DNA from: Acidimicrobiales bacterium
GTDB taxonomy: Bacteria > Actinomycetota > Acidimicrobiia > Acidimicrobiales > CADCSY01
Assembly (NCBI GenBank): GCA_035512495.1
Contig: DATKDW010000026.1
Location: 1 to 56,975, forward strand
Direction: 5' to 3'
Length of the DNA: 56,975 bases
Part shown: piece by piece, positions 1-56,975 of the stretch
How the letters are laid out: each line of letters starts with the position of its first letter
How positions within the stretch are numbered: the first letter of the stretch is position 1
Program-made: the position numbers and the translations under genes
The notes under the pieces: model-generated
What the model was told of the DNA's origin: nothing
What the model saw: only the letters and a program-made list of their open reading frames with translations
Database searches by the model: none

Positions 1-1521
1 GTGGCGGCGGCGGTGGCCGACCTCACCGAGCGCCGGGCGGGGCCACGCATGTGGTCCGGCGACCACACCCTTTGGCAGGACGACCCCACCGAGGTCGCGG
101 ACCGCCTGGGCTGGCTGCACGTGGTCGACGACATGGCCGCCGCCCTGCCCGAGATCGAGCGGGTCGCCGCGGCGGCCGCCGCCGACGGGCTCCGCCACGC
201 CGTGGTGCTCGGCATGGGCGGCTCGTCGCTGTTCCCCGAGGTGCTGGCCCGGTCCTTCCCACCCGCCCGGCTCGACCTCCGCGCCCTCGACACCACCGAC
301 CCTGCGGCCATCGCCCGCATCGCCGAGCTCGGCCTCGACCGCTGCCTCTTCGTGGCCGCGTCCAAGTCGGGCACCACCATCGAGACCCGCAGCCAGCTCG
401 AGCACTTCTGGGCGGCGTGCGGCCCCATCGCCGGAGGAACGGAGAGCGGGGCAAACAGGGGCAGCCGCTTCGTCGCCATCACCGACCCCGGCTCCGAGCT
501 GGCCGAGCTCGCTCGCCAGCGGGGCTTCCGGGCCACCTTTGAGAACCGGGCTGACATCGGCGGCCGCTACTCGGCCCTGTCGCACTTCGGCATCGTGCCC
601 GGGGCGCTGATGGGCGTCGACGTCGTCGGTCTGCTGCAGCGGGCCCAGGCGGTCGCCGCCGCTCACGGACCCTCCGACCACGACCACCCGGCCGTGCGGC
701 TCGGCGCCATCCTCGGCGCCGGCGCCCGGGCCGGGCGGGACAAGCTCACCCTGGTGCTGCCCGAGGGCATCGCCACCTTCGGCCTGTGGCTCGAGCAGCT
801 GGTGGCCGAGTCCACCGGCAAGGCGGGAGAGGGGATCGTGCCGGTGACGGGCGAGCCCCTCGCCGGGCCCGAGGCCTACGGCGACGACCGCCTCTTCGTC
901 GCTGTCGGTGACGACCACCGCGCCACCCTTGACGCGCTGGCAGCAGCCGGGCACCCGGTGGTCACGCTCGCCTACGGCGACCCCCTCGACCTCGGCGGCC
1001 TGGTGCTGCTCTGGGAGCAGGCGGTGGCGCTCAGCGGCGCCGTGCTCGGCATCAACCCCTTCGACCAGCCCGATGTGGCCGCCGCCAAGGAGGCCACCGC
1101 CACGGTGCTGGACGAGGGCCTCTCCGACATCCCCACCACCGCGGTGTCCGACCTGCTCGACCTGGTGGGCCCGGGCGACCACCTGGCCGTCCAGGCCTTC
1201 GTCGACCCCGGGGACATCGACCTCCTCACTGCCCTCGAGGCCACCCGCGTGGCCCTCCGCGACCGGCTCCGGGTGGCCACCACCGTCGGCATCGGCCCCC
1301 GCTTCCTCCACTCCACCGGCCAGCTCCACAAGGGCGGCCCGCCCTCGGGGGTGTTCCTCCAGGTGGTGGGCGACGACCCGTCCGACCTCGACATCCCCGG
1401 TCGGGGGTTCGGCTTCTCCACCCTGAAGAATGCCCAAGCGGCCGGCGACCTCCGCGCCCTGCAGGACCGTGGCCTGCGGGCCGGTCGTGTCGGTCTCGAC
1501 GAGCTGCTGGCGGCCCGCTGA
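1..1521 (+). CDS. pgi: Glucose-6-phosphate isomerase (5' end may be cut)
   Basis: Interconverts glucose-6-phosphate and fructose-6-phosphate in the cytoplasm (glycolysis and gluconeogenesis). The sugar-isomerase phosphate-binding segments are visible: GMGGSSLFPEV near residue 71 and SKSGTTIET near residue 121. The C-terminal block FLHSTGQLHKGGPPSG is typical of the PGI type also found fused to transaldolase. The frame is already open at base 1, where a GTG happens to lie, so the true start may be upstream; 506 codons are visible and some N-terminal residues may be missing. It converges on the minus-strand reductase gene, with an inverted repeat between them. Family call is secure; start is not. 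Confidence 0.9.
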   Translation: MAAAVADLTERRAGPRMWSGDHTLWQDDPTEVADRLGWLHVVDDMAAALPEIERVAAAAAADGLRHAVVLGMGGSSLFPEVLARSFPPARLDLRALDTTDPAAIARIAELGLDRCLFVAASKSGTTIETRSQLEHFWAACGPIAGGTESGANRGSRFVAITDPGSELAELARQRGFRATFENRADIGGRYSALSHFGIVPGALMGVDVVGLLQRAQAVAAAHGPSDHDHPAVRLGAILGAGARAGRDKLTLVLPEGIATFGLWLEQLVAESTGKAGEGIVPVTGEPLAGPEAYGDDRLFVAVGDDHRATLDALAAAGHPVVTLAYGDPLDLGGLVLLWEQAVALSGAVLGINPFDQPDVAAAKEATATVLDEGLSDIPTTAVSDLLDLVGPGDHLAVQAFVDPGDIDLLTALEATRVALRDRLRVATTVGIGPRFLHSTGQLHKGGPPSGVFLQVVGDDPSDLDIPGRGFGFSTLKNAQAAGDLRALQDRGLRAGRVGLDELLAAR

Positions 1522-1559
1522 TGCACCTCGGCCTCGAAGGCTGACCCCCAAAACCCGTT

Positions 1560-1604
1560 CTGGCACCAGGATCGCGCTGTTCGCCGGCGCGGATCTGGTG
1601 CCAG
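1560..1604. terminator. Inverted repeat between convergent genes, probable bidirectional terminator
   Basis: Arms at 1560-1577 and 1587-1604 share a perfect 10-bp outer stem (CTGGCACCAG / CTGGTGCCAG) and a partly paired inner stem, around a 9-nt loop. A weaker outer pairing joins 1541-1549 with 1616-1628. It fills the 103-bp gap between two genes that end towards each other. There is no long T-tract, so an intrinsic terminator is inferred from position; a REP-like element is the alternative. Confidence 0.55.
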
Positions 1605-1624
1605 TTCGCCCCAGCGGGGGTCGG

Positions 1625-2887
1625 TCAGGCCGAGGGCTCGGGGATGACTCGGGCCAGCTGGGCCACGACCTTGTAGGCCGCCTCGGCGGGGCCGACCTCG
1701 TCGGGTCGCAGCAGGTTGGCCATGATCCGCAGGACCCACTCCATCAGGGGTCGGGAGTGCATGCCCACCCGGGTGAGCTCGCGCATGAGCGTGGGCCGCC
1801 CGATGATCTTCACGAACGTGCGGGCCACCTTGAAGTAGAGCCCGTACTCGGCTTCGAGCATCTGCTCGTAGCGCTGGAGGGCCAGGCCGTTGCCGGTGTG
1901 CAGGGCCTCGTCGAGCACGTCGGCGGCCATGCGCCCGGTCTCGTAGGCGTAGTCGATGCCCTCGCCGTTGAACGGGTTGACCGACCCGGCGGCGTCGCCC
2001 ACCACCAAGTGGGTGGGACCCGACTTGGGGCCGACGGAGCCGCCCATCGGCAGCCGCCCACCGGTGGGCTCGCCCACCTTGGCCTCGGGGGTGATGCCCC
2101 AGTGCGCCGGGGCGGTGGCCGCCCACTCCTCCATCAGGTGGGAGGTGTTGACCGACTTCCAGTCGCGGAACGTGGAGAGCAGCCCGATGCCGACGTTGAT
2201 GGTGCCGTCGCCCACCGGGAAGATCCAGCCGTAGCCGGGCAGCGACGCTCCGTTGCGGTCGCGGACGTCGAGGGCCGACTCGATCCAGGGGTCGTCGTGC
2301 ATCGGGCTCTCGTAGTAGCCCCGGATCGCCATGCCCTGGGGCCACGACCGGATGCGACTGGTGCCGAGGGCCCGCCCGAAGCGCGAGTTGGACCCGTCGG
2401 CCACCACCACGTAGCGGGCGGTGACGTCGCGCACCGCGCCGCTCTCCTTGTGCTTGATCGAGGCGCCGGTGAGGAGGCCACGGTCGAAGATCGGGCCGAC
2501 GGCCTCCGTGCCCTGCCACAGGGTGGCACCGGCCTTGACGGCGTGGTCGGCCACCATCTGGTCGAGGTCGCGGCGGCGCACGACGTAGCCGTGGGAGGGG
2601 AACACGGGGTGGTCGGGCCAGGCCAGCTCGAGGGTGACGCCGTGGGCGATGGTGCGCAGGCCGTCGAAGCGGTGGTGGTCGCGGGCGATGGCGTCCTCGA
2701 GGCCCATCTCGGCCAGCTGGTGGACGGCCCGCGGCGTGAGGCCGTCGCCGCAGGTCTTCTCCCGGGGGAAGACCTTCTTCTCGACCACGAGCACGCGGTG
2801 GCCGGCCTCGGCCAGCCAGTAGGCGGTGGCCGCCCCGGCAGGGCCGCCCCCAACGACGAGCACGTCGTAGTCGGTGGTGGGACTCAC
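1625..2887 (-). CDS. FAD-dependent geranylgeranyl reductase family protein (menaquinone reductase-like)
   Basis: Likely saturates an isoprenoid chain, as mycobacterial MenJ does on menaquinone; archaeal-type lipid reductases belong to the same family. The N-terminus has the Rossmann FAD motif VVGGGPAGAATAYWLAEAGH, then the family signature PREKTCGDGLTPRAV near residue 42, and VVGDAAGSVNPFNGEGI as the second FAD-binding block. Its 420 residues match the family. The GTG start is fixed by the FAD motif and has no good Shine-Dalgarno. It lies 57 bp downstream of the cytochrome c gene on the same strand, and the neighbouring quinone-dependent complexes favour a menaquinone substrate. Substrate is inferred. 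Confidence 0.8.
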   Translation of the reverse strand: MSPTTDYDVLVVGGGPAGAATAYWLAEAGHRVLVVEKKVFPREKTCGDGLTPRAVHQLAEMGLEDAIARDHHRFDGLRTIAHGVTLELAWPDHPVFPSHGYVVRRRDLDQMVADHAVKAGATLWQGTEAVGPIFDRGLLTGASIKHKESGAVRDVTARYVVVADGSNSRFGRALGTSRIRSWPQGMAIRGYYESPMHDDPWIESALDVRDRNGASLPGYGWIFPVGDGTINVGIGLLSTFRDWKSVNTSHLMEEWAATAPAHWGITPEAKVGEPTGGRLPMGGSVGPKSGPTHLVVGDAAGSVNPFNGEGIDYAYETGRMAADVLDEALHTGNGLALQRYEQMLEAEYGLYFKVARTFVKIIGRPTLMRELTRVGMHSRPLMEWVLRIMANLLRPDEVGPAEAAYKVVAQLARVIPEPSA

Positions 2888-2944
2888 CTCGTCAGTGTGG
2901 ACCGCCCCGGCGGCCGACGGCGACTCGCGCCGGCGGCCCGGAGA

Positions 2945-3643
2945 TCAGTCGTCGTCGCCGCCCTCGCCCTCGGCACCCTCGGCCAGCGTGGGCTCCTCCT
3001 CGCCGCCGATGACCTCGCGCTCGTAGCGGACCACGGCGAGGACCTCCTCGTCGGTGAGGGCGTTGCCGAAGCCCGGCATGGCGCCAAAGCCCTGCTGGGA
3101 GATCTTCTGGCCGCCGGGTCGGTCGGGGTCGCCGTAGGGGGTCCCCGCGGCCGGGGAGCCGTCGACGACCCAGTCGAGGTGCTGCTGGGGGTCGGAGAAC
3201 GTCAGGTTGACCTCGGTCAGCGGCGGGCCGGAGCCGCCGCCGCCGCCCCCGCCGTGGCACCCGGCGCACTGGGCGGCGAAGATCTGCTGGCCCTCGGCGA
3301 GCACGGGGTCGAGCGCTTCGCCGGACTCGGTGAGGGCGCCAGCGTAGATGAGGGCCCACAGCGGGAGGATGGCGAGCACGGGGGCGGCCCAGACGGGGAT
3401 CTTCGCCCGGCGCTGGGCAGCCTCCACGTAGGGCGGGGGCGGGGGGGGCGGCGGCGCCGGCTCGGCGGCGGTGCCCACCGGCGCCTGGGTGGCCGGGACG
3501 GGGGCCGCCTCGCCCGAGCTGGCCGGGGTGTCGGTCGCCGGTGCGTCGGCGGCCGGTGCCTCGCCGGCGTCGCCGCTGTCACCGTCGCCGGCGGAGCGGC
3601 GCTCTCGCGATCGGCGCAGCAGGTGCTCGGGGACGTCGGTCAC
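2945..3643 (-). CDS. Membrane-anchored mono-heme cytochrome c
   Basis: Electron carrier expected to be anchored in the membrane with its heme domain outside. Residues 1-80 are a cytoplasmic, Ala/Pro-rich stretch that starts with VPEHLLRRSRERR and includes a run of eight prolines near 64-71. One transmembrane helix spans about 82-104. The heme site is CAGCH at 126-130, followed by seven glycines, and the likely sixth ligand is Met189 in GFGAMPGFG. The C-terminus is acidic. The GTG start has a GGAGG about 8 nt upstream. The N-terminal EHLL motif recurs in the subunit-IV-like protein encoded at 5635. The partner is probably the divergent Rieske/cytochrome b complex (inference). Confidence 0.85.
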   Translation of the reverse strand: MTDVPEHLLRRSRERRSAGDGDSGDAGEAPAADAPATDTPASSGEAAPVPATQAPVGTAAEPAPPPPPPPPYVEAAQRRAKIPVWAAPVLAILPLWALIYAGALTESGEALDPVLAEGQQIFAAQCAGCHGGGGGGGSGPPLTEVNLTFSDPQQHLDWVVDGSPAAGTPYGDPDRPGGQKISQQGFGAMPGFGNALTDEEVLAVVRYEREVIGGEEEPTLAEGAEGEGGDDD

Positions 3644-3664
3644 GGATCAGCCTCCAACGGAGCT

Positions 3665-3704
3665 CAGCCCCCTCGGTCGGGGCTGCCATCAGGCGCTCAC
3701 ACTA
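3665..3704 (-). promoter_or_regulatory. Minus-strand promoter -10 and leader hairpin of the cytochrome c gene
   Basis: Read on the minus strand, a TAGTGT -10-like box lies at 3704-3699. The following leader carries a small hairpin at 3683-3665 (AGCCCC / GGGGCT around a 7-nt loop), then the GGAGG ribosome binding site. No clear -35 is visible. The hairpin could be regulatory or incidental. Confidence 0.45.
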
Positions 3705-3808
3705 GGGGCCCTCTCGAGGCGATGGCCAAGTCGGCCCGATGTGCCGGCCCGGGAGGGGCCGTGGTAGACCAGAGGCCGACCCGGTGTGGCGTGACCGCCT
3801 CGCGGGCG

Positions 3809-3829
3809 TACAATGTGAGAAGTTTCACG
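3809..3829 (+). promoter_or_regulatory. Promoter -10 with overlapping CRP/GlxR-like operator
   Basis: TACAAT at 3809-3814 is the best -10 ahead of the membrane-protein/ferredoxin/cytochrome b operon. Starting on its last base is TGTGA-N6-TCACG (3814-3829), one base away from the symmetrical CRP/GlxR consensus TGTGA-N6-TCACA. Placed at and just downstream of the -10, it would repress the plus-strand operon, while lying upstream of the divergent cytochrome c promoter. GlxR is known to control cytochrome genes in Corynebacterium. Regulator identity is inference. Confidence 0.5.
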
Positions 3830-3856
3830 AGCCGGGTTGCCGAGGAGGTCCGCCGG

Positions 3857-4279
3857 GTGGTCGCTCTCATCGCATCGACGCTGGCAACGATCCTCATGAG
3901 CGTCGCCATCGTCGCCTACGGCAAGCGCCGTCCGCCCGGCACGCCCCTCACGTGGGGCGAGGCCATGGTGGCCGCCACCTACGTCTTCGCCATCTTCACC
4001 CTGGCGTACGGCGTCGTGCCCCACCAGTGGCTCACCCTCGCCGAGAGCGAGCTCAACTGGCGTCAGGACCGCCTGGTGTCCGGGCCCTTCGGGATCATCG
4101 AGGCCGGCCCCATCGAGATCACCTACCGGGTCCTCAAGGACCTGGTCGCCACGATCATCTACGTGGTGTTCCTCGGCGGCCACATCGCCCTGTGGGCCAT
4201 CTGGCAGGGTCGTGGCAAGGAGAAGCCCAAGGAGATCCCGACCTCGCCGTACGGCCGGCCGCTGGCCCGGAAGGCCTGA
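3857..4279 (+). CDS. Small membrane protein of the Rieske/cytochrome b operon, unknown function
   Basis: A 140-residue protein I cannot assign to a named family. Hydrophobic helices lie at about 3-21, 34-52 and 92-117. Between the second and third is a conserved-looking soluble loop containing ESELNWRQDRLVSGPFGIIE. The C-terminus is short, basic and probably cytoplasmic. I chose the GTG at 3857 because AGGAGG lies 8 nt upstream (3843-3848); the frame stays open further upstream, but that part is low-complexity and not protein-like. It is first in the operon, 2 nt before the ferredoxin gene, so it may be an accessory or anchoring subunit of the cytochrome complex. Confidence 0.7.
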   Translation: MVALIASTLATILMSVAIVAYGKRRPPGTPLTWGEAMVAATYVFAIFTLAYGVVPHQWLTLAESELNWRQDRLVSGPFGIIEAGPIEITYRVLKDLVATIIYVVFLGGHIALWAIWQGRGKEKPKEIPTSPYGRPLARKA

Positions 4280-4281
4280 GC

Positions 4282-4695
4282 ATGGCCAAGACCGACGCCA
4301 ACCCCCCGATGCCGACCTTCTCGGGGGACTACATCCTCCAGGAGATCGACACCGACGCCCTCGGTGCCTCGGTCAAGCCGAAGCAGTTCCTCCACATCGA
4401 CCAGTCCGAGTGCATCATGTGCGAGGGCTGCGTCGACATCTGCCCCTGGAAGTGCATCCACATGCTCTCCACAGAGGCGGTGGCCGAGGCCACCAACACC
4501 GCAGCGCCGGGCCTCGACCCCGACGACCACGTGATCTTCGTGGTCGACGAGGACGTCTGCACCCGCTGCGCCCTCTGCGTCGACCGCTGCCCCACCGGCG
4601 TGATCGTCCTCGGCAAGGCCGGTGTCGCCGCCCGCGACGGCGACCAGCACCAGCGCGACAACAACCACGGCTACGGCTACGGGATGCGCTTCTGA
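4282..4695 (+). CDS. Two-cluster (2x[4Fe-4S]) ferredoxin-like protein
   Basis: Cytoplasmic electron carrier or peripheral subunit of 137 residues. Two classical cluster motifs are visible: C44-x2-C47-x2-C50-x3-C54-P and C93-x2-C96-x2-C99-x3-C103-P, with an extra Cys58. The Cys pattern matches bacterial 8Fe ferredoxins and NuoI-like proteins. It has a 35-residue N-terminal extension, a roughly 38-residue spacer between the clusters, and a C-terminal tail rich in His, Asn, Gly and Tyr. No membrane segment is present. Its place between a membrane protein and cytochrome b suggests it feeds electrons to, or is a fixed subunit of, the quinol-cytochrome complex. That role is inference; the iron-sulfur assignment is firm. 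Confidence 0.9.
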   Translation: MAKTDANPPMPTFSGDYILQEIDTDALGASVKPKQFLHIDQSECIMCEGCVDICPWKCIHMLSTEAVAEATNTAAPGLDPDDHVIFVVDEDVCTRCALCVDRCPTGVIVLGKAGVAARDGDQHQRDNNHGYGYGMRF

Positions 4696-4710
4696 TGCCC
4701 GAGGCCCCGG

Positions 4711-4741
4711 TTCTCCGTCACGCCGCGAGCGTGCTTAGGCT
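4711..4741 (+). promoter_or_regulatory. Candidate internal promoter ahead of cytochrome b
   Basis: TAGGCT at 4736-4741 resembles the -10 boxes used elsewhere in this window; a weak TTCTCC lies 19 bp upstream at 4711-4716. It sits in the 116-bp gap between the ferredoxin and cytochrome b genes and would give a leader of about 65 nt. GAGG at 4800-4803 is the ribosome binding site. Confidence 0.4.
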
Positions 4742-4811
4742 GCGGGTCGTCCCCGTCCCCGTCACCGCCGCACGGCGATCCTCCGAGCGATAAGGACAAC
4801 GAGGCACAGGC

Positions 4812-5600
4812 ATGGCGAACACCATCCAGAACAAGGGCCGGGGCGCCCAGCTCGCCGACCGGCTGAGCAAGCTCGGCGACCAGATCCAGGGGTCGCAGGC
4901 CTGGAGCTCGATCTTCCGACCGGGCTCGATCTTCCGGAAGGGATACACCGACAGCCCGAGGAACCGGTCGTACGTGGTCATGAACTCGGTGCTGTACCAC
5001 CTCCACCCGGTGAAGGTGAAGCGCCACGCCGTCAAGGTCTCCTACACGCTGTGCCTCGGCGGGTTGAGCTTCTTCCTCTTCATCCACCTCACCGTCACCG
5101 GCATCTTCTTGATGTTCTTCTACCGCCCGACGGCGGCGGCGGCGTGGAACGACATCTACACGCTCCAGACCTCGGTCACCTTCGGCCTGCTGGTGCGCAA
5201 CATGCACCGGTGGGCGGCCCACCTCATGGTGCTGGCGGTGTTCCTGCACATGGCTCGGGTCTTCTACCACGGGGCCTACAAGCCGCCGCGCGAGTTCAAC
5301 TGGGTCATCGGCGTGATCCTGCTCACGCTGACCCTGCTCCTCAGCTTCACCGGGTACCTGCTGCCGTGGGACCAGCTGGCGCTGTGGGCCGTGACGGTGG
5401 GCACCAACATGATGGGCTACACCCCCGTGTTCGGCGACCAGGTGCGCTTCGTGCTCCTGGGCGGGGTGGAGATCGGCACCGACACGCTGCTGCGCTGGTA
5501 CGTGCTCCACGTGCTGATGCTCCCGTTCGTGCTCGTGATCTTCATGGCCATCCACTTCTGGCGGGTCCGCAAGGACGGCGGCATCTCCGGGCCCCTGTAG
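4812..5600 (+). CDS. Cytochrome b, b6-type N-terminal subunit
   Basis: Core subunit of a quinol:cytochrome c oxidoreductase; binds two b hemes in the membrane. After a 75-residue soluble N-terminus come four helices. Heme ligands are His132/His146 (14 apart, in NMHRWAAH...FLH) and His233/His248 (15 apart, the b6 spacing). Cys81 in LCLGGLSFF aligns with the Cys that covalently holds heme c_i in cytochrome b6 and in Firmicutes b6c complexes. GYLLPWDQLALW is the quinone-site loop. The protein stops after HFWRVRKDGG, as a split b6 does, and subunit IV follows. This differs from the long fused QcrB of typical actinobacteria. Family is certain; heme c_i is a strong inference. Confidence 0.93.
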   Translation: MANTIQNKGRGAQLADRLSKLGDQIQGSQAWSSIFRPGSIFRKGYTDSPRNRSYVVMNSVLYHLHPVKVKRHAVKVSYTLCLGGLSFFLFIHLTVTGIFLMFFYRPTAAAAWNDIYTLQTSVTFGLLVRNMHRWAAHLMVLAVFLHMARVFYHGAYKPPREFNWVIGVILLTLTLLLSFTGYLLPWDQLALWAVTVGTNMMGYTPVFGDQVRFVLLGGVEIGTDTLLRWYVLHVLMLPFVLVIFMAIHFWRVRKDGGISGPL

Positions 5601-5634
5601 GGCCACGGCGACGCCTCAAGGCAACGAGGGAAAC

Positions 5635-6456
5635 ATGACCGAGATCCCCGAGCACCTCCTCAAGCGAGCAGCGGAGGCCAAGGCCAAGGCCGCGGCCACG
5701 CCCGACGCCCCCCCGGAGGAAGCCGCGCCCGCTGACGACGACGCTGCCGTCGCGGCCAGCGACGCCGAGGCCGAGGACACCGGCAAGATCCCGGCCCACC
5801 TCCTCGATCGATCCAAGGCGGCCAAGGCCAAGGCCGAGGGCGGCGGCGCCGCCCCCGCCGAGGGCGGCGGCGTGGCGACCAAGGAGCGCGCCCCGGCCGG
5901 CGCCGGTGGCGCCGTGGCCACCGCCGGCTCGCAGGCCCCTCCGCTGACCACCGGCCCCGAGGGCCACACCCAGCGCCTCCTCACGGTCGTCAAGTCGGGC
6001 TCGATCCAGGACGTCAAGGCCAAGCCGGTCGACAAGGTCCACACCTGGCCCCACCTGCTGGTGGTCGAGTTCGTGGCCGCCCTGTTGGCCACCGCGTTCC
6101 TGCTCGTCTTCGCCGCCCTCGTGAACGCCCCGTTGCTCACGCTGGCCAACTTCAACATGACGCCGAACCCCTCCAAGGCGCCCTGGTACTTCCTCGGCCT
6201 CCAGGAGCTGCTCGCTCTGTTCCACCCGATGGTGGCCGGCGTCACCATCCCCGGCATCGGGATGTTCGCCCTGATCCTGGCGCCCTACACCGACCGCAAC
6301 CCGTCGCATCGACCCGAGGACCGCAAGTTCGCGATCTCGCTGTTCACCATCTTCCTCATGTTCTGGGCGGTCCTGGTGATCATCGGCTCGTTCTTCCGGG
6401 GACCTGGCTTCAACTTCGTCTTCCCCTGGGCCGACGGCATCTTCTTCGAGTTCTAG
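5635..6456 (+). CDS. Cytochrome b C-terminal (subunit IV-like) protein with EHLL-motif extension
   Basis: Forms the quinol-oxidation (Qo) half of the cytochrome b complex. Residues 1-135 are a hydrophilic Ala/Lys/Glu-rich extension with two related motifs, IPEHLLKRAAEAKAKA at 4-19 and IPAHLLDRSKAAKAKAEG at about 52-69. Three membrane helices follow (roughly 140-162, 196-220, 235-260). The Qo motif, PEWY in mitochondria and chloroplasts, reads APWY here, within NPSKAPWYFLGLQELL. Similar replacements occur in some menaquinol-oxidising bacteria. GAGGGAAAC precedes the ATG. The extension is far longer than in plant subunit IV (about 160 residues in total) and probably lies in the cytoplasm. Confidence 0.9.
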   Translation: MTEIPEHLLKRAAEAKAKAAATPDAPPEEAAPADDDAAVAASDAEAEDTGKIPAHLLDRSKAAKAKAEGGGAAPAEGGGVATKERAPAGAGGAVATAGSQAPPLTTGPEGHTQRLLTVVKSGSIQDVKAKPVDKVHTWPHLLVVEFVAALLATAFLLVFAALVNAPLLTLANFNMTPNPSKAPWYFLGLQELLALFHPMVAGVTIPGIGMFALILAPYTDRNPSHRPEDRKFAISLFTIFLMFWAVLVIIGSFFRGPGFNFVFPWADGIFFEF

Positions 6457-6471
6457 GCAGTAGGAGCAACC

Positions 6472-7344
6472 TTGGAAGGAACAACCGTCCTCACGATCGC
6501 CATCCCGGTCCTCGTGGCCCTGGCGGCGCTCGTGCTCTTCACCACGGCTCGTCGGCGCGACACCGACCGCGCCCTGTCGAGCGAGACGCGCCGCCGGGAC
6601 CGCAGCGACAGCCCGTTCCTCGCCGTCGACGAGGACGAGCGTCCCCGGACCGGTCGCGAGGTCGAGCGCGAGGCCGCCATGGCCCGGGCGTCAGCCGGCA
6701 CCGAGCTCGAGCGCTTCGACTCCGGACCGCCCGCTCCCTACGTCCCGCCCGACCCCGAGACCCTCGGCGTCACCCGCCGGCAGTTCTTCAACCGCAGCAT
6801 CATCGCCATGTTCGGCCTCGGGCTCTCCGGCTTCGGCGCGGCCGTGCTGGCGTTCCTGTGGCCCCAGCTCTCGGCAGGCTTCGGCTCCACCATCACCGTG
6901 GGCCGGGTCGACGACATCCTGTCCTCGATCCGCGACAGCCACGAGCCCTTCTACGTCGCCGAGGGTCGCTTCTACCTCAACCCGTACCCGAGCGCGGCGG
7001 TGGGCAAGGCGGCCAACGCCTACTCCGACGCCGTGCTGCCCGGCATGGAGGCCGGCCTGGTGGCGCTCTACCAGAAGTGCCCCCACCTCGGCTGCCGCGT
7101 CCCGTGGTGCGACACCTCGCAGTGGTTCGAGTGCGGCTGCCACGGGTCGAAGTACAGCCGGGTGGGCGAGTGGAAGGGCGGCCCCGCACCCCGCGGCATG
7201 GACCGCTTCGCCGTCACCGTCGGCGACAGCGGCGTGGTCAGCGTCGACACGAGCCTCGTGGTGGAGGGCCCGGCCAAGGGCACCAACACCACCGGCCAGG
7301 AGGCCGAGGGCCCCAACTGCGTCGGTGGCGGGGGTGACCACTGA
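6472..7344 (+). CDS. Rieske [2Fe-2S] protein of the cytochrome b complex
   Basis: Transfers electrons from quinol at the Qo site to a cytochrome c. Cluster ligands are C203/H205 in CPHLGC and C221/H224 in CGCHGS; C208 and C223 can form the stabilising disulfide, so the domain is intact. There are two membrane helices, about 5-24 and 108-130, separated by a charged cytoplasmic stretch. The second helix follows RRQFFNR (102-108), a twin-arginine-like export signal usual for Rieske proteins. Between helix and cluster is an insertion of about 70 residues. The TTG start is supported by TAGGAG 8 nt upstream. The gene overlaps the next one by one base (TGATG). Confidence 0.93.
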   Translation: MEGTTVLTIAIPVLVALAALVLFTTARRRDTDRALSSETRRRDRSDSPFLAVDEDERPRTGREVEREAAMARASAGTELERFDSGPPAPYVPPDPETLGVTRRQFFNRSIIAMFGLGLSGFGAAVLAFLWPQLSAGFGSTITVGRVDDILSSIRDSHEPFYVAEGRFYLNPYPSAAVGKAANAYSDAVLPGMEAGLVALYQKCPHLGCRVPWCDTSQWFECGCHGSKYSRVGEWKGGPAPRGMDRFAVTVGDSGVVSVDTSLVVEGPAKGTNTTGQEAEGPNCVGGGGDH

Positions 7345-8480
7345 TGGATCTCCTCATCGCAGCCGCCACCGGCGGCGGTGGCGGCGGCGCGGCCGATGCC
7401 GCCCCCATCTCCGCCCAGCAGGCCATCGCCATCATCGTGGCCGTCGTCGTCGTCGTGGGCTGGGGCCTCTACCTGCTCACCAACATGAAGCGCGCCAAGC
7501 CCGAGATCGGCTCCGAGATCGAGCTGGCCCCCAACCGCAAGCCCTACTACGACGACGAGCAGCTCGAGGGCCCGAGGCTCGAGCGGGCGCTCTCGTGGGG
7601 CCTCGTCAGCCTGGCCGTCATCGGCGTGGGCCTACCCCTCTACTGGCTTGCCGAGCCAGGCCGCCAGGCAGGCGCCATCGACAACATGCGCGAGCGGCGC
7701 GAGGGCGTCACCTACGTCCACGGCGCCGGCTCCGAGCCGGTGGGAGGCGGCGCCCTCTTCGCCGCCACCGACCAGGGGGGCTTCAACTGCGCCGGCTGCC
7801 ATGGCGGCATGGCCGCCATCGGCGGCGAGGTTCCCGCCACCCTCACCGACCCCGACGGCACCCTCCGCCAGGTCCAGTGGTACGCCCCGTCGCTCAACGA
7901 CGTCACCCTGCGGATGACCGACGAGCAGATCTTCGACGTCCTCACCTTCGGCCGGCCGTTCTCGCCGATGCCAGCGTGGGGCATCGAGGGCGGCGGTCCG
8001 ATGACCAGCCAGCAGCTCGAGAACCTCATCCTCTACATGCACAGCATCGCCATCTCCCCCGAAGAGGCGCGTCAGCAGAACCTTGCCGCCATGGAGGCGG
8101 AGCAGGAGCGCATCCGCGGCCTGGGCGACCAGCCCGCCACCCTCGGTGCCGCGCTGTTCAACCTGCACTGCGCCCGCTGCCACACCAAGGGGTGGTCGTA
8201 CGACGAGCCGGTGGCCCCAGGCTCGGGTGCCTTCGGGCCGCCGCTCTACAACGTGCTGGAGCAGTTCCCCGACCGCCAGGATCACATCGATTTCGTGGCC
8301 AACGGGCGCCAGCTGGGCGAGCAGTACGGGGAGCAGGGCCAGTCCAGCGGCCGCATGCCCTTCTTCTCGCAGGTACTGACCGAGGAGCAGATCGAGGCGA
8401 TCGTGGACTACGAGCGCGAGCTCACGGAGCGACAGGCGGCCGGCGGCAACCGCGCCAACCGGAACGGGGGCGGCTCGTGA
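7344..8480 (+). CDS. Membrane-bound di-heme cytochrome c
   Basis: Likely takes the place of cytochrome c1/f as electron acceptor of the Rieske protein. Two helices, about 24-46 and 83-103, precede two fused c-type domains on the outer face. Heme sites are CAGCH (149-153) and CARCH (276-280), with likely Met ligands at 209 (SPMPAWG) and 338 (GRMPFF). Each domain ends with the usual cytochrome c helix (for example TSQQLENLILYMHS and TEEQIEAIVDYERE). The C-terminal tail is Asn/Gly-rich and low-complexity. Overlaps with both neighbours show translational coupling. The two-heme plan resembles actinobacterial QcrC in concept, but here it belongs to a b6-type complex. Confidence 0.92.
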   Translation: MDLLIAAATGGGGGGAADAAPISAQQAIAIIVAVVVVVGWGLYLLTNMKRAKPEIGSEIELAPNRKPYYDDEQLEGPRLERALSWGLVSLAVIGVGLPLYWLAEPGRQAGAIDNMRERREGVTYVHGAGSEPVGGGALFAATDQGGFNCAGCHGGMAAIGGEVPATLTDPDGTLRQVQWYAPSLNDVTLRMTDEQIFDVLTFGRPFSPMPAWGIEGGGPMTSQQLENLILYMHSIAISPEEARQQNLAAMEAEQERIRGLGDQPATLGAALFNLHCARCHTKGWSYDEPVAPGSGAFGPPLYNVLEQFPDRQDHIDFVANGRQLGEQYGEQGQSSGRMPFFSQVLTEEQIEAIVDYERELTERQAAGGNRANRNGGGS

Positions 8481-9244
8481 GCGGCGCCCTCCTCCTCGCC
8501 CTGAGCCTCCCCTGGGATCCTGCCCTCCGCGGCATCGCCATCGTGGCGGTCGCCGTGGCCATCCTCTGCGGCTCGGTCTACCTCCTGCTCGCCACCAACA
8601 CCGGCACCCGCCTCGGGTTCCTCATCGCCGCCGCCGGCCTCGCCGGCTGGATGATGCTCATGGCCGGCACCTGGTGGATCTACGCCATCGGCCTGGTGGG
8701 CGACTCGCCCACCTGGCAGGTCACCGAGATCGTCCGTCACGACGACCCCCGCAACCTCGAGGGGGTAGCCCTGCCTGAGGCGCGTGACCTCTCCGACTGG
8801 ACCCAGATCCCCGCGGACGACCCCTCGCGGGGCGAGGCCAGCGCAGCCGCCGACGAGGCCATCGCCGGGTCCGGTCCCGTGGCCCAGTTCGAGACCACCA
8901 GCGACTACGTCGTGATCGGCGTCCTCGACCGTGGCGGCAAGGACCCCGACGCCCTGCTCTCACAGCTCCCCCTGTCGCACCCGCCCCACCACGCCATCGT
9001 GCAGGTGCAGCAGGTGGTCGAGGTCGAGGTCGCCTTCGGCGAGGCGCCGCCCCCGGCCGAGGCCGACCCCACCCGGCCCATCCACTCCATCGTGATGGTG
9101 CGGGACCTCGGCAGCGAGCGCCTGCCGCCGGCGGTCATCACCATCGCCTCGATGATCATCTTCGGGGTGGCCTGCAACGCGCTGCACCGGCGTGACAAGG
9201 CGGCCAGCGAGGCCCGTGCTCGTGCGCTGGCTGCTGCCCCATGA
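8477..9244 (+). CDS. Unknown membrane protein, last gene of the cytochrome b operon
   Basis: A 255-residue protein with no family I recognise. Helices are predicted near 18-39, 46-74 and 217-235. Between the second and third lies a soluble domain of about 140 residues that contains no Cys and no heme or cluster motif. GTG at 8477 is the start because it overlaps the cytochrome c stop as GTGA and gives a clean membrane N-terminus. The frame is open further upstream, but in the shadow of the previous gene. Operon position suggests an accessory subunit or assembly factor of the Rieske/cytochrome complex. Confidence 0.72.
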   Translation: MSGALLLALSLPWDPALRGIAIVAVAVAILCGSVYLLLATNTGTRLGFLIAAAGLAGWMMLMAGTWWIYAIGLVGDSPTWQVTEIVRHDDPRNLEGVALPEARDLSDWTQIPADDPSRGEASAAADEAIAGSGPVAQFETTSDYVVIGVLDRGGKDPDALLSQLPLSHPPHHAIVQVQQVVEVEVAFGEAPPPAEADPTRPIHSIVMVRDLGSERLPPAVITIASMIIFGVACNALHRRDKAASEARARALAAAP

Positions 9245-9272
9245 GCATTTCGGCGGGCCCCGCGCTCGTCGC

Positions 9273-9278
9273 TAGGGT
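9273..9278 (+). promoter_or_regulatory. -10 box of the first nuo operon (leaderless arrangement)
   Basis: TAGGGT ends 6 nt before the ATG of nuoA1, so transcription would begin on or next to the start codon. No strong -35 is seen. The spacing favours ATG 9285 over the GTG at 9282. Confidence 0.55.
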
Positions 9279-9284
9279 CCGGTG

Positions 9285-9785
9285 ATGGACGACTACCTGC
9301 CGATCGTCGTCATGTTCGTGCTCGCCGTCGGCTTCGTCGTGCTGAGCCTGGTGACCACCAAGATGGTCGCCTCCTCGCGCCCCACCGACGCCAAGCTGGC
9401 GCCCTACGAGTGCGGCATCGTGCCCAGCCGGGAACCCGCCCGCCGCTTCCCGGTGCGGTTCTACCTGGTGGCGATGATCTTCATCATCTTCGACATCGAG
9501 ATCATCTTCCTGTTCCCGTGGGCCACGGTCTTCCGTGAGCTCGGCGGCTACGGCCTCGGCGTGATGATGCTCTTCATCGTGCCGTTCTTCCTCTCGTTCG
9601 CCTGGGAGATCTCCCAGGGGGGCCTCGACTGGGGCCCACGCAAGCGGATGCGCCGCCTCGACCCCGCTGCCGCGCTCGGCCGCGCCCCCGGCCCCGGCGT
9701 GCGCCGGGTGACCTCGCCCGGCCTCGTCGCCGGCTCCGAGCGGCGTCCCGTCACCGCCCCCGCGCCCGAGGAGGTCCACGCCTGA
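9285..9785 (+). CDS. nuoA: NADH-quinone oxidoreductase subunit A (operon 1)
   Basis: Small membrane subunit of complex I at the junction of arm and membrane domain. Three helices and the family signature are visible: [24 protein letters not shown], written here as its start KLAPYECGI and end RFPVRFY, then [15 protein letters not shown]. At 166 residues it is longer than the usual 120-130, because of a charged 45-residue C-terminal tail absent from the second copy. It begins a 14-gene operon whose genes mostly overlap by 1-8 bases. The start is set by a -10 box 6 nt upstream. nuoB1 follows with a one-base overlap (TGATG). Confidence 0.95.
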
Positions 9786-10375
9786 TGCCGGCACCGAACG
9801 GCCTCGAGGGCATGCAGCACAACTTCCTCACCGGCCCCCTCGAGGACGTCGTCAAGTGGGCGCGCAGCAACAGCGTGTGGCCCGCCACCTTCGGCCTGGC
9901 CTGCTGCGCCATCGAGATGATGGCCACCGGCGCCGCCCACCACGACCTGTCGCGCTTCGGCATGGAGGTCTTCCGGCCCTCGCCCCGCCAGGCCGACCTG
10001 ATGATCGTGGCCGGCCGCGTGAGCCAGAAGATGGCACCGGTGCTCCGGCAGGTCTACGACCAGATGATGGAGCCCAAGTGGGTCCTGTCGATGGGCGTCT
10101 GCGCCTCGACCGGCGGCATGTTCAACAACTACGCGATCGTGCAGGGGGTCGACCAGGTCGTCCCCGTCGACGTCTACGCCCCGGGCTGCCCCCCGAACCC
10201 CCAGACGCTGCTGCACTCGATCCTGACCCTCCACGAGCTCATCCGCACCGGCGAGCTCACCCAGCGCCGCCGGGCCACCGGCGCCGGCGCCGGCATCCAC
10301 GTCGAGGCCCAGGAGGCCGGCGACGTCCCCGTCACCCTCCAGCGCAAGCCCGTCCACCTGGGTACTCCCACATGA
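9785..10375 (+). CDS. nuoB: NADH-quinone oxidoreductase subunit B (operon 1)
   Basis: Holds the terminal iron-sulfur cluster N2, which hands electrons to quinone. The four ligands are present: the tandem pair C40-C41 in [11 protein letters not shown]106 in MGVCAS and C135 in APGCPPNP. The protein is 196 residues; the last 35 or so (after TGELTQRRR) are an extension rich in Ala and Gly. The first 20 residues are likewise beyond the core. nuoC1 starts inside the stop codon (ATGA overlap). Cytoplasmic arm of complex I. Confidence 0.96.
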
Positions 10376-10911
10376 GCGACGGCCAGAGCGACGTGGCGCC
10401 CGACGAGGAGGCGCAGGGAGAGGGCGTGCCCGAACCGGAGACCCGGCACGGCGCGCTCGTCACCCGCACCTTCGGCGACGAGGTCCTCCACGTCGAGCGC
10501 GAGCGCTGGCTCGAGGTGGTGGAGGCGCTGCGCGACGAGGGCTACACCCTCTGCACCGACATCACTGCGGTCGACTACCTGACCCACACCGGGCGCACGC
10601 TGCCGGCCGGCGTCGCACCCGAGCGCTTCGAGGTGGTGGCCAACCTGGTGTCGCTCGAGCAGCGCGCCCGCCTCCGCCTCCGGACCCAGGTCCCCGAGGG
10701 CGACCCCACCGTGGCGTCGCTGTGGGGTGTCCACCCCGGGACCGAGGCGGGGGAGCGCGAGGTCTACGACATGTTCGGCATCGCCTTCGACGGCCACCCC
10801 GACATGACCCGCATCCTCATGCCCGAGGACTGGGAGGGTCACCCGCTGCGCAAGGACTACGCCGTGGGGGAGATCCCCGTGGCCTTCAAGGGCACCCCGG
10901 GGGTGAGATGA
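10372..10911 (+). CDS. nuoC: NADH-quinone oxidoreductase subunit C (operon 1)
   Basis: Structural subunit of the hydrophilic arm, cytoplasmic, with no cofactor. The signature [17 protein letters not shown] followed by [17 protein letters not shown] is present near the C-terminus. At 179 residues it is a compact version. The start ATG at 10372 overlaps the nuoB1 stop; the frame upstream belongs to the shadow of nuoB1. The first 30 residues are acidic and poorly conserved. Confidence 0.94.
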
Positions 10912-12266
10912 GCGACTCCGCACACCACGACCAGCGCGCCGGCGGCGTGGGGGCCGACACCAGCGAGGGCGCTCAGGAGATGATGGCCCGTGGCAGCGTG
11001 GCGGCCACCGAGCTGCTCCGCGAGTCGGGCGCGGTGCTGCGGATGTCGGAGGCCGACGTCGCCGAGCTGACCCAGACGATCGACGACGAGACCATCGGCG
11101 ACGACGAGACGATGATCATCAACATGGGGCCCCAGCACCCCAGCACGCACGGCGTCCTGCGCCTGATGCTCGAGCTCCAGGGCGAGACGGTGCTGCGCAC
11201 CAAGCCCATCATCGGCTACCTCCACACCGGCATGGAGAAGACGGGGGAGTCCCTCACCTACCTCCAGGGCACCACCAACACCACGCGGATGGACTACCTG
11301 TCGCCGCTGTTCAACGAGCTGGTGTTCGCCATGGCCACCGAGAAGCTGCTCGGCCTCGAGCTGCCCCCGCGGGTCACCTGGATCCGCATGCTGATGTGCG
11401 AGCTCAACCGCATGTCGTCGCACCTCCTCTACTTCGCCACCAACGGCATGGACATGGCCTCGACCACGTCGATGATCTTCGGCTTCCGCGAGCGCGAGGA
11501 GATCCTGACGTTCTTCGAGCGCTGCTCCGGCTTGCGGATGAACAACAACTACATCCGCGTGGGCGGGGTGGCCGCCGACCTGCCCGACGGCTGGGAGGAC
11601 GAGGTCACCGCCCTCGTCGACGAGATCGAGTCCCGCCTGCCCGACCACGAGGACCTCTTCCACGGCCAGCCCATCTGGCACGAGCGCAGCCAGGGCGTGG
11701 GCGTCCTCACCCCCGAGGAGGCCCTGGCCATGGGGTGTACCGGGCCGATCCTCCGCGCCACCGGCGTGCCGTGGGACCTTCGCCGCGACACGCCGTACCT
11801 GGCCTATGACCAGGTCGACTTCGACGTCGTCATCGGCACCTACGGCGACGCCCTCGACCGCTTCTCGGTGCGCATGGACGAGATCCGCGAGTCGATGCGC
11901 ATCGTGCGCCAGTGCGTCGAGGCCATGCCGGCGGGCGACCACCGGGTGCAGGACAAGAAGGTCACCCCGCCGCCCCGGGCCCGCATCGACGAGTCGATGG
12001 AGGCCCTGATCCACCACTTCAAGATCTTCACCGAGGGCTTCAAGGTGCCCGAGGGAGAGGTCTACGCCGCGGTCGAGTCCCCTCGTGGCGAGCTCGGCTG
12101 CTACATCGTCTCCGACGGCAGCTCCAAGCCCTACCGCATGCACATCCGGGGGCCGTCGTTCGTGAACCTCCAGGCGCTGCCTCACATGATGCGCGGCGGC
12201 CTCGTGGCCGACGCCGTCGCCATCATCTCCTCCGTCGATCCCGTGATGGGGGAGGTCGATCGCTGA
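10908..12266 (+). CDS. nuoD: NADH-quinone oxidoreductase subunit D (operon 1)
   Basis: Forms the quinone pocket with NuoB and NuoH. The quinone-contacting His81 (in MGPQHPSTHG) and Tyr130 (in TTRMDYL) are both present, as is Arg127 next to cluster N2. The position that is His in Thermus Nqo4 (FHHNYIR) is Asn here (LRMNNNYIR, residues 209-216). Actinobacterial, menaquinone-using enzymes also lack it as far as I recall. At 452 residues it carries an N-terminal extension of about 65 residues compared with the second copy. Starts within the nuoC1 stop (ATGA) and overlaps nuoE by one base. Confidence 0.96.
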   Translation: MSDSAHHDQRAGGVGADTSEGAQEMMARGSVAATELLRESGAVLRMSEADVAELTQTIDDETIGDDETMIINMGPQHPSTHGVLRLMLELQGETVLRTKPIIGYLHTGMEKTGESLTYLQGTTNTTRMDYLSPLFNELVFAMATEKLLGLELPPRVTWIRMLMCELNRMSSHLLYFATNGMDMASTTSMIFGFREREEILTFFERCSGLRMNNNYIRVGGVAADLPDGWEDEVTALVDEIESRLPDHEDLFHGQPIWHERSQGVGVLTPEEALAMGCTGPILRATGVPWDLRRDTPYLAYDQVDFDVVIGTYGDALDRFSVRMDEIRESMRIVRQCVEAMPAGDHRVQDKKVTPPPRARIDESMEALIHHFKIFTEGFKVPEGEVYAAVESPRGELGCYIVSDGSSKPYRMHIRGPSFVNLQALPHMMRGGLVADAVAIISSVDPVMGEVDR

Positions 12267-12853
12267 TGTCCCGCCTGTCGTCCGCCAACGTCGAGCTCGC
12301 CCGGGAGATCATCGCCCGCTACCCGCGCAGCCGCTCCGCCCTGATCCCGCTGCTCCACGTCGCCCAGGAGCAGGATGGCTGGGTCAGCCCCGAGGCCATG
12401 GCCCACATCGGCGAGCTGCTCGACCTCACCCCCGCCGAGGTCCTCGGCACCTGCAGCTTCTACGAGATGTTCAAGCGCGAACCGGTCGGTCGCTACGTGG
12501 TGAACGTCTGCACCTCGATCTCGTGCCACCTCATGGGTGGCGACGAGCTGCTCGAGCACTGCGAGCGCAGCCTCGGGATCAACGCCGGGGCCACCACGGC
12601 CGACGGCACCTTCACGCTGAACCACGTCGAGTGCATTGCCGCGTGCACCGAGGCGCCCGCCCTCCAGGTCAACTACCGCTACGTCCACCGGGTCACCGAC
12701 GCCGACGCCGACGCTCTCTTCGACGATCTGCGCGCCGGCCGGCGCGACGACGAGATCCCGCCCCACGGCACCCTCACCCGCATCCGCCAGCGTCCCGCCC
12801 CCGACCGGTGGGTCGGACGCGGCGCCGAGGGCCTCGCTCCGGAGGTCCGCTAG
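12266..12853 (+). CDS. nuoE: NADH-quinone oxidoreductase subunit E
   Basis: Part of the NADH-oxidising module; carries the [2Fe-2S] cluster N1a. Ligands are C82 and C87 in VCTSISCHLMGG and C123 and C127 in ECIAACTEAP, the thioredoxin-like ferredoxin pattern. At 195 residues it is near the family norm, with a basic C-terminal tail. Only operon 1 has this gene, which is what makes that complex NADH-linked. The ATG overlaps the nuoD1 stop; nuoF follows immediately after the TAG. Confidence 0.95.
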   Translation: MSRLSSANVELAREIIARYPRSRSALIPLLHVAQEQDGWVSPEAMAHIGELLDLTPAEVLGTCSFYEMFKREPVGRYVVNVCTSISCHLMGGDELLEHCERSLGINAGATTADGTFTLNHVECIAACTEAPALQVNYRYVHRVTDADADALFDDLRAGRRDDEIPPHGTLTRIRQRPAPDRWVGRGAEGLAPEVR

Positions 12854-14161
12854 ATGGCAGTCACCAGCGCTCCCAAGATCACCACAGCGCGCTTCGACCG
12901 CGACGACGCCCACACCCTCGACGGCTACCTCGCCACCGGGGGCTACGGGGCGCTGCGCAAGGCGCTGGCGATGACCCCGGCCGAGGTGGGCGCTGAGGTC
13001 AAGGCGGCCAGCCTGCAGGGCCGCGGCGGCGCCGGGTTCCCCGCCGGCGTCAAGTGGGGGTTCCTGCCGGAAGGGGTGTTCCCCCGCTACCTCGTGGTCA
13101 ACGGCGACGAGAGCGAGCCGGGCACCTACAAGGACCGTCTCCTCATGGAGCGTGATCCCCACCAGCTCATCGAGGGCGTGATCATCTCCAGCTACGCCAC
13201 CGACTGCGCCCAGGCCTTCATCTACGTCCGCGGCGAGATGCCCGTTGCTCACGAGCGCCTCGCCACCGCCCTCAACGAGGCCTACGCGGCCGGCTACGTC
13301 GGCAAGGACATCATGGGCACGGGCTACGACCTCGACGTGGTGCTGCACTGGGGCGCCGGCGCCTACATCGTGGGGGAGGAGACCGCCCTCATCGAGAGCC
13401 TCGAGGGCCAGCGCGGCATGCCCCGCCTCAAGCCCCCGTTCTTCCCCGCGGTCAAGGGCCTCTACATGCAGCCCACCATCGTCAACAACGTCGAGACGCT
13501 CGCGAACATCCCCTGGATCATCGACAACGGCGCTGCCGCCTACACCGAGATCGGCAACGAGGAGGGGGCGGGCATGCGCATGTTCGCCGTGTCGGGCCAC
13601 GTGAAGACCCCCGGCGTCTACGAGGTCGAGCTCGGCAAGACGACCTTCCGCGACCTCATCGAAGCGCCGGTCTACGGCGGGGGCATCCGTGACGGCCGCG
13701 CCCTCAAGGCGTTCATCCCCGGCGGGGCGTCGTCACCGTGGTTCTTCGAGGAGCACCTCGATCTGCCCCTCACCAAGTCCGGCATCGACAAGGCCGGCTC
13801 CATGCTCGGCTCGGGCGCGGTGATCATCATGGACGAGACCACCTGCGTGGTGCGTGCCGCCTACTCGCTGGTGCGGTTCTTCGCCCACGAGTCCTGCGGC
13901 AAGTGCACACCGTGCCGCGAGGGCACCGGGTGGCTGGCCAAGATCCTGCGTCGCATCATCGACGGGGCGGGCCGCGAGGAAGACCTCGAGCTCCTCCTCG
14001 ACGTGTCCGACAACATCTCTCCGGGGATCGCCTGGCCCCCGAAGCAGACCACCATCTGCCCGCTGGGTCCCTCGGCGGTCTCGCCGATCGCCTCGTCGAT
14101 CCGGCGCTTCCGCGACGAGTACCTGGTGATGATCAAGGAAGGCGGCGCGGCCCGTGGCTGA
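12854..14161 (+). CDS. nuoF: NADH-quinone oxidoreductase subunit F
   Basis: The subunit that binds NADH and FMN and carries cluster N3. GRGGAGFPAGVKW (57-69) is the nucleotide/FMN glycine loop and NGDESEPGTYKDR (83-95) completes the FMN site. N3 ligands are C348, C351 and C354 in SCGKCTPCREG, plus C402 in TICPLGPSA. The length of 435 residues is normal. It starts directly after the nuoE stop and its 3' end overlaps nuoG by 8 bases. No counterpart exists in operon 2. Confidence 0.96.
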   Translation: MAVTSAPKITTARFDRDDAHTLDGYLATGGYGALRKALAMTPAEVGAEVKAASLQGRGGAGFPAGVKWGFLPEGVFPRYLVVNGDESEPGTYKDRLLMERDPHQLIEGVIISSYATDCAQAFIYVRGEMPVAHERLATALNEAYAAGYVGKDIMGTGYDLDVVLHWGAGAYIVGEETALIESLEGQRGMPRLKPPFFPAVKGLYMQPTIVNNVETLANIPWIIDNGAAAYTEIGNEEGAGMRMFAVSGHVKTPGVYEVELGKTTFRDLIEAPVYGGGIRDGRALKAFIPGGASSPWFFEEHLDLPLTKSGIDKAGSMLGSGAVIIMDETTCVVRAAYSLVRFFAHESCGKCTPCREGTGWLAKILRRIIDGAGREEDLELLLDVSDNISPGIAWPPKQTTICPLGPSAVSPIASSIRRFRDEYLVMIKEGGAARG

Positions 14162-16760
14162 CACCGAGCACGAGACCAAGACGACCGTCTCCATCACCGT
14201 CGACGGCCGCACCGTCGAGGCCGCCCCCGGCGAGCTGGTCATCGCGGCCGCCGAGCGCGAGGGCACCTACATCCCGCGCTTCTGCTACCACCCGCGGATG
14301 AACCCGGTGGGCATGTGCCGCATGTGCATCGTCGAGATCGACACCGGGCGCGGCCCCTCCCTCCAACCGGCCTGCATGATCCCGGTGGCCGAGGGCATGA
14401 GCGTCGACACCACCTCCGAGGTCACCAAGAAGGCCCAGGATGGGATCCTCGAGTTCCTGCTCATCAACCACCCGCTCGACTGCCCCGTCTGCGACAAGGG
14501 CGGCGAGTGCCCCCTGCAGGACCAGACCCTGGCGTTCGGTCCCGGTGAGAGCCGCTTCGTCGAGCAGAAGAACCACTGGGAGAAGCCGATCCCGCTGAGC
14601 GACCTGGTCACCATGGACCGGGAGCGCTGCATCTTGTGCGACCGTTGCACCCGCTTTGCCTCCGAGGTCGCCGGCGACCCGCTCATCAGCTTCATCGGGC
14701 GGGGCAGCGAGACCCAGGTCAACACCTTCCCCGACGACCCATTCGCCTCGTACTTCTCCGGCAACACGGTCCAGATCTGCCCGGTGGGCGCGCTCACCTC
14801 GGTGGCGTACCGCTTCAAGACCCGCCCGTGGGACCTCGACCAGGTGGAGTCCACCTGCACCTCCTGCTCGGTGGGCTGTCGGATCGCGCTCCAGAGCTCG
14901 CAGGACCGCCTCGTCCGCCAGCTCGGCGTCGACGTCGACCCCGTCAACTGGGGCTGGCTCTGCGACAAGGGCCGCTACGACCACGAGGCGTTCGACAGCG
15001 ACCGGCGCCTCGGGACCCCGCTGCGCCGCGACGGTGACGCCCTCGTCGAGACGGGCTGGGCCGAGGCCCTCGGTGCGACGGTCGAGGCCCTCGCTGGTGC
15101 TCGCGACCGCCACGGCCCCGGCTCGGTGGCCGTGCTCGGCGGCGCCCGCCTCACCAACGAGGACGCCTACGCGTGGTCCAAGCTGGCTCGCTCGGTGATC
15201 GGCACCGACTCGGTCGACGCCCAGATCGGCGACGGCCTGCCGGCGGAGGCCGTGGTCGGCCTGCCCCGGGCCACCATCGACGAGGTCTGCGCCGCCGACA
15301 CCGTCGTGCTGCTCGCTCCTGACGTCAAGGAGGAGCTGCCGGTGCTGTACCTGCGCCTCCGCCACGCCGTGGTCGAGCGCGGGCTCAAGATCATCGAGCT
15401 CAGCCCCGCGGCCACCGGTCTGACGCGCTACGCCGCCGCCTCGTTCCGGTACCGGCCGGGCGAGGCCGCCGGCGTCATGCGTGACCTCCTCGCCGGCGAG
15501 GGCCCCCATGCCGAGGCCGCTGGGCTGCTGGGCGACGGCACCGTCGCCTGCGTGCTCGGGCGCCCGTCGCTGGCCGAGTCCGGGCAGTCGATCCTCGATG
15601 CCGCCTCGGTCCTGTTCGAGTCGGCGCCGGCCACCACCTTCCTGTCGGCCCTCCGGCGCTCGAACGTCCACGGCGCGCTCGACATGGGCCTTGCCCCCGG
15701 GCTCCTCCCGGGCCGGGTCGCCCTCGACGAGGGCCGCGAGTGGTACGGCGCCGAGTGGGGCGACCTCCCCGCCGAGCGCGGGCTCGATGCCGCCGGGATC
15801 CTCGAAGCTGCGGCCAATGGCCAGGTGCGGGTGCTGGTGCTCCTCGGTGCCGACCCGCTCGCCGACTTCCCCGACCGCGACCTCGCCCGCCGGGCGCTGG
15901 CGGGGGCCGGTTTCGTGGTGGCCCTCGACTGCTTCGCCACCGACTCCAACCGTCAGGCCGACGTGGTGCTGCCGGTCGCCGGCTTCGGCGAGAAGCCCGG
16001 CACCACCACCAACATCGAGGGGCGGATCAGCCGGCTCCACCAGAAGGTCACCGCGCCGGGTACCGCTCGGACCGACTGGATGGTCGCAGCAGAGCTGGCG
16101 TGGCGCCTCGGTGGCGACCTCGGCATCGAGTCGGTCGAGGACGTGTGGGCCGAGCTGTCGCGGCTGGCCCCCTCGCACGCCGGCATCACCTGGGAGCGGA
16201 TCCAGTCCGGTGAGGGCTTCGACGGCATCCTCGCCGGCGAGCTCACCACCGAGGCGGTGGAGGAGGCTGCCGCCGACCCGGAGGCCAGCGACGTCGACGA
16301 GGCGTTTGGCCCTTCCGGCGGCGGGAGCGACGACGACGCCACGCCCCGCATCCCGGCGGTGCTGCGCTTCGGGCCCGTCCCCGCGTCCCGGAACCTGCCA
16401 CCGGTCGACAGCTACTCCCTGCGCCTGGTGGCGTCGCGCCGCCTCTACGACGACGGCACCATCAACCAGCACGCCCCGGCGCTGGCGGGCCTGGCCGTCG
16501 CCGCGCCGCTCCGGGTGAACGCCACCGACCTCGACCGGCTCGGCCTCGACAGCGGCGCCCGGGTGCGGTGCACCTCCAGCCGGACCTCGCTGGTCCTCGA
16601 GGTCGCCCCAGACCCCGGCGTCCCCCGGGGCTCGGCTGTGCTCACCTTCAACCAGCCCGGAGCCGGTGCCGCCGACCTGATCGACGCCTCGCAGCCCGTG
16701 ACCGACATCCGCGTCGAGACGATCACCGACTCGACCTCCCAGGAGCGCGCTGATGGGTGA
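14154..16760 (+). CDS. nuoG: NADH-quinone oxidoreductase subunit G
   Basis: Largest arm subunit; relays electrons through several clusters. N1b ligands: C44, C55, C58, C74. N5: H106, C110, C113, C119. N4: C159, C162, C165, C209. A further motif C235-x2-C-x3-C-x27-C270 supplies the off-path cluster N7, found in only some bacteria. The rest is a molybdopterin-oxidoreductase-like fold without the catalytic cofactor, and the last 250 residues diverge most. The GTG start overlaps nuoF by 8 bases; 868 residues. No formate dehydrogenase-like catalytic residue is evident, so an ordinary NuoG is the best call. Confidence 0.95.
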   Translation: MADTEHETKTTVSITVDGRTVEAAPGELVIAAAEREGTYIPRFCYHPRMNPVGMCRMCIVEIDTGRGPSLQPACMIPVAEGMSVDTTSEVTKKAQDGILEFLLINHPLDCPVCDKGGECPLQDQTLAFGPGESRFVEQKNHWEKPIPLSDLVTMDRERCILCDRCTRFASEVAGDPLISFIGRGSETQVNTFPDDPFASYFSGNTVQICPVGALTSVAYRFKTRPWDLDQVESTCTSCSVGCRIALQSSQDRLVRQLGVDVDPVNWGWLCDKGRYDHEAFDSDRRLGTPLRRDGDALVETGWAEALGATVEALAGARDRHGPGSVAVLGGARLTNEDAYAWSKLARSVIGTDSVDAQIGDGLPAEAVVGLPRATIDEVCAADTVVLLAPDVKEELPVLYLRLRHAVVERGLKIIELSPAATGLTRYAAASFRYRPGEAAGVMRDLLAGEGPHAEAAGLLGDGTVACVLGRPSLAESGQSILDAASVLFESAPATTFLSALRRSNVHGALDMGLAPGLLPGRVALDEGREWYGAEWGDLPAERGLDAAGILEAAANGQVRVLVLLGADPLADFPDRDLARRALAGAGFVVALDCFATDSNRQADVVLPVAGFGEKPGTTTNIEGRISRLHQKVTAPGTARTDWMVAAELAWRLGGDLGIESVEDVWAELSRLAPSHAGITWERIQSGEGFDGILAGELTTEAVEEAAADPEASDVDEAFGPSGGGSDDDATPRIPAVLRFGPVPASRNLPPVDSYSLRLVASRRLYDDGTINQHAPALAGLAVAAPLRVNATDLDRLGLDSGARVRCTSSRTSLVLEVAPDPGVPRGSAVLTFNQPGAGAADLIDASQPVTDIRVETITDSTSQERADG

Positions 16761-17961
16761 CCCGCTCTTCGCCGACGGCATCGACCTCACGGTCGTGCTG
16801 TTCGTCCTCGTCAAGGCGCTCATCGGCTTCACGTTCGTGATGGTCGGCGTCATCTTCATGATCTGGTTCGAGCGCAAGATCATCAGCGACATGCAGGCGC
16901 GCGTCGGTCCCGACCGGGCCGGGAAGTGGGGACTGCTGCAGACCCTCGCCGACGGCATCAAGCTGATCTTCAAGGAGGACCTGTCGCCCGACCGGGCCGA
17001 CAAGCTCATCTTCCGCCTGGCGCCCTACCTGTCGGTGGCGCCCGCCTTCCTGACCTTCACCGTCGTCCCCATCGGCGGGGTGTTCGGTGGTGGCGGCGAC
17101 GGCTCGATCACCCTCTTCGGGCGCACCACCTACATGCAGGTGGCCGACCCCCAGGTCGGTGTGCTGTTCCTGCTCGCCATGTCGTCGGTGGCGGTCTACG
17201 GCATCATGCTCGCCGGCTGGTCCTCGGGCTCGAAGTACCCGCTGCTCGGCTCGGTGCGGGCCTCGGCCCAGATGGTCAGCTACGAGGCAGCCCTCGGCCT
17301 CTCCGTGGTCGCGGTCATCCTGCTGTCGGGCTCGCTGTCCACCCACGACATCGTCGCCGCCCAGGCCGGGTCCATCCTGAACTGGAACCTGGTTGCCACC
17401 GCCGGGGTCCCCTTCTTCATCTTCCTCGTCGCTGCCACCGCCGAGCTCAACCGCCCGCCGTTCGACCTCGTCGAGGCCGAACAGGAGATCGTTGGCGGCT
17501 TCCACACCGAGTACTCCTCCATCCGCTTCGGCATGTTCTTCCTCGCCGAGTTCATGAACACCATCACTATGTCGGCGATCATGGTGACGCTGTTCCTCGG
17601 CGGCCCCGCCGGCCCGATCCTCTTCGGCCCCGAGATCATCTGGCCCACGTTCTGGTTCATGGCGAAGCTGCTGGCCTTCCTCTTCCTGTTCGTGTGGATG
17701 CGGGCGAGCCTGCCGCGCCTCCGCTACGACCAGCTGATGGACCTCGGCTGGAAGCGCCTCATCCCCCTCTCGCTCGGCTGGCTGCTCCTCATCGCGGCCA
17801 TCCGCGTCGGCCGCGACGAGGGCTGGAACTGGGCCGTGGTGCTGGTCGGGAGCTTCGTCGTCGGCCTCCTCGCGTTTGCCGCCCTGCTCGCCGCCATGCG
17901 AGTGTCCGACCGCCGTCGGGACCTCGAGGCGGTCGACGAGTTCGGGGAGGTGACGGGCTAG
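16753..17961 (+). CDS. nuoH: NADH-quinone oxidoreductase subunit H (operon 1)
   Basis: Membrane subunit that lines the quinone channel and couples it to proton pumping. Family marks: [19 protein letters not shown] near residue 37, followed by [16 protein letters not shown], then [16 protein letters not shown] and GFHTEYSS in the second half. About eight helices; 402 residues with a short charged C-terminal tail. It overlaps the nuoG stop by 8 bases, and the next gene starts on the last base of its stop (TAGTG). Confidence 0.96.
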
Positions 17962-18590
17962 TGGGCTACTTCAGCGGGTTCGGCGTGACCCTGCGCCAGA
18001 TGTTCCGTCCCCGGGTCACGCACCGGTACCCGGAGGTCAAGCGGCCGAAGCCGGAGCGCCACCACGGCCGCCACGTCCTCAACCGGTACGAGGACGGCAT
18101 GGAGAAGTGCATCGGCTGCGAGCTCTGCGCCGGTGTCTGTCCGGCGCGCTGCATCTACGTCCGAGGCGCCGACAACCCGCCCGACGACCCGGTCAGCCCC
18201 GGTGAGCGCTACGGCTACGTCTACGAGATCAACTACCTGCGCTGCATCCACTGCGACCTGTGCGTGGAGGCCTGCCCCACCGAGGCCATCACCGAGTCGA
18301 AGCTCTTCGAGTTCTCCTTCACCAACCGCGACGACGCCATCTACACCAAGGACCAGCTGCTGGTCGACGACGACGGTCGCCCCCGCCGCCTGCCCTGGGA
18401 GGACTGGCGCGAGGGCGACGACACCCACACCTCGGCGTGGATGCGCGCCACCTCGACCGGCGGCTCCGCCGCCTACGCCGGCCGGGTCCTCTGGTCGGGT
18501 GAGCTGGGCTACGGGGTCCGCGCTCCGGAGGTCGGCCAGTCCGCCACCGCGGCGCCGGTGCTCGACGCCTCCGAGGAGGGTGATCACTGA
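17961..18590 (+). CDS. nuoI: NADH-quinone oxidoreductase subunit I (operon 1)
   Basis: Two-cluster ferredoxin-like subunit that carries N6a and N6b between NuoG and NuoB. Ligands: C50, C53, C56, C60 and C95, C98, C101, C105, with the final Cys of each motif followed by Pro. GTG at 17961 shares a base with the nuoH stop and gives the family N-terminus [20 protein letters not shown]. The frame is open far upstream, but that part is the shadow of nuoH. At 209 residues it has a C-terminal extension of about 50 residues (Thr/Ser/Gly-rich) beyond the second copy. Confidence 0.95.
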
Positions 18591-19132
18591 TGGAGACCGT
18601 CGTCTTCCTGATCGCCGCCGTGGTGATCCTCACCGGCGCCCTCGGCGTGATCCTCTCCCGCAACCCGGTGCACTCCGCCCTGATGCTCGTCATGACCCTG
18701 TTCGGGGTGGCGGTGCTCTTCGTGGCCCAGGAGGCGCACTTCCTCGCTGCGGTGCAGGTGATCGTCTACGCCGGCGCCATCGTCGTGCTCTTCCTGTTCG
18801 TCATCATGCTCCTCGGGGTCGACACCGCCGAGAACCTCCAGACCGAGCCCATCGGCGGCCAGCGGCCGGCGGCCGCCGTCGTGGCGGTGGCCAGCCTCGG
18901 CCTCCTCGCCCTGCTCGCCGTCCGCGCCGCGCAGGTCTCCACCGGGGCAGAGTCGGTCATCGGCCCGCTCGACGGTGACGGCTCGAACACCGTGCTGCTG
19001 GGGCGGGCGCTGTTCACCGACTACGTCTTCGCCTTCGAGGCCACCGGGGCGCTGCTGGTCATCGCCGTGGTGGGCGCCGTGGTGCTGGCCCGCCGTCCCC
19101 GGGGCGGCATCGACGAGGGGAGCCGGACGTGA
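18590..19132 (+). CDS. nuoJ: NADH-quinone oxidoreductase subunit J (operon 1)
   Basis: Membrane subunit next to the quinone channel. Five predicted helices. Family marks: [21 protein letters not shown] near residue 24 (the block starting [10 protein letters not shown]), then [21 protein letters not shown]. The length of 180 residues is normal. It shares a base with the nuoI stop (TGATG) and overlaps nuoK by GTGA. The last 15 residues are basic and cytoplasmic. Confidence 0.95.
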
Positions 19133-19434
19133 CCGTCGACTCCAGCTGGTACCTGATCCTCTCGGCCATGCTGTTCACCATCGGGGCCATGGGCCTGCTG
19201 GTGCGCCGCAACCCGCTCGTGATGTTCATGTGCGTCGAGCTCATGCTCAACGCCGTCAACCTCACGTTCGTGACCTTCGCCCGGATGCTGAACGACATCG
19301 GCGGGCAGGTGGTCGTGTTCTTCGTGCTCGTCGTGGCCGCCGCCGAGGTGGTGGTCGGTCTCGGGATCATCGTGGCCATCATGCGTCGCCGCCCCGGCGC
19401 CACCGCCGACGACATCTCGCTGCTGCGCGGTTGA
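19129..19434 (+). CDS. nuoK: NADH-quinone oxidoreductase subunit K (operon 1)
   Basis: Three-helix membrane subunit related to MrpC antiporter subunits; takes part in proton transfer. The glutamates in [16 protein letters not shown] and in [13 protein letters not shown] are the conserved membrane-buried acids. 101 residues is the standard size. GTG at 19129 overlaps the nuoJ stop. A 10-bp gap with GAGGAG leads to nuoL. Confidence 0.96.
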
Positions 19435-19444
19435 GGAGACGACA

Positions 19445-21415
19445 TTGACCAGTGCCGTGTGGCTGATCCCTGCCCTGCCCCTGCTCGGCGTCGCCGTGCT
19501 GCTCGTCGCGGGCCGTCGGATGGGCGAACCCCTCGCCGGGTGGTTCGCCACCGCCATGGTGGCCGGGAGCTTCGCCGCCGGCGTGGTGACCTACCTCGGC
19601 CTCCTCGCCGAGGACGAGCACCACCGCCAGACGGTGTTCACGCTCTTCACCTGGCTGCCCGCCGGCGGCTTCAGCGTCGACGTCGGCTTCCTGGTCGACC
19701 CGCTCTCGCTCACCATGGTCCTGTTCATCACCGGTGTCGGGGCGCTGATCCACCTGTACTCCATCGGCTACATGCACGGTGACGCCCGGTACTCCACGTT
19801 CTTCCTCTACCTCAACCTCTTCTGCTTCTCGATGCTCATGCTGGTGCTGGGCGACAACCTGCTCCTCACCTTCCTCGGGTGGGAGGGGGTCGGCGCCTGC
19901 TCGTACCTGCTGATCTCGTTCTGGTTCACCGACGAGGCCAACGCCAGCGCCGGGAAGAAGGCGTTCGTCACCAACCGCATCGGCGACACCGGCTTCCTCC
20001 TCGCCACGTTCCTCACGTTCGCGACCCTGGGCACCATCACCTACGCCGGCGACGACGGCATCCTCGCCAACGCCGGGTCCCTCCCCGCCGTGACGGCCAC
20101 CGGCATCGCGCTGCTGCTCTTCGTCGGTGCCATCGGCAAGTCGGCCCAGCTGCCGCTCTACGTCTGGCTGCCCGATGCCATGGCCGGCCCCACCCCGGTC
20201 TCGGCGCTCATCCACGCCGCCACCATGGTGACGTCGGGCGTCTACCTGCTGACGCGGGTCAACCCGATCATCGCCGAGGCCTTCACCTGGGTGCCGACCA
20301 CCATCGCGTGGGTCGGCGCCGCCACCGCCCTCTTCGCCGCCACCATCGCCGTGGCCCAGCGCGACATCAAGAAGGTGCTCGCCTACTCGACCATCAGCCA
20401 GCTGGGCTTCATGTTCCTCGCCGTCGGTTCCGGCGCCTACGTCGCCGCCATCTTCCACATGGTCACCCACGCCTTCTTCAAGGCGCTGCTCTTCCTCGGC
20501 GCCGGGTCGGTGATCCACGGCATGCACGAGGAGCAGGACATGCGCCGCATGGGGGCCCTGCGCGCCTTCATGCCGATCACCGCGGCCACCTTCATCGTGG
20601 GCTGGCTGGCGATCGCCGGGGTCCCGCCGTTCGCCGGCTTCTGGTCGAAGGACGAGATCCTGCTCTACGCCTTCGCCAAGAGCCCGGTGCTGTGGGCGGT
20701 CGGCCTCGTCACCGCCCTGCTCACCGCCTACTACATGAGCCGCCAGGTGTTCATGGTGTTCTTCGGGGAGGCCAGGTGGAGCGAGACCTCCACCGCCACC
20801 GCCACCGCCAGCGTGAGCGCGGATGCCCCCCAGCACGAGCGGGCGCAGGTCTCGACGGTCCACGAGCTCACCCCCCACGAGTCGCCCTGGACCATGACAG
20901 CGCCCCTCGTGGTCCTCGCCGTCCTCGCCGTGGTCGCCGGTGGCCTGAACCTGCCGTTCACCTCCGGGCTCCACTTCCTCGGGCACTGGCTCGAGCCGGT
21001 CCTCCAGGGCAACGAGGCCCACATCGGCGTGGCCACCGCCACCAAGGTCATCCTCGCCGTCCTGGCCGTGGTCGCTGCCGTGGCGGGCATCACGGCGGCC
21101 GCCCTCGTCTACCTGCACCGCCGCGTCGCCCCCGAGCGGGTCGAGCCCGACCTGCTGCTCCGCGCCTACCGAATCGACGAGGGGATCTCCCTCCTCGTCG
21201 ACGGTCCCGGGCGCAAGCTGGCGGAGATCAGCGCGTTCGTGCTCGACGGCAAGGGGGTCGACGGCGCCGTCAACGGTGTCGGCACCCTCGTGCGCAGCGG
21301 CGGCCAGCGCCTCCGCGTGGTCCAGACCGGCCTGGTCCGCAGCTACGCACTCGGCGTGGCCGCCGGCGCCGTGCTCCTCCTCGCCTTCTTCCTCACCAGG
21401 ACCGGAATCCAGTGA
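19445..21415 (+). CDS. nuoL: NADH-quinone oxidoreductase subunit L (operon 1)
   Basis: Distal antiporter-like proton-pumping subunit with the long lateral helix. Marks: FLGWEGVGACSYLLISFW, KSAQLPLYVWLPDAMAGPTP and the block from QRDIKKVLAYSTISQLGFMF to MVTHAFFKALLFLGAGSVIHG. 656 residues and about 16 helices. A hydrophilic insert near 440-480 (Ser/Thr/Ala-rich, then His/Glu) lies before the last helices. The TTG start is supported by GAGGAG 7 nt upstream. Overlaps nuoM by GTGA. Confidence 0.95.
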   Translation: MTSAVWLIPALPLLGVAVLLVAGRRMGEPLAGWFATAMVAGSFAAGVVTYLGLLAEDEHHRQTVFTLFTWLPAGGFSVDVGFLVDPLSLTMVLFITGVGALIHLYSIGYMHGDARYSTFFLYLNLFCFSMLMLVLGDNLLLTFLGWEGVGACSYLLISFWFTDEANASAGKKAFVTNRIGDTGFLLATFLTFATLGTITYAGDDGILANAGSLPAVTATGIALLLFVGAIGKSAQLPLYVWLPDAMAGPTPVSALIHAATMVTSGVYLLTRVNPIIAEAFTWVPTTIAWVGAATALFAATIAVAQRDIKKVLAYSTISQLGFMFLAVGSGAYVAAIFHMVTHAFFKALLFLGAGSVIHGMHEEQDMRRMGALRAFMPITAATFIVGWLAIAGVPPFAGFWSKDEILLYAFAKSPVLWAVGLVTALLTAYYMSRQVFMVFFGEARWSETSTATATASVSADAPQHERAQVSTVHELTPHESPWTMTAPLVVLAVLAVVAGGLNLPFTSGLHFLGHWLEPVLQGNEAHIGVATATKVILAVLAVVAAVAGITAAALVYLHRRVAPERVEPDLLLRAYRIDEGISLLVDGPGRKLAEISAFVLDGKGVDGAVNGVGTLVRSGGQRLRVVQTGLVRSYALGVAAGAVLLLAFFLTRTGIQ

Positions 21416-23055
21416 CGCCCCTGCTGCCCTTCCTCGCCCTGGAGACGCCGGCCGGCAACGGCCCGGGCTTCCCGCTCCTCACCAGCCTCGTGGTCCTGCC
21501 GGCGATCCTCGCCGTCATCGTGGCGATCCTCCCCCGGACCCGCCCGGAGGTCATGCGCCTCGTCGGCGTGGCCGGCTCGGTCGGCGTCGGCGCCCTGACG
21601 GTCGTGGTGCTCACCACCTTCGACATCGCCGACGACGGCTTCCAGCTCGTCTCTCGCCACTCCTGGATCGAGGACTTCGGGATCTCCTGGCACGTCGGCG
21701 TCGACGGCATCTCGCTGTTCCTCGTCGTGCTCACCGGACTGCTCTTCCCGCTGGCCCTCCTGGCGGTCAAGCCCCACCACGACGCCAAGGCCTACACCGC
21801 CTGGATCCTCCTCCTGGAGGCGGGGTGCATGGGCGTGTTCCTCTCCCTGGACCTCTTCCTGTTCTTCGTGATGTTCGAGATCGTGCTGGTCCCGATGTAC
21901 TTCCTCATCGGCGGCTGGGGCTACGGCGAGCGGGTCTACGCCGCCACCAAGTTCTTCCTCTTCACCATGCTCGGCTCGGCGTTCATGCTCGTTGGCATCC
22001 TGGCCACCGCGTTCCTGCACGCCTCGGCGACCGGCGGCGACCTCACCTTCGACCTGGTGACCATCGCCGAGTCGCAGGCGGTGGTGGGCGACGCCGCCCG
22101 CTGGCTGTTCCTGTCGTTCGCGGTTGCCTTCGCCGTGAAGGTGCCGCTGGTCCCCCTGCACACCTGGCTGCCCGACGCCCACACCCAGGCGCCCACCGCC
22201 GGCTCGGTGATCCTGGCCGGCGTGCTCCTCAAGCTCGGCACCTACGGGTTCCTGCGCTTCGGGCTCTACCTCTTCCCCGAGGCGGCGGCCTGGGCGGCTC
22301 CGGTGCTTGTGACCCTCGGTGTGATCGGCATCATCTACGGGGCCATCGTGGCCGCCGTCCAGAAGGACCTGAAGCGCCTCGTCGCCTACTCCTCCGTGGC
22401 CCACCTCGGCTTCATCGTCCTCGGCACGTTCGCCTTCACGACCCAGGGCCTCCAGGGTGGCGTGGTCCAGATGGTCAACCACGGCATCTCCACCGGGGCG
22501 CTGTTCCTCCTCGTCGGCATGATCTACGAGCGTCGCCGCACGCGCCTGATCGCCGAGCTGAAGGGCCTGCAGAAGGTGGCCCCGGTGCTCGCCGCCGTGT
22601 TCACCGTGGTGATGCTGAGCTCCATCGGCCTCCCCGGCCTGAACGGCTTCGTCGGGGAGTTCCTCATCCTGCTCGGCAGCTTCCCGACGCGGCGGTGGTG
22701 GGCGGTGGTGGCGACCCTCGGGGTCATCTTCGCGGCCATCTACCTGCTCTGGGCCTACCAGCGGGTGTTCCACGGCGAACCCGACGAGGCCAACCTCGAC
22801 ACGCCCGACATGACGATCCGCGAGGGCCTCATCATGGCCCCGCTGCTCGTGGCCATCGTCTTCCTCGGCGTCTACCCCCGCCCCATGCTCGAGCGCATCG
22901 AGCCTGCCGTGAACCGGCTGGTGGCGCACGTGGAGGAGTTCTCCGACTTCGAGGTCCCCGCCGTCACGGTGGAGGGGCCGGCCGCCCGGGTGGCGGCGGC
23001 CGGCGGTGCTACCGCTGGTGACGACCATGGTGACGACGACGGAGAGGGTGGGTGA
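21412..23055 (+). CDS. nuoM: NADH-quinone oxidoreductase subunit M (operon 1)
   Basis: Antiporter-like proton-pumping subunit. Marks: MFEIVLVPMYFLIGGWGYG, then VKVPLVPLHTWLPDAHTQAP and DLKRLVAYSSVAHLGF. 547 residues and about 14 helices; the last 40 residues are an Ala/Gly-rich then acidic tail (GDDHGDDDGEGG) not seen in the second copy. GTG at 21412 overlaps the nuoL stop and gives the membrane N-terminus; the longer open frame upstream is the shadow of nuoL. Confidence 0.95.
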   Translation: MTPLLPFLALETPAGNGPGFPLLTSLVVLPAILAVIVAILPRTRPEVMRLVGVAGSVGVGALTVVVLTTFDIADDGFQLVSRHSWIEDFGISWHVGVDGISLFLVVLTGLLFPLALLAVKPHHDAKAYTAWILLLEAGCMGVFLSLDLFLFFVMFEIVLVPMYFLIGGWGYGERVYAATKFFLFTMLGSAFMLVGILATAFLHASATGGDLTFDLVTIAESQAVVGDAARWLFLSFAVAFAVKVPLVPLHTWLPDAHTQAPTAGSVILAGVLLKLGTYGFLRFGLYLFPEAAAWAAPVLVTLGVIGIIYGAIVAAVQKDLKRLVAYSSVAHLGFIVLGTFAFTTQGLQGGVVQMVNHGISTGALFLLVGMIYERRRTRLIAELKGLQKVAPVLAAVFTVVMLSSIGLPGLNGFVGEFLILLGSFPTRRWWAVVATLGVIFAAIYLLWAYQRVFHGEPDEANLDTPDMTIREGLIMAPLLVAIVFLGVYPRPMLERIEPAVNRLVAHVEEFSDFEVPAVTVEGPAARVAAAGGATAGDDHGDDDGEGG

Positions 23056-24602
23056 TGGGCACCACCGTGCTGGGCCAGATCGGCCAGGTCAGCCAGCTGG
23101 AGGTGCCACAGATCGAGTGGTCGGGCCTCATCCCGCTGCTCGTCCTCGCCGGCGCCCCGATCCTCATGCTCACCATCGCCGCGGTCACCAGTGCCCGGGC
23201 GCCCCGCGGCGCCTACGCCACCTTCACCGTGGTGACCTCGGCCGTCGTCCTGGTCACGTGCATCCCACTCTGGAGCCGGGTGACCGACCCCGAGCGGGGC
23301 CCGTTCAACGCGGTGGCCGATGCCGTCACCATCGACGGCTTCAGCATCTTCTTCACCGTCTTGATCGCCGTCTCCGTGGCCCTGGCCGCGCTGCTGGCCG
23401 ACGACTACCTGCGCCGGGAGGGCCTCGACGGCCCCGAGCTGTACGTGCTGATGATGCTGTCGGGCGTCGGCGGCGTGCTGATGGCCATGTCCAACGACAT
23501 GATCGTGCTGTTCCTCGGACTCGAGACGCTCAGCATCGCCCTCTACGTGATGTGCGGCTACCACCTGCGTCGCCTCGAGTCGCAGGAGTCGGCGATCAAG
23601 TACTTCGTGCTCGGGTCGTTCTCGTCGGCGTTCCTCCTCTACGGGATCGCCCTCGTCTACGGCGCCACCGGCTCCACCAACTTCAGCCGCATCGGCGCGT
23701 TCCTGGCCGGCAACGTGCTCGAGGCCGACGGCCTCCTGTTGGCCGGCTTCGCCCTGCTCCTCGTGGGGCTGGGCTTCAAGATCGCCGCGGTGCCGTTCCA
23801 CGTCTGGACGCCCGACGTGTACCAGGGCGCCCCCACGCCGGTCACCGCCTTCGCCGCCTCGGCCTCGAAGGCGGCAGGCTTCGCCGCCCTCATCCGGGTG
23901 TTCACCTCCACCTTCGAGGCCTACCGCCTCGACTGGCAGCCGATCATCTGGGTCCTCGCCGTGCTGACGCTCGCCGTGGGCTCGATCCTCGCCATCGTGC
24001 AGGACGACGTGAAGCGGATGATGGCGTACAGCTCCATCAGCCACGCCGGGTTCATCCTCATCGGCGTGCACGCCGCCACCGACCGGGGCGTGGCCGCCGC
24101 GCTCTTCTACCTGCTGGCCTACGCCTTCATGGTGATCGGCAGCTTCGCGGTGATCACCCTGGTGGGCCGGGCGGGCGACGCCGCCCACGGCCTCGACGCC
24201 TACCGGGGCCTCGGCACCCGGCGGCCCGCCCTGGCGCTCGTGTTCGCCGTCTTCCTCCTTGCCCAAGCGGGGGTCCCCCTCACCTCGGGCTTCCTGGCCA
24301 AGTTCTACGTGATCAGCGCAGCGGTCGAGGACGGCGGCTACGTCCTCGCCATCATCGCCATGGTCTCGGCCGTGGTCGCCGCCTTCCTGTACCTGCGCAT
24401 CATCATCGCGATGTACATGGGGGACGCGGACATGGGTGACGCGGAGAGCGGGACGGTCATCGCGCCGGTCCAGATCCCGCTCGGTGCCGGCGTCGCCATC
24501 GGCATCGCCGCCGTGTTCACCCTCGCCGTCGGCATCCTGCCCGGCACCGTCATCGACTTCGCCCGCGACGCCGTCCCCGTCCTCCTCGCCGCCGGCGACT
24601 GA
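23055..24602 (+). CDS. nuoN: NADH-quinone oxidoreductase subunit N (operon 1)
   Basis: Third antiporter-like subunit and last gene of the 14-gene operon. Marks: LGLETLSIALYVMCGYHLRR, then KIAAVPFHVWTPDVYQGAPT and DDVKRMMAYSSISHAGFIL. About 14 helices; 515 residues. ATG 23055 shares a base with the nuoM stop; a GTG one codon earlier (23052) is equally possible and adds one residue. The stop is followed by the tandem repeat at 24628, and no clear intrinsic terminator is visible. Confidence 0.95.
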   Translation: MGTTVLGQIGQVSQLEVPQIEWSGLIPLLVLAGAPILMLTIAAVTSARAPRGAYATFTVVTSAVVLVTCIPLWSRVTDPERGPFNAVADAVTIDGFSIFFTVLIAVSVALAALLADDYLRREGLDGPELYVLMMLSGVGGVLMAMSNDMIVLFLGLETLSIALYVMCGYHLRRLESQESAIKYFVLGSFSSAFLLYGIALVYGATGSTNFSRIGAFLAGNVLEADGLLLAGFALLLVGLGFKIAAVPFHVWTPDVYQGAPTPVTAFAASASKAAGFAALIRVFTSTFEAYRLDWQPIIWVLAVLTLAVGSILAIVQDDVKRMMAYSSISHAGFILIGVHAATDRGVAAALFYLLAYAFMVIGSFAVITLVGRAGDAAHGLDAYRGLGTRRPALALVFAVFLLAQAGVPLTSGFLAKFYVISAAVEDGGYVLAIIAMVSAVVAAFLYLRIIIAMYMGDADMGDAESGTVIAPVQIPLGAGVAIGIAAVFTLAVGILPGTVIDFARDAVPVLLAAGD

Positions 24603-24627
24603 CCCCCACCCGCCCTCGAGGTGGCGG

Positions 24628-24775
24628 CCCCACCAGGTCCGGGTTGTGTGCGCTGGACGTCCGCTGCCGACATCGTGCGCGCAGAACTCGGGGTGCGGCC
24701 GCCCCACCAGGTCCGGGTTGTGTGCGCTGGACGTCGGCTGCCGACAGCGTGCGCGCACATCTCGGGTGGCGGGGC
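24628..24775. repeat. 74-bp tandem repeat, two copies plus a partial unit
   Basis: Copy 1 is 24628-24701 and copy 2 is 24702 to about 24775, both starting CCCCACCAGGTCCGGG. They differ at four bases and small indels. The sequence just before copy 1 (24615-24627, CTCGAGGTGGCGG) resembles the tail of a unit, so part of a third copy may be present. Copy 2 can form a hairpin GTCGGC-T-GCCGAC. It lies between nuoN1 and the methyltransferase promoter. It is not a CRISPR: the units abut without spacers. Confidence 0.8.
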
Positions 24776-24780
24776 CGGCG

Positions 24781-24786
24781 TAGCGT
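24781..24786 (+). promoter_or_regulatory. -10 box of the methyltransferase gene (leaderless)
   Basis: TAGCGT ends 7 nt before the GTG at 24794, so the mRNA would start at the start codon. The 74-bp repeat ends a few bases upstream, in the -35 region. Confidence 0.55.
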
Positions 24787-24793
24787 CGAGTCC

Positions 24794-25543
24794 GTGGACG
24801 AGGTCAACGAGGCGGCGACGGTGGGGTTCGGGGCGGCGAGCGACGCCTACGAGCGGGGTCGACCCTCGTACCCGCCGGCCGTCATCGGGGTCCTCACCGG
24901 TGACCTCGGCGTCGGCCCCGGGCGCCGGGTGCTCGACCTCGCCGCCGGCACGGGCAAGTTGACCCGCCTCCTGGTGCCGACCGGTGCCGACGTGGTGGCG
25001 GTGGAGCCGGTGGCGGCCATGCGCGAGCAGATGCAGTCGGCGGTGCCCGGCGTGGAGGTGCTCGAGGGCACGGCCGAGGCCATCCCGCTGCCCGATGGGT
25101 CGGTCGACGCCGTCACGGCGGCGCAGGCCTTCCACTGGTTCCGGCCGGGCCAGGCGCTGGCAGAGATCCGGCGGGTCCTCCGCCCGAGCGGGGGGCTTCT
25201 CCTGGTCTGGAACGAGCGCGACGTCTCGGTCCCCTGGGTGGCAGCGGTCTCCGAGGTCATCGACTGGGACGGGCGCCGTCCCTACGAGAAGGGGACCGAC
25301 TGGGCGGAGGTGGTGGCTGACGCCGGCGGATTCACCCCGTTGCAACAGCGACGAATCCGCTTCGAGCACGAGGTCGACGAGGAGACGCTCGTTGATCGGA
25401 TGCTCTCCACGAGCTACGTGGCGGCGGGGAGCGACGAGGAGCGGCGCGAGGTGGAGGCCGGCGTACGTGCTGTCGTGGCCGGCTTCCCCGAGCGCTTCGC
25501 GCTGCCCTACGTGACCGACATCTTCTGGTGCACGAGGGACTGA
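24794..25543 (+). CDS. Class I SAM-dependent methyltransferase, unknown substrate
   Basis: 249 residues of the Methyltransferase-11/UbiE-like fold. N-terminal block FGAASDAYERGRPSYP; SAM motif I VLDLAAGTGKLTRLL; acidic loop end VVAVEPVAAMREQM; motif ...AEAIPLPDGSVDAVTAAQAFHWF; then VLRPSGGLLLVWNERD. The substrate cannot be read from sequence. The start GTG 24794 is set by the -10 box 7 nt upstream. The frame continues upstream through the tandem repeat without protein-like sequence. It is a stand-alone gene between two complex I operons; quinone methylation is conceivable, but nothing here proves it. Confidence 0.85.
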   Translation: MDEVNEAATVGFGAASDAYERGRPSYPPAVIGVLTGDLGVGPGRRVLDLAAGTGKLTRLLVPTGADVVAVEPVAAMREQMQSAVPGVEVLEGTAEAIPLPDGSVDAVTAAQAFHWFRPGQALAEIRRVLRPSGGLLLVWNERDVSVPWVAAVSEVIDWDGRRPYEKGTDWAEVVADAGGFTPLQQRRIRFEHEVDEETLVDRMLSTSYVAAGSDEERREVEAGVRAVVAGFPERFALPYVTDIFWCTRD

Positions 25544-25689
25544 GGACGGCACCCGGCGCCCCCCACCCCAGGTCGCTTTCGACGGAGCGGGCGGGGAGAG
25601 CGGGACATCGCGCCGCCAACCCCGCCCGGTGCCACATCCCCGACCCGAACCTCTCCTCTCGCCTCCGGAGCGGCCGCCAGGCACCTGCT

Positions 25690-25719
25690 TTGGCCCGTCG
25701 TGAAGGCGCTCACTAGGCT
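25690..25719 (+). promoter_or_regulatory. Promoter of the second complex I operon (leaderless)
   Basis: -35-like TTGGCC at 25690-25695, 18-bp spacer, -10 TAGGCT at 25714-25719, then 8 nt to the GTG of nuoA2. The 184-bp gap upstream has no gene and no other clear signal. A separate promoter means the two complex I operons can be controlled independently. Confidence 0.6.
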
Positions 25720-25727
25720 CCGCCATC

Positions 25728-26093
25728 GTGTCCGAGTTCCTTCGCGCCTACCTGACGGTGGCGGTGTTCGCAGGTGCAGCCGGCCTGCTCATGGCGCTGT
25801 CCCTCGGCATCGGCCGGGTCCTGCGACCCAACAACCCGAACAAGCAGAAGCTCACCAGCTACGAGAGCGGTGTCGACCCCGTCGGGGCGCCCATCGGGCA
25901 GACACAGGTGCGCTACTACATCTTCGCCCTGCTCTTCGTCATGTTCGACGTGGAGGCGGTCTTCATCTTCCCGTGGGCCATCGGCCTCGAGCGCTACGAC
26001 GTCTACGGCCTCGGCGCCATGGGCCTCTTCATCTTCGTCCTCACCCTGCCGCTGCTCTACGCGTGGCGAAAGGGAGTCCTCCGGTGGGTCTGA
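25728..26093 (+). CDS. nuoA: Complex I subunit A, second (11-subunit) operon
   Basis: Small membrane subunit of three helices, 121 residues, the usual length. Marks: [14 protein letters not shown] (the Cys of the operon-1 copy is Ser here), then [24 protein letters not shown]. It lacks the C-terminal tail of the operon-1 protein, and the two are clearly divergent, so this is not a recent duplication. The GTG start is fixed by the promoter 8 nt upstream. First gene of an operon that reaches 38756. Confidence 0.95.
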
Positions 26094-26124
26094 CCAGCAC
26101 CAACGCGACCGGAGGCCGGGCCTG

Positions 26125-26625
26125 ATGGGCATCGTCGAGCGCGGCAAGCTCCCCAAGCCGCTCACCCACCTGCTCAACATGAGCCGGAAGTACTCGCTGT
26201 GGGTGTACCAGTGGGGCCTCGCCTGCTGCGCCATCGAGATGGGTGCCGCCTTCGGGTCCCCCCGCTACGACGTGATGCGCCTCGGCGTCATCCCCTTTCC
26301 CGCCAGCCCTCGCCAGGCCGACCTCGTCGTCATCTCGGGCACCGTCACCGACAAGATGGCCCCGGCCGTCCGGCGCCTCTACGAGCAGATGCCCGAGCCC
26401 AAGTACGTGATCTCGATGGGCAGCTGCGCCAACGGCGGCGGCCCGTACTGGGACTCCTACTCCGTCACCAAGGGCGTCGACCAGATCATCCCCGTCGACG
26501 TCTACGTCCCGGGCTGCCCACCGCGGCCCGAGGCCCTCCTCGAGGGGATCGTGCTGCTCCAGCAGCGGATCCAGCACGAGGACATGGCCGAGCGCTGGAA
26601 GGGCGATCCCATTGTCGTCGCCTGA
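26125..26625 (+). CDS. nuoB: Complex I subunit B, second operon
   Basis: Carries the terminal cluster N2. Ligands C34-C35 in [11 protein letters not shown]101 in GSCANGG and C131 in VPGCPPRPE are all present. 166 residues, the compact standard size. ATG 26125 has GGAGG 9 nt upstream; the frame is open earlier only as a shadow of nuoA2. The motif [19 protein letters not shown] matches complex I rather than hydrogenase small subunits. nuoC2 overlaps by 14 bases. Confidence 0.95.
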
Positions 26626-27418
26626 CACGCCCCCGGAGGGCGACGAGCAGCGTCCCGACCCCGCGGTCGAGCCCGAGGACGGCGCCGAGCCCGAGGACGG
26701 CGCCGCCGAGCCCGAGGACGGGGCCGCCGAGCCCGAGGCCGCCGCCGAGCCGGAGCCCGACCCGGCTCGGGACCCCATGATCGCAACCCTCGGCGAGCAC
26801 CTCGGCGACGACCTCGTCGCCTCCCACGTGGTCCCCGGCGTCGACGCCTGGGTGCGGGTGCGCCCCGAGGCGTGGCACCGCGCCGGCGAGGTCTGCCGCG
26901 ACGTCCTCGGCCTCACCTACTTCGGCCACCTGTCGGCCATCGACTGGATGCCCTCGCCCTACGGCAAGAGCGAGGACGGCGGCCTCGGCCGCGACGAGGG
27001 CGCGCCCGCAACCACCACCGCCCCGGCCGACCTCGCCCACGGCACCACGGGTGGCGAGACGCGCTTCCAGCTCATCGCCCGCCTCGAGAACCACGCCACC
27101 GGCATCGGCCTGCACCTCAAGGCCGACATCCCCGACGATGCGTTGGCGGTGGCCACGTGGTCGGACCTCTTCGCCGGCGCCGACTGGCACGAGCGCGAGA
27201 CCTGGGAGATGTTCGGCATCGACTTCGTCGACCACCCCCACCTCGTGCACATCTACCTGCCGGGTGAGTTCGAGGGTTACCCCCTCCGCAAGGACTTCCC
27301 GCTCCTCGCCCGTGAGGTGAAGCCGTGGCCGGGCCTGGTCGACGTGGAGCCCATGCCCGGCGAGGAGCCGGCCGAGGACGAGGCCGGAGCCAACGACGAG
27401 GCCGGAGCCGACGTATGA
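26612..27418 (+). CDS. nuoC: Complex I subunit C with acidic repeat N-terminus, second operon
   Basis: Structural arm subunit. The C-terminal half has the family signature [17 protein letters not shown], then [18 protein letters not shown]. Residues 20-50 are an [13 protein letters not shown] repeat that the DNA shows to be a recent tandem expansion. A second Thr/Ala insert lies near 120-145, and the C-terminus is again acidic. Hence 268 residues against 179 for the operon-1 copy. The TTG at 26612 overlaps nuoB2 by 14 bases; ATG 26777 would remove the repeat and is a possible alternative. Confidence 0.88.
26669..26764 (+). repeat. In-frame 18/21-bp coding repeats in nuoC2
   Basis: Units starting GAGCCCGAGGAC (later GAGCCCGAGGCC) begin at 26669, 26687, 26708, 26729, with a last degenerate unit at 26747. 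Spacings of 18 and 21 bp keep the frame and encode EPEDGA(A). Near-identity at DNA level suggests recent slippage and possible strain-to-strain length variation. Confidence 0.8.
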
Positions 27419-27440
27419 CGTCCCGAACAGGAGCCACGCG

Positions 27441-28613
27441 ATGACCGCCGTCAGCGAGCGACAGCAGCGCGCCTACATCGCCGGTCAGGCGGCCGAGGCG
27501 CGGGTCAACGTCGAGATCGAGACCGAGGGCATGACCCTCAACATCGGCCCTCAGCACCCGGCGACCCACGGGACCCTGCGCATCGTGGCCAAGCTCGACG
27601 GCGAGCAGGTCATCTCGGCCGAGCCCGTGCTCGGCTACATGCACCGGGGCTACGAGAAGCTCGTCGAGGTCCGCACCTACCCCCAGGTCACGACCCTCAT
27701 CAACCGCATCGACTGGCTCGGCCACTTCGCCAACGAGGTGCCGTTCATCCTCGCCGCCGAGGCGCTGATGGGCATCGAGGCCCCCGAGCGGGCCCAGTAC
27801 ATCCGGACGATCTTCTTCGAGCTGGCGCGGATGTCGAACATCATGCTGTTCCTCGGCGACATGGGCGTGCAGCTCGGCGCCATCACCGCGGTGTTCTTCG
27901 CCTTCCGCGACCGCGAGCACGTGCTCAACATCATGGAGTCGGTGACCGGCGGCCGGTTCCACCCCAACTTCGACCGCATCGGCGGCCTCAAGGACGACCT
28001 CCCGGCCGGCTGGATCGACGAGTGCCGCGCCGTGATGGAGAAGGTCCGGGGGTTCTGCGACGAGATCGAGACCCTCCTCATGGGCAACGAGATCTTCGAG
28101 ACCCGGACCCGGGGCATCGGCGTCATCCCGCCCGAGATCGCCCTCTCCCATGGCCTGTCGGGGGCCAACGCCCGCGCCTCGGGCATCGACTACGACATCC
28201 GCCGCGACGTGCCGTCGGCCATGGCCTGGAACGAGGTCGACTGGAAGGTCTGGACCCACCCCGACGGCGACAGCTTCGCCCGCTACTGGGTCCGCCTCCA
28301 GGAGACGCGCGAGGCCACCCACATCGTCGACCAGCTGCTCGACAAGCTGCCCGCCGGCCCGATCATGGCCAAGGTGCCCCGCATCATCAAGGTGCCCGAG
28401 GGCGAGGCCTGGGTCTCCACCGAGAACCCGCTCGGTGAGATGGGCTACTACGTCGTGAGCAAGGGCGACCTCGGCCCGTTCCGGGTCAAGATCCGCACGC
28501 CCTCGTTCAACAACATCTCGGTCGTCCCGTGGGTGATGAAGGGCGTCTACGTGCCCGACATCATCACCATCCTCGCCAGCCTCTACTTCATCCTGGGGGA
28601 CATCGACCGGTGA
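27441..28613 (+). CDS. nuoD: Complex I subunit D with Tyr-to-Trp change at the quinone site, second operon
   Basis: Quinone-pocket subunit, 390 residues. The pocket His43 (in GPQHPATHG) is present and Arg89 next to cluster N2 is kept. The Tyr that hydrogen-bonds quinone in other complexes (Tyr87 in Thermus, Tyr108 in cattle) is Trp92 (INRIDWL; codon TGG). His174 in GGRFHPNF aligns with the Thermus His near N2 that operon 1 has lost. No hydrogenase-type CxxC pairs exist at either end, so this is a NuoD and not a [NiFe] large subunit. GGAGCC lies about 10 nt before the ATG. Starts 22 bp after nuoC2. Confidence 0.95.
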   Translation: MTAVSERQQRAYIAGQAAEARVNVEIETEGMTLNIGPQHPATHGTLRIVAKLDGEQVISAEPVLGYMHRGYEKLVEVRTYPQVTTLINRIDWLGHFANEVPFILAAEALMGIEAPERAQYIRTIFFELARMSNIMLFLGDMGVQLGAITAVFFAFRDREHVLNIMESVTGGRFHPNFDRIGGLKDDLPAGWIDECRAVMEKVRGFCDEIETLLMGNEIFETRTRGIGVIPPEIALSHGLSGANARASGIDYDIRRDVPSAMAWNEVDWKVWTHPDGDSFARYWVRLQETREATHIVDQLLDKLPAGPIMAKVPRIIKVPEGEAWVSTENPLGEMGYYVVSKGDLGPFRVKIRTPSFNNISVVPWVMKGVYVPDIITILASLYFILGDIDR

Positions 28614-29653
28614 TCGACCCCGTCCTGGCGATCAGCCTCTCCGACTACTGGGTCCAGACCGCCATCAAGGTGGGGGTCGTCCTCGCCATCATCCCGGCGG
28701 GCGCCCTCATCCTCGGCTACGTCTTCCTGCTGAAGATGATGAGCCACATGCAGAGCCGCGTCGGTCCGATGGAGGCCGGTCCCCACGGCGTGCTGCAGCT
28801 CGTCGCCGACGGCGTGAAGTTCATCCAGAAGGAGGACATCTTCCCGGCTCGGGCCGACCGCTGGGTCTTCGCCATGGCGCCCCTCGTGGTGCTCATGTCG
28901 ACGTTCCTGCTCTACGTCGTCGTCCCCGTCGGGCCCACGCTGGTCGTCGAAGACCTCGACATCGGCATCTTCTTCGCCCTCGGCATCTCGTCGCTGTCGG
29001 TGCTCGGCGTCCTCATGGCCGGCTGGGCCTCGGCCAACAAGTACTCGCTGATGGGTGGCCTCCGTGCCGCCGGCCAGCTCATCGCCTACGAGCTCCCGCT
29101 GATATTTGCGGTCGTCGGCGTCGTCATCCAGGCCGAGACGCTCAGCCTGCAGGGCATCGTCATGGCCCAGGCCGAGGGCGAGATCTTCGGTTGGGGCGGT
29201 ATCGGCAACCCGTTCATCCTCACCCAGTTCGTCGGCTTCGCCCTCTTCCTCGTCGCTGCCCAGGCCGAGCTGACCCAGCCGCCCTTCGACATGCCGGTCG
29301 CCGAGTCCGAGATCGTCGGCGGCTACCAGGTCGAGTACACGGGCTTCCGGTTCCTGCTGTTCTTCATCGGCGAGTTCGGCACCGCCTTCGCCTTCGCCGC
29401 CATCGGAGCCACCCTCTTCCTCGGCGGTTGGTACCTGCCGGGGATGGACGTCACCGGTGGGCTGTTCTCCAACGTGCTCGGCCCCCTGGTGCTCTTCGCC
29501 AAGATCATGCTGGTGGCGTTCATCATCTTCTGGGTGCGCTTCACCTACCCTCGCCTCCGCGAGGACCAGCTGCAGTCGTTCGCCTGGAAGTACCTGATCG
29601 AGCTGTCGCTGCTCAACATCTTCGTCACGGCTGTCTTCAAGGTGGTCTTCTAG
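28610..29653 (+). CDS. nuoH: Complex I subunit H, second operon
   Basis: Quinone-channel membrane subunit, 347 residues, about eight helices. Marks: KMMSHMQSRVGPMEAGPHG, then LQLVADGVKFIQKEDIFP, AELTQPPFDMPVAESE and GGYQVEYTGFRF. GTG 28610 overlaps the nuoD2 stop as GTGA. It lacks the C-terminal tail of the operon-1 protein. In operon order it follows nuoD directly: the place where nuoE, F and G stand in operon 1 is empty, with no remnant. Confidence 0.95.
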   Translation: MIDPVLAISLSDYWVQTAIKVGVVLAIIPAGALILGYVFLLKMMSHMQSRVGPMEAGPHGVLQLVADGVKFIQKEDIFPARADRWVFAMAPLVVLMSTFLLYVVVPVGPTLVVEDLDIGIFFALGISSLSVLGVLMAGWASANKYSLMGGLRAAGQLIAYELPLIFAVVGVVIQAETLSLQGIVMAQAEGEIFGWGGIGNPFILTQFVGFALFLVAAQAELTQPPFDMPVAESEIVGGYQVEYTGFRFLLFFIGEFGTAFAFAAIGATLFLGGWYLPGMDVTGGLFSNVLGPLVLFAKIMLVAFIIFWVRFTYPRLREDQLQSFAWKYLIELSLLNIFVTAVFKVVF

Positions 29654-30142
29654 ATGCCCCAGCTCCCCGGCCTGGTGAAGGGCCTCGGCGTCACCTTCAA
29701 GACGATGCTGAAGCCCGCGGTCACCACGCAGTACCCCCACGAGCGCGAGGCCCCGGCGCCTCGGGCGCGTGGCGTGATCGCCCTGAAGGAGGAGAACTGC
29801 ACCGTCTGCATGCTGTGCTCGCGCAGCTGTCCCGACTGGTGCATCTACATCGAGGGCCACAAGACCAAGGCGCCGCCGCGGCGTGAGGGTGGCAAGACCC
29901 GCACGGTGCAGCACCTCGACCGCTTCGACATCGACTACGGGCTGTGCATGTACTGCGGGATCTGCGTCGAGGTCTGCCCATTCGACGCCCTCTTCTGGAG
30001 CCCCGAATTCGAGTACTCCGAGATGCGCATCGCCGACCTCCTCCACGACAAGACCCGCCTCGGCGAGTGGATGGAGACCGTGCCCGACAACGAGCCCTAC
30101 GAGCAGGGCTCGGAGCAGAAGGTCAAGAAGATCCCCCGATGA
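29654..30142 (+). CDS. nuoI: Complex I subunit I, second operon
   Basis: Two-cluster ferredoxin-like subunit, 162 residues. Ligands C49, C52, C55, C59 and C98, C101, C104, C108 are complete; both motifs are followed by Pro. N-terminus [16 protein letters not shown] is the membrane-surface helix of NuoI. Because NuoEFG are missing, this subunit is the likely entry point for electrons from an external donor such as ferredoxin, as proposed for other 11-subunit complexes. The ATG follows the nuoH2 stop without a gap; overlaps nuoJ2 by ATGA. Confidence 0.95.
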
Positions 30143-30657
30143 TCGCCCAGAACGTCGCCTTCGGCATCCTGGCCGCCGCCGCGGTCCTCGCCGCCCTCCG
30201 GGTGGTCACCACCAAGAACGTGGTGCACGCCGCGCTGTACCTGGTGATGGTGCTGGCCAGCGTCGGTGCGCTGTACATCCTGCTGGTGGCCGAGTTCATC
30301 GCCGCCGTGCAGGTGCTGGTCTACATCGGCGCCATCGTCGTGCTCTTCCTCTTCGGTGTGATGTTGACGCGCGCTCCCCTCGGTGACGAGGGCGGCCTCG
30401 ACAACGACCAGCGGGGCATCGCCGCGATCACCGCCCTGTTCCTCCTCGGTGTGCTGAGCTTCGCCCTGATCGATGCCTTCGGCGACGACCGCCTGCCCGA
30501 CCTCGCCGGCGAGAGCCGGGCGCAGCTCACCGCCGAGCGGGGCACCGACGCCGTTGGCGACATGCTCTTCGCCAACTTCCTCGTGCCCTTCCAGGCCGTC
30601 GGCGTCCTGCTCCTGGCTGCCCTCGTCGGCGCCATCGTCCTGGCTCGTCGGGACTGA
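30139..30657 (+). CDS. nuoJ: Complex I subunit J, second operon
   Basis: Membrane subunit with about five helices, 172 residues. Marks: [20 protein letters not shown] near residue 28 (core [10 protein letters not shown]), then [25 protein letters not shown] 30139 overlaps the nuoI2 stop; the earlier open frame is a shadow of nuoI2. The gap of 12 bp to nuoK2 carries GGAGGATC as ribosome binding site. Confidence 0.94.
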
Positions 30658-30669
30658 TCGGAGGATCTC

Positions 30670-30978
30670 ATGCTTCTCAACCAGTTCCTCCTCCTCGGCG
30701 CCATCTTGTTCTGCATCGGCGTGTACGGCGTGCTCGCCCGTCGCAACGGCGTGCTCGTGCTCATGTCGATCGAGCTGATCCTCAACGCCGTGAACATCAA
30801 CCTCATCGCCTTCGGCTCCATGGCCGGCGGCGACGCCATGCTCGTGGGGCAGGTCTTCGCCCTCTTCGTGGTGGCCGTGGCCGCCGCTGAGGTCGGCGTC
30901 GGCCTGGCGATCATCCTGCTCATCTACCGCAACCGCCGCAGCGTCGACATCGATGACGTCGACCTGATGAAGGGCTGA
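30670..30978 (+). CDS. nuoK: Complex I subunit K, second operon
   Basis: Three-helix MrpC-like proton-channel subunit, 102 residues. The buried acids are in [17 protein letters not shown] and [19 protein letters not shown] lies 6-7 nt before the ATG. Only 2 nt separate it from the GTG of nuoL2. Confidence 0.95.
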
Positions 30979-30980
30979 CC

Positions 30981-33110
30981 GTGCTCGAGAACGCCTGGAT
31001 CATCCCAGCCCTGACCTTCATGTCGTTCTGGCTGATCCTGTTCTTCGGCAAGCGCCTGCCGAAGCACGGGTCGGAGATCGGCGTCGGCGTGCTCGCCGTC
31101 GCGTTCGCGCTCTCCTGCGTCGGTGTCTTCCAGTGGCTCGACCAGCCCGAGGACCACGTCGTCGAGCCCGCCGGGGTCCACGCCACCGACGAGTCCCAAG
31201 CCGGCGACGACCACGCCCTCGCGGCGCCGGTCGTCCTCGCCGGCCTCGACGGGACCGAGGTGACGGCCGCCGAGGACGACGACCACGGCGGGCCCACCAC
31301 CATTCGCGGCGCGGTGGAGCGCAACGTCACCTGGTTCGAGATCGGCGACGTCGAGGTGAAGGTCGGTACCGCCATCGATGGCCTCGCCGTGACCATGCTC
31401 TTCGTGGTGACCCTGATCTCGCTGCTGGTGCACGTGTTCTCCACGAACTACATGCACGGCGACCCCCGCTTCACCTTCTACTTCGCCGGTCTCTCCCTGT
31501 TCACCACCGGGATGCTCCTGCTGGTCGTCTCCAGCAGCATGCTGCAGCTGCTGTTCGGTTGGGAGCTGATGGGCCTGTGCAGCTTCATGCTGATCGGGCA
31601 CTGGTGGGAGGAGAAGGACAACTCCAACGCTGCCCTCAAGGCGTTCCTGACCACGCGCACCGGCGACATCGGGCTGCTGGTCGGCATCTCGATCCTGTTC
31701 TTCGCCGCCGGCCTGACGTTCGACATCGCCAGCATCAACGCCGCCGCCCTCGGCGGTGAGATCGCCGAGACGGCGCTGCTCGTGGCGGCGGTCGCCCTGT
31801 TCGTCGCCGCCATCGGCAAGTCTGCCCAGTTCCCGCTGCACACCTGGCTCCCCGACGCCATGGCCGGACCCACGCCGGTGTCGGCGCTGATCCACGCCGC
31901 CACCATGGTCGTGGCCGGGGTGTACCTCGTGGCCCGCCTCTACGGCGTCTTCTGGCAGGCGTTCGACATCGGCGGCGGCGGGGTCAACCCAATCGCGGTG
32001 ATCGGTGGCATCACCATCCTCATCGCCGCCGCCTTGGCGTTCGTGCAGACCGACATCAAGAAGGTGCTCGCCTACTCCACCGTCAGCCAGCTGGGCTTCA
32101 TGGTGCTGGCCCTCGGCGTCGGCGCCTGGACCGCAGCCATCTTCCACCTCTTCACCCACGCCTTCTTCAAGGGCCTCCTCTTCCTCGGCGCCGGGTCGGT
32201 CAGCCATGCCGTGCACAGCTTCGACATGCGGGAGATGGGTGGTCTCCGCAAGCACATGCCGACCACCTACGTCACCTTCATGATCGGCTCGCTCGCCCTC
32301 GCCGGCCTCCCGCCGCTGGCAGGGTTCTGGTCGAAGGATGAGATCCTGCTCGGCGCCTCGGACAACGGCTACGGCGTCTTCATGATCGTCGGCCTCGTCG
32401 GTGCGTTCATGACGGCGGCCTACATGACTCGTGCGGTCTACCTCACGTTCTTCGGTGAGTTCCGGGGCCACGGCCACCCCCACGAGTCCCCGAAGGTCAT
32501 CACCGTCCCGCTGATCGTCCTGGCGGTGCTCTCGGTCGGTGCCGGGCTCCTCAACGCCCCGCCGCTCGGCATCCAGGCGTTCTTCTACGCCACCCGCAAC
32601 GAGGTGTTCGTCCTCGCCGGGGTCAACCACCCCGAGTTCTCGGTGCCGATCGCCTTCAACTCGATCGTCGTCGCCGTGGTCGGCATCGCCGTCGCCGCCG
32701 TCCTCTACTTCGGGGGCCGTCTCCCGCAGGGCGTCACCGCACGCAACCGGGCGGCTGCCGTCGGCTACCGCTTCCTCGAGAACAAGTACTACCTCGACCA
32801 CCTCTACACCGGCGTCGTCGTCGGCTCCGTCAAGGGCTCGATCGCCCGGGCCGCCAACTGGTTCAACCAGCGGGTGCTCGACGGGATCGTCAACGGCGTC
32901 GCCAACGGCTCCGTCACCTCCGGCCGCTGGATCTACAAGCGGATCGACCAGGGGGTGGTCGACGGCGCCGTCAACGGCGCCGGCATCGGTGCCGGCCGTG
33001 CCGGCGGTGGCCTCCGGGCCATCCAGAACGGCAAGGTGCAGAGCTACGCGGCGCTCCTCTTCGCAGGCGCCGCCGCCTTTGCCTTCGTCCTCGTCCTCTT
33101 CGTCCAGTAG
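30981..33110 (+). CDS. nuoL: Complex I subunit L, second operon
   Basis: Distal antiporter-like subunit. Marks: LLFGWELMGLCSFMLIGHWW, KSAQFPLHTWLPDAMAGPTP, QTDIKKVLAYSTVSQLGFMV and LFTHAFFKGLLFLGAGSVSH. At 709 residues it is longer than the operon-1 copy. An acidic loop of about 65 residues (near 55-115, with repeated Asp/Glu/His) sits between the first two helices, on a non-conserved surface. The C-terminus has repeated VDGAVNGAG-like segments (near 630-680) also seen more weakly in the operon-1 NuoL. The GTG start is adjacent to the nuoK2 stop. Confidence 0.94.
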   Translation: MLENAWIIPALTFMSFWLILFFGKRLPKHGSEIGVGVLAVAFALSCVGVFQWLDQPEDHVVEPAGVHATDESQAGDDHALAAPVVLAGLDGTEVTAAEDDDHGGPTTIRGAVERNVTWFEIGDVEVKVGTAIDGLAVTMLFVVTLISLLVHVFSTNYMHGDPRFTFYFAGLSLFTTGMLLLVVSSSMLQLLFGWELMGLCSFMLIGHWWEEKDNSNAALKAFLTTRTGDIGLLVGISILFFAAGLTFDIASINAAALGGEIAETALLVAAVALFVAAIGKSAQFPLHTWLPDAMAGPTPVSALIHAATMVVAGVYLVARLYGVFWQAFDIGGGGVNPIAVIGGITILIAAALAFVQTDIKKVLAYSTVSQLGFMVLALGVGAWTAAIFHLFTHAFFKGLLFLGAGSVSHAVHSFDMREMGGLRKHMPTTYVTFMIGSLALAGLPPLAGFWSKDEILLGASDNGYGVFMIVGLVGAFMTAAYMTRAVYLTFFGEFRGHGHPHESPKVITVPLIVLAVLSVGAGLLNAPPLGIQAFFYATRNEVFVLAGVNHPEFSVPIAFNSIVVAVVGIAVAAVLYFGGRLPQGVTARNRAAAVGYRFLENKYYLDHLYTGVVVGSVKGSIARAANWFNQRVLDGIVNGVANGSVTSGRWIYKRIDQGVVDGAVNGAGIGAGRAGGGLRAIQNGKVQSYAALLFAGAAAFAFVLVLFVQ

Positions 33111-33149
33111 CGCAGCCCGAGCAAGAACAGCCAGGAGCGATCGACGCCA

Positions 33150-34670
33150 ATGGAGACCTTCGACGACTACGCCCTCTCGCTGGCGGTGTTCCTGCCGCTG
33201 GCAGGGGCCATCGCCATGATGCTCGTGCCGCGGGCCGAGGAGGTGACCCACAAGGTCCTCGCCCTCCTCACCACCGCCGCCACCTTCGGCATCGGCATCT
33301 ACATCCTCGCCCGCTTCGACTACGGGCGTGCCGGTGAGCTGCAGTTCGGCCTCGACAAGCCCTGGATCGAGGTCATCAACAGCCGGTACCTGATCGGCAT
33401 CGACGGGATCTCCCTCCCGTTGCTGGTGCTGTCGATGTTCATCACCCTGCTGGTCGTGCTCTACAGCTGGAACCACTTCCCGACACCGCACAACCCCAAG
33501 GCGTTCCTCATCCTGATCCTCATCCTCGAAGTCGGGATGAACGGCACCTTCGTGGCCCAGGACCTCATCTTGTTCTTCGTCTTCTTCGAGGTCGTGCTGC
33601 TGCCGATGTACTTCATGATCGGCGTGTGGGGTGGCGAGGACCGCCAGTACGCGGCCATCAAGTTCTTCCTCTTCACGCTCTTCGGCTCGGCGCTCATGCT
33701 GCTGGGCTTCTTGGCCCTGTTCTTCCAGGGCGGTGAGACGTTCTCCATCCCCGAGCTCGTCGCTGTGGCATCGGACAACATCGACCGCAACACCCAGCTG
33801 CTGATCTTCGGTGGCCTGTTCATGGGCTTCGCCATCAAGGTGCCCATGTTCCCGTTCCACACGTGGCTCCCCGACGCCCACACCCAGGCACCGACCCAGG
33901 GCTCGGTGATCCTGGCCGCCATCCTGCTGAAGCTCGGCACCTACGGCTTCGTCCGGGTCGCCATCCCGATCCTGCCCGAGGCCGCCATCGAGTGGGCGCC
34001 CTGGATCGGCGGCCTAGCCGTCATTGGCATCATCTACGGCGCCCTCGGCTGCCTCGCCCAGACCGACATGAAGCGCCTGATCGCCTTCTCCTCGGTGGCC
34101 CACATGGGTTACGTGATGCTGGGCATCGCCACCCTCACCGACTTCGGCCTCAACGCGGCGGTGTTCGGCATGGTCGCCCACGGCCTCATCACCGGCATGC
34201 TCTTCTTCGTCGCCGGCTCGGTGAAGGACCGCTTCCACACCCTGGAGCTGTCCCGACTCGGCGGCCTGCTCCTCCAGGCGCCCCGCCTGGGCTGGATCCT
34301 CGGTTTCTGCGCCATGGCGTCGCTCGGGCTCCCCGGGCTCGCCGGGTTCTGGGGCGAGTTCCCCGTCATCCTCGCCGCCTACAGCCCCGCCGAAGGCCTG
34401 TCGGTCGAGCTGTTCCGCGGCTACATGGTCGTGGCCGCCGTCGGCACCGTGCTCGCCGCCGGCTACCTCCTCTGGATGCTGCAGCGAGCGGCGTTCGGCA
34501 CCCCCAAGGAGGAGTTCGAGAAGGTCGACATCCACGATCTCCACTGGAACGAGTACGTGGCCTGGACGCCGATCCTCATCCTGATCGTGGTGCTGGGCGT
34601 CTACCCGACCCTGCTGTTCGGGATCACCGACGCCGCGGTGGGCACGGCCCTGGCCGCGCTGGGGGGCTGA
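33150..34670 (+). CDS. nuoM: Complex I subunit M, second operon
   Basis: Antiporter-like proton-pumping subunit, 506 residues, about 14 helices. Marks: FFEVVLLPMYFMIGVWGGED, then IKVPMFPFHTWLPDAHTQAP and DMKRLIAFSSVAHMGYVML. The 39-bp gap after nuoL2 is the longest inside this operon and contains AGGAG 11 nt before the ATG. The C-terminus is plain, without the acidic tail of the operon-1 copy. Confidence 0.95.
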   Translation: METFDDYALSLAVFLPLAGAIAMMLVPRAEEVTHKVLALLTTAATFGIGIYILARFDYGRAGELQFGLDKPWIEVINSRYLIGIDGISLPLLVLSMFITLLVVLYSWNHFPTPHNPKAFLILILILEVGMNGTFVAQDLILFFVFFEVVLLPMYFMIGVWGGEDRQYAAIKFFLFTLFGSALMLLGFLALFFQGGETFSIPELVAVASDNIDRNTQLLIFGGLFMGFAIKVPMFPFHTWLPDAHTQAPTQGSVILAAILLKLGTYGFVRVAIPILPEAAIEWAPWIGGLAVIGIIYGALGCLAQTDMKRLIAFSSVAHMGYVMLGIATLTDFGLNAAVFGMVAHGLITGMLFFVAGSVKDRFHTLELSRLGGLLLQAPRLGWILGFCAMASLGLPGLAGFWGEFPVILAAYSPAEGLSVELFRGYMVVAAVGTVLAAGYLLWMLQRAAFGTPKEEFEKVDIHDLHWNEYVAWTPILILIVVLGVYPTLLFGITDAAVGTALAALGG

Positions 34671-34673
34671 CCG

Positions 34674-36176
34674 ATGGAGACCGTGCGATCGGCGTTCGAG
34701 ACGCCGGTCATCGACTACCACGCCTTCGCCCCCGAGCTGGTGCTGCTCGGGGTCATCGTGGTGCTGCTGCTGATCGACCTGCTGTTCGAGGAGCGGGTCC
34801 GCTGGGCGACCTCCACCGTCGCCGGCATCGGCCTGATCGCCGCCATGGTCCCCGTGCTCACCCTCGCCGTCGACGGCGCCGACCGCGGCATGTTCAACGG
34901 CGCCTACATGGTCGACAACTTCGCGCTCGTCCTCAAGGCGCTGTTCCTCGTCGCCGCGCTGATCACCACGCTCATCGCCACCGACTACATCGCCGACGGC
35001 GACTACTACGTGGGCGAGTTCTACTTCATGGTGCTGTGCTCGGTGCTGGGCATGATGGTCATGGCCTCGTCGCGCGACCTCATCAGCATCTTCATCGCCC
35101 TCGAGCTCCTCTCGATCCCCGCCTACCTGCTCGCCGGCTGGCGGAAGCGGGACCTCCGGGGCAACGAGGCCTCGCTGAAGTACTACCTCCTCGGCGTGTT
35201 CGCCACGGCGGTGATGCTTTACGGCATGTCGCTGGTGTTCGGCATGACCGGCACCACCATCCTCACCGAGATCGGCGACGCCCTCGCCGCCGGTGAGGGC
35301 TCGGCCCCGATCGTCACCCTCGGCATCGTCTTCGTGATCGTCGGCTTCGCATTCAAGATCTCGGCCGTCCCGTTCCACACCTGGGCGCCCGACACCTACG
35401 AGGGCGCGCCGACCCCGATCACCGCCTTCCTGTCCGTGGCCTCCAAGGCGGCGGGCTTCGTCGCCCTCATGCAGCTGGTCTTCATCGGCTTCCTCGGTCG
35501 TGACGACGTCTGGCAGCCGATGTTCTGGGTCCTGGCGGTGCTGACCATGACGGTCGGCAACCTCATCGCCCTGCGCCAGACAAACATCATCCGCCTGCTC
35601 GCCTACTCGTCGGTGGCCCAGGCCGGGTTCATGCTCGTACCCTTCGCCGTCGCCGGCGAGCTCGACGCCGGCCCAGCCGGCGCCATCAGCGCCGTGGTCA
35701 CCTACCTGCTGATCTACACGGCGATGAACCTCGGTGCCTTCGCCGTGGTGATGACCGTGGCCCGCAAGACGCGCTCGGGCGAGATCGAGTCGTTCGGTGG
35801 GCTGTTCACCTACGCCCCCGGCCTCACCGTGGTGATGACGATCTTCCTGTTCGCCCTCGCCGGCATCCCTCCGCTCGCCGGCTGGTACGCCAAGTTCGTG
35901 GTCTTCCGGGTGCTCTTCGACGCCTTGACGCCCGCCGCGGTGGTGCTCGGCGTGATCGTGGGCGTCAACTCCGTGATCGCGCTCTTCTACTACGCCAACG
36001 TGGCCCGCCAGATGTGGATGGCCCCGGTGCCCGACGGCGACACCATGCCCGTCAAGGTCACGCCGTCGCTCACCGCAGCCCTCGGGCTGTGCGTGGTCGC
36101 CACGGTGATCATCGGCATCGTCCCCGGCGTGATCGCCCGCTTCGGCGATCTCGCCCTCTTCGCCGCCCTGCCCTGA
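34674..36176 (+). CDS. nuoN: Complex I subunit N, second operon
   Basis: Third antiporter-like subunit, 500 residues, about 14 helices. Marks: FIALELLSIPAYLLAGWRKR, then KISAVPFHTWAPDTYEGAPT and RQTNIIRLLAYSSVAQAGFML. Starts 3 nt after the nuoM2 stop. With it the operon encodes exactly the 11 core subunits ABCDHIJKLMN. The next gene starts 4 nt downstream, so the methyltransferase is part of the same transcript. Confidence 0.95.
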   Translation: METVRSAFETPVIDYHAFAPELVLLGVIVVLLLIDLLFEERVRWATSTVAGIGLIAAMVPVLTLAVDGADRGMFNGAYMVDNFALVLKALFLVAALITTLIATDYIADGDYYVGEFYFMVLCSVLGMMVMASSRDLISIFIALELLSIPAYLLAGWRKRDLRGNEASLKYYLLGVFATAVMLYGMSLVFGMTGTTILTEIGDALAAGEGSAPIVTLGIVFVIVGFAFKISAVPFHTWAPDTYEGAPTPITAFLSVASKAAGFVALMQLVFIGFLGRDDVWQPMFWVLAVLTMTVGNLIALRQTNIIRLLAYSSVAQAGFMLVPFAVAGELDAGPAGAISAVVTYLLIYTAMNLGAFAVVMTVARKTRSGEIESFGGLFTYAPGLTVVMTIFLFALAGIPPLAGWYAKFVVFRVLFDALTPAAVVLGVIVGVNSVIALFYYANVARQMWMAPVPDGDTMPVKVTPSLTAALGLCVVATVIIGIVPGVIARFGDLALFAALP

Positions 36177-36180
36177 GCGT

Positions 36181-37314
36181 GTGAGCGCGCTCGAGGAGGT
36201 CCTCGCCCTCGTCGAGCGGGAGGGGCCGATCACCTTCGACCGCTACATGGACGTCGCCCTCTACGGCGTCTCGGGCTTCTTCGCCACCGGCGGGGGGGCG
36301 GGCCGGCGGGCCGACTTCATCACCAGCCCCGAGGTCGGCCCCCTCTTCGGCGCGGTGGTGGCCCGGGCGTTCGACGCCGAGTGGGAGCGCCTGAGCCGTC
36401 CCGATCCGTTCGTGGTGGTGGAGGTGGGTGCCGGACGGGGGGCCCTGGCCAGGTCGGTGCTCGATGCCCGGCCCAACTGCGCGCCGGCGCTGCGCTACCT
36501 CTGCGTCGAGCGGTCCCCGGTGCTGCGCGACGCTGTCGCCGAGCTGGTGCCGCTGGAGCCGCCGGCCAACGTGTTGGCCGTCGGGCCGTCGGACGACGAA
36601 GCCGACGGACCGGTCGAGCCGGGTGCTGGCCCGCTCGTCGCCGTGCTCGACGACCTGCCGGCGGTGTCGCTCACCGGGGTGGTGCTCGCCAACGAGCTGC
36701 TCGACAACCTCCCGGTCGCCCTCCTCGAGCGGACCGAGGACGGGTGGGCCGAGGTGCGGGTGGGTGCCGACCACCGGGGCGAGCTGGTCGAGGTCCTGGT
36801 CGGGGCCTCATCTCAGTCGGGCGCCCTGGCCGGCGAGCTGGCACCCGCCGCTCCACCGGGCGCGCGGATCCCGCTCCAGCGGGCGGCGACCGCCTGGCTG
36901 CGACAGGTGCTGAGCTCGCTCGACCGAGGTCGGCTGATCGCCCTCGACTACGCCGACACCACGGCGTCGATGGCCACCCGCCCGTGCGACGAGTGGCTGC
37001 GCACCTACCGGGCTCACGCCCGCGGCGGCCCGCCACTGGCCCGGCCCGGGAGCCAGGACATCACCTGTGAGGTGGCCGTCGATCAGCTGGTCCGGGCCCA
37101 CCGCCCCCGATCCGAGGCCAGCCAGGCCGACTGGCTCCGCGCCCACGGCATCGACGACCTGGTCGCCGCGGCCCGGGCCACGTGGCACGAGCGGGCGGCC
37201 ATCGGCGACCTCGCCGCCCTCCGGGCCCGGAGCGCGGTGGGGGAGGCCGAAGCCCTCACCGACCCGGCGGGGCTGGGCGCCTTCCGCGTCCTCGAGTGGC
37301 AGGTGGGCCAGTGA
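36181..37314 (+). CDS. MidA/NDUFAF7-family SAM-dependent methyltransferase
   Basis: 377 residues. In eukaryotes this family (NDUFAF7/MidA) dimethylates an Arg of the NuoD homologue NDUFS2 and is needed for complex I assembly. Marks: ITFDRYMDVALYG near the N-terminus, DFITSPEVGPLFGAVVA (family signature), VVVEVGAGRGALARSVL (SAM glycine loop) and VVLANELLDNLPVALLE. The family DYGH motif is DYAD here. The GTG start lies 4 nt after nuoN2, so it is co-transcribed with the 11-subunit complex, which fits a dedicated NuoD2 methylase or assembly factor. NuoD2 keeps the candidate target Arg89. Family firm, target inferred. Confidence 0.87.
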   Translation: MSALEEVLALVEREGPITFDRYMDVALYGVSGFFATGGGAGRRADFITSPEVGPLFGAVVARAFDAEWERLSRPDPFVVVEVGAGRGALARSVLDARPNCAPALRYLCVERSPVLRDAVAELVPLEPPANVLAVGPSDDEADGPVEPGAGPLVAVLDDLPAVSLTGVVLANELLDNLPVALLERTEDGWAEVRVGADHRGELVEVLVGASSQSGALAGELAPAAPPGARIPLQRAATAWLRQVLSSLDRGRLIALDYADTTASMATRPCDEWLRTYRAHARGGPPLARPGSQDITCEVAVDQLVRAHRPRSEASQADWLRAHGIDDLVAAARATWHERAAIGDLAALRARSAVGEAEALTDPAGLGAFRVLEWQVGQ

Positions 37315-38756
37315 GGAGCTGGACCGCCGGGCTGCTCGTCTTCTGCACCTCTGCCGCGGTGCTGGTGCTGGAGATCATCGCCGGCCGGCTGGTGGCGCCC
37401 CATCTCGGCGTCTCGCTCGAGACCTACACCGGGATCATCGGCACGGTGCTGGCCGGCATCGCCCTCGGGAGCGCCGTGGGGGGCCGCCTCGCCGACCGGT
37501 ACGACGCCCGACGCCTGCTCGGGCCGACCCTCGTCCTCGGTGGGCTGCTGGCGCTCACGTCCCTGCCGGTCGTGACCGCCGTCGGGCCGACCGTCGCCGG
37601 GGGCGGGCCCGGGGCGATCGTGCTGCTCACCGTGCTGGCCTTCTTCGCCCCTGCCGCGGTGCTGTCGGGGGTGAGCCCCATGGCGGCGAAGCTGCGGCTG
37701 GAGAGCCTGGTGGAGACCGGCTCGGTGGTGGGTGGGCTGTCGGCGGCGGGCACGGCGGGCGCGCTCGTGGGCACCTTCCTGACGGGCTTCGTGCTGGTGG
37801 GCGCCCTGCCCTCGCGCGCGATCGTGGTCGCACTGGGCCTGGGCCTCCTGGTTGCCGGCTTCGTCCTCTGGTTGGTCATGGCCCCGGCACGGCGGGTGGT
37901 GATGGCCGGCGCGGCCGTCGTCGCCGTGCTGGTCGCAGGGGTGTCCACCAGCGCCGCCGGCCCGTGTCACCACGAGACGGCGTACTTCTGCGCCCGGGTC
38001 GAGCTCGACCCCGGCCGGCCCTCGGGCCGGGTGCTGGTGCTCGACGACCTCCGTCACAGCTACGTCGACCTCGACGACCCGACGCACCTCGAGTTCCGCT
38101 ACATCCGGCTCTTCGCCGACGTGATCGACGCCACGACCGCCGGCCCGATCGAGGTGCTGCACGTGGGCGGCGGTGGCTTCACCATGCCCCGCTGGCTGGC
38201 CGCCACCCGGCCGGGCAGCGCCAGCACCGTGCTCGAGCTCGACGCCGACCTCGTCGACATCGTGCGAGACGAGCTCGGCCTCGTCACCGGGCCGGACCTC
38301 CGGGTGGTCACCGGCGATGCCCGCACCGCCCTCGACGACCTGCCCGCCGACCGGTTCGACGTGGTGGTCGGCGACGCCTTCGGTGGCGTCTCCGTGCCCT
38401 GGCACCTCACGACCGTCGAGGTGGTGCGGCTCCTCGACCGGGTGCTCCGCCCCGATGGGGTGTACGTGCTCAACGTCATCGACGGTGGACCCCGCCGCTT
38501 CCTCCGAGCCGAGGTGGCCACGCTGCAGGCCGTGTTCGACCACGTGGCCGTGATCGAGCCACCGGGCCAGGACGGGTCGGCGCCCCAGAACCACGTGCTG
38601 GTGGCGTCGCACGCCCCTCTGACGCTGGCCCAGGGGGACCTCGACGTCGCCGAGGGCCTCCTGGCCGACGGCGCCGACCTCGACGTCCTGGTGGGCGGCG
38701 CCAGGGTCCTGACCGACGGCTTCGCCCCCGTCGATCAGCTCATCTCACGCCGCTGA
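37311..38756 (+). CDS. Fused membrane / spermidine-synthase-like protein
   Basis: 481 residues. The first 215 or so form about seven helices (MFS-like; ...GTVLAGIALGSAVGGRLADR shows the typical loop, core LGSAVGGRLADRYDARRL). The second half is a spermidine-synthase-like Rossmann domain with VLHVGGGGFTMPRWLAA (SAM-type binding loop), TVLELDADLVDIVRDELG and VVVGDAFGGVSVPWHL. This membrane fusion is widespread in actinobacteria; real polyamine synthesis is not established for it. GTG 37311 overlaps the preceding stop as GTGA, so it is the last gene of the operon. Whether it acts on complex I or is a passenger is unknown. Confidence 0.82.
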   Translation: MRSWTAGLLVFCTSAAVLVLEIIAGRLVAPHLGVSLETYTGIIGTVLAGIALGSAVGGRLADRYDARRLLGPTLVLGGLLALTSLPVVTAVGPTVAGGGPGAIVLLTVLAFFAPAAVLSGVSPMAAKLRLESLVETGSVVGGLSAAGTAGALVGTFLTGFVLVGALPSRAIVVALGLGLLVAGFVLWLVMAPARRVVMAGAAVVAVLVAGVSTSAAGPCHHETAYFCARVELDPGRPSGRVLVLDDLRHSYVDLDDPTHLEFRYIRLFADVIDATTAGPIEVLHVGGGGFTMPRWLAATRPGSASTVLELDADLVDIVRDELGLVTGPDLRVVTGDARTALDDLPADRFDVVVGDAFGGVSVPWHLTTVEVVRLLDRVLRPDGVYVLNVIDGGPRRFLRAEVATLQAVFDHVAVIEPPGQDGSAPQNHVLVASHAPLTLAQGDLDVAEGLLADGADLDVLVGGARVLTDGFAPVDQLISRR

Positions 38757-38772
38757 CCAGGGACTTTGTCGC

Positions 38773-38790
38773 ACCACCCGTTCGGGTGGT
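38773..38790. terminator. Perfect hairpin after the second complex I operon
   Basis: ACCACCCG-TT-CGGGTGGT, followed by TCCATAAAT. It could be a weak terminator for the operon ending at 38756. It also sits just upstream of an AT-rich CATAAA box (38793-38798) and might act as an operator of the WxL-like gene. No long T-tract. Confidence 0.45.
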
Positions 38791-38890
38791 TCCATAAATG
38801 GTCACCTCCGGGGCTTCAGGGAACGCCCCTCAACGTCGAGACAACAAAGGCACAACAAGTGCGCAACCACCACACCGATGGAGCAGCCCG

Positions 38891-39427
38891 ATGAAGTTCA
38901 ACAAGGTCCTCGCCGCAGGAGCAGCCCTCGCCACTGCAGCCTCGATGCTGGCATTCGCGCCGGGAGCCCAGGCGCAGACGACTGCGACGCTCAGCATCAC
39001 CGGGGGCTTGCTCACGATCAGCGAGCCGGCCAGCACCGTCCACCTCGGAAACGTCGAGTCCGGCTCGCTGACCTTCTCCGGCACCCTCGGCAACGTGCAG
39101 GTGACGGACGAGCGGGGGAACCTCGTGGCGACCTGGACCGCCACCGTCTCCGCCACGAACTTCACGACCGGCACGGCTGCGACCCCGGCAGCATCGGAGA
39201 CGATCGCCAACACCAACATCACCTACACCGCACCTGCTGCCACCACCACCGGAACCGGGACCTTCACCCCCGGCGTGGGACTCACCCTCGGTGCGCCGGC
39301 GACGGCCGGGACGTGGGCAGGGGAAGGCACCAACACGGCGACGTGGAACCCCACGCTGGCCTTCACGCTGCTGTCGTCGCAGGTGTCGGGCACGTACACG
39401 GGCACGGTGACCCACTCCGTCGCTTGA
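38891..39427 (+). CDS. Secreted WxL-like small surface protein
   Basis: 178 residues with a signal peptide (MKFNKVLAAGAALATAASML, cleavage probably after APGAQA near 28). The mature part is Thr/Ala/Gly-rich, all-beta in character, with VTDERGNLVATWTATVS and a C-terminal block ending GTYTGTVTHSVA. This plan matches small WxL-domain proteins of Gram-positive cell walls, whose C-terminus usually reads YTGTVTWTL; here the terminal WxL is replaced. The ATG is chosen for its GGAG 7 nt upstream and the signal peptide. The next gene encodes a partner-like protein, supporting a cell-surface role. No Cys, no sortase motif. Confidence 0.78.
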   Translation: MKFNKVLAAGAALATAASMLAFAPGAQAQTTATLSITGGLLTISEPASTVHLGNVESGSLTFSGTLGNVQVTDERGNLVATWTATVSATNFTTGTAATPAASETIANTNITYTAPAATTTGTGTFTPGVGLTLGAPATAGTWAGEGTNTATWNPTLAFTLLSSQVSGTYTGTVTHSVA

Positions 39428-39457
39428 GGATGCACAGCGGCGCCGGTGACCTGGGCG

Positions 39458-39463
39458 TACCCT
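39458..39463 (+). promoter_or_regulatory. -10 box of the WxL-interacting-protein-like gene (leaderless)
   Basis: TACCCT ends 8 nt before the ATG at 39472. It gives the second gene of the pair its own start, in addition to any read-through from the first gene 44 bp upstream. Confidence 0.5.
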
Positions 39464-39471
39464 CCGGGTCG

Positions 39472-40530
39472 ATGCGCCGCTCCCTGCTCCTCGTCCTGTT
39501 GATCGCCGGGGCCCTGGCCCCGGCGATCGGCGCGCCCGGCTGGGCACAGGACGGCGACCCTCCCGCCTCGGAAGGTGTCTCGATCGGTCTGGCGGAGATA
39601 CCCAGCGATCGTGCCGACGACCCGCGGGCCCGCATCTACGTGATCGATCACCTCTCGCCCGGTGCCACCATCGAGCGGACGATCCGGTTGGGAAACCGGA
39701 CCGACCGTGCTCAGCGGATCGCCCTGTACGTAGGCGCCGCCGATCTCGAGGGTGGTGAGATGCGCTTCGCGGAGGGGCGCTCCCAGAACGAGCTCAGCCG
39801 GTGGACCACCGTCAGCCCGCAGGAGGTGGATGTGCCGCCCCGGAGCGAGACGGAGGCAGTGGTCATGATCACGGTGCCGGGTGACGCGTCTCCCGGCGAA
39901 CGTTACGGTGTGATCTGGGCCGAGCTCCCGTCAGCGACGTCGGAGAGCGGTGTTACCGTCGTCAACCGCGTCGGCGTCCGCATCTACCTCTCCGTCGGCG
40001 AGGGTGGCGAGCCCGCCTCCGACTTCGAGGTCGACACGCTCACCACCGCCCGGGAGTCCGACGGCGCGCCGGTGGTCAAGGCCAAGGTGCACAACACCGG
40101 TGGACGCGCCCTCGACATGAGCGGTGAGCTCGAGCTCAGCGACGGGCCTGCCGGGCTCTCGGCCGGCCCCTTCCCCGCCGAGCTGGGCACCACGCTCGGC
40201 ATCGGCCAGACGGGCGATGTGCTGGTCCGGCTGGACCGCGAGATCCCCGACGGCCCCTGGACCGCCACCCTGACACTGCGGTCGGGAGAGCTCGAGCGCA
40301 CGGTCCGGGCCACGATCACCTTCCCGGGGGAGCACGGTGAGCTGGGTGAGTCGTTTGGCGCCGAGCGGGTCACCGACTCGATGAAGGGCCTCATCCTCTT
40401 CGGCATCGCCTTGCTCCTGTTGCTCCTCATCCTGGGGTGCCTGCTCTGGTACGTGCTGAAGCGCAGGCGTCGCCGCGACGACGAGGACGAAGCCCGGCTG
40501 TCCATCCGGGAGCCCGAACCCGTCGGCTGA
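39472..40530 (+). CDS. Membrane-anchored WxL-interacting-protein-like (DUF916-like) protein
   Basis: 352 residues: signal peptide 1-25 (ending GAPGWAQ), an extracellular region of two beta-rich domains, one helix at about 305-327, and a basic then acidic cytoplasmic tail. The first domain has IDHLSPGATIERTIRLGNRT and, at its end, GDASPGERYGVIWAEL, the pattern of DUF916 proteins that bind peptidoglycan and WxL proteins in Firmicutes. The second domain (KAKVHNTGGRALDMSGELEL) resembles an Ig-like DUF3324-type unit. Placement right after a WxL-like gene reproduces the Firmicutes arrangement. ATG is set by signal peptide and -10 box. Specific ligand unknown. Confidence 0.75.
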   Translation: MRRSLLLVLLIAGALAPAIGAPGWAQDGDPPASEGVSIGLAEIPSDRADDPRARIYVIDHLSPGATIERTIRLGNRTDRAQRIALYVGAADLEGGEMRFAEGRSQNELSRWTTVSPQEVDVPPRSETEAVVMITVPGDASPGERYGVIWAELPSATSESGVTVVNRVGVRIYLSVGEGGEPASDFEVDTLTTARESDGAPVVKAKVHNTGGRALDMSGELELSDGPAGLSAGPFPAELGTTLGIGQTGDVLVRLDREIPDGPWTATLTLRSGELERTVRATITFPGEHGELGESFGAERVTDSMKGLILFGIALLLLLLILGCLLWYVLKRRRRRDDEDEARLSIREPEPVG

Positions 40531-40534
40531 CAGC

Positions 40535-40600
40535 TCTCGTGGCGGTTCCTGCCGCTTTCGGTGTCGCCAGGTCGCGGGAGCGCACGGAAGCGCCACGAGA
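40535..40600. repeat. Intergenic inverted repeat ahead of acetyl-CoA synthetase
   Basis: Perfect 10-bp arms TCTCGTGGCG (40535-40544) and CGCCACGAGA (40591-40600) around a 46-nt loop. It begins 4 nt after the previous stop, so it may serve as a terminator, but there is no T-tract. Long-loop architecture is similar to the element at 49642. Confidence 0.6.
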
Positions 40601-40646
40601 AGGTGGGCGCGGCCGTTCGCCCGCTCGCCCCTCACTCCTGCCTCGC

Positions 40647-40652
40647 TAACGT
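40647..40652 (+). promoter_or_regulatory. -10-like box of acetyl-CoA synthetase
   Basis: TAACGT, 38 nt before the ATG; GAGGGGGA is the ribosome binding site. No convincing -35. Confidence 0.4.
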
Positions 40653-40690
40653 CGCCCCCGTAGCGAACCGTGCACACGAGGGGGACGGCG

Positions 40691-42658
<1,968 letters not shown>

Positions 42659-42683
42659 CCCCGGGAGCCACGTCCCCGGCCGG

Positions 42684-42722
42684 TATCCTGGCTCCTGCGC
42701 ACGCCCCCCTCGCGCGCAGGAG
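42684..42722 (+). promoter_or_regulatory. htpX promoter and 5' leader hairpin
   Basis: TATCCT at 42684-42689 is a -10 box. Starting 2 nt later is a hairpin with perfect 9-bp arms CTCCTGCGC (42692-42700) and GCGCAGGAG (42714-42722) and a 13-nt loop. The 3' arm contains GGAG, and the more likely Shine-Dalgarno GAAAGGGA follows at 42726. A transcript from this -10 would begin with the hairpin, which could affect stability or ribosome access. Confidence 0.5.
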
Positions 42723-42734
42723 ACGAAAGGGACG

Positions 42735-43586
42735 ATGCACAACAACACGTTCAAGACGTTCGTGCTGCTGGCCGGGCTCGCCGGCCTCTTCGTGGTGATC
42801 GGCGGCGCCTTCGGCGGCGGCTCCGGGGCCACCATCATGCTGGTCGTGGCCATCGCCATGGTCGGTGGCTCGTACTGGTTCTCCGACAAGCTGGCCATCA
42901 AGGCCGCCAAGGCGGTGCCGGCCAGCGAGGCCGAGTACCCCGAGTACCACGCCATCATGCGCGAGCTGACCCAGGCGGCGGGCATGCCGATGCCCCGCCT
43001 GTACGTGACCCCCGACCTGCAGCCGAACGCCTTCGCCACGGGCCGCAACCCCGAAAACGCGGCCGTCGCGGTCACCCGTGGGATCATGGAGATCTGCACG
43101 TGGGACGAGCTCCGCGGCGTGCTGGCCCACGAGATCAGCCACATCGGCAACCGCGACATCCTCATCGGGTCGGTGGCGGCCGCCATCGCCACCGCCATCA
43201 CCTACCTGGCGTTCATGGCCCGCTTCGCGGCCATCTTCGGCAGCGGTGGCCGCGACCGCGACAGCAACCCGATCGCTCTCCTCGCCACCGCCCTCCTCGC
43301 CCCCGTCGCCGCCGGGATCCTCCAGATGGCCCTGAGCCGCAGCCGCGAGTTCGAGGCCGACCGCACCGGGGCCCGGCTCATCGGCGACGGCGAGGCGCTC
43401 GCCCGCGCCCTCGAGAAGCTCGAGGCGGGGGCCCGTCAGATCCCCATGGACGTCCAGCCCAGCCAGGCCCAGGCCTACATCGTGAACCCCCTCACCGGGC
43501 GAAAGGTGCAATTCGCCACCCTCTTCCGCAGCCACCCCAGCACGGCCGACCGCGTGGCCCGGCTCCGCAGCGGGGCCTGGCAGTAG
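42735..43586 (+). CDS. htpX: HtpX-like zinc metalloprotease
   Basis: Membrane protease (family M48) involved in quality control of membrane proteins. 283 residues. Two N-terminal helices (about 7-25 and 31-48), zinc site H132-E-I-S-H136 in [14 protein letters not shown], two further helices near 143-165 and 178-200, and the third ligand Glu207 in [11 protein letters not shown]. All catalytic residues are intact. GAAAGGGA precedes the ATG. Transcribed alone from its own promoter with a leader hairpin. Confidence 0.95.
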
Positions 43587-43689
43587 CCGTCACCGGGCCG
43601 CGCCCCGCGCCCAGAGCAGGGCGGCGGGTTCGCTCCGTGGCATCCGGGGGAAGGTCCGGGCCCCTCCAACGTCGAAGCCTTGATTGCAC

Positions 43690-44973
43690 ATGAACCCGTC
43701 GAACCCTCGTCCCAGCAGCTCTGTGCGCCGCCGTTCACTCGCCGTGGTCGCCTCAGGCGTCGTCGCGCTCGTCGTGGCGACGGCCGTGGGCGCCGCCGCC
43801 CAGGTCGAGCTGCCGCCGCTGGAGACCACGACGACGTCGTCCACCACGACCACCACGTCGACGACCACCACGAGCACCACGACGACGACGGCCCCGCCCT
43901 CCGACGACGGGCTCCTGACCCCCACGTCCCCGCCCCCCCCGGAAGAGGAGGAGCCGTCGCCCTCCGCTTCGGACGACGACTCTGGCTCCTCCCCGTCTGA
44001 GGACGGGTCCACGAGCCAGACCCAGGATCCCGATGGAGGGCCGCCGCCAGCGGGCGCAGGCGAGTTCCCCGACCACCTGCAGGCCCTGCGTGACTCGGTC
44101 GTGCGCACGCCGGCCACCAACACCGCGGCCCTGCTCGAGGCCCTCCAAGAGCTCGAGCAGTTCGGCGTGAGCATCGAGGACGCCGCGGTGATCGGCTTCG
44201 GTCGCTTCCCCGTTGGCGGCCAGGCGTCGTACTCCCACGACTGGTGGTTCCCCCGGTTCGGCCCCGGCTGGCGCCTCCACGAGGGCACCGACATCTTCGC
44301 CCCGATGGGCACGCCGGTGCGCGCGCCGGTCGACGGCACCATCCGGATCACCGACGGCGGCCTCGGCGGGCTCTCGGTGTACGTCGACCAGCCCGACGGC
44401 ACCTACTGGTACCTGACCCACCTCTCGGGCATCGGCCCCGGGATCGAGATCGAGAGCAGCGTGGTGACCGGACAGGTGGTGGGCTACGTCGGCAACTCCG
44501 GCAACGCCCGGACCACCCCGCCGCACCTCCACATCCAGATCCACCCCCGTGGCGGCCGCCCGATCGACCCCAAGCCTGTCCTCGACAAGTTCATCAGCGA
44601 CGCCCTGGCCGCCGTGCCCGAGCTGGTGGCCGCCTACGCCGCCGCCGCGGCGGCCGGCAACCTCGACGACACCGGCAGACCCGCGGTGGAGGTTGCGACC
44701 CCGGCCGCCGTCGAGCTGCCCGAGCCCGACGACCTCGAGCTCGGACCCCCTCGCTCCGCGCTGCTGTGGGCGTCGTCGGTCAGCCCCACCGGAGGCGCGC
44801 TCCAGCTGGCCGAGGCCGAGGCAGCGCGGGCGGCCGCCAACATCGACTGGGTGTCGCTGGCCAGCGTGCAGCTGGCCGCGCGGGCCGACCGGGCCGACGT
44901 CGAACGCGAGGTCAACGCCTGGTTGCGCCCCCTCCTGCCGCCTGCCCTGGCCTTGGTCGTCCTCGAGGGCTGA
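43690..44973 (+). CDS. Secreted M23-family (LytM-fold) peptidase-like protein
   Basis: Putative cell-wall endopeptidase or a LytM-fold regulator, 427 residues. Signal-like N-terminus (basic, then hydrophobic to about residue 38), then a Thr/Ser tract of about 22 residues and an acidic Pro/Ser region to about 115, forming a long linker. The peptidase domain follows: GWRLHEGTDIFAPMGTPVRAP (zinc His and Asp; core LHEGTDIFAPMGTPV), YWYLTHLSGIG, and TPPHLHIQIHPRG (second and third ligands). The zinc residues are intact. The C-terminal 130 residues are Ala-rich and of unknown role. The ATG at 43690 lies two codons inside a TTG alternative (43684). Confidence 0.85.
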   Translation: MNPSNPRPSSSVRRRSLAVVASGVVALVVATAVGAAAQVELPPLETTTTSSTTTTTSTTTTSTTTTTAPPSDDGLLTPTSPPPPEEEEPSPSASDDDSGSSPSEDGSTSQTQDPDGGPPPAGAGEFPDHLQALRDSVVRTPATNTAALLEALQELEQFGVSIEDAAVIGFGRFPVGGQASYSHDWWFPRFGPGWRLHEGTDIFAPMGTPVRAPVDGTIRITDGGLGGLSVYVDQPDGTYWYLTHLSGIGPGIEIESSVVTGQVVGYVGNSGNARTTPPHLHIQIHPRGGRPIDPKPVLDKFISDALAAVPELVAAYAAAAAAGNLDDTGRPAVEVATPAAVELPEPDDLELGPPRSALLWASSVSPTGGALQLAEAEAARAAANIDWVSLASVQLAARADRADVEREVNAWLRPLLPPALALVVLEG

Positions 44974-45009
44974 TCCGACCGTCCTGCCGCGGCTTCCCGC
45001 CGACGGTGG

Positions 45010-45498
45010 TCAGTCGCGGAAGTTGTTGAACTGCAGCGGCAGCTCGATGTCGCTGGCCTTCAGCTCGGCGATGACCCCCTGCAGGTCGTCGCGCTTCTTG
45101 CCCGTGACCCGGACGGAGTCGCCCTGGGTGGACGACTGGACGCCCTTGAGGCCCATGGCCTTGATGCGCTTGTTGATGTCACGGGCGTTGTCGGCCGAGA
45201 TCCCCGACCGGAGGGTGACGACCTGGCGGACCGCCTGGCCGGACGCCTCCTCGACCTTGCCCCAGTCGAGGGACTTGAGCGAGAGCTTGCGCTTGACGAA
45301 CTTCTCCTCCAGCACCTGGCGCAGCGCCCGCAGGCGGTCCTCGGAGCCGGCACGGAGGGTGATCTCGTCCTTGCCGAGCTCGAGCTCGGTGCCCGTGTCC
45401 TTGAAGTCGAAGCGGGTCGACACCTCGCGCTGGGCCTGGTCCACCGCGTTGCGGACCTCCTGGCCGTCGATCTCGGACACGACGTCAAAGCTCGGCAT
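45010..45498 (-). CDS. yajQ: YajQ-family nucleotide-binding protein
   Basis: UPF0234/YajQ family, cytoplasmic, 162 residues; a Xanthomonas member binds cyclic di-GMP, and general nucleic-acid binding has been proposed. Marks: MPSFDVVSEIDGQEVRNAVD at the N-terminus (core SFDVVSEIDGQEVRNAVDQ), STRFDFKDTGTELEL, KGVQSSTQGDSVRVTGKKRD and PLQFNNFRD at the end. I chose ATG 45498 rather than the upstream GTG because the family begins MPSFD and a TACCCT -10 lies 6 nt upstream, giving a leaderless mRNA. Diverges from tRNA-Tyr. Confidence 0.94.
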   Translation of the reverse strand: MPSFDVVSEIDGQEVRNAVDQAQREVSTRFDFKDTGTELELGKDEITLRAGSEDRLRALRQVLEEKFVKRKLSLKSLDWGKVEEASGQAVRQVVTLRSGISADNARDINKRIKAMGLKGVQSSTQGDSVRVTGKKRDDLQGVIAELKASDIELPLQFNNFRD

Positions 45499-45504
45499 GC
45501 GCTC

Positions 45505-45514
45505 AGGGTAACGT
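45505..45514. promoter_or_regulatory. Overlapping divergent -10 boxes of yajQ and tRNA-Tyr
   Basis: AGGGTAACGT contains TACCCT on the minus strand (45510-45505, 6 nt before the yajQ ATG) and TAACGT on the plus strand (45509-45514, 9 nt before tRNA-Tyr). The two boxes share the central TA, so only one polymerase can occupy the site at a time. Confidence 0.5.
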
Positions 45515-45523
45515 TGCCGCCGA

Positions 45524-45605
45524 GGGTCGGTACCCAAGCGGCCAAAGGGAGCAGACTGTAAATCTGCCGGCTCAGCCTACGGAGGTTCGAATCCTCCCCG
45601 GCCCA
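45524..45605 (+). tRNA. tRNA-Tyr (anticodon GTA)
   Basis: Acceptor stem GGGTCGG / CCGGCCC with one G-T pair, anticodon stem-loop GCAGA-CTGTAAA-TCTGC, a long class II variable arm, T-arm GGAGG-TTCGAAT-CCTCC and discriminator A. CCA is not encoded. 82 nt, normal for tRNA-Tyr. Confidence 0.95.
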
Positions 45606-45663
45606 CCCTCGGACCCGACGGCGGCCACGAGGGCCGCCGTCGGCACCGGATCGTGCCCAGTCG

Positions 45664-46167
45664 TCAGCCCAGCAGGCGCTGGAGCACCACCACGTCGAGC
45701 CACTGGCCGAACTTGCGGCCGACCTCGCGCTCGGTGCCCACGACCTGGAAGCCGTGCCGGCGGTGGAGGGCGATCGAGGCTTCGTGATCGCCGACGATGC
45801 GTGCCATGACGGCGTGGAACCCGTGGGCGGTGGCGGTGGTCATCAGCTCGGCGACGACGGCATCGCCCACGCCCCGGCGGTGCCGGTCGCGGCGCACGTA
45901 GACCGAGCTCTCCACGGTGGTGGCGTACGCCGGGCGCTCCTTGTAGGGGGAGAGGGCGCCGAAGCCGACCACCTCCACGTCGCCGGCCGGGCCCTCCTCG
46001 GTGGCGACCACCACGGCGTGGGCACCGGAGCGATCCGAGAGCCACGCCCGCTGCTCGGCCGGGCTGCGGGGCACCAGGTCGAAGGTGACGGTCGAGGTCG
46101 TGACCTCGAGGTTGTAGATCGCCCGGATGCCCTCGGCGTCATCGAGGCGAGCCTGGCGGATCAGCAC
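45664..46167 (-). CDS. GNAT-family N-acetyltransferase
   Basis: About 167 residues, in the phosphinothricin/amino-acid acetyltransferase branch (IRQARLDDAEGIRAIYNLEV, then SSVYVRRDRHRRGVGDAVV as the acetyl-CoA loop, and IALHRRHGFQVVGTEREVGRKFGQWLDVVVLQ at the end; core LHRRHGFQVVGTEREVG). Substrate unknown. Start codon is uncertain: GTG 46167 gives the family N-terminus and lies 7 nt after a TATGGT -10 box; ATG 46179 and GTG 46200 are longer alternatives. It converges on tRNA-Tyr and diverges from the tRNA-Thr promoter. Confidence 0.85.
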   Translation of the reverse strand: MLIRQARLDDAEGIRAIYNLEVTTSTVTFDLVPRSPAEQRAWLSDRSGAHAVVVATEEGPAGDVEVVGFGALSPYKERPAYATTVESSVYVRRDRHRRGVGDAVVAELMTTATAHGFHAVMARIVGDHEASIALHRRHGFQVVGTEREVGRKFGQWLDVVVLQRLLG

Positions 46168-46174
46168 GGCGTCG

Positions 46175-46180
46175 ACCATA
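46175..46180 (-). promoter_or_regulatory. -10 box of the acetyltransferase gene (leaderless)
   Basis: TATGGT on the minus strand, 7 nt before GTG 46167. It includes the ATG at 46179, which would then be untranscribed. Confidence 0.4.
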
Positions 46181-46232
46181 CCTACCGTCGTGGCGGCCAC
46201 CGGGCGATTCTCAGGCGGTCAGGGCCAGCCGC

Positions 46233-46263
46233 TACCATGTCGAGCCGGCCGCGCCTGCGGCCG
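46233..46263 (+). promoter_or_regulatory. Promoter of the tRNA-Thr/tRNA-Met/rpmG unit with leader hairpin
   Basis: TACCAT at 46233-46238 is the -10 box. A perfect hairpin CGGCCGC-GCCT-GCGGCCG (46246-46263) follows in the leader, 14 nt before tRNA-Thr, and may aid processing of the tRNA 5' end. No strong -35. Confidence 0.5.
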
Positions 46264-46277
46264 AGCACCAAGCACCC

Positions 46278-46350
46278 GCCCCCTTAGCTCAGTCGGCAGA
46301 GCGTTTCCATGGTAAGGAAAAGGTCGTCAGTTCGATTCTGACAGGGGGCT
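46278..46350 (+). tRNA. tRNA-Thr (anticodon GGT)
   Basis: Acceptor GCCCCCT / AGGGGGC, D-arm TAGCTCAGTCGGCAGAGC, anticodon stem TTTCC/GGAAA with loop ATGGTAA, T-loop TTCGATT, discriminator T. 73 nt; CCA not encoded. First gene of the rpmG/secE/rpoB-type cluster. Confidence 0.95.
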
Positions 46351-46355
46351 CGCCC

Positions 46356-46429
46356 GGCGGCGTAGCTCAGTTGGTGAGAGCGCTCGGCTCATAATCGAGA
46401 GGTCGCCGGTTCGAGTCCGGCCGCCGCTA
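46356..46429 (+). tRNA. tRNA-Met (anticodon CAT)
   Basis: Acceptor GGCGGCG / CGCCGCT (first pair G-T), D-arm TAGCTCAGTTGGTGAGAGC, anticodon loop CTCATAA, T-arm GCCGG-TTCGAGT-CCGGC, discriminator A. 74 nt, 5 nt after tRNA-Thr. An elongator Met tRNA is most likely from position; the sequence alone does not exclude tRNA-Ile2 with lysidine. Confidence 0.9.
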
Positions 46430-46469
46430 CCGGCCCGGCAGGGCACCACATCCGCAGGAGAGGAAAACG

Positions 46470-46631
46470 ATGGCCAACGAGAAGCGTGTCGCGGTGACGC
46501 TCGCCTGCGAGCAGTGCAAGCGCCGCAACTACATCACCACCAAGAACAAGTCGAACCAGCGCGAGCGGATCGAGATGAAGAAGTACTGCCGCTGGGACCG
46601 CTCCCACACCGTCCACAAGGAGACCCGCTAG
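46470..46631 (+). CDS. rpmG: 50S ribosomal protein L33
   Basis: 53 residues of the large ribosomal subunit. Begins [20 protein letters not shown] and ends HTVHKETR, the L33 pattern. The first zinc pair C13/C16 is present, but the second CxxC is reduced to a single Cys ([10 protein letters not shown]), so tetrahedral zinc binding by four Cys is impossible. AGGAGAGGAAAAC precedes the ATG. It follows tRNA-Thr and tRNA-Met, the position of rpmG2 in mycobacteria. Confidence 0.95.
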
Positions 46632-46696
46632 GGGTCACCGTGGCTCCCATCGTGCCGGCGCGTAACCGTCAGCCCCTCCCCGAGGTCGGAGGATCG

Positions 46697-47278
46697 ATGG
46701 TTGCAGCGCGGGCTGCCCTCGTCGACGCTGCTCGTGGCGGCGACCGGGCCGCCTTCGACGAGTTGGTGCGGGCGACGTCAGCAGAGACGTACACCCTCGC
46801 CGTCAGGCTCGTCGGCGATGAGGAGGATGCGAAGGACGTGGTCCAGGAGACCTACCTGCGGGCTTACCGGGGCCTCGCCCGCTTCCGGGGCGACGCCCAG
46901 TTCAGCACCTGGCTGTACCGGATCACCGCCAACTGCGCCGCGACCCACCTCGGCCGGCGGCGCCGGCACCGTCACGACCCGCTCCCCGACGACGACGTCG
47001 TGGTCGACATCGACCCGAGCCACGATCCCGAGGCCCGGGCCGACCTGGCCGCCGACCGCGACCTTCTCACCGCCGCCCTGGCCGACCTGCCGCCGCGGCT
47101 GCGGGCCGTCATCGTGCTTCGCGACATCTACGACCTGCCCCACGAGGCCATCGCCGCCGAGCTGGGGATCTCCACCTCAGCGGCCAAGGTCCGCTTGCAC
47201 CGGGCCCGGCGGAAGCTCCGTGAGGAGCTCTACCCGCGGCCCGGAGCCCACGACGGGGAGGCCGCCCGTGCGGTGTGA
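46697..47278 (+). CDS. ECF-family RNA polymerase sigma factor
   Basis: Extracytoplasmic-function sigma factor, 193 residues. Region 2: FDELVRATSAETYTLAVRLV, then DEEDAKDVVQETYLRAYRGL and FSTWLYRITANCA (-10 recognition). Linker is acidic (PLPDDDVVVDIDPSHDPEA). Region 4: LPPRLRAVIVLRDIYDLPHE then IAAELGISTSAAKVRLHRAR (helix-turn-helix). ATG 46697 has GGAGGATC just upstream; earlier in-frame starts only add low-quality sequence over rpmG. It overlaps the anti-sigma gene by 11 bases. RsfA/SigE-like ECF groups are candidates; the exact group is not assigned. Confidence 0.92.
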   Translation: MVAARAALVDAARGGDRAAFDELVRATSAETYTLAVRLVGDEEDAKDVVQETYLRAYRGLARFRGDAQFSTWLYRITANCAATHLGRRRRHRHDPLPDDDVVVDIDPSHDPEARADLAADRDLLTAALADLPPRLRAVIVLRDIYDLPHEAIAAELGISTSAAKVRLHRARRKLREELYPRPGAHDGEAARAV

Positions 47279-47630
47279 CGACCTGGCCGACCTGCTGGCC
47301 GCATCGCCCGATGGTCTGCACCTCGACGACCGCCGTACCCGTCGCCACGTCGAGACCTGCCTGCCCTGCCAGGCCGAGCTGGCCCAGTACCGCAAGCTGA
47401 TGCGGGCCCTGCGGTCGCTGCGGACCGAGGTGCTGCGACCGGCGCCCGGGCTCGTCTCTGACGTGCTGGCCTCGCTGGAGGAGGCGGGGGACCGTCACGC
47501 CGTGCGGGGCATCCTTCACGGCCGCACCGTGGCCTACGTCGGCGGGATCGCCGTCGCCACGGCGGCGGCGGCCGGTGCGGGGGCCGTGGTCCTGGCCGCC
47601 CGCCGCGGCCGCCTGCGCCTCGCCGGTTGA
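47268..47630 (+). CDS. Zinc-binding (ZAS) anti-sigma factor
   Basis: 120 residues. N-terminal anti-sigma domain with the motif H-x3-C-x2-C (RRHVETCLPCQAEL, near 33-46), then a helical stretch, and one membrane helix at about 87-109 with a short basic C-terminus. This is the layout of membrane-tethered anti-sigma proteins that hold an ECF sigma factor until a signal arrives. The C-terminal outer portion is only about 10 residues, so it offers no sensor domain. GTG 47268 overlaps the sigma gene. Tight coupling supports a cognate pair. Confidence 0.87.
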   Translation: MRCDDLADLLAASPDGLHLDDRRTRRHVETCLPCQAELAQYRKLMRALRSLRTEVLRPAPGLVSDVLASLEEAGDRHAVRGILHGRTVAYVGGIAVATAAAAGAGAVVLAARRGRLRLAG

Positions 47631-47792
47631 GGGGCTCACGGGGCCCGTCGCCGAGCGGGGCCTTCCCACCGCCTCCGCAAGCTCCGGCGGCGGGCCCCTT
47701 CCCTCGGCGCCACCCGCTCGCTTCCGGTTGAGCGGTCTCGGCCTTCGGCCGGGGCCCTCTTGGCCGACGGGGGGCGTTGGAGGGGTCGGTGC

Positions 47793-47798
47793 TATCGT
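47793..47798 (+). promoter_or_regulatory. -10 box of tRNA-Trp/secE/nusG
   Basis: TATCGT, 12 nt before tRNA-Trp. The 162 bp upstream (47631-47792) hold no gene but several GC hairpins, for example CGGCC-TTC-GGCCG at 47739-47751, possibly ending the sigma/anti-sigma transcript. Confidence 0.5.
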
Positions 47799-47810
47799 GG
47801 CTGCGTCCTT

Positions 47811-47884
47811 AGGGCAGTAGCTCAATTTGGCAGAGCACCGGTCTCCAAAACCGGCGGTTGGGGGTTCGAGTCCCTCCTGCCCTG
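47811..47884 (+). tRNA. tRNA-Trp (anticodon CCA)
   Basis: Acceptor AGGGCAG / CTGCCCT, anticodon stem CCGGT/ACCGG with loop CTCCAAA, T-loop TTCGAGT, discriminator G. 74 nt; CCA not encoded. Directly precedes secE, as in other actinobacteria. Confidence 0.95.
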
Positions 47885-47949
47885 CGCAAGCGGGCACCGA
47901 TCACCCCCGGGTGCCCGCACGTCACCAGCCGAGAACGGGTGCCGACCAC

Positions 47950-48252
47950 ATGGCCATGAACCGAGAGACCAAGCGGATGCTGCAGCGCCAGGGCGAACTC
48001 GGCCCCGACGGCGAGCCGGCGCGCCCCAAGGGCCAGCAGCGCCCGGGCGGTCGCCCTCCCAAGGAGCGAACCGGGCCCAAGCAGTACGTCCGGGAGGTGC
48101 GCGGCGAGCTCCGCAAGGTCGCCTGGCCCCACCGGGACGAGGTCGTCCGCTACTCGATCATCGTGCTGTTGACCCTGCTGGTCCTCACCGCCTTCATCTT
48201 CGCCCTCGATTGGGCGTTCGCCCGAGCCGTCTTCTTCCTCTTCGATTCGTGA
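47950..48252 (+). CDS. secE: Preprotein translocase subunit SecE
   Basis: Single-helix clamp subunit of the SecYEG channel, 100 residues. Basic, hydrophilic N-terminal half (Gly/Pro/Arg-rich to about 44), then the family motif [20 protein letters not shown] near 50 (core [17 protein letters not shown]) and the membrane helix 72-97. ATG 47950 or 47956 are both possible. The stop overlaps the nusG start (GTGA), so the two are coupled. Confidence 0.93.
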
Positions 48253-49097
48253 GCACCGTGCCTGAACCCCTGCAGACCACCACCACCTCCGATGGCGACG
48301 AGGAGGCCGCCGCCGTGCTCGGCGCGGCCGCCGAGTCCGCCGAGCCCGGGGTCGAGACCCCCGAGGGCGAGGCGAGCGTGCTCGCCGACAGCGAGGCCGA
48401 TGCCGACACCGATGCCGACACCGATGCCGACACCGACACCGACTCGGTGGGCGATGCCCCGGCCGAGGCCGACGAGGTCGCTGCCGAGGTCATCGACGCC
48501 GAGGACCTGATCGAGGAGGCGCCCCCCCGCAGGCGCGAGAGCCCCTACGACCGGCCGGGCGACTGGTTCGTGGTCCACACCCAGTCGGGCTACGAGAAGA
48601 AGGTCAAGACCAACCTCGAGAGCCGCATCTCGTCGATGAACATGGAGGACTCGATCTTCGAGGTCGTCATCCCCATGGAGGACGTCGTCGAGTTCAAGAA
48701 CGGCAAGAAGGTCGTCGTTCAGAAGAAGGTCTACCCGGGCTACCTCTACGTGCGCTGCTTCCTGGAGGAGCGCTCGTGGGACGTCATCCGCAACACCCCG
48801 GGCGTCACCGGCTTCGTCGGTCTCGGCGCCAAGCCCGTGCCGCTGTCCCGCAAGGACGTGGAGTCGGCCCTCACGCTGCCCGACGAGGACGACCTCGAGG
48901 GTCCGGCGAAGCGCCAGCGCCCCCGCCTCGAGTACGAGGTGGGCGAGAGCGTGCGGGTCAAGACCGGCCCGTTCGCCGACTTCTCCGGCCAGATCGCCGA
49001 GATCAACGAGGACCAGCTGAAGGTCAAGGTCCTCGTCAACATCTTCGGCCGGGAGACCCCCGTCGAGCTCGAGTTCGCCGAGGTCGCCAAGCTCTGA
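48249..49097 (+). CDS. nusG: Transcription factor NusG with acidic N-terminal extension
   Basis: Binds RNA polymerase and couples it to Rho or the ribosome. The NGN domain starts near residue 100 ([20 protein letters not shown]; core [19 protein letters not shown]), with [20 protein letters not shown] and [11 protein letters not shown]; the KOW domain is at the end ([28 protein letters not shown]). 282 residues against about 180 in E. coli: the first 97 are an Asp/Glu/Ala-rich tract with DADT repeats. GTG 48249 overlaps the secE stop; no better internal start exists before the NGN domain. Acidic extensions of this kind occur in other actinobacteria. Confidence 0.93.
48399..48434 (+). repeat. 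12-bp coding tandem repeat in nusG
   Basis: Three identical units GATGCCGACACC (48399, 48411, 48423) followed by degenerate GACACC units encode the DADTDADT stretch. Exact identity suggests recent slippage. Confidence 0.8.
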
Positions 49098-49184
49098 CCC
49101 CCGTGGCGGCGAGCCGGGTTGCCCCCGTGGCCCGCCGCCCGCCACACTTGCCCGTTCGCCCCAACGTGACTGAGTAGGAACACC

Positions 49185-49613
49185 ATGGCCAAGAAGAAGG
49201 TCGCCGCCGTCGTCAAGATCCAGATCCCGGCTGGCGCCGCCACCCCCGCACCCCCCGTCGGTACCGCCCTCGGCCCCCACGGCGTGGCCATCATGGACTT
49301 CTGCAAGGCGTACAACGCCGCCACGGAGGCCCAGAAGGGCACGATCATCCCCGTCGAGATCACCATCTTCGAGGACCGGTCGTTCACCTTCGTCACCAAG
49401 ACGCCCCCCACGGCGGTCCTGATCCGCGACGCCATCAAGCTCGACAAGGGCTCGCAGAACCCAGGCAAGGAGCAGGCGGGAACGATCACCGACGCCCAGA
49501 TCACCGAGATCGCCCAGACCAAGATGCCCGACCTCAACGCCAACGACCTCGAGGCCGCCAAGCTCCAGGTCGCCGGCACCGCCCGCTCCATGGGCGTCAA
49601 GGTCGCCAAGTAA
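49185..49613 (+). CDS. rplK: 50S ribosomal protein L11
   Basis: 142 residues; binds the GTPase-associated region of 23S rRNA and is the target site region of thiopeptides. Typical N-terminus [20 protein letters not shown] (core [20 protein letters not shown]), [29 protein letters not shown] and the end [11 protein letters not shown]. 87 bp after nusG. The gene is followed by an unusual 238-bp gap before rplA. Confidence 0.97.
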
Positions 49614-49641
49614 AAGAAAGGTGTCTGAACGACTGCGGAGG

Positions 49642-49713
49642 AAGTTCTGCTCCTCGTTCGGCCTTCGAAGGCGCAAGTTCGTCTGAGAGGTCTGCGGACG
49701 AGGAGCAGAACTT
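49642..49713. repeat. Palindromic element between rplK and rplA
   Basis: Perfect 16-bp arms AAGTTCTGCTCCTCGT (49642-49657) and its complement (49698-49713), with a 40-nt loop that itself contains the perfect palindrome GCCTTCGAAGGC (49661-49672). AAGTTC recurs at 49675 and 49753. It lies in the 238-bp gap of an operon that is normally tight, so it looks inserted. It could act as terminator, attenuator or mobile palindromic element. The rest of the gap to 49851 shows only GGGAGCCACACC before rplA. Confidence 0.75.
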
Positions 49714-49851
49714 GTGCAGCAGTTGAGCAGACGCCCAGCCCTTGACAATCGCAAGTTCAGCAGCAAGCGCCCCTGAGGGTCCACCTCGCCCCGGGGCGCG
49801 ACCAGCGGCCATCCGGCCCTGGCACCACCCACCACCCGAGGGAGCCACACC

Positions 49852-50571
49852 ATGGCGCGAGGAAAGAAGTACCGCGACGCAGCCCGTCGCTTCGACATCG
49901 AGAACCTGCACAGCCCGGTCGAGGCCATCGAGCTCGTCCGCACGCTGGCGTCGGCCACGTTCGACGAGACCATCGAGGTCGCCATCCAGCTGGGTGTCGA
50001 CCCCCGCAAGGCCGACCAGCAGGTGCGCGGCACCGTGGCGCTGCCCGCCGGCACCGGCAAGGACGTCCGCGTGGCCGTCTTCGCCACCGGTGACGCCGCC
50101 GCCGCCGCCCGCGAGGCGGGCGCCGACCACGTCGGCGCCGAGGACCTCGTCGCCGAGGTCGAGGGCGGCATGCTCGACTTCGACGTGGCCATCGCCACGC
50201 CCGACCTGATGGCCCAGGTGGCCCGCCTCGGTCGCGCGCTCGGTCCCCGCGGCCTCATGCCCAACCCCAAGACCGGCACCGTCACCCCCGACGTGGGCCG
50301 GGCGGTCACCGAGTTCAAGGGTGGGCGCGTCGAGTACCGCACCGAGCGCCAGGGCGCCAACGTCCAGGTGCCGATCGGCAGGGCCAGCTTCAGCTCGGAG
50401 GCACTGCTCTCCAACTTCCGCGCCGTGATCGACGAGCTCATGCGCGTGAAGCCCGCCTCGGCCAAGGGCCGCTACATCAAGCGGCTGGCGGTGTCGTCCA
50501 CCATGGGGCCCGGCATCAAGATCGATCCGGCCCGCCTCCGGGCCGAGGTCGTCGAGGCCGCCAACATCTAG
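49852..50571 (+). CDS. rplA: 50S ribosomal protein L1
   Basis: 239 residues; forms the mobile L1 stalk and in many bacteria represses its own mRNA. Marks: RGKKYRDAARRFD at the N-terminus, ATFDETIEVAIQLGVDPRKA (core FDETIEVAIQLGVDPRKADQ), RLGRALGPRGLMPNPKTGTV (core LGPRGLMPNPKTGTVTPDV) and KGRYIKRLAVSSTMGPGIKI (core GRYIKRLAVSSTMGPG). GGAG lies 10 nt before the ATG. Followed by a 215-bp leader region of rplJ. Confidence 0.97.
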   Translation: MARGKKYRDAARRFDIENLHSPVEAIELVRTLASATFDETIEVAIQLGVDPRKADQQVRGTVALPAGTGKDVRVAVFATGDAAAAAREAGADHVGAEDLVAEVEGGMLDFDVAIATPDLMAQVARLGRALGPRGLMPNPKTGTVTPDVGRAVTEFKGGRVEYRTERQGANVQVPIGRASFSSEALLSNFRAVIDELMRVKPASAKGRYIKRLAVSSTMGPGIKIDPARLRAEVVEAANI

Positions 50572-50599
50572 CTGGCCGACCTCGCTGGCCGGGCCCGGT

Positions 50600-50630
50600 T
50601 TGGTGCCCGTGTCGCTGGGGCGTCTAGCCT
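50600..50630 (+). promoter_or_regulatory. Promoter of rplJ-rplL
   Basis: -35-like TTGGTG at 50600-50605, 19-bp spacer, -10 TAGCCT at 50625-50630. Transcription would begin near 50637 and give a leader of about 150 nt. Confidence 0.5.
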
Positions 50631-50639
50631 GACCGCCAC

Positions 50640-50786
50640 AACCGATCTGCTCGCCGCAGACATCCGGTGCGCCTGCGGGCGCCGAAGGGGCTCCGGCCCG
50701 CCTGACGAGGCGAACTCCTGGCACACGCACTCGGTGCACCAGGGTTCGTGCCTGCGCGAGCCCTGAGTCGCAACATCGAGGTGTGC
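50640..50786 (+). ncRNA. Candidate ribosomal protein L10 leader RNA
   Basis: The leader between the rplJ promoter and its ATG has GCCGCAGACATCCGGTGC (50653-50670), resembling the conserved AGACAGCAGGTGC strand of L10 leaders. Downstream, GAACTCCTGG (50717-50726) pairs across an internal loop with CCAGGGTTC (50740-50748), which could form the kink-turn stem bound by L10. Autoregulation by the L10(L12)4 complex is known for this leader class. Covariation is untested. Confidence 0.5.
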
Positions 50787-51563
50787 ATGGACGAGAACGG
50801 AGCGGGCCGCCACGGCTCGCCGAGGGCCGAGAAGGTCGCTGTGGTCGACGAGGTGCGCGAGCGCCTGTCGTCGTCCACCGCCGTCCTGCTGACCGAGTAC
50901 CGCGGCCTCAAGGTCAGCGAGCTCGCCGAGCTGCGTCGTTCGGTGCGCGCCGCCGGTGGCGACTACAAGATCTACAAGAACACCCTCGTCCGCTTCGCGG
51001 TCGACGAGCTGGGGGTCGACGGCGTCGGCGACCTGCTCGTCGGGCCCACGGCCATCGCCTTCGTGGAGGGCGACGCCGTCAACGTGGCCAAGGCGCTGCG
51101 CGACTACTCGCGCACCAACCCGAACCTCGTGCTGAAGGGCGGCCTGCTCGGCGACCGGTCCATCACCGCCGACGAGGTCACCGCCCTCGCCGCCGTACCG
51201 CCCCGCGAGGAGCTGCTCGCCCGTCTGGCCGGCGGCCTCGCCGCCCCGCTGCAGGGCTTCGCCGGGCTGCTCCAGGCCCTGCCCCGCAACCTGGCCTACG
51301 GCATCAAGGCCCTCATCGACCAGGGCGGCGCCCCCGGCGCCCCCACCGACGCGGCCCCCGCCGAGACGGCCCCGGCCGACGAGGCAGCGGCCGAGACCAC
51401 CGAGGTCGCGGCCGACGCCGTGGCCGACGCACCCGAGAACGCTGCTGAGGCACCCGCCGAGGCCGCACCCGAGAACGCTGCTGAGGCACCCGCCGAGGCC
51501 GCGCCCGAGACCGAGGCGGCACCCGCCGCCGAGGCATCCACCGAGTCGCCCGAGGAGGCGTAG
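50787..51563 (+). CDS. rplJ: 50S ribosomal protein L10 with long Ala/Glu tail
   Basis: Base of the L7/L12 stalk, 258 residues against about 165-180 usual. Core: AEKVAVVDEVRERLSSSTAV (core VVDEVRERLSSSTAVLLTEY), GLKVSELAELRRSVRAAGGD, YKIYKNTLVRFAVDE, and the L12-binding helix LARLAGGLAAPLQGFAGLLQ. The last 80 residues or so are an Ala/Glu/Pro tail that includes two copies of ENAAEAPAEAAP. ATG 50787 has GAGG 5 nt upstream; a GTG at 50748 in frame is less likely, because the leader structure covers it. rplL follows 3 nt later. Confidence 0.95.
   Translation: MDENGAGRHGSPRAEKVAVVDEVRERLSSSTAVLLTEYRGLKVSELAELRRSVRAAGGDYKIYKNTLVRFAVDELGVDGVGDLLVGPTAIAFVEGDAVNVAKALRDYSRTNPNLVLKGGLLGDRSITADEVTALAAVPPREELLARLAGGLAAPLQGFAGLLQALPRNLAYGIKALIDQGGAPGAPTDAAPAETAPADEAAAETTEVAADAVADAPENAAEAPAEAAPENAAEAPAEAAPETEAAPAAEASTESPEEA
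51435..51506 (+). repeat. 36-bp coding tandem repeat in rplJ
   Basis: Two nearly identical units at 51435-51470 and 51471-51506 (GAGAACGCTGCTGAGGCACC at the start of each) encode ENAAEAPAEAAP twice. A third, diverged unit follows. Confidence 0.85.
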
Positions 51564-51566
51564 CAA

Positions 51567-51950
51567 ATGGCAACCAAGGACGAGATCCTCGACGCGATCT
51601 CGAACATGACCGTGCTCGAGCTGTCCGAGCTGCTCAAGGACTTCGAGGAGAAGTTCGGCGTCACCGCAGCGGCCCCCGCGGCCGTGGCCGCGGCCCCCGC
51701 TGCCGGTGGCGGCGGTGGTGGCGAGGACGCCGTCGAGCAGGACGAGTTCGACGTGATCCTCACCGCCGCAGGCGACAAGAAGATCCAGGTCATCAAGGAG
51801 GTGCGCTCGCTGACCAGCCTTGGGCTGAAGGAGGCCAAGGACCTCGTCGACGGCGCGCCCAAGCCCGTGCTCGAGAAGGTCACCAAAGAGGACGCCGAGA
51901 AGGCCAAGACGGCCCTCGAGGGCGCCGGCGGCTCCGTCGAGGTCAAGTAG
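51567..51950 (+). CDS. rplL: 50S ribosomal protein L7/L12
   Basis: 127 residues; multi-copy stalk protein that recruits translation factors. N-terminal dimerisation domain [20 protein letters not shown], Ala/Gly hinge ([12 protein letters not shown]), and the C-terminal domain with [20 protein letters not shown] and [20 protein letters not shown]. No deviation from family. Followed by a strong terminator. Confidence 0.97.
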
Positions 51951-52005
51951 CACCAGACATCACGAGCGGGTAGCCTTCGCCTCGGCGAACGTTGCCCAAC
52001 CCGCA

Positions 52006-52041
52006 GAAGAGCCGGCCGTCAGGCCGGTTCTTCCGCGTTTT
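52006..52041 (+). terminator. Rho-independent terminator after rplL
   Basis: 12-bp stem GAAGAGCCGGCC (52006-52017) / GGCCGGTTCTTC (52022-52033) with one G-T pair and loop GTCA, followed by CGCGTTTT. It ends the rplJ-rplL transcript before the convergent methyltransferase gene; rpoB therefore depends on its own promoters. Confidence 0.85.
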
Positions 52042-52115
52042 GGTCTCGGTGACCGCGGGCCGTCTGGGCGGTGGTCGCCGCCGCGACCGGATCCACCGCC
52101 CAGAGCCACCGTCGG

Positions 52116-52874
52116 TCAGGTCAGGCGGCGGCGGACGAGCTCGTAGGCGACGACGGCGGCGGCGCTGGCCACGTTGAGCGACTCGACGCCATTGTGGAGG
52201 GGGAGCGAGAGCCAGGTGCCGACCCGCTCGGCCACCACCGGCGAGACGCCCACGGTCTCGTTGCCGAGCACGAAGACCGCCCGGTCGGCCAGCTCGGTGT
52301 CGTAGATGGTGGTGGCGTCGTCGCCCCGGAGGCCGTAGACGGCGAAGCCGGCGGCGGCGAGCGCCTCCACGCCGGCCAGGGCGGTAGGGCAGCGCTGGAT
52401 GGCGGCGTCGAAGGCCACCCCGGCCGACGCCTTGATCACCAGCGGGCCGACCTCGGGGGAGCCAGCCTGGGGGAGGACCAGGCCGTGGAGGCCCGCAGCG
52501 GTGACGGTCCGCACGATCATGCCGACGTTGGCCGGGTTGGTGACCCCGTCGAGGAGGACGACCGACGCGGGGGCCCCGGGCCCCAGCCGCGCCAGCCACG
52601 CCTCGAGGTCCTCGAGGGCCGGGGCCGCGACCTCGGCGACCACGCCTTGGTCGTGGCGGCCGTTGCCCGAGATGCGGGTCACCTTCTCCGGCGCCACCCG
52701 GGTGACCTTGAGGCCCCGCCGGGCGGCGGCAGCGAGGATGTCGTCGACCGAGTCGCCCCGGGCGGTGCGGGCGACGAGCACCCGGCGCACCGCCACCCGG
52801 TCGTCGTCGAGGGCCTCGAGCACGGGCATGCGCCCGAACACCGTCACCACCTCGGAGGCACCCGTACCGGCCAC
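52116..52874 (-). CDS. SpoU/TrmH-family RNA 2'-O-ribose methyltransferase
   Basis: Probable 23S rRNA methyltransferase of the RlmB type, 252 residues. Substrate-binding N-terminal domain (VFGRMPVLEALDDDRVAVRR), then the knotted SPOUT domain with VVLLDGVTNPANVGMIVRTV (motif 1), VFVLGNETVGVSPVVAER (motif 2) and LPLHNGVESLNVASAAAVVA (motif 3, with the catalytic-site SLNVA). All three motifs are intact. Target nucleotide unknown. GTG 52874 is the start: a TACCGT -10 lies 7 nt upstream, and the longer open frame runs into rpoB's promoter and N-terminus. Sits inverted between rplL and rpoB. Confidence 0.9.
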   Translation of the reverse strand: MAGTGASEVVTVFGRMPVLEALDDDRVAVRRVLVARTARGDSVDDILAAAARRGLKVTRVAPEKVTRISGNGRHDQGVVAEVAAPALEDLEAWLARLGPGAPASVVLLDGVTNPANVGMIVRTVTAAGLHGLVLPQAGSPEVGPLVIKASAGVAFDAAIQRCPTALAGVEALAAAGFAVYGLRGDDATTIYDTELADRAVFVLGNETVGVSPVVAERVGTWLSLPLHNGVESLNVASAAAVVAYELVRRRLT

Positions 52875-52881
52875 GGCCCGG

Positions 52882-52887
52882 ACGGTA
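52882..52887 (-). promoter_or_regulatory. -10 box of the RNA methyltransferase gene (leaderless)
   Basis: TACCGT on the minus strand, 7 nt before GTG 52874. It lies about 15 bp from the -35 of rpoB promoter P1 on the other strand, so the two divergent promoters are back to back. Confidence 0.55.
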
Positions 52888-52901
52888 GCGGTCGGGGATC
52901 G

Positions 52902-52931
52902 TTGACGGATGTGCCACACCCGTCGTACCCT
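52902..52931 (+). promoter_or_regulatory. rpoB promoter P1
   Basis: TTGACG (52902-52907), 18-bp spacer, TACCCT (52926-52931): the best matched -35/-10 pair in the window. Predicted start near 52938 gives a leader of about 175 nt. Confidence 0.7.
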
Positions 52932-52980
52932 CTCGCTGTCCGACGGCACGGCCGTCCGGACCGGCTCCGGCCGTCCGGGG

Positions 52981-53009
52981 TTGCGACCGTCGGGGTCCCC
53001 CGGTAGGTT
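52981..53009 (+). promoter_or_regulatory. rpoB promoter P2
   Basis: TTGCGA (52981-52986), 17-bp spacer, TAGGTT (53004-53009). It would start near 53016 and give a leader of about 95 nt. The remaining leader to 53111 has GAGGAG (53097-53102) as ribosome binding site. Confidence 0.55.
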
Positions 53010-53111
53010 TGCTCTGCCGTGCCCGCGCCTGCTCGTCCTTCGGTTCTCTCGTTTGCGACCCTGCGCGCCTGCCGGTTCCCTCTGCCGATCCGCCTCTGAG
53101 GAGCTGTCGCG

Positions 53112-56975
<3,864 letters not shown>

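Follow-up and report, generated by a model that had tools for sequence, protein, structure and literature searches.

The window, i.e. the whole 56,975-nucleotide stretch of DNA analysed here, belongs to the 2.8-Mb draft genome of a member of the Acidimicrobiales and carries two complex I operons in tandem (Table 1). A 14-subunit-type operon, whose nuoN stops at 24602, lies upstream of an 11-subunit operon (25728-36176) with the order nuoA-B-C-D-H-I-J-K-L-M-N, from which nuoEFG are absent. Complex I-like enzymes of this type, encoded by nuoABCDHIJKLMN without the NADH module, are known from Desulfitobacterium, from haloarchaea and as the cyanobacterial NDH-1. Between the two operons lie a Methyltransf_11/UbiE-like methyltransferase gene (24644-25543, start codon uncertain) and, between it and the 14-subunit operon, a 74-nt tandem duplication that is 91% identical (24623-24770).

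A methyltransferase gene closes the 11-subunit operon

The midA gene has a GTG start and encodes 377 amino acids. It is separated from nuoN2 by a gap of 4 nt, in which no promoter- or terminator-like site was found. Its stop is overlapped by 4 nt by the start of a fused MFS/spermidine-synthase-like gene (GTGA at 37311), which is also found 3' of midA in several family relatives and probably has no part in what the methylase does. Outside the window, at a contig edge of the same draft genome (G000:C24:364-390), a second partial nuoD2-like copy with HRGYEK codons was seen, perhaps reflecting strain mixture or contamination.

Table 1 Features of the two nuo operons and of the midA locus
Feature	Position	Strand	Basis
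nuoB1; Arg78 (codon 10016-10018) at intersubunit-switch position	9785..10375	+	PF01058
nuoD1 (14-subunit operon); Thr107 (codon 11226-11228) at Arg85 position, Tyr130 at quinone position	10908..12266	+	PF00346 3.5e-117
nuoA2, first gene of 11-subunit operon	25728..26093	+	PF00507 2.1e-32
nuoB2; Thr70 (codon 26341-26343) at intersubunit-switch position	26134..26625	+	PF01058
nuoC2	26612..27418	+	PF00329 8.9e-26
nuoD2, 49-kDa subunit of 11-subunit complex, predicted substrate	27441..28613	+	PF00346 1.1e-77; NuoD models; Nqo4 alignment
NuoD2 Arg69 codon (HRGYE motif), bovine Arg85 equivalent, predicted methylation site	27645..27647	+	Alignment to Nqo4 Thr64 with PMC3829151/PMC3750175; invariant 41/41
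NuoD2 Trp92 codon, at quinone-ligating Tyr position	27714..27716	+	Nqo4 alignment; invariant 41/41 in Acidimicrobiia
nuoH2 (start inferred: 4-nt overlap with nuoD2)	28610..29653	+	ORF; conserved order
nuoI2	29654..30142	+	Fer4/NuoI models
nuoJ2 (start inferred)	30139..30657	+	ORF; conserved order
nuoK2	30670..30978	+	ORF; conserved order
nuoL2	30981..33110	+	ORF; conserved order
nuoM2	33150..34670	+	ORF; conserved order
nuoN2, 4 nt 5' of midA	34674..36176	+	TIGR01770 2.3e-118, above cut-off
midA, MidA/NDUFAF7 family (COG1565, PF02636), SAM-dependent methyltransferase, predicted NuoD2 arginine methylase	36181..37314	+	PF02636 7.7e-37; PDB sequence matches; fold match
Fused MFS/spermidine-synthase-like gene, 3' neighbour of midA	37311..38756	+	NF037959 above cut-off for longer ORF

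PF02636 covers residues 60-308 of the midA product (127.5 bits against a cut-off of 23.3), and a profile search of the source genome returned this single match. PDB sequence matches were to 1zkd, 4f3n and Dictyostelium MidA 5ztz, which are COG1565/MidA proteins. An AlphaFold2 model built from 22 relatives (pLDDT 93.2) matched 4f3n, 4g67, 5zu0, 5ztz and 1zkd with Z-scores of 33-35 over 326-343 residues, i.e. nearly full length, while the next-best fold family reached 14.6; the modelled fold is that of the family and not of a generic class I methyltransferase. The earlier note, written from the sequence of this DNA, had read the gene as a MidA/NDUFAF7-type methylase starting 4 nt past the nuoN of an 11-subunit operon, and both statements hold.

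The SAM-binding glycine motif (E-x-G-x-G-x-G) reads VEVGAGRGAL, with Gly85 and Gly87 invariant among the 22 aligned relatives, in which the ANELLDN stretch and Asp256 are also invariant or nearly so. At residues 256-259, the DYGH position, the protein reads DYAD, as previously noted. The change, from which a hint of divergence had been drawn, is a clade-wide variant, common to much of the class, in which the Asp is invariant, the Tyr mostly kept and the third position variable; it does not point to gene decay. DYGH is the sequence of 1zkd, 4f3n itself reads DYGF, and we found no source making DYGH a defining feature of the family. Two loci depart further, L008 with Phe in place of Tyr257 and L015 without a DY motif. 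The protein is about 21% identical to Dictyostelium MidA, and this low value together with DYAD could mean that substrate specificity has shifted.

Reciprocal arginines beside cluster N2

Residues 24-69 of NuoD2 align without gaps to residues 19-64 of Thermus Nqo4, the best solved match, in which the counterpart of bovine and human Arg85 is Thr64 (PMC3829151). The methylated bovine peptide is KCDPHIGLLHRGTEK, Arg85 lying within HIGLLHRGTEK (PMC3750175), and the motif in NuoD2 is GYMHRGYEK. The equivalent of the mammalian target is therefore NuoD2 Arg69, which is invariant in 41 of 41 NuoD2 relatives. The earlier note had assigned this role to Arg89, which the Nqo4 alignment and the literature rule out: Arg89, also invariant, is the other conserved arginine of the N2 sphere and corresponds, by its +20 spacing, to Yarrowia R141 (PMC8042128). 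Trp92, which had been placed three residues from the target, is real but lies 23 residues away, where it aligns with the quinone-ligating Tyr (Nqo4 Tyr87, Yarrowia Y144; PMC8042128); it is invariant in the 41 Acidimicrobiia NuoD2 sequences. Trp also occupies the quinone position in almost all Arg-type second NuoD proteins read from other actinobacterial families, including those of large Streptomyces-like genomes, and Tyr is kept there in the Arg-type NuoD of four genomes (G087, G235, G100 and G241). A full-text literature search, with most subscription papers outside its reach, found no earlier report of Trp at this position.

The 14-subunit complex shows the opposite arrangement. NuoD1 reads GYLHTGMEK, with Thr107 at the Arg85 site and the quinone Tyr kept, and the neighbouring subunits differ in turn, NuoB1 reading AGRVSQKM (Arg78) and NuoB2 SGTVTDKM (Thr70). 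This is the intersubunit switch described for other species, in which an NDUFS2 Thr (Thermus) goes with Nqo6 Arg83 in the same space and an NDUFS2 Arg goes with NDUFS7 Thr122 (PMC8042128). One genome holds both states, NuoD1-Thr/NuoB1-Arg and NuoD2-Arg/NuoB2-Thr. Across Acidimicrobiia, the Arg85 site of NuoD1 is Thr in 51 of 52 readable copies and Ser in the other, and the switch position is Arg in all 20 NuoB1 and Thr in all 22 NuoB2 copies; reciprocity is strict in every copy read, bar the one Ser. NuoD1 having Thr at the Arg85 site, NuoD2 is therefore the only possible NuoD substrate. Judged by these sequences, each complex has one arginine at the N2 place, and only the 11-subunit complex has it in NuoD, where MidA could methylate it.

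Distribution of midA and of Arg-type NuoD

PF02636 is present in 42 of 59 relatives from the order, and the 11-subunit NuoD occurs in essentially the same genomes. nuoN lies directly 5' of midA in all 29 order loci examined (a partial nuoN2 in L018 and nuoN1 in L025, midA lying between nuoN1 and nuoA2 in both L025 and L164), and two genomes checked individually, G003 and G010, have the nuoN2-midA pair. Among 80 Acidimicrobiia loci collected by midA similarity alone, nuoN2 precedes midA on the same strand in 77, with the 11-subunit gene order conserved; in the other three (L059, L082 and L086) midA is present and nuoN2 was not detected upstream. Throughout Acidimicrobiia, the 11-subunit operon ends with midA. 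The proposed survey of midA beside nuo operons thus extends the association far past the source genome, and the converse, that it is confined to this genome, is ruled out by linkage and co-occurrence.

In a sample of 198 Acidimicrobiia genomes, with NuoD scored as HRGY, midA was found in 162 and HRGY NuoD in 162 (both in 151, neither in 25, discordant in 22). Among genomes at least 95% complete, 89 have both midA and NuoD2-Arg, 19 have neither and one is discordant; in the latter (G201) the contig with nuoD2 is cut in nuoH2, and another apparent exception, G047, whose contig ends inside nuoM2, is likewise a cut contig. Most members of genus g236, with streamlined genomes of about 1 Mb, keep both midA and HRGY NuoD. 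On the NuoD1 tree, joint absence of midA and NuoD2 requires 2 changes (2-3 across bootstraps), and genome counts are therefore not independent.

Genome-wide surveys were confined to Actinomycetota. Among 246 genomes of the phylum, midA was found in 76 and Arg-type NuoD, by a strict DNA pattern, in 85, with an overlap of 54. The strict HRG pattern missed HRA and HRS NuoD, and 27 genomes were re-checked by protein, a re-check that covered Thr-only genomes without midA only in part. For the 22 genomes that have midA but had escaped the pattern, it gave Arg-type NuoD (HRA, HRS or HRG) in 18, Thr-only NuoD in 2 (G148 and G263) and none in 2, which are incomplete genomes. Arg-type NuoD is present in 72 of the 76 midA-positive genomes, i.e. 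midA is almost always accompanied by it in Actinomycetota. Outside the class, midA lies at most 10 kb from an Arg-type nuoD in 16 of 39 pattern-positive genomes, in arrangements that vary between families: midA converges on a neighbouring nuoD, immediately precedes nuoD or lies between the two operons (L164). A plasmid search returned alphaproteobacterial midA only.

These data bear on the possibility that midA sits in the operon because an old gene order was inherited vertically, has a substrate unrelated to complex I and was lost with the operon as a block. The small number of joint losses fits such an account, as a linked midA would go with its operon, and so does the position of alphaproteobacterial midA, which is flanked by lgt and pgeF and lies apart from nuo. 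However, other actinobacterial families link midA to Arg-type nuoD in differing arrangements, genomes with an unlinked midA still nearly always have Arg-type NuoD, and NDUFS2 is an in vivo substrate of NDUFAF7 (PMC3829151). We consider shared inheritance an unlikely explanation.

The reverse association is looser. midA was found in 1 of 19 genomes with HRGF-type NuoD, two HRAF genomes (G083 and G093) are without it, and it is absent from 10 genomes matching HRGI, HRGL or HRGG patterns. Some of these pattern matches may be to hydrogenase subunits or may have arisen by chance. E. coli NuoD keeps the arginine in unmodified form (PMC3750175), and PF02636 was absent from E. coli, used as a control. 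The midA-less HRGF and HRAF genomes and the unmodified E. coli residue together mean that the arginine does not demand MidA, which the Arg-in-NuoD design can include but does not require. The residue that follows HR[G/A] (Phe versus Tyr, Ala or His) tracks midA presence, which may be phylogeny. Several Actinomycetota, including loci L146-L149 (G082, G227, G218 and G068), have an 11-subunit operon and an HRGF NuoD with Trp but lack PF02636; downstream of nuoN, L148 and L149 have an M48 peptidase gene. In the HRGF group, the ORFs tested 3' of nuoN2 included no recognisable methylase candidate.

Proposed function and relation to known systems

The reading we favour, and regard as probable, is that midA encodes an active MidA/NDUFAF7-type arginine N-methyltransferase that methylates NuoD2 Arg69 and serves the 11-subunit complex alone. 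What is observed is that midA is a family member, present in single copy at the end of the operon, that Arg69/Thr70 and Thr107/Arg78 are reciprocal and that midA and NuoD2-Arg co-occur. MidA would be translated from the nuo2 operon together with its substrate and, by analogy with NDUFAF7 biochemistry, would methylate Arg69, most likely to symmetric omega-N,N'-dimethylarginine, before or during docking of NuoD2 on NuoB2, the modified residue then stabilising the NuoD2-NuoB2 interface beside cluster N2. MidA would serve this complex only because NuoD1 has Thr and the arginine of the 14-subunit complex is in NuoB1. The predicted product and role in assembly follow human NDUFAF7, which symmetrically dimethylates NDUFS2 Arg85 early in assembly (PMC3829151), a modification needed for complex I assembly, and Yarrowia, where the dimethylated Arg121 is needed for N2 and for the NDUFS2-NDUFS7 contact; the role of the methyl groups has not yet been separated from that of the arginine itself (PMC8042128). 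The dedication to the 11-subunit complex claimed in the earlier note is thus upheld by the terminal operon position, co-occurrence with NuoD2-Arg and a NuoD1 without methylatable arginine.

MidA might instead modify another residue or subunit of the complex (Arg89 or a different NuoD2 arginine, or NuoB2), or monomethylate Arg69. DYAD and the low identity to eukaryotic MidA allow for a changed specificity, and Arg89 is as invariant as Arg69. But Arg89 has a counterpart in NuoD1 (TRMDY), a subunit found in midA-less genomes, so that Arg69 tracks midA and Arg89 does not, and HRG is the sequence modified in the characterised cases (PMC3750175); we hold this alternative to be quite improbable. That MidA is an inactive, chaperone-like relative binding NuoD2 during assembly is very improbable, since the variation at the DYGH site, even in L008 and L015, is set against SAM-motif glycines, ANELLDN and Asp256 kept across the class and a gene retained in most of the 1-Mb genomes of one genus.

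If MidA does methylate Arg69, one cell would hold two complexes I with opposite N2-arginine solutions, the NuoB arginine of the NADH-type enzyme being unmethylated and the NuoD arginine of the 11-subunit enzyme methylated. Tentatively, methyl-Arg and Trp together would mark out a quinone site of its own kind, in a subfamily of actinobacterial complexes I that uses a different electron donor or acceptor. The arrangement, which is repeated throughout a bacterial class, provides a natural paired comparison in one cytoplasm, a methylatable arginine with its methylase versus an arginine in the neighbouring subunit without methylase substrate, and hence a clean test of the purpose of the modification; the midA-less HRGF group adds a comparison without methylase. 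It also predicts from sequence alone which bacteria should have methylated NuoD.

Methylation of a bacterial NuoD, whose novelty had been implied, is already published: in Paracoccus denitrificans, the equivalent Arg65 of Nqo4 is symmetrically dimethylated (PMC3750175), and a role for the NDUFAF7 homologues of alphaproteobacteria in NuoD methylation has been proposed (PMC9006661). A midA/NuoD methylation system older than mitochondria is plausible, and with the present locus the system reaches past the "proteobacterial origin" that the MidA structure paper names in its title. A full-text search, most subscription papers being beyond its reach, found no earlier account of midA within a nuo operon, of an 11-subunit operon with a methyltransferase, of the two-complex arginine split or of a MidA phylogeny. 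What appears to be new is the operon-level dedication of a methylase to one of two coexisting complexes.

Compared with NDUFAF7/MidA of human and Dictyostelium, the protein described here shares the PF02636/COG1565 family, the full-length fold (Z 33.9 to 5zu0) and an HRGXE arginine in its partner NuoD; it differs in sequence, in DYAD for DYGH, in lying in the operon of its predicted client and in a client complex without NuoEFG, and its methylation activity is predicted. Paracoccus Nqo4, from another phylum, resembles NuoD2 as a bacterial NuoD with the equivalent arginine, while midA of the alphaproteobacterium Sinorhizobium lies in lgt-midA-pgeF and that of Acidimicrobiia in a nuo operon. The Thermus arrangement, Nqo4 Thr64 with Nqo6 Arg83, is that of the window's 14-subunit complex; here, however, the two arrangements occur side by side in a single genome, and it is the opposite one that the methylase accompanies. 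Finally, the enzyme described here stands apart from other 11-subunit enzymes in that its operon lies in tandem with that of a 14-subunit complex and includes midA, and in that Trp replaces the quinone-ligating Tyr.
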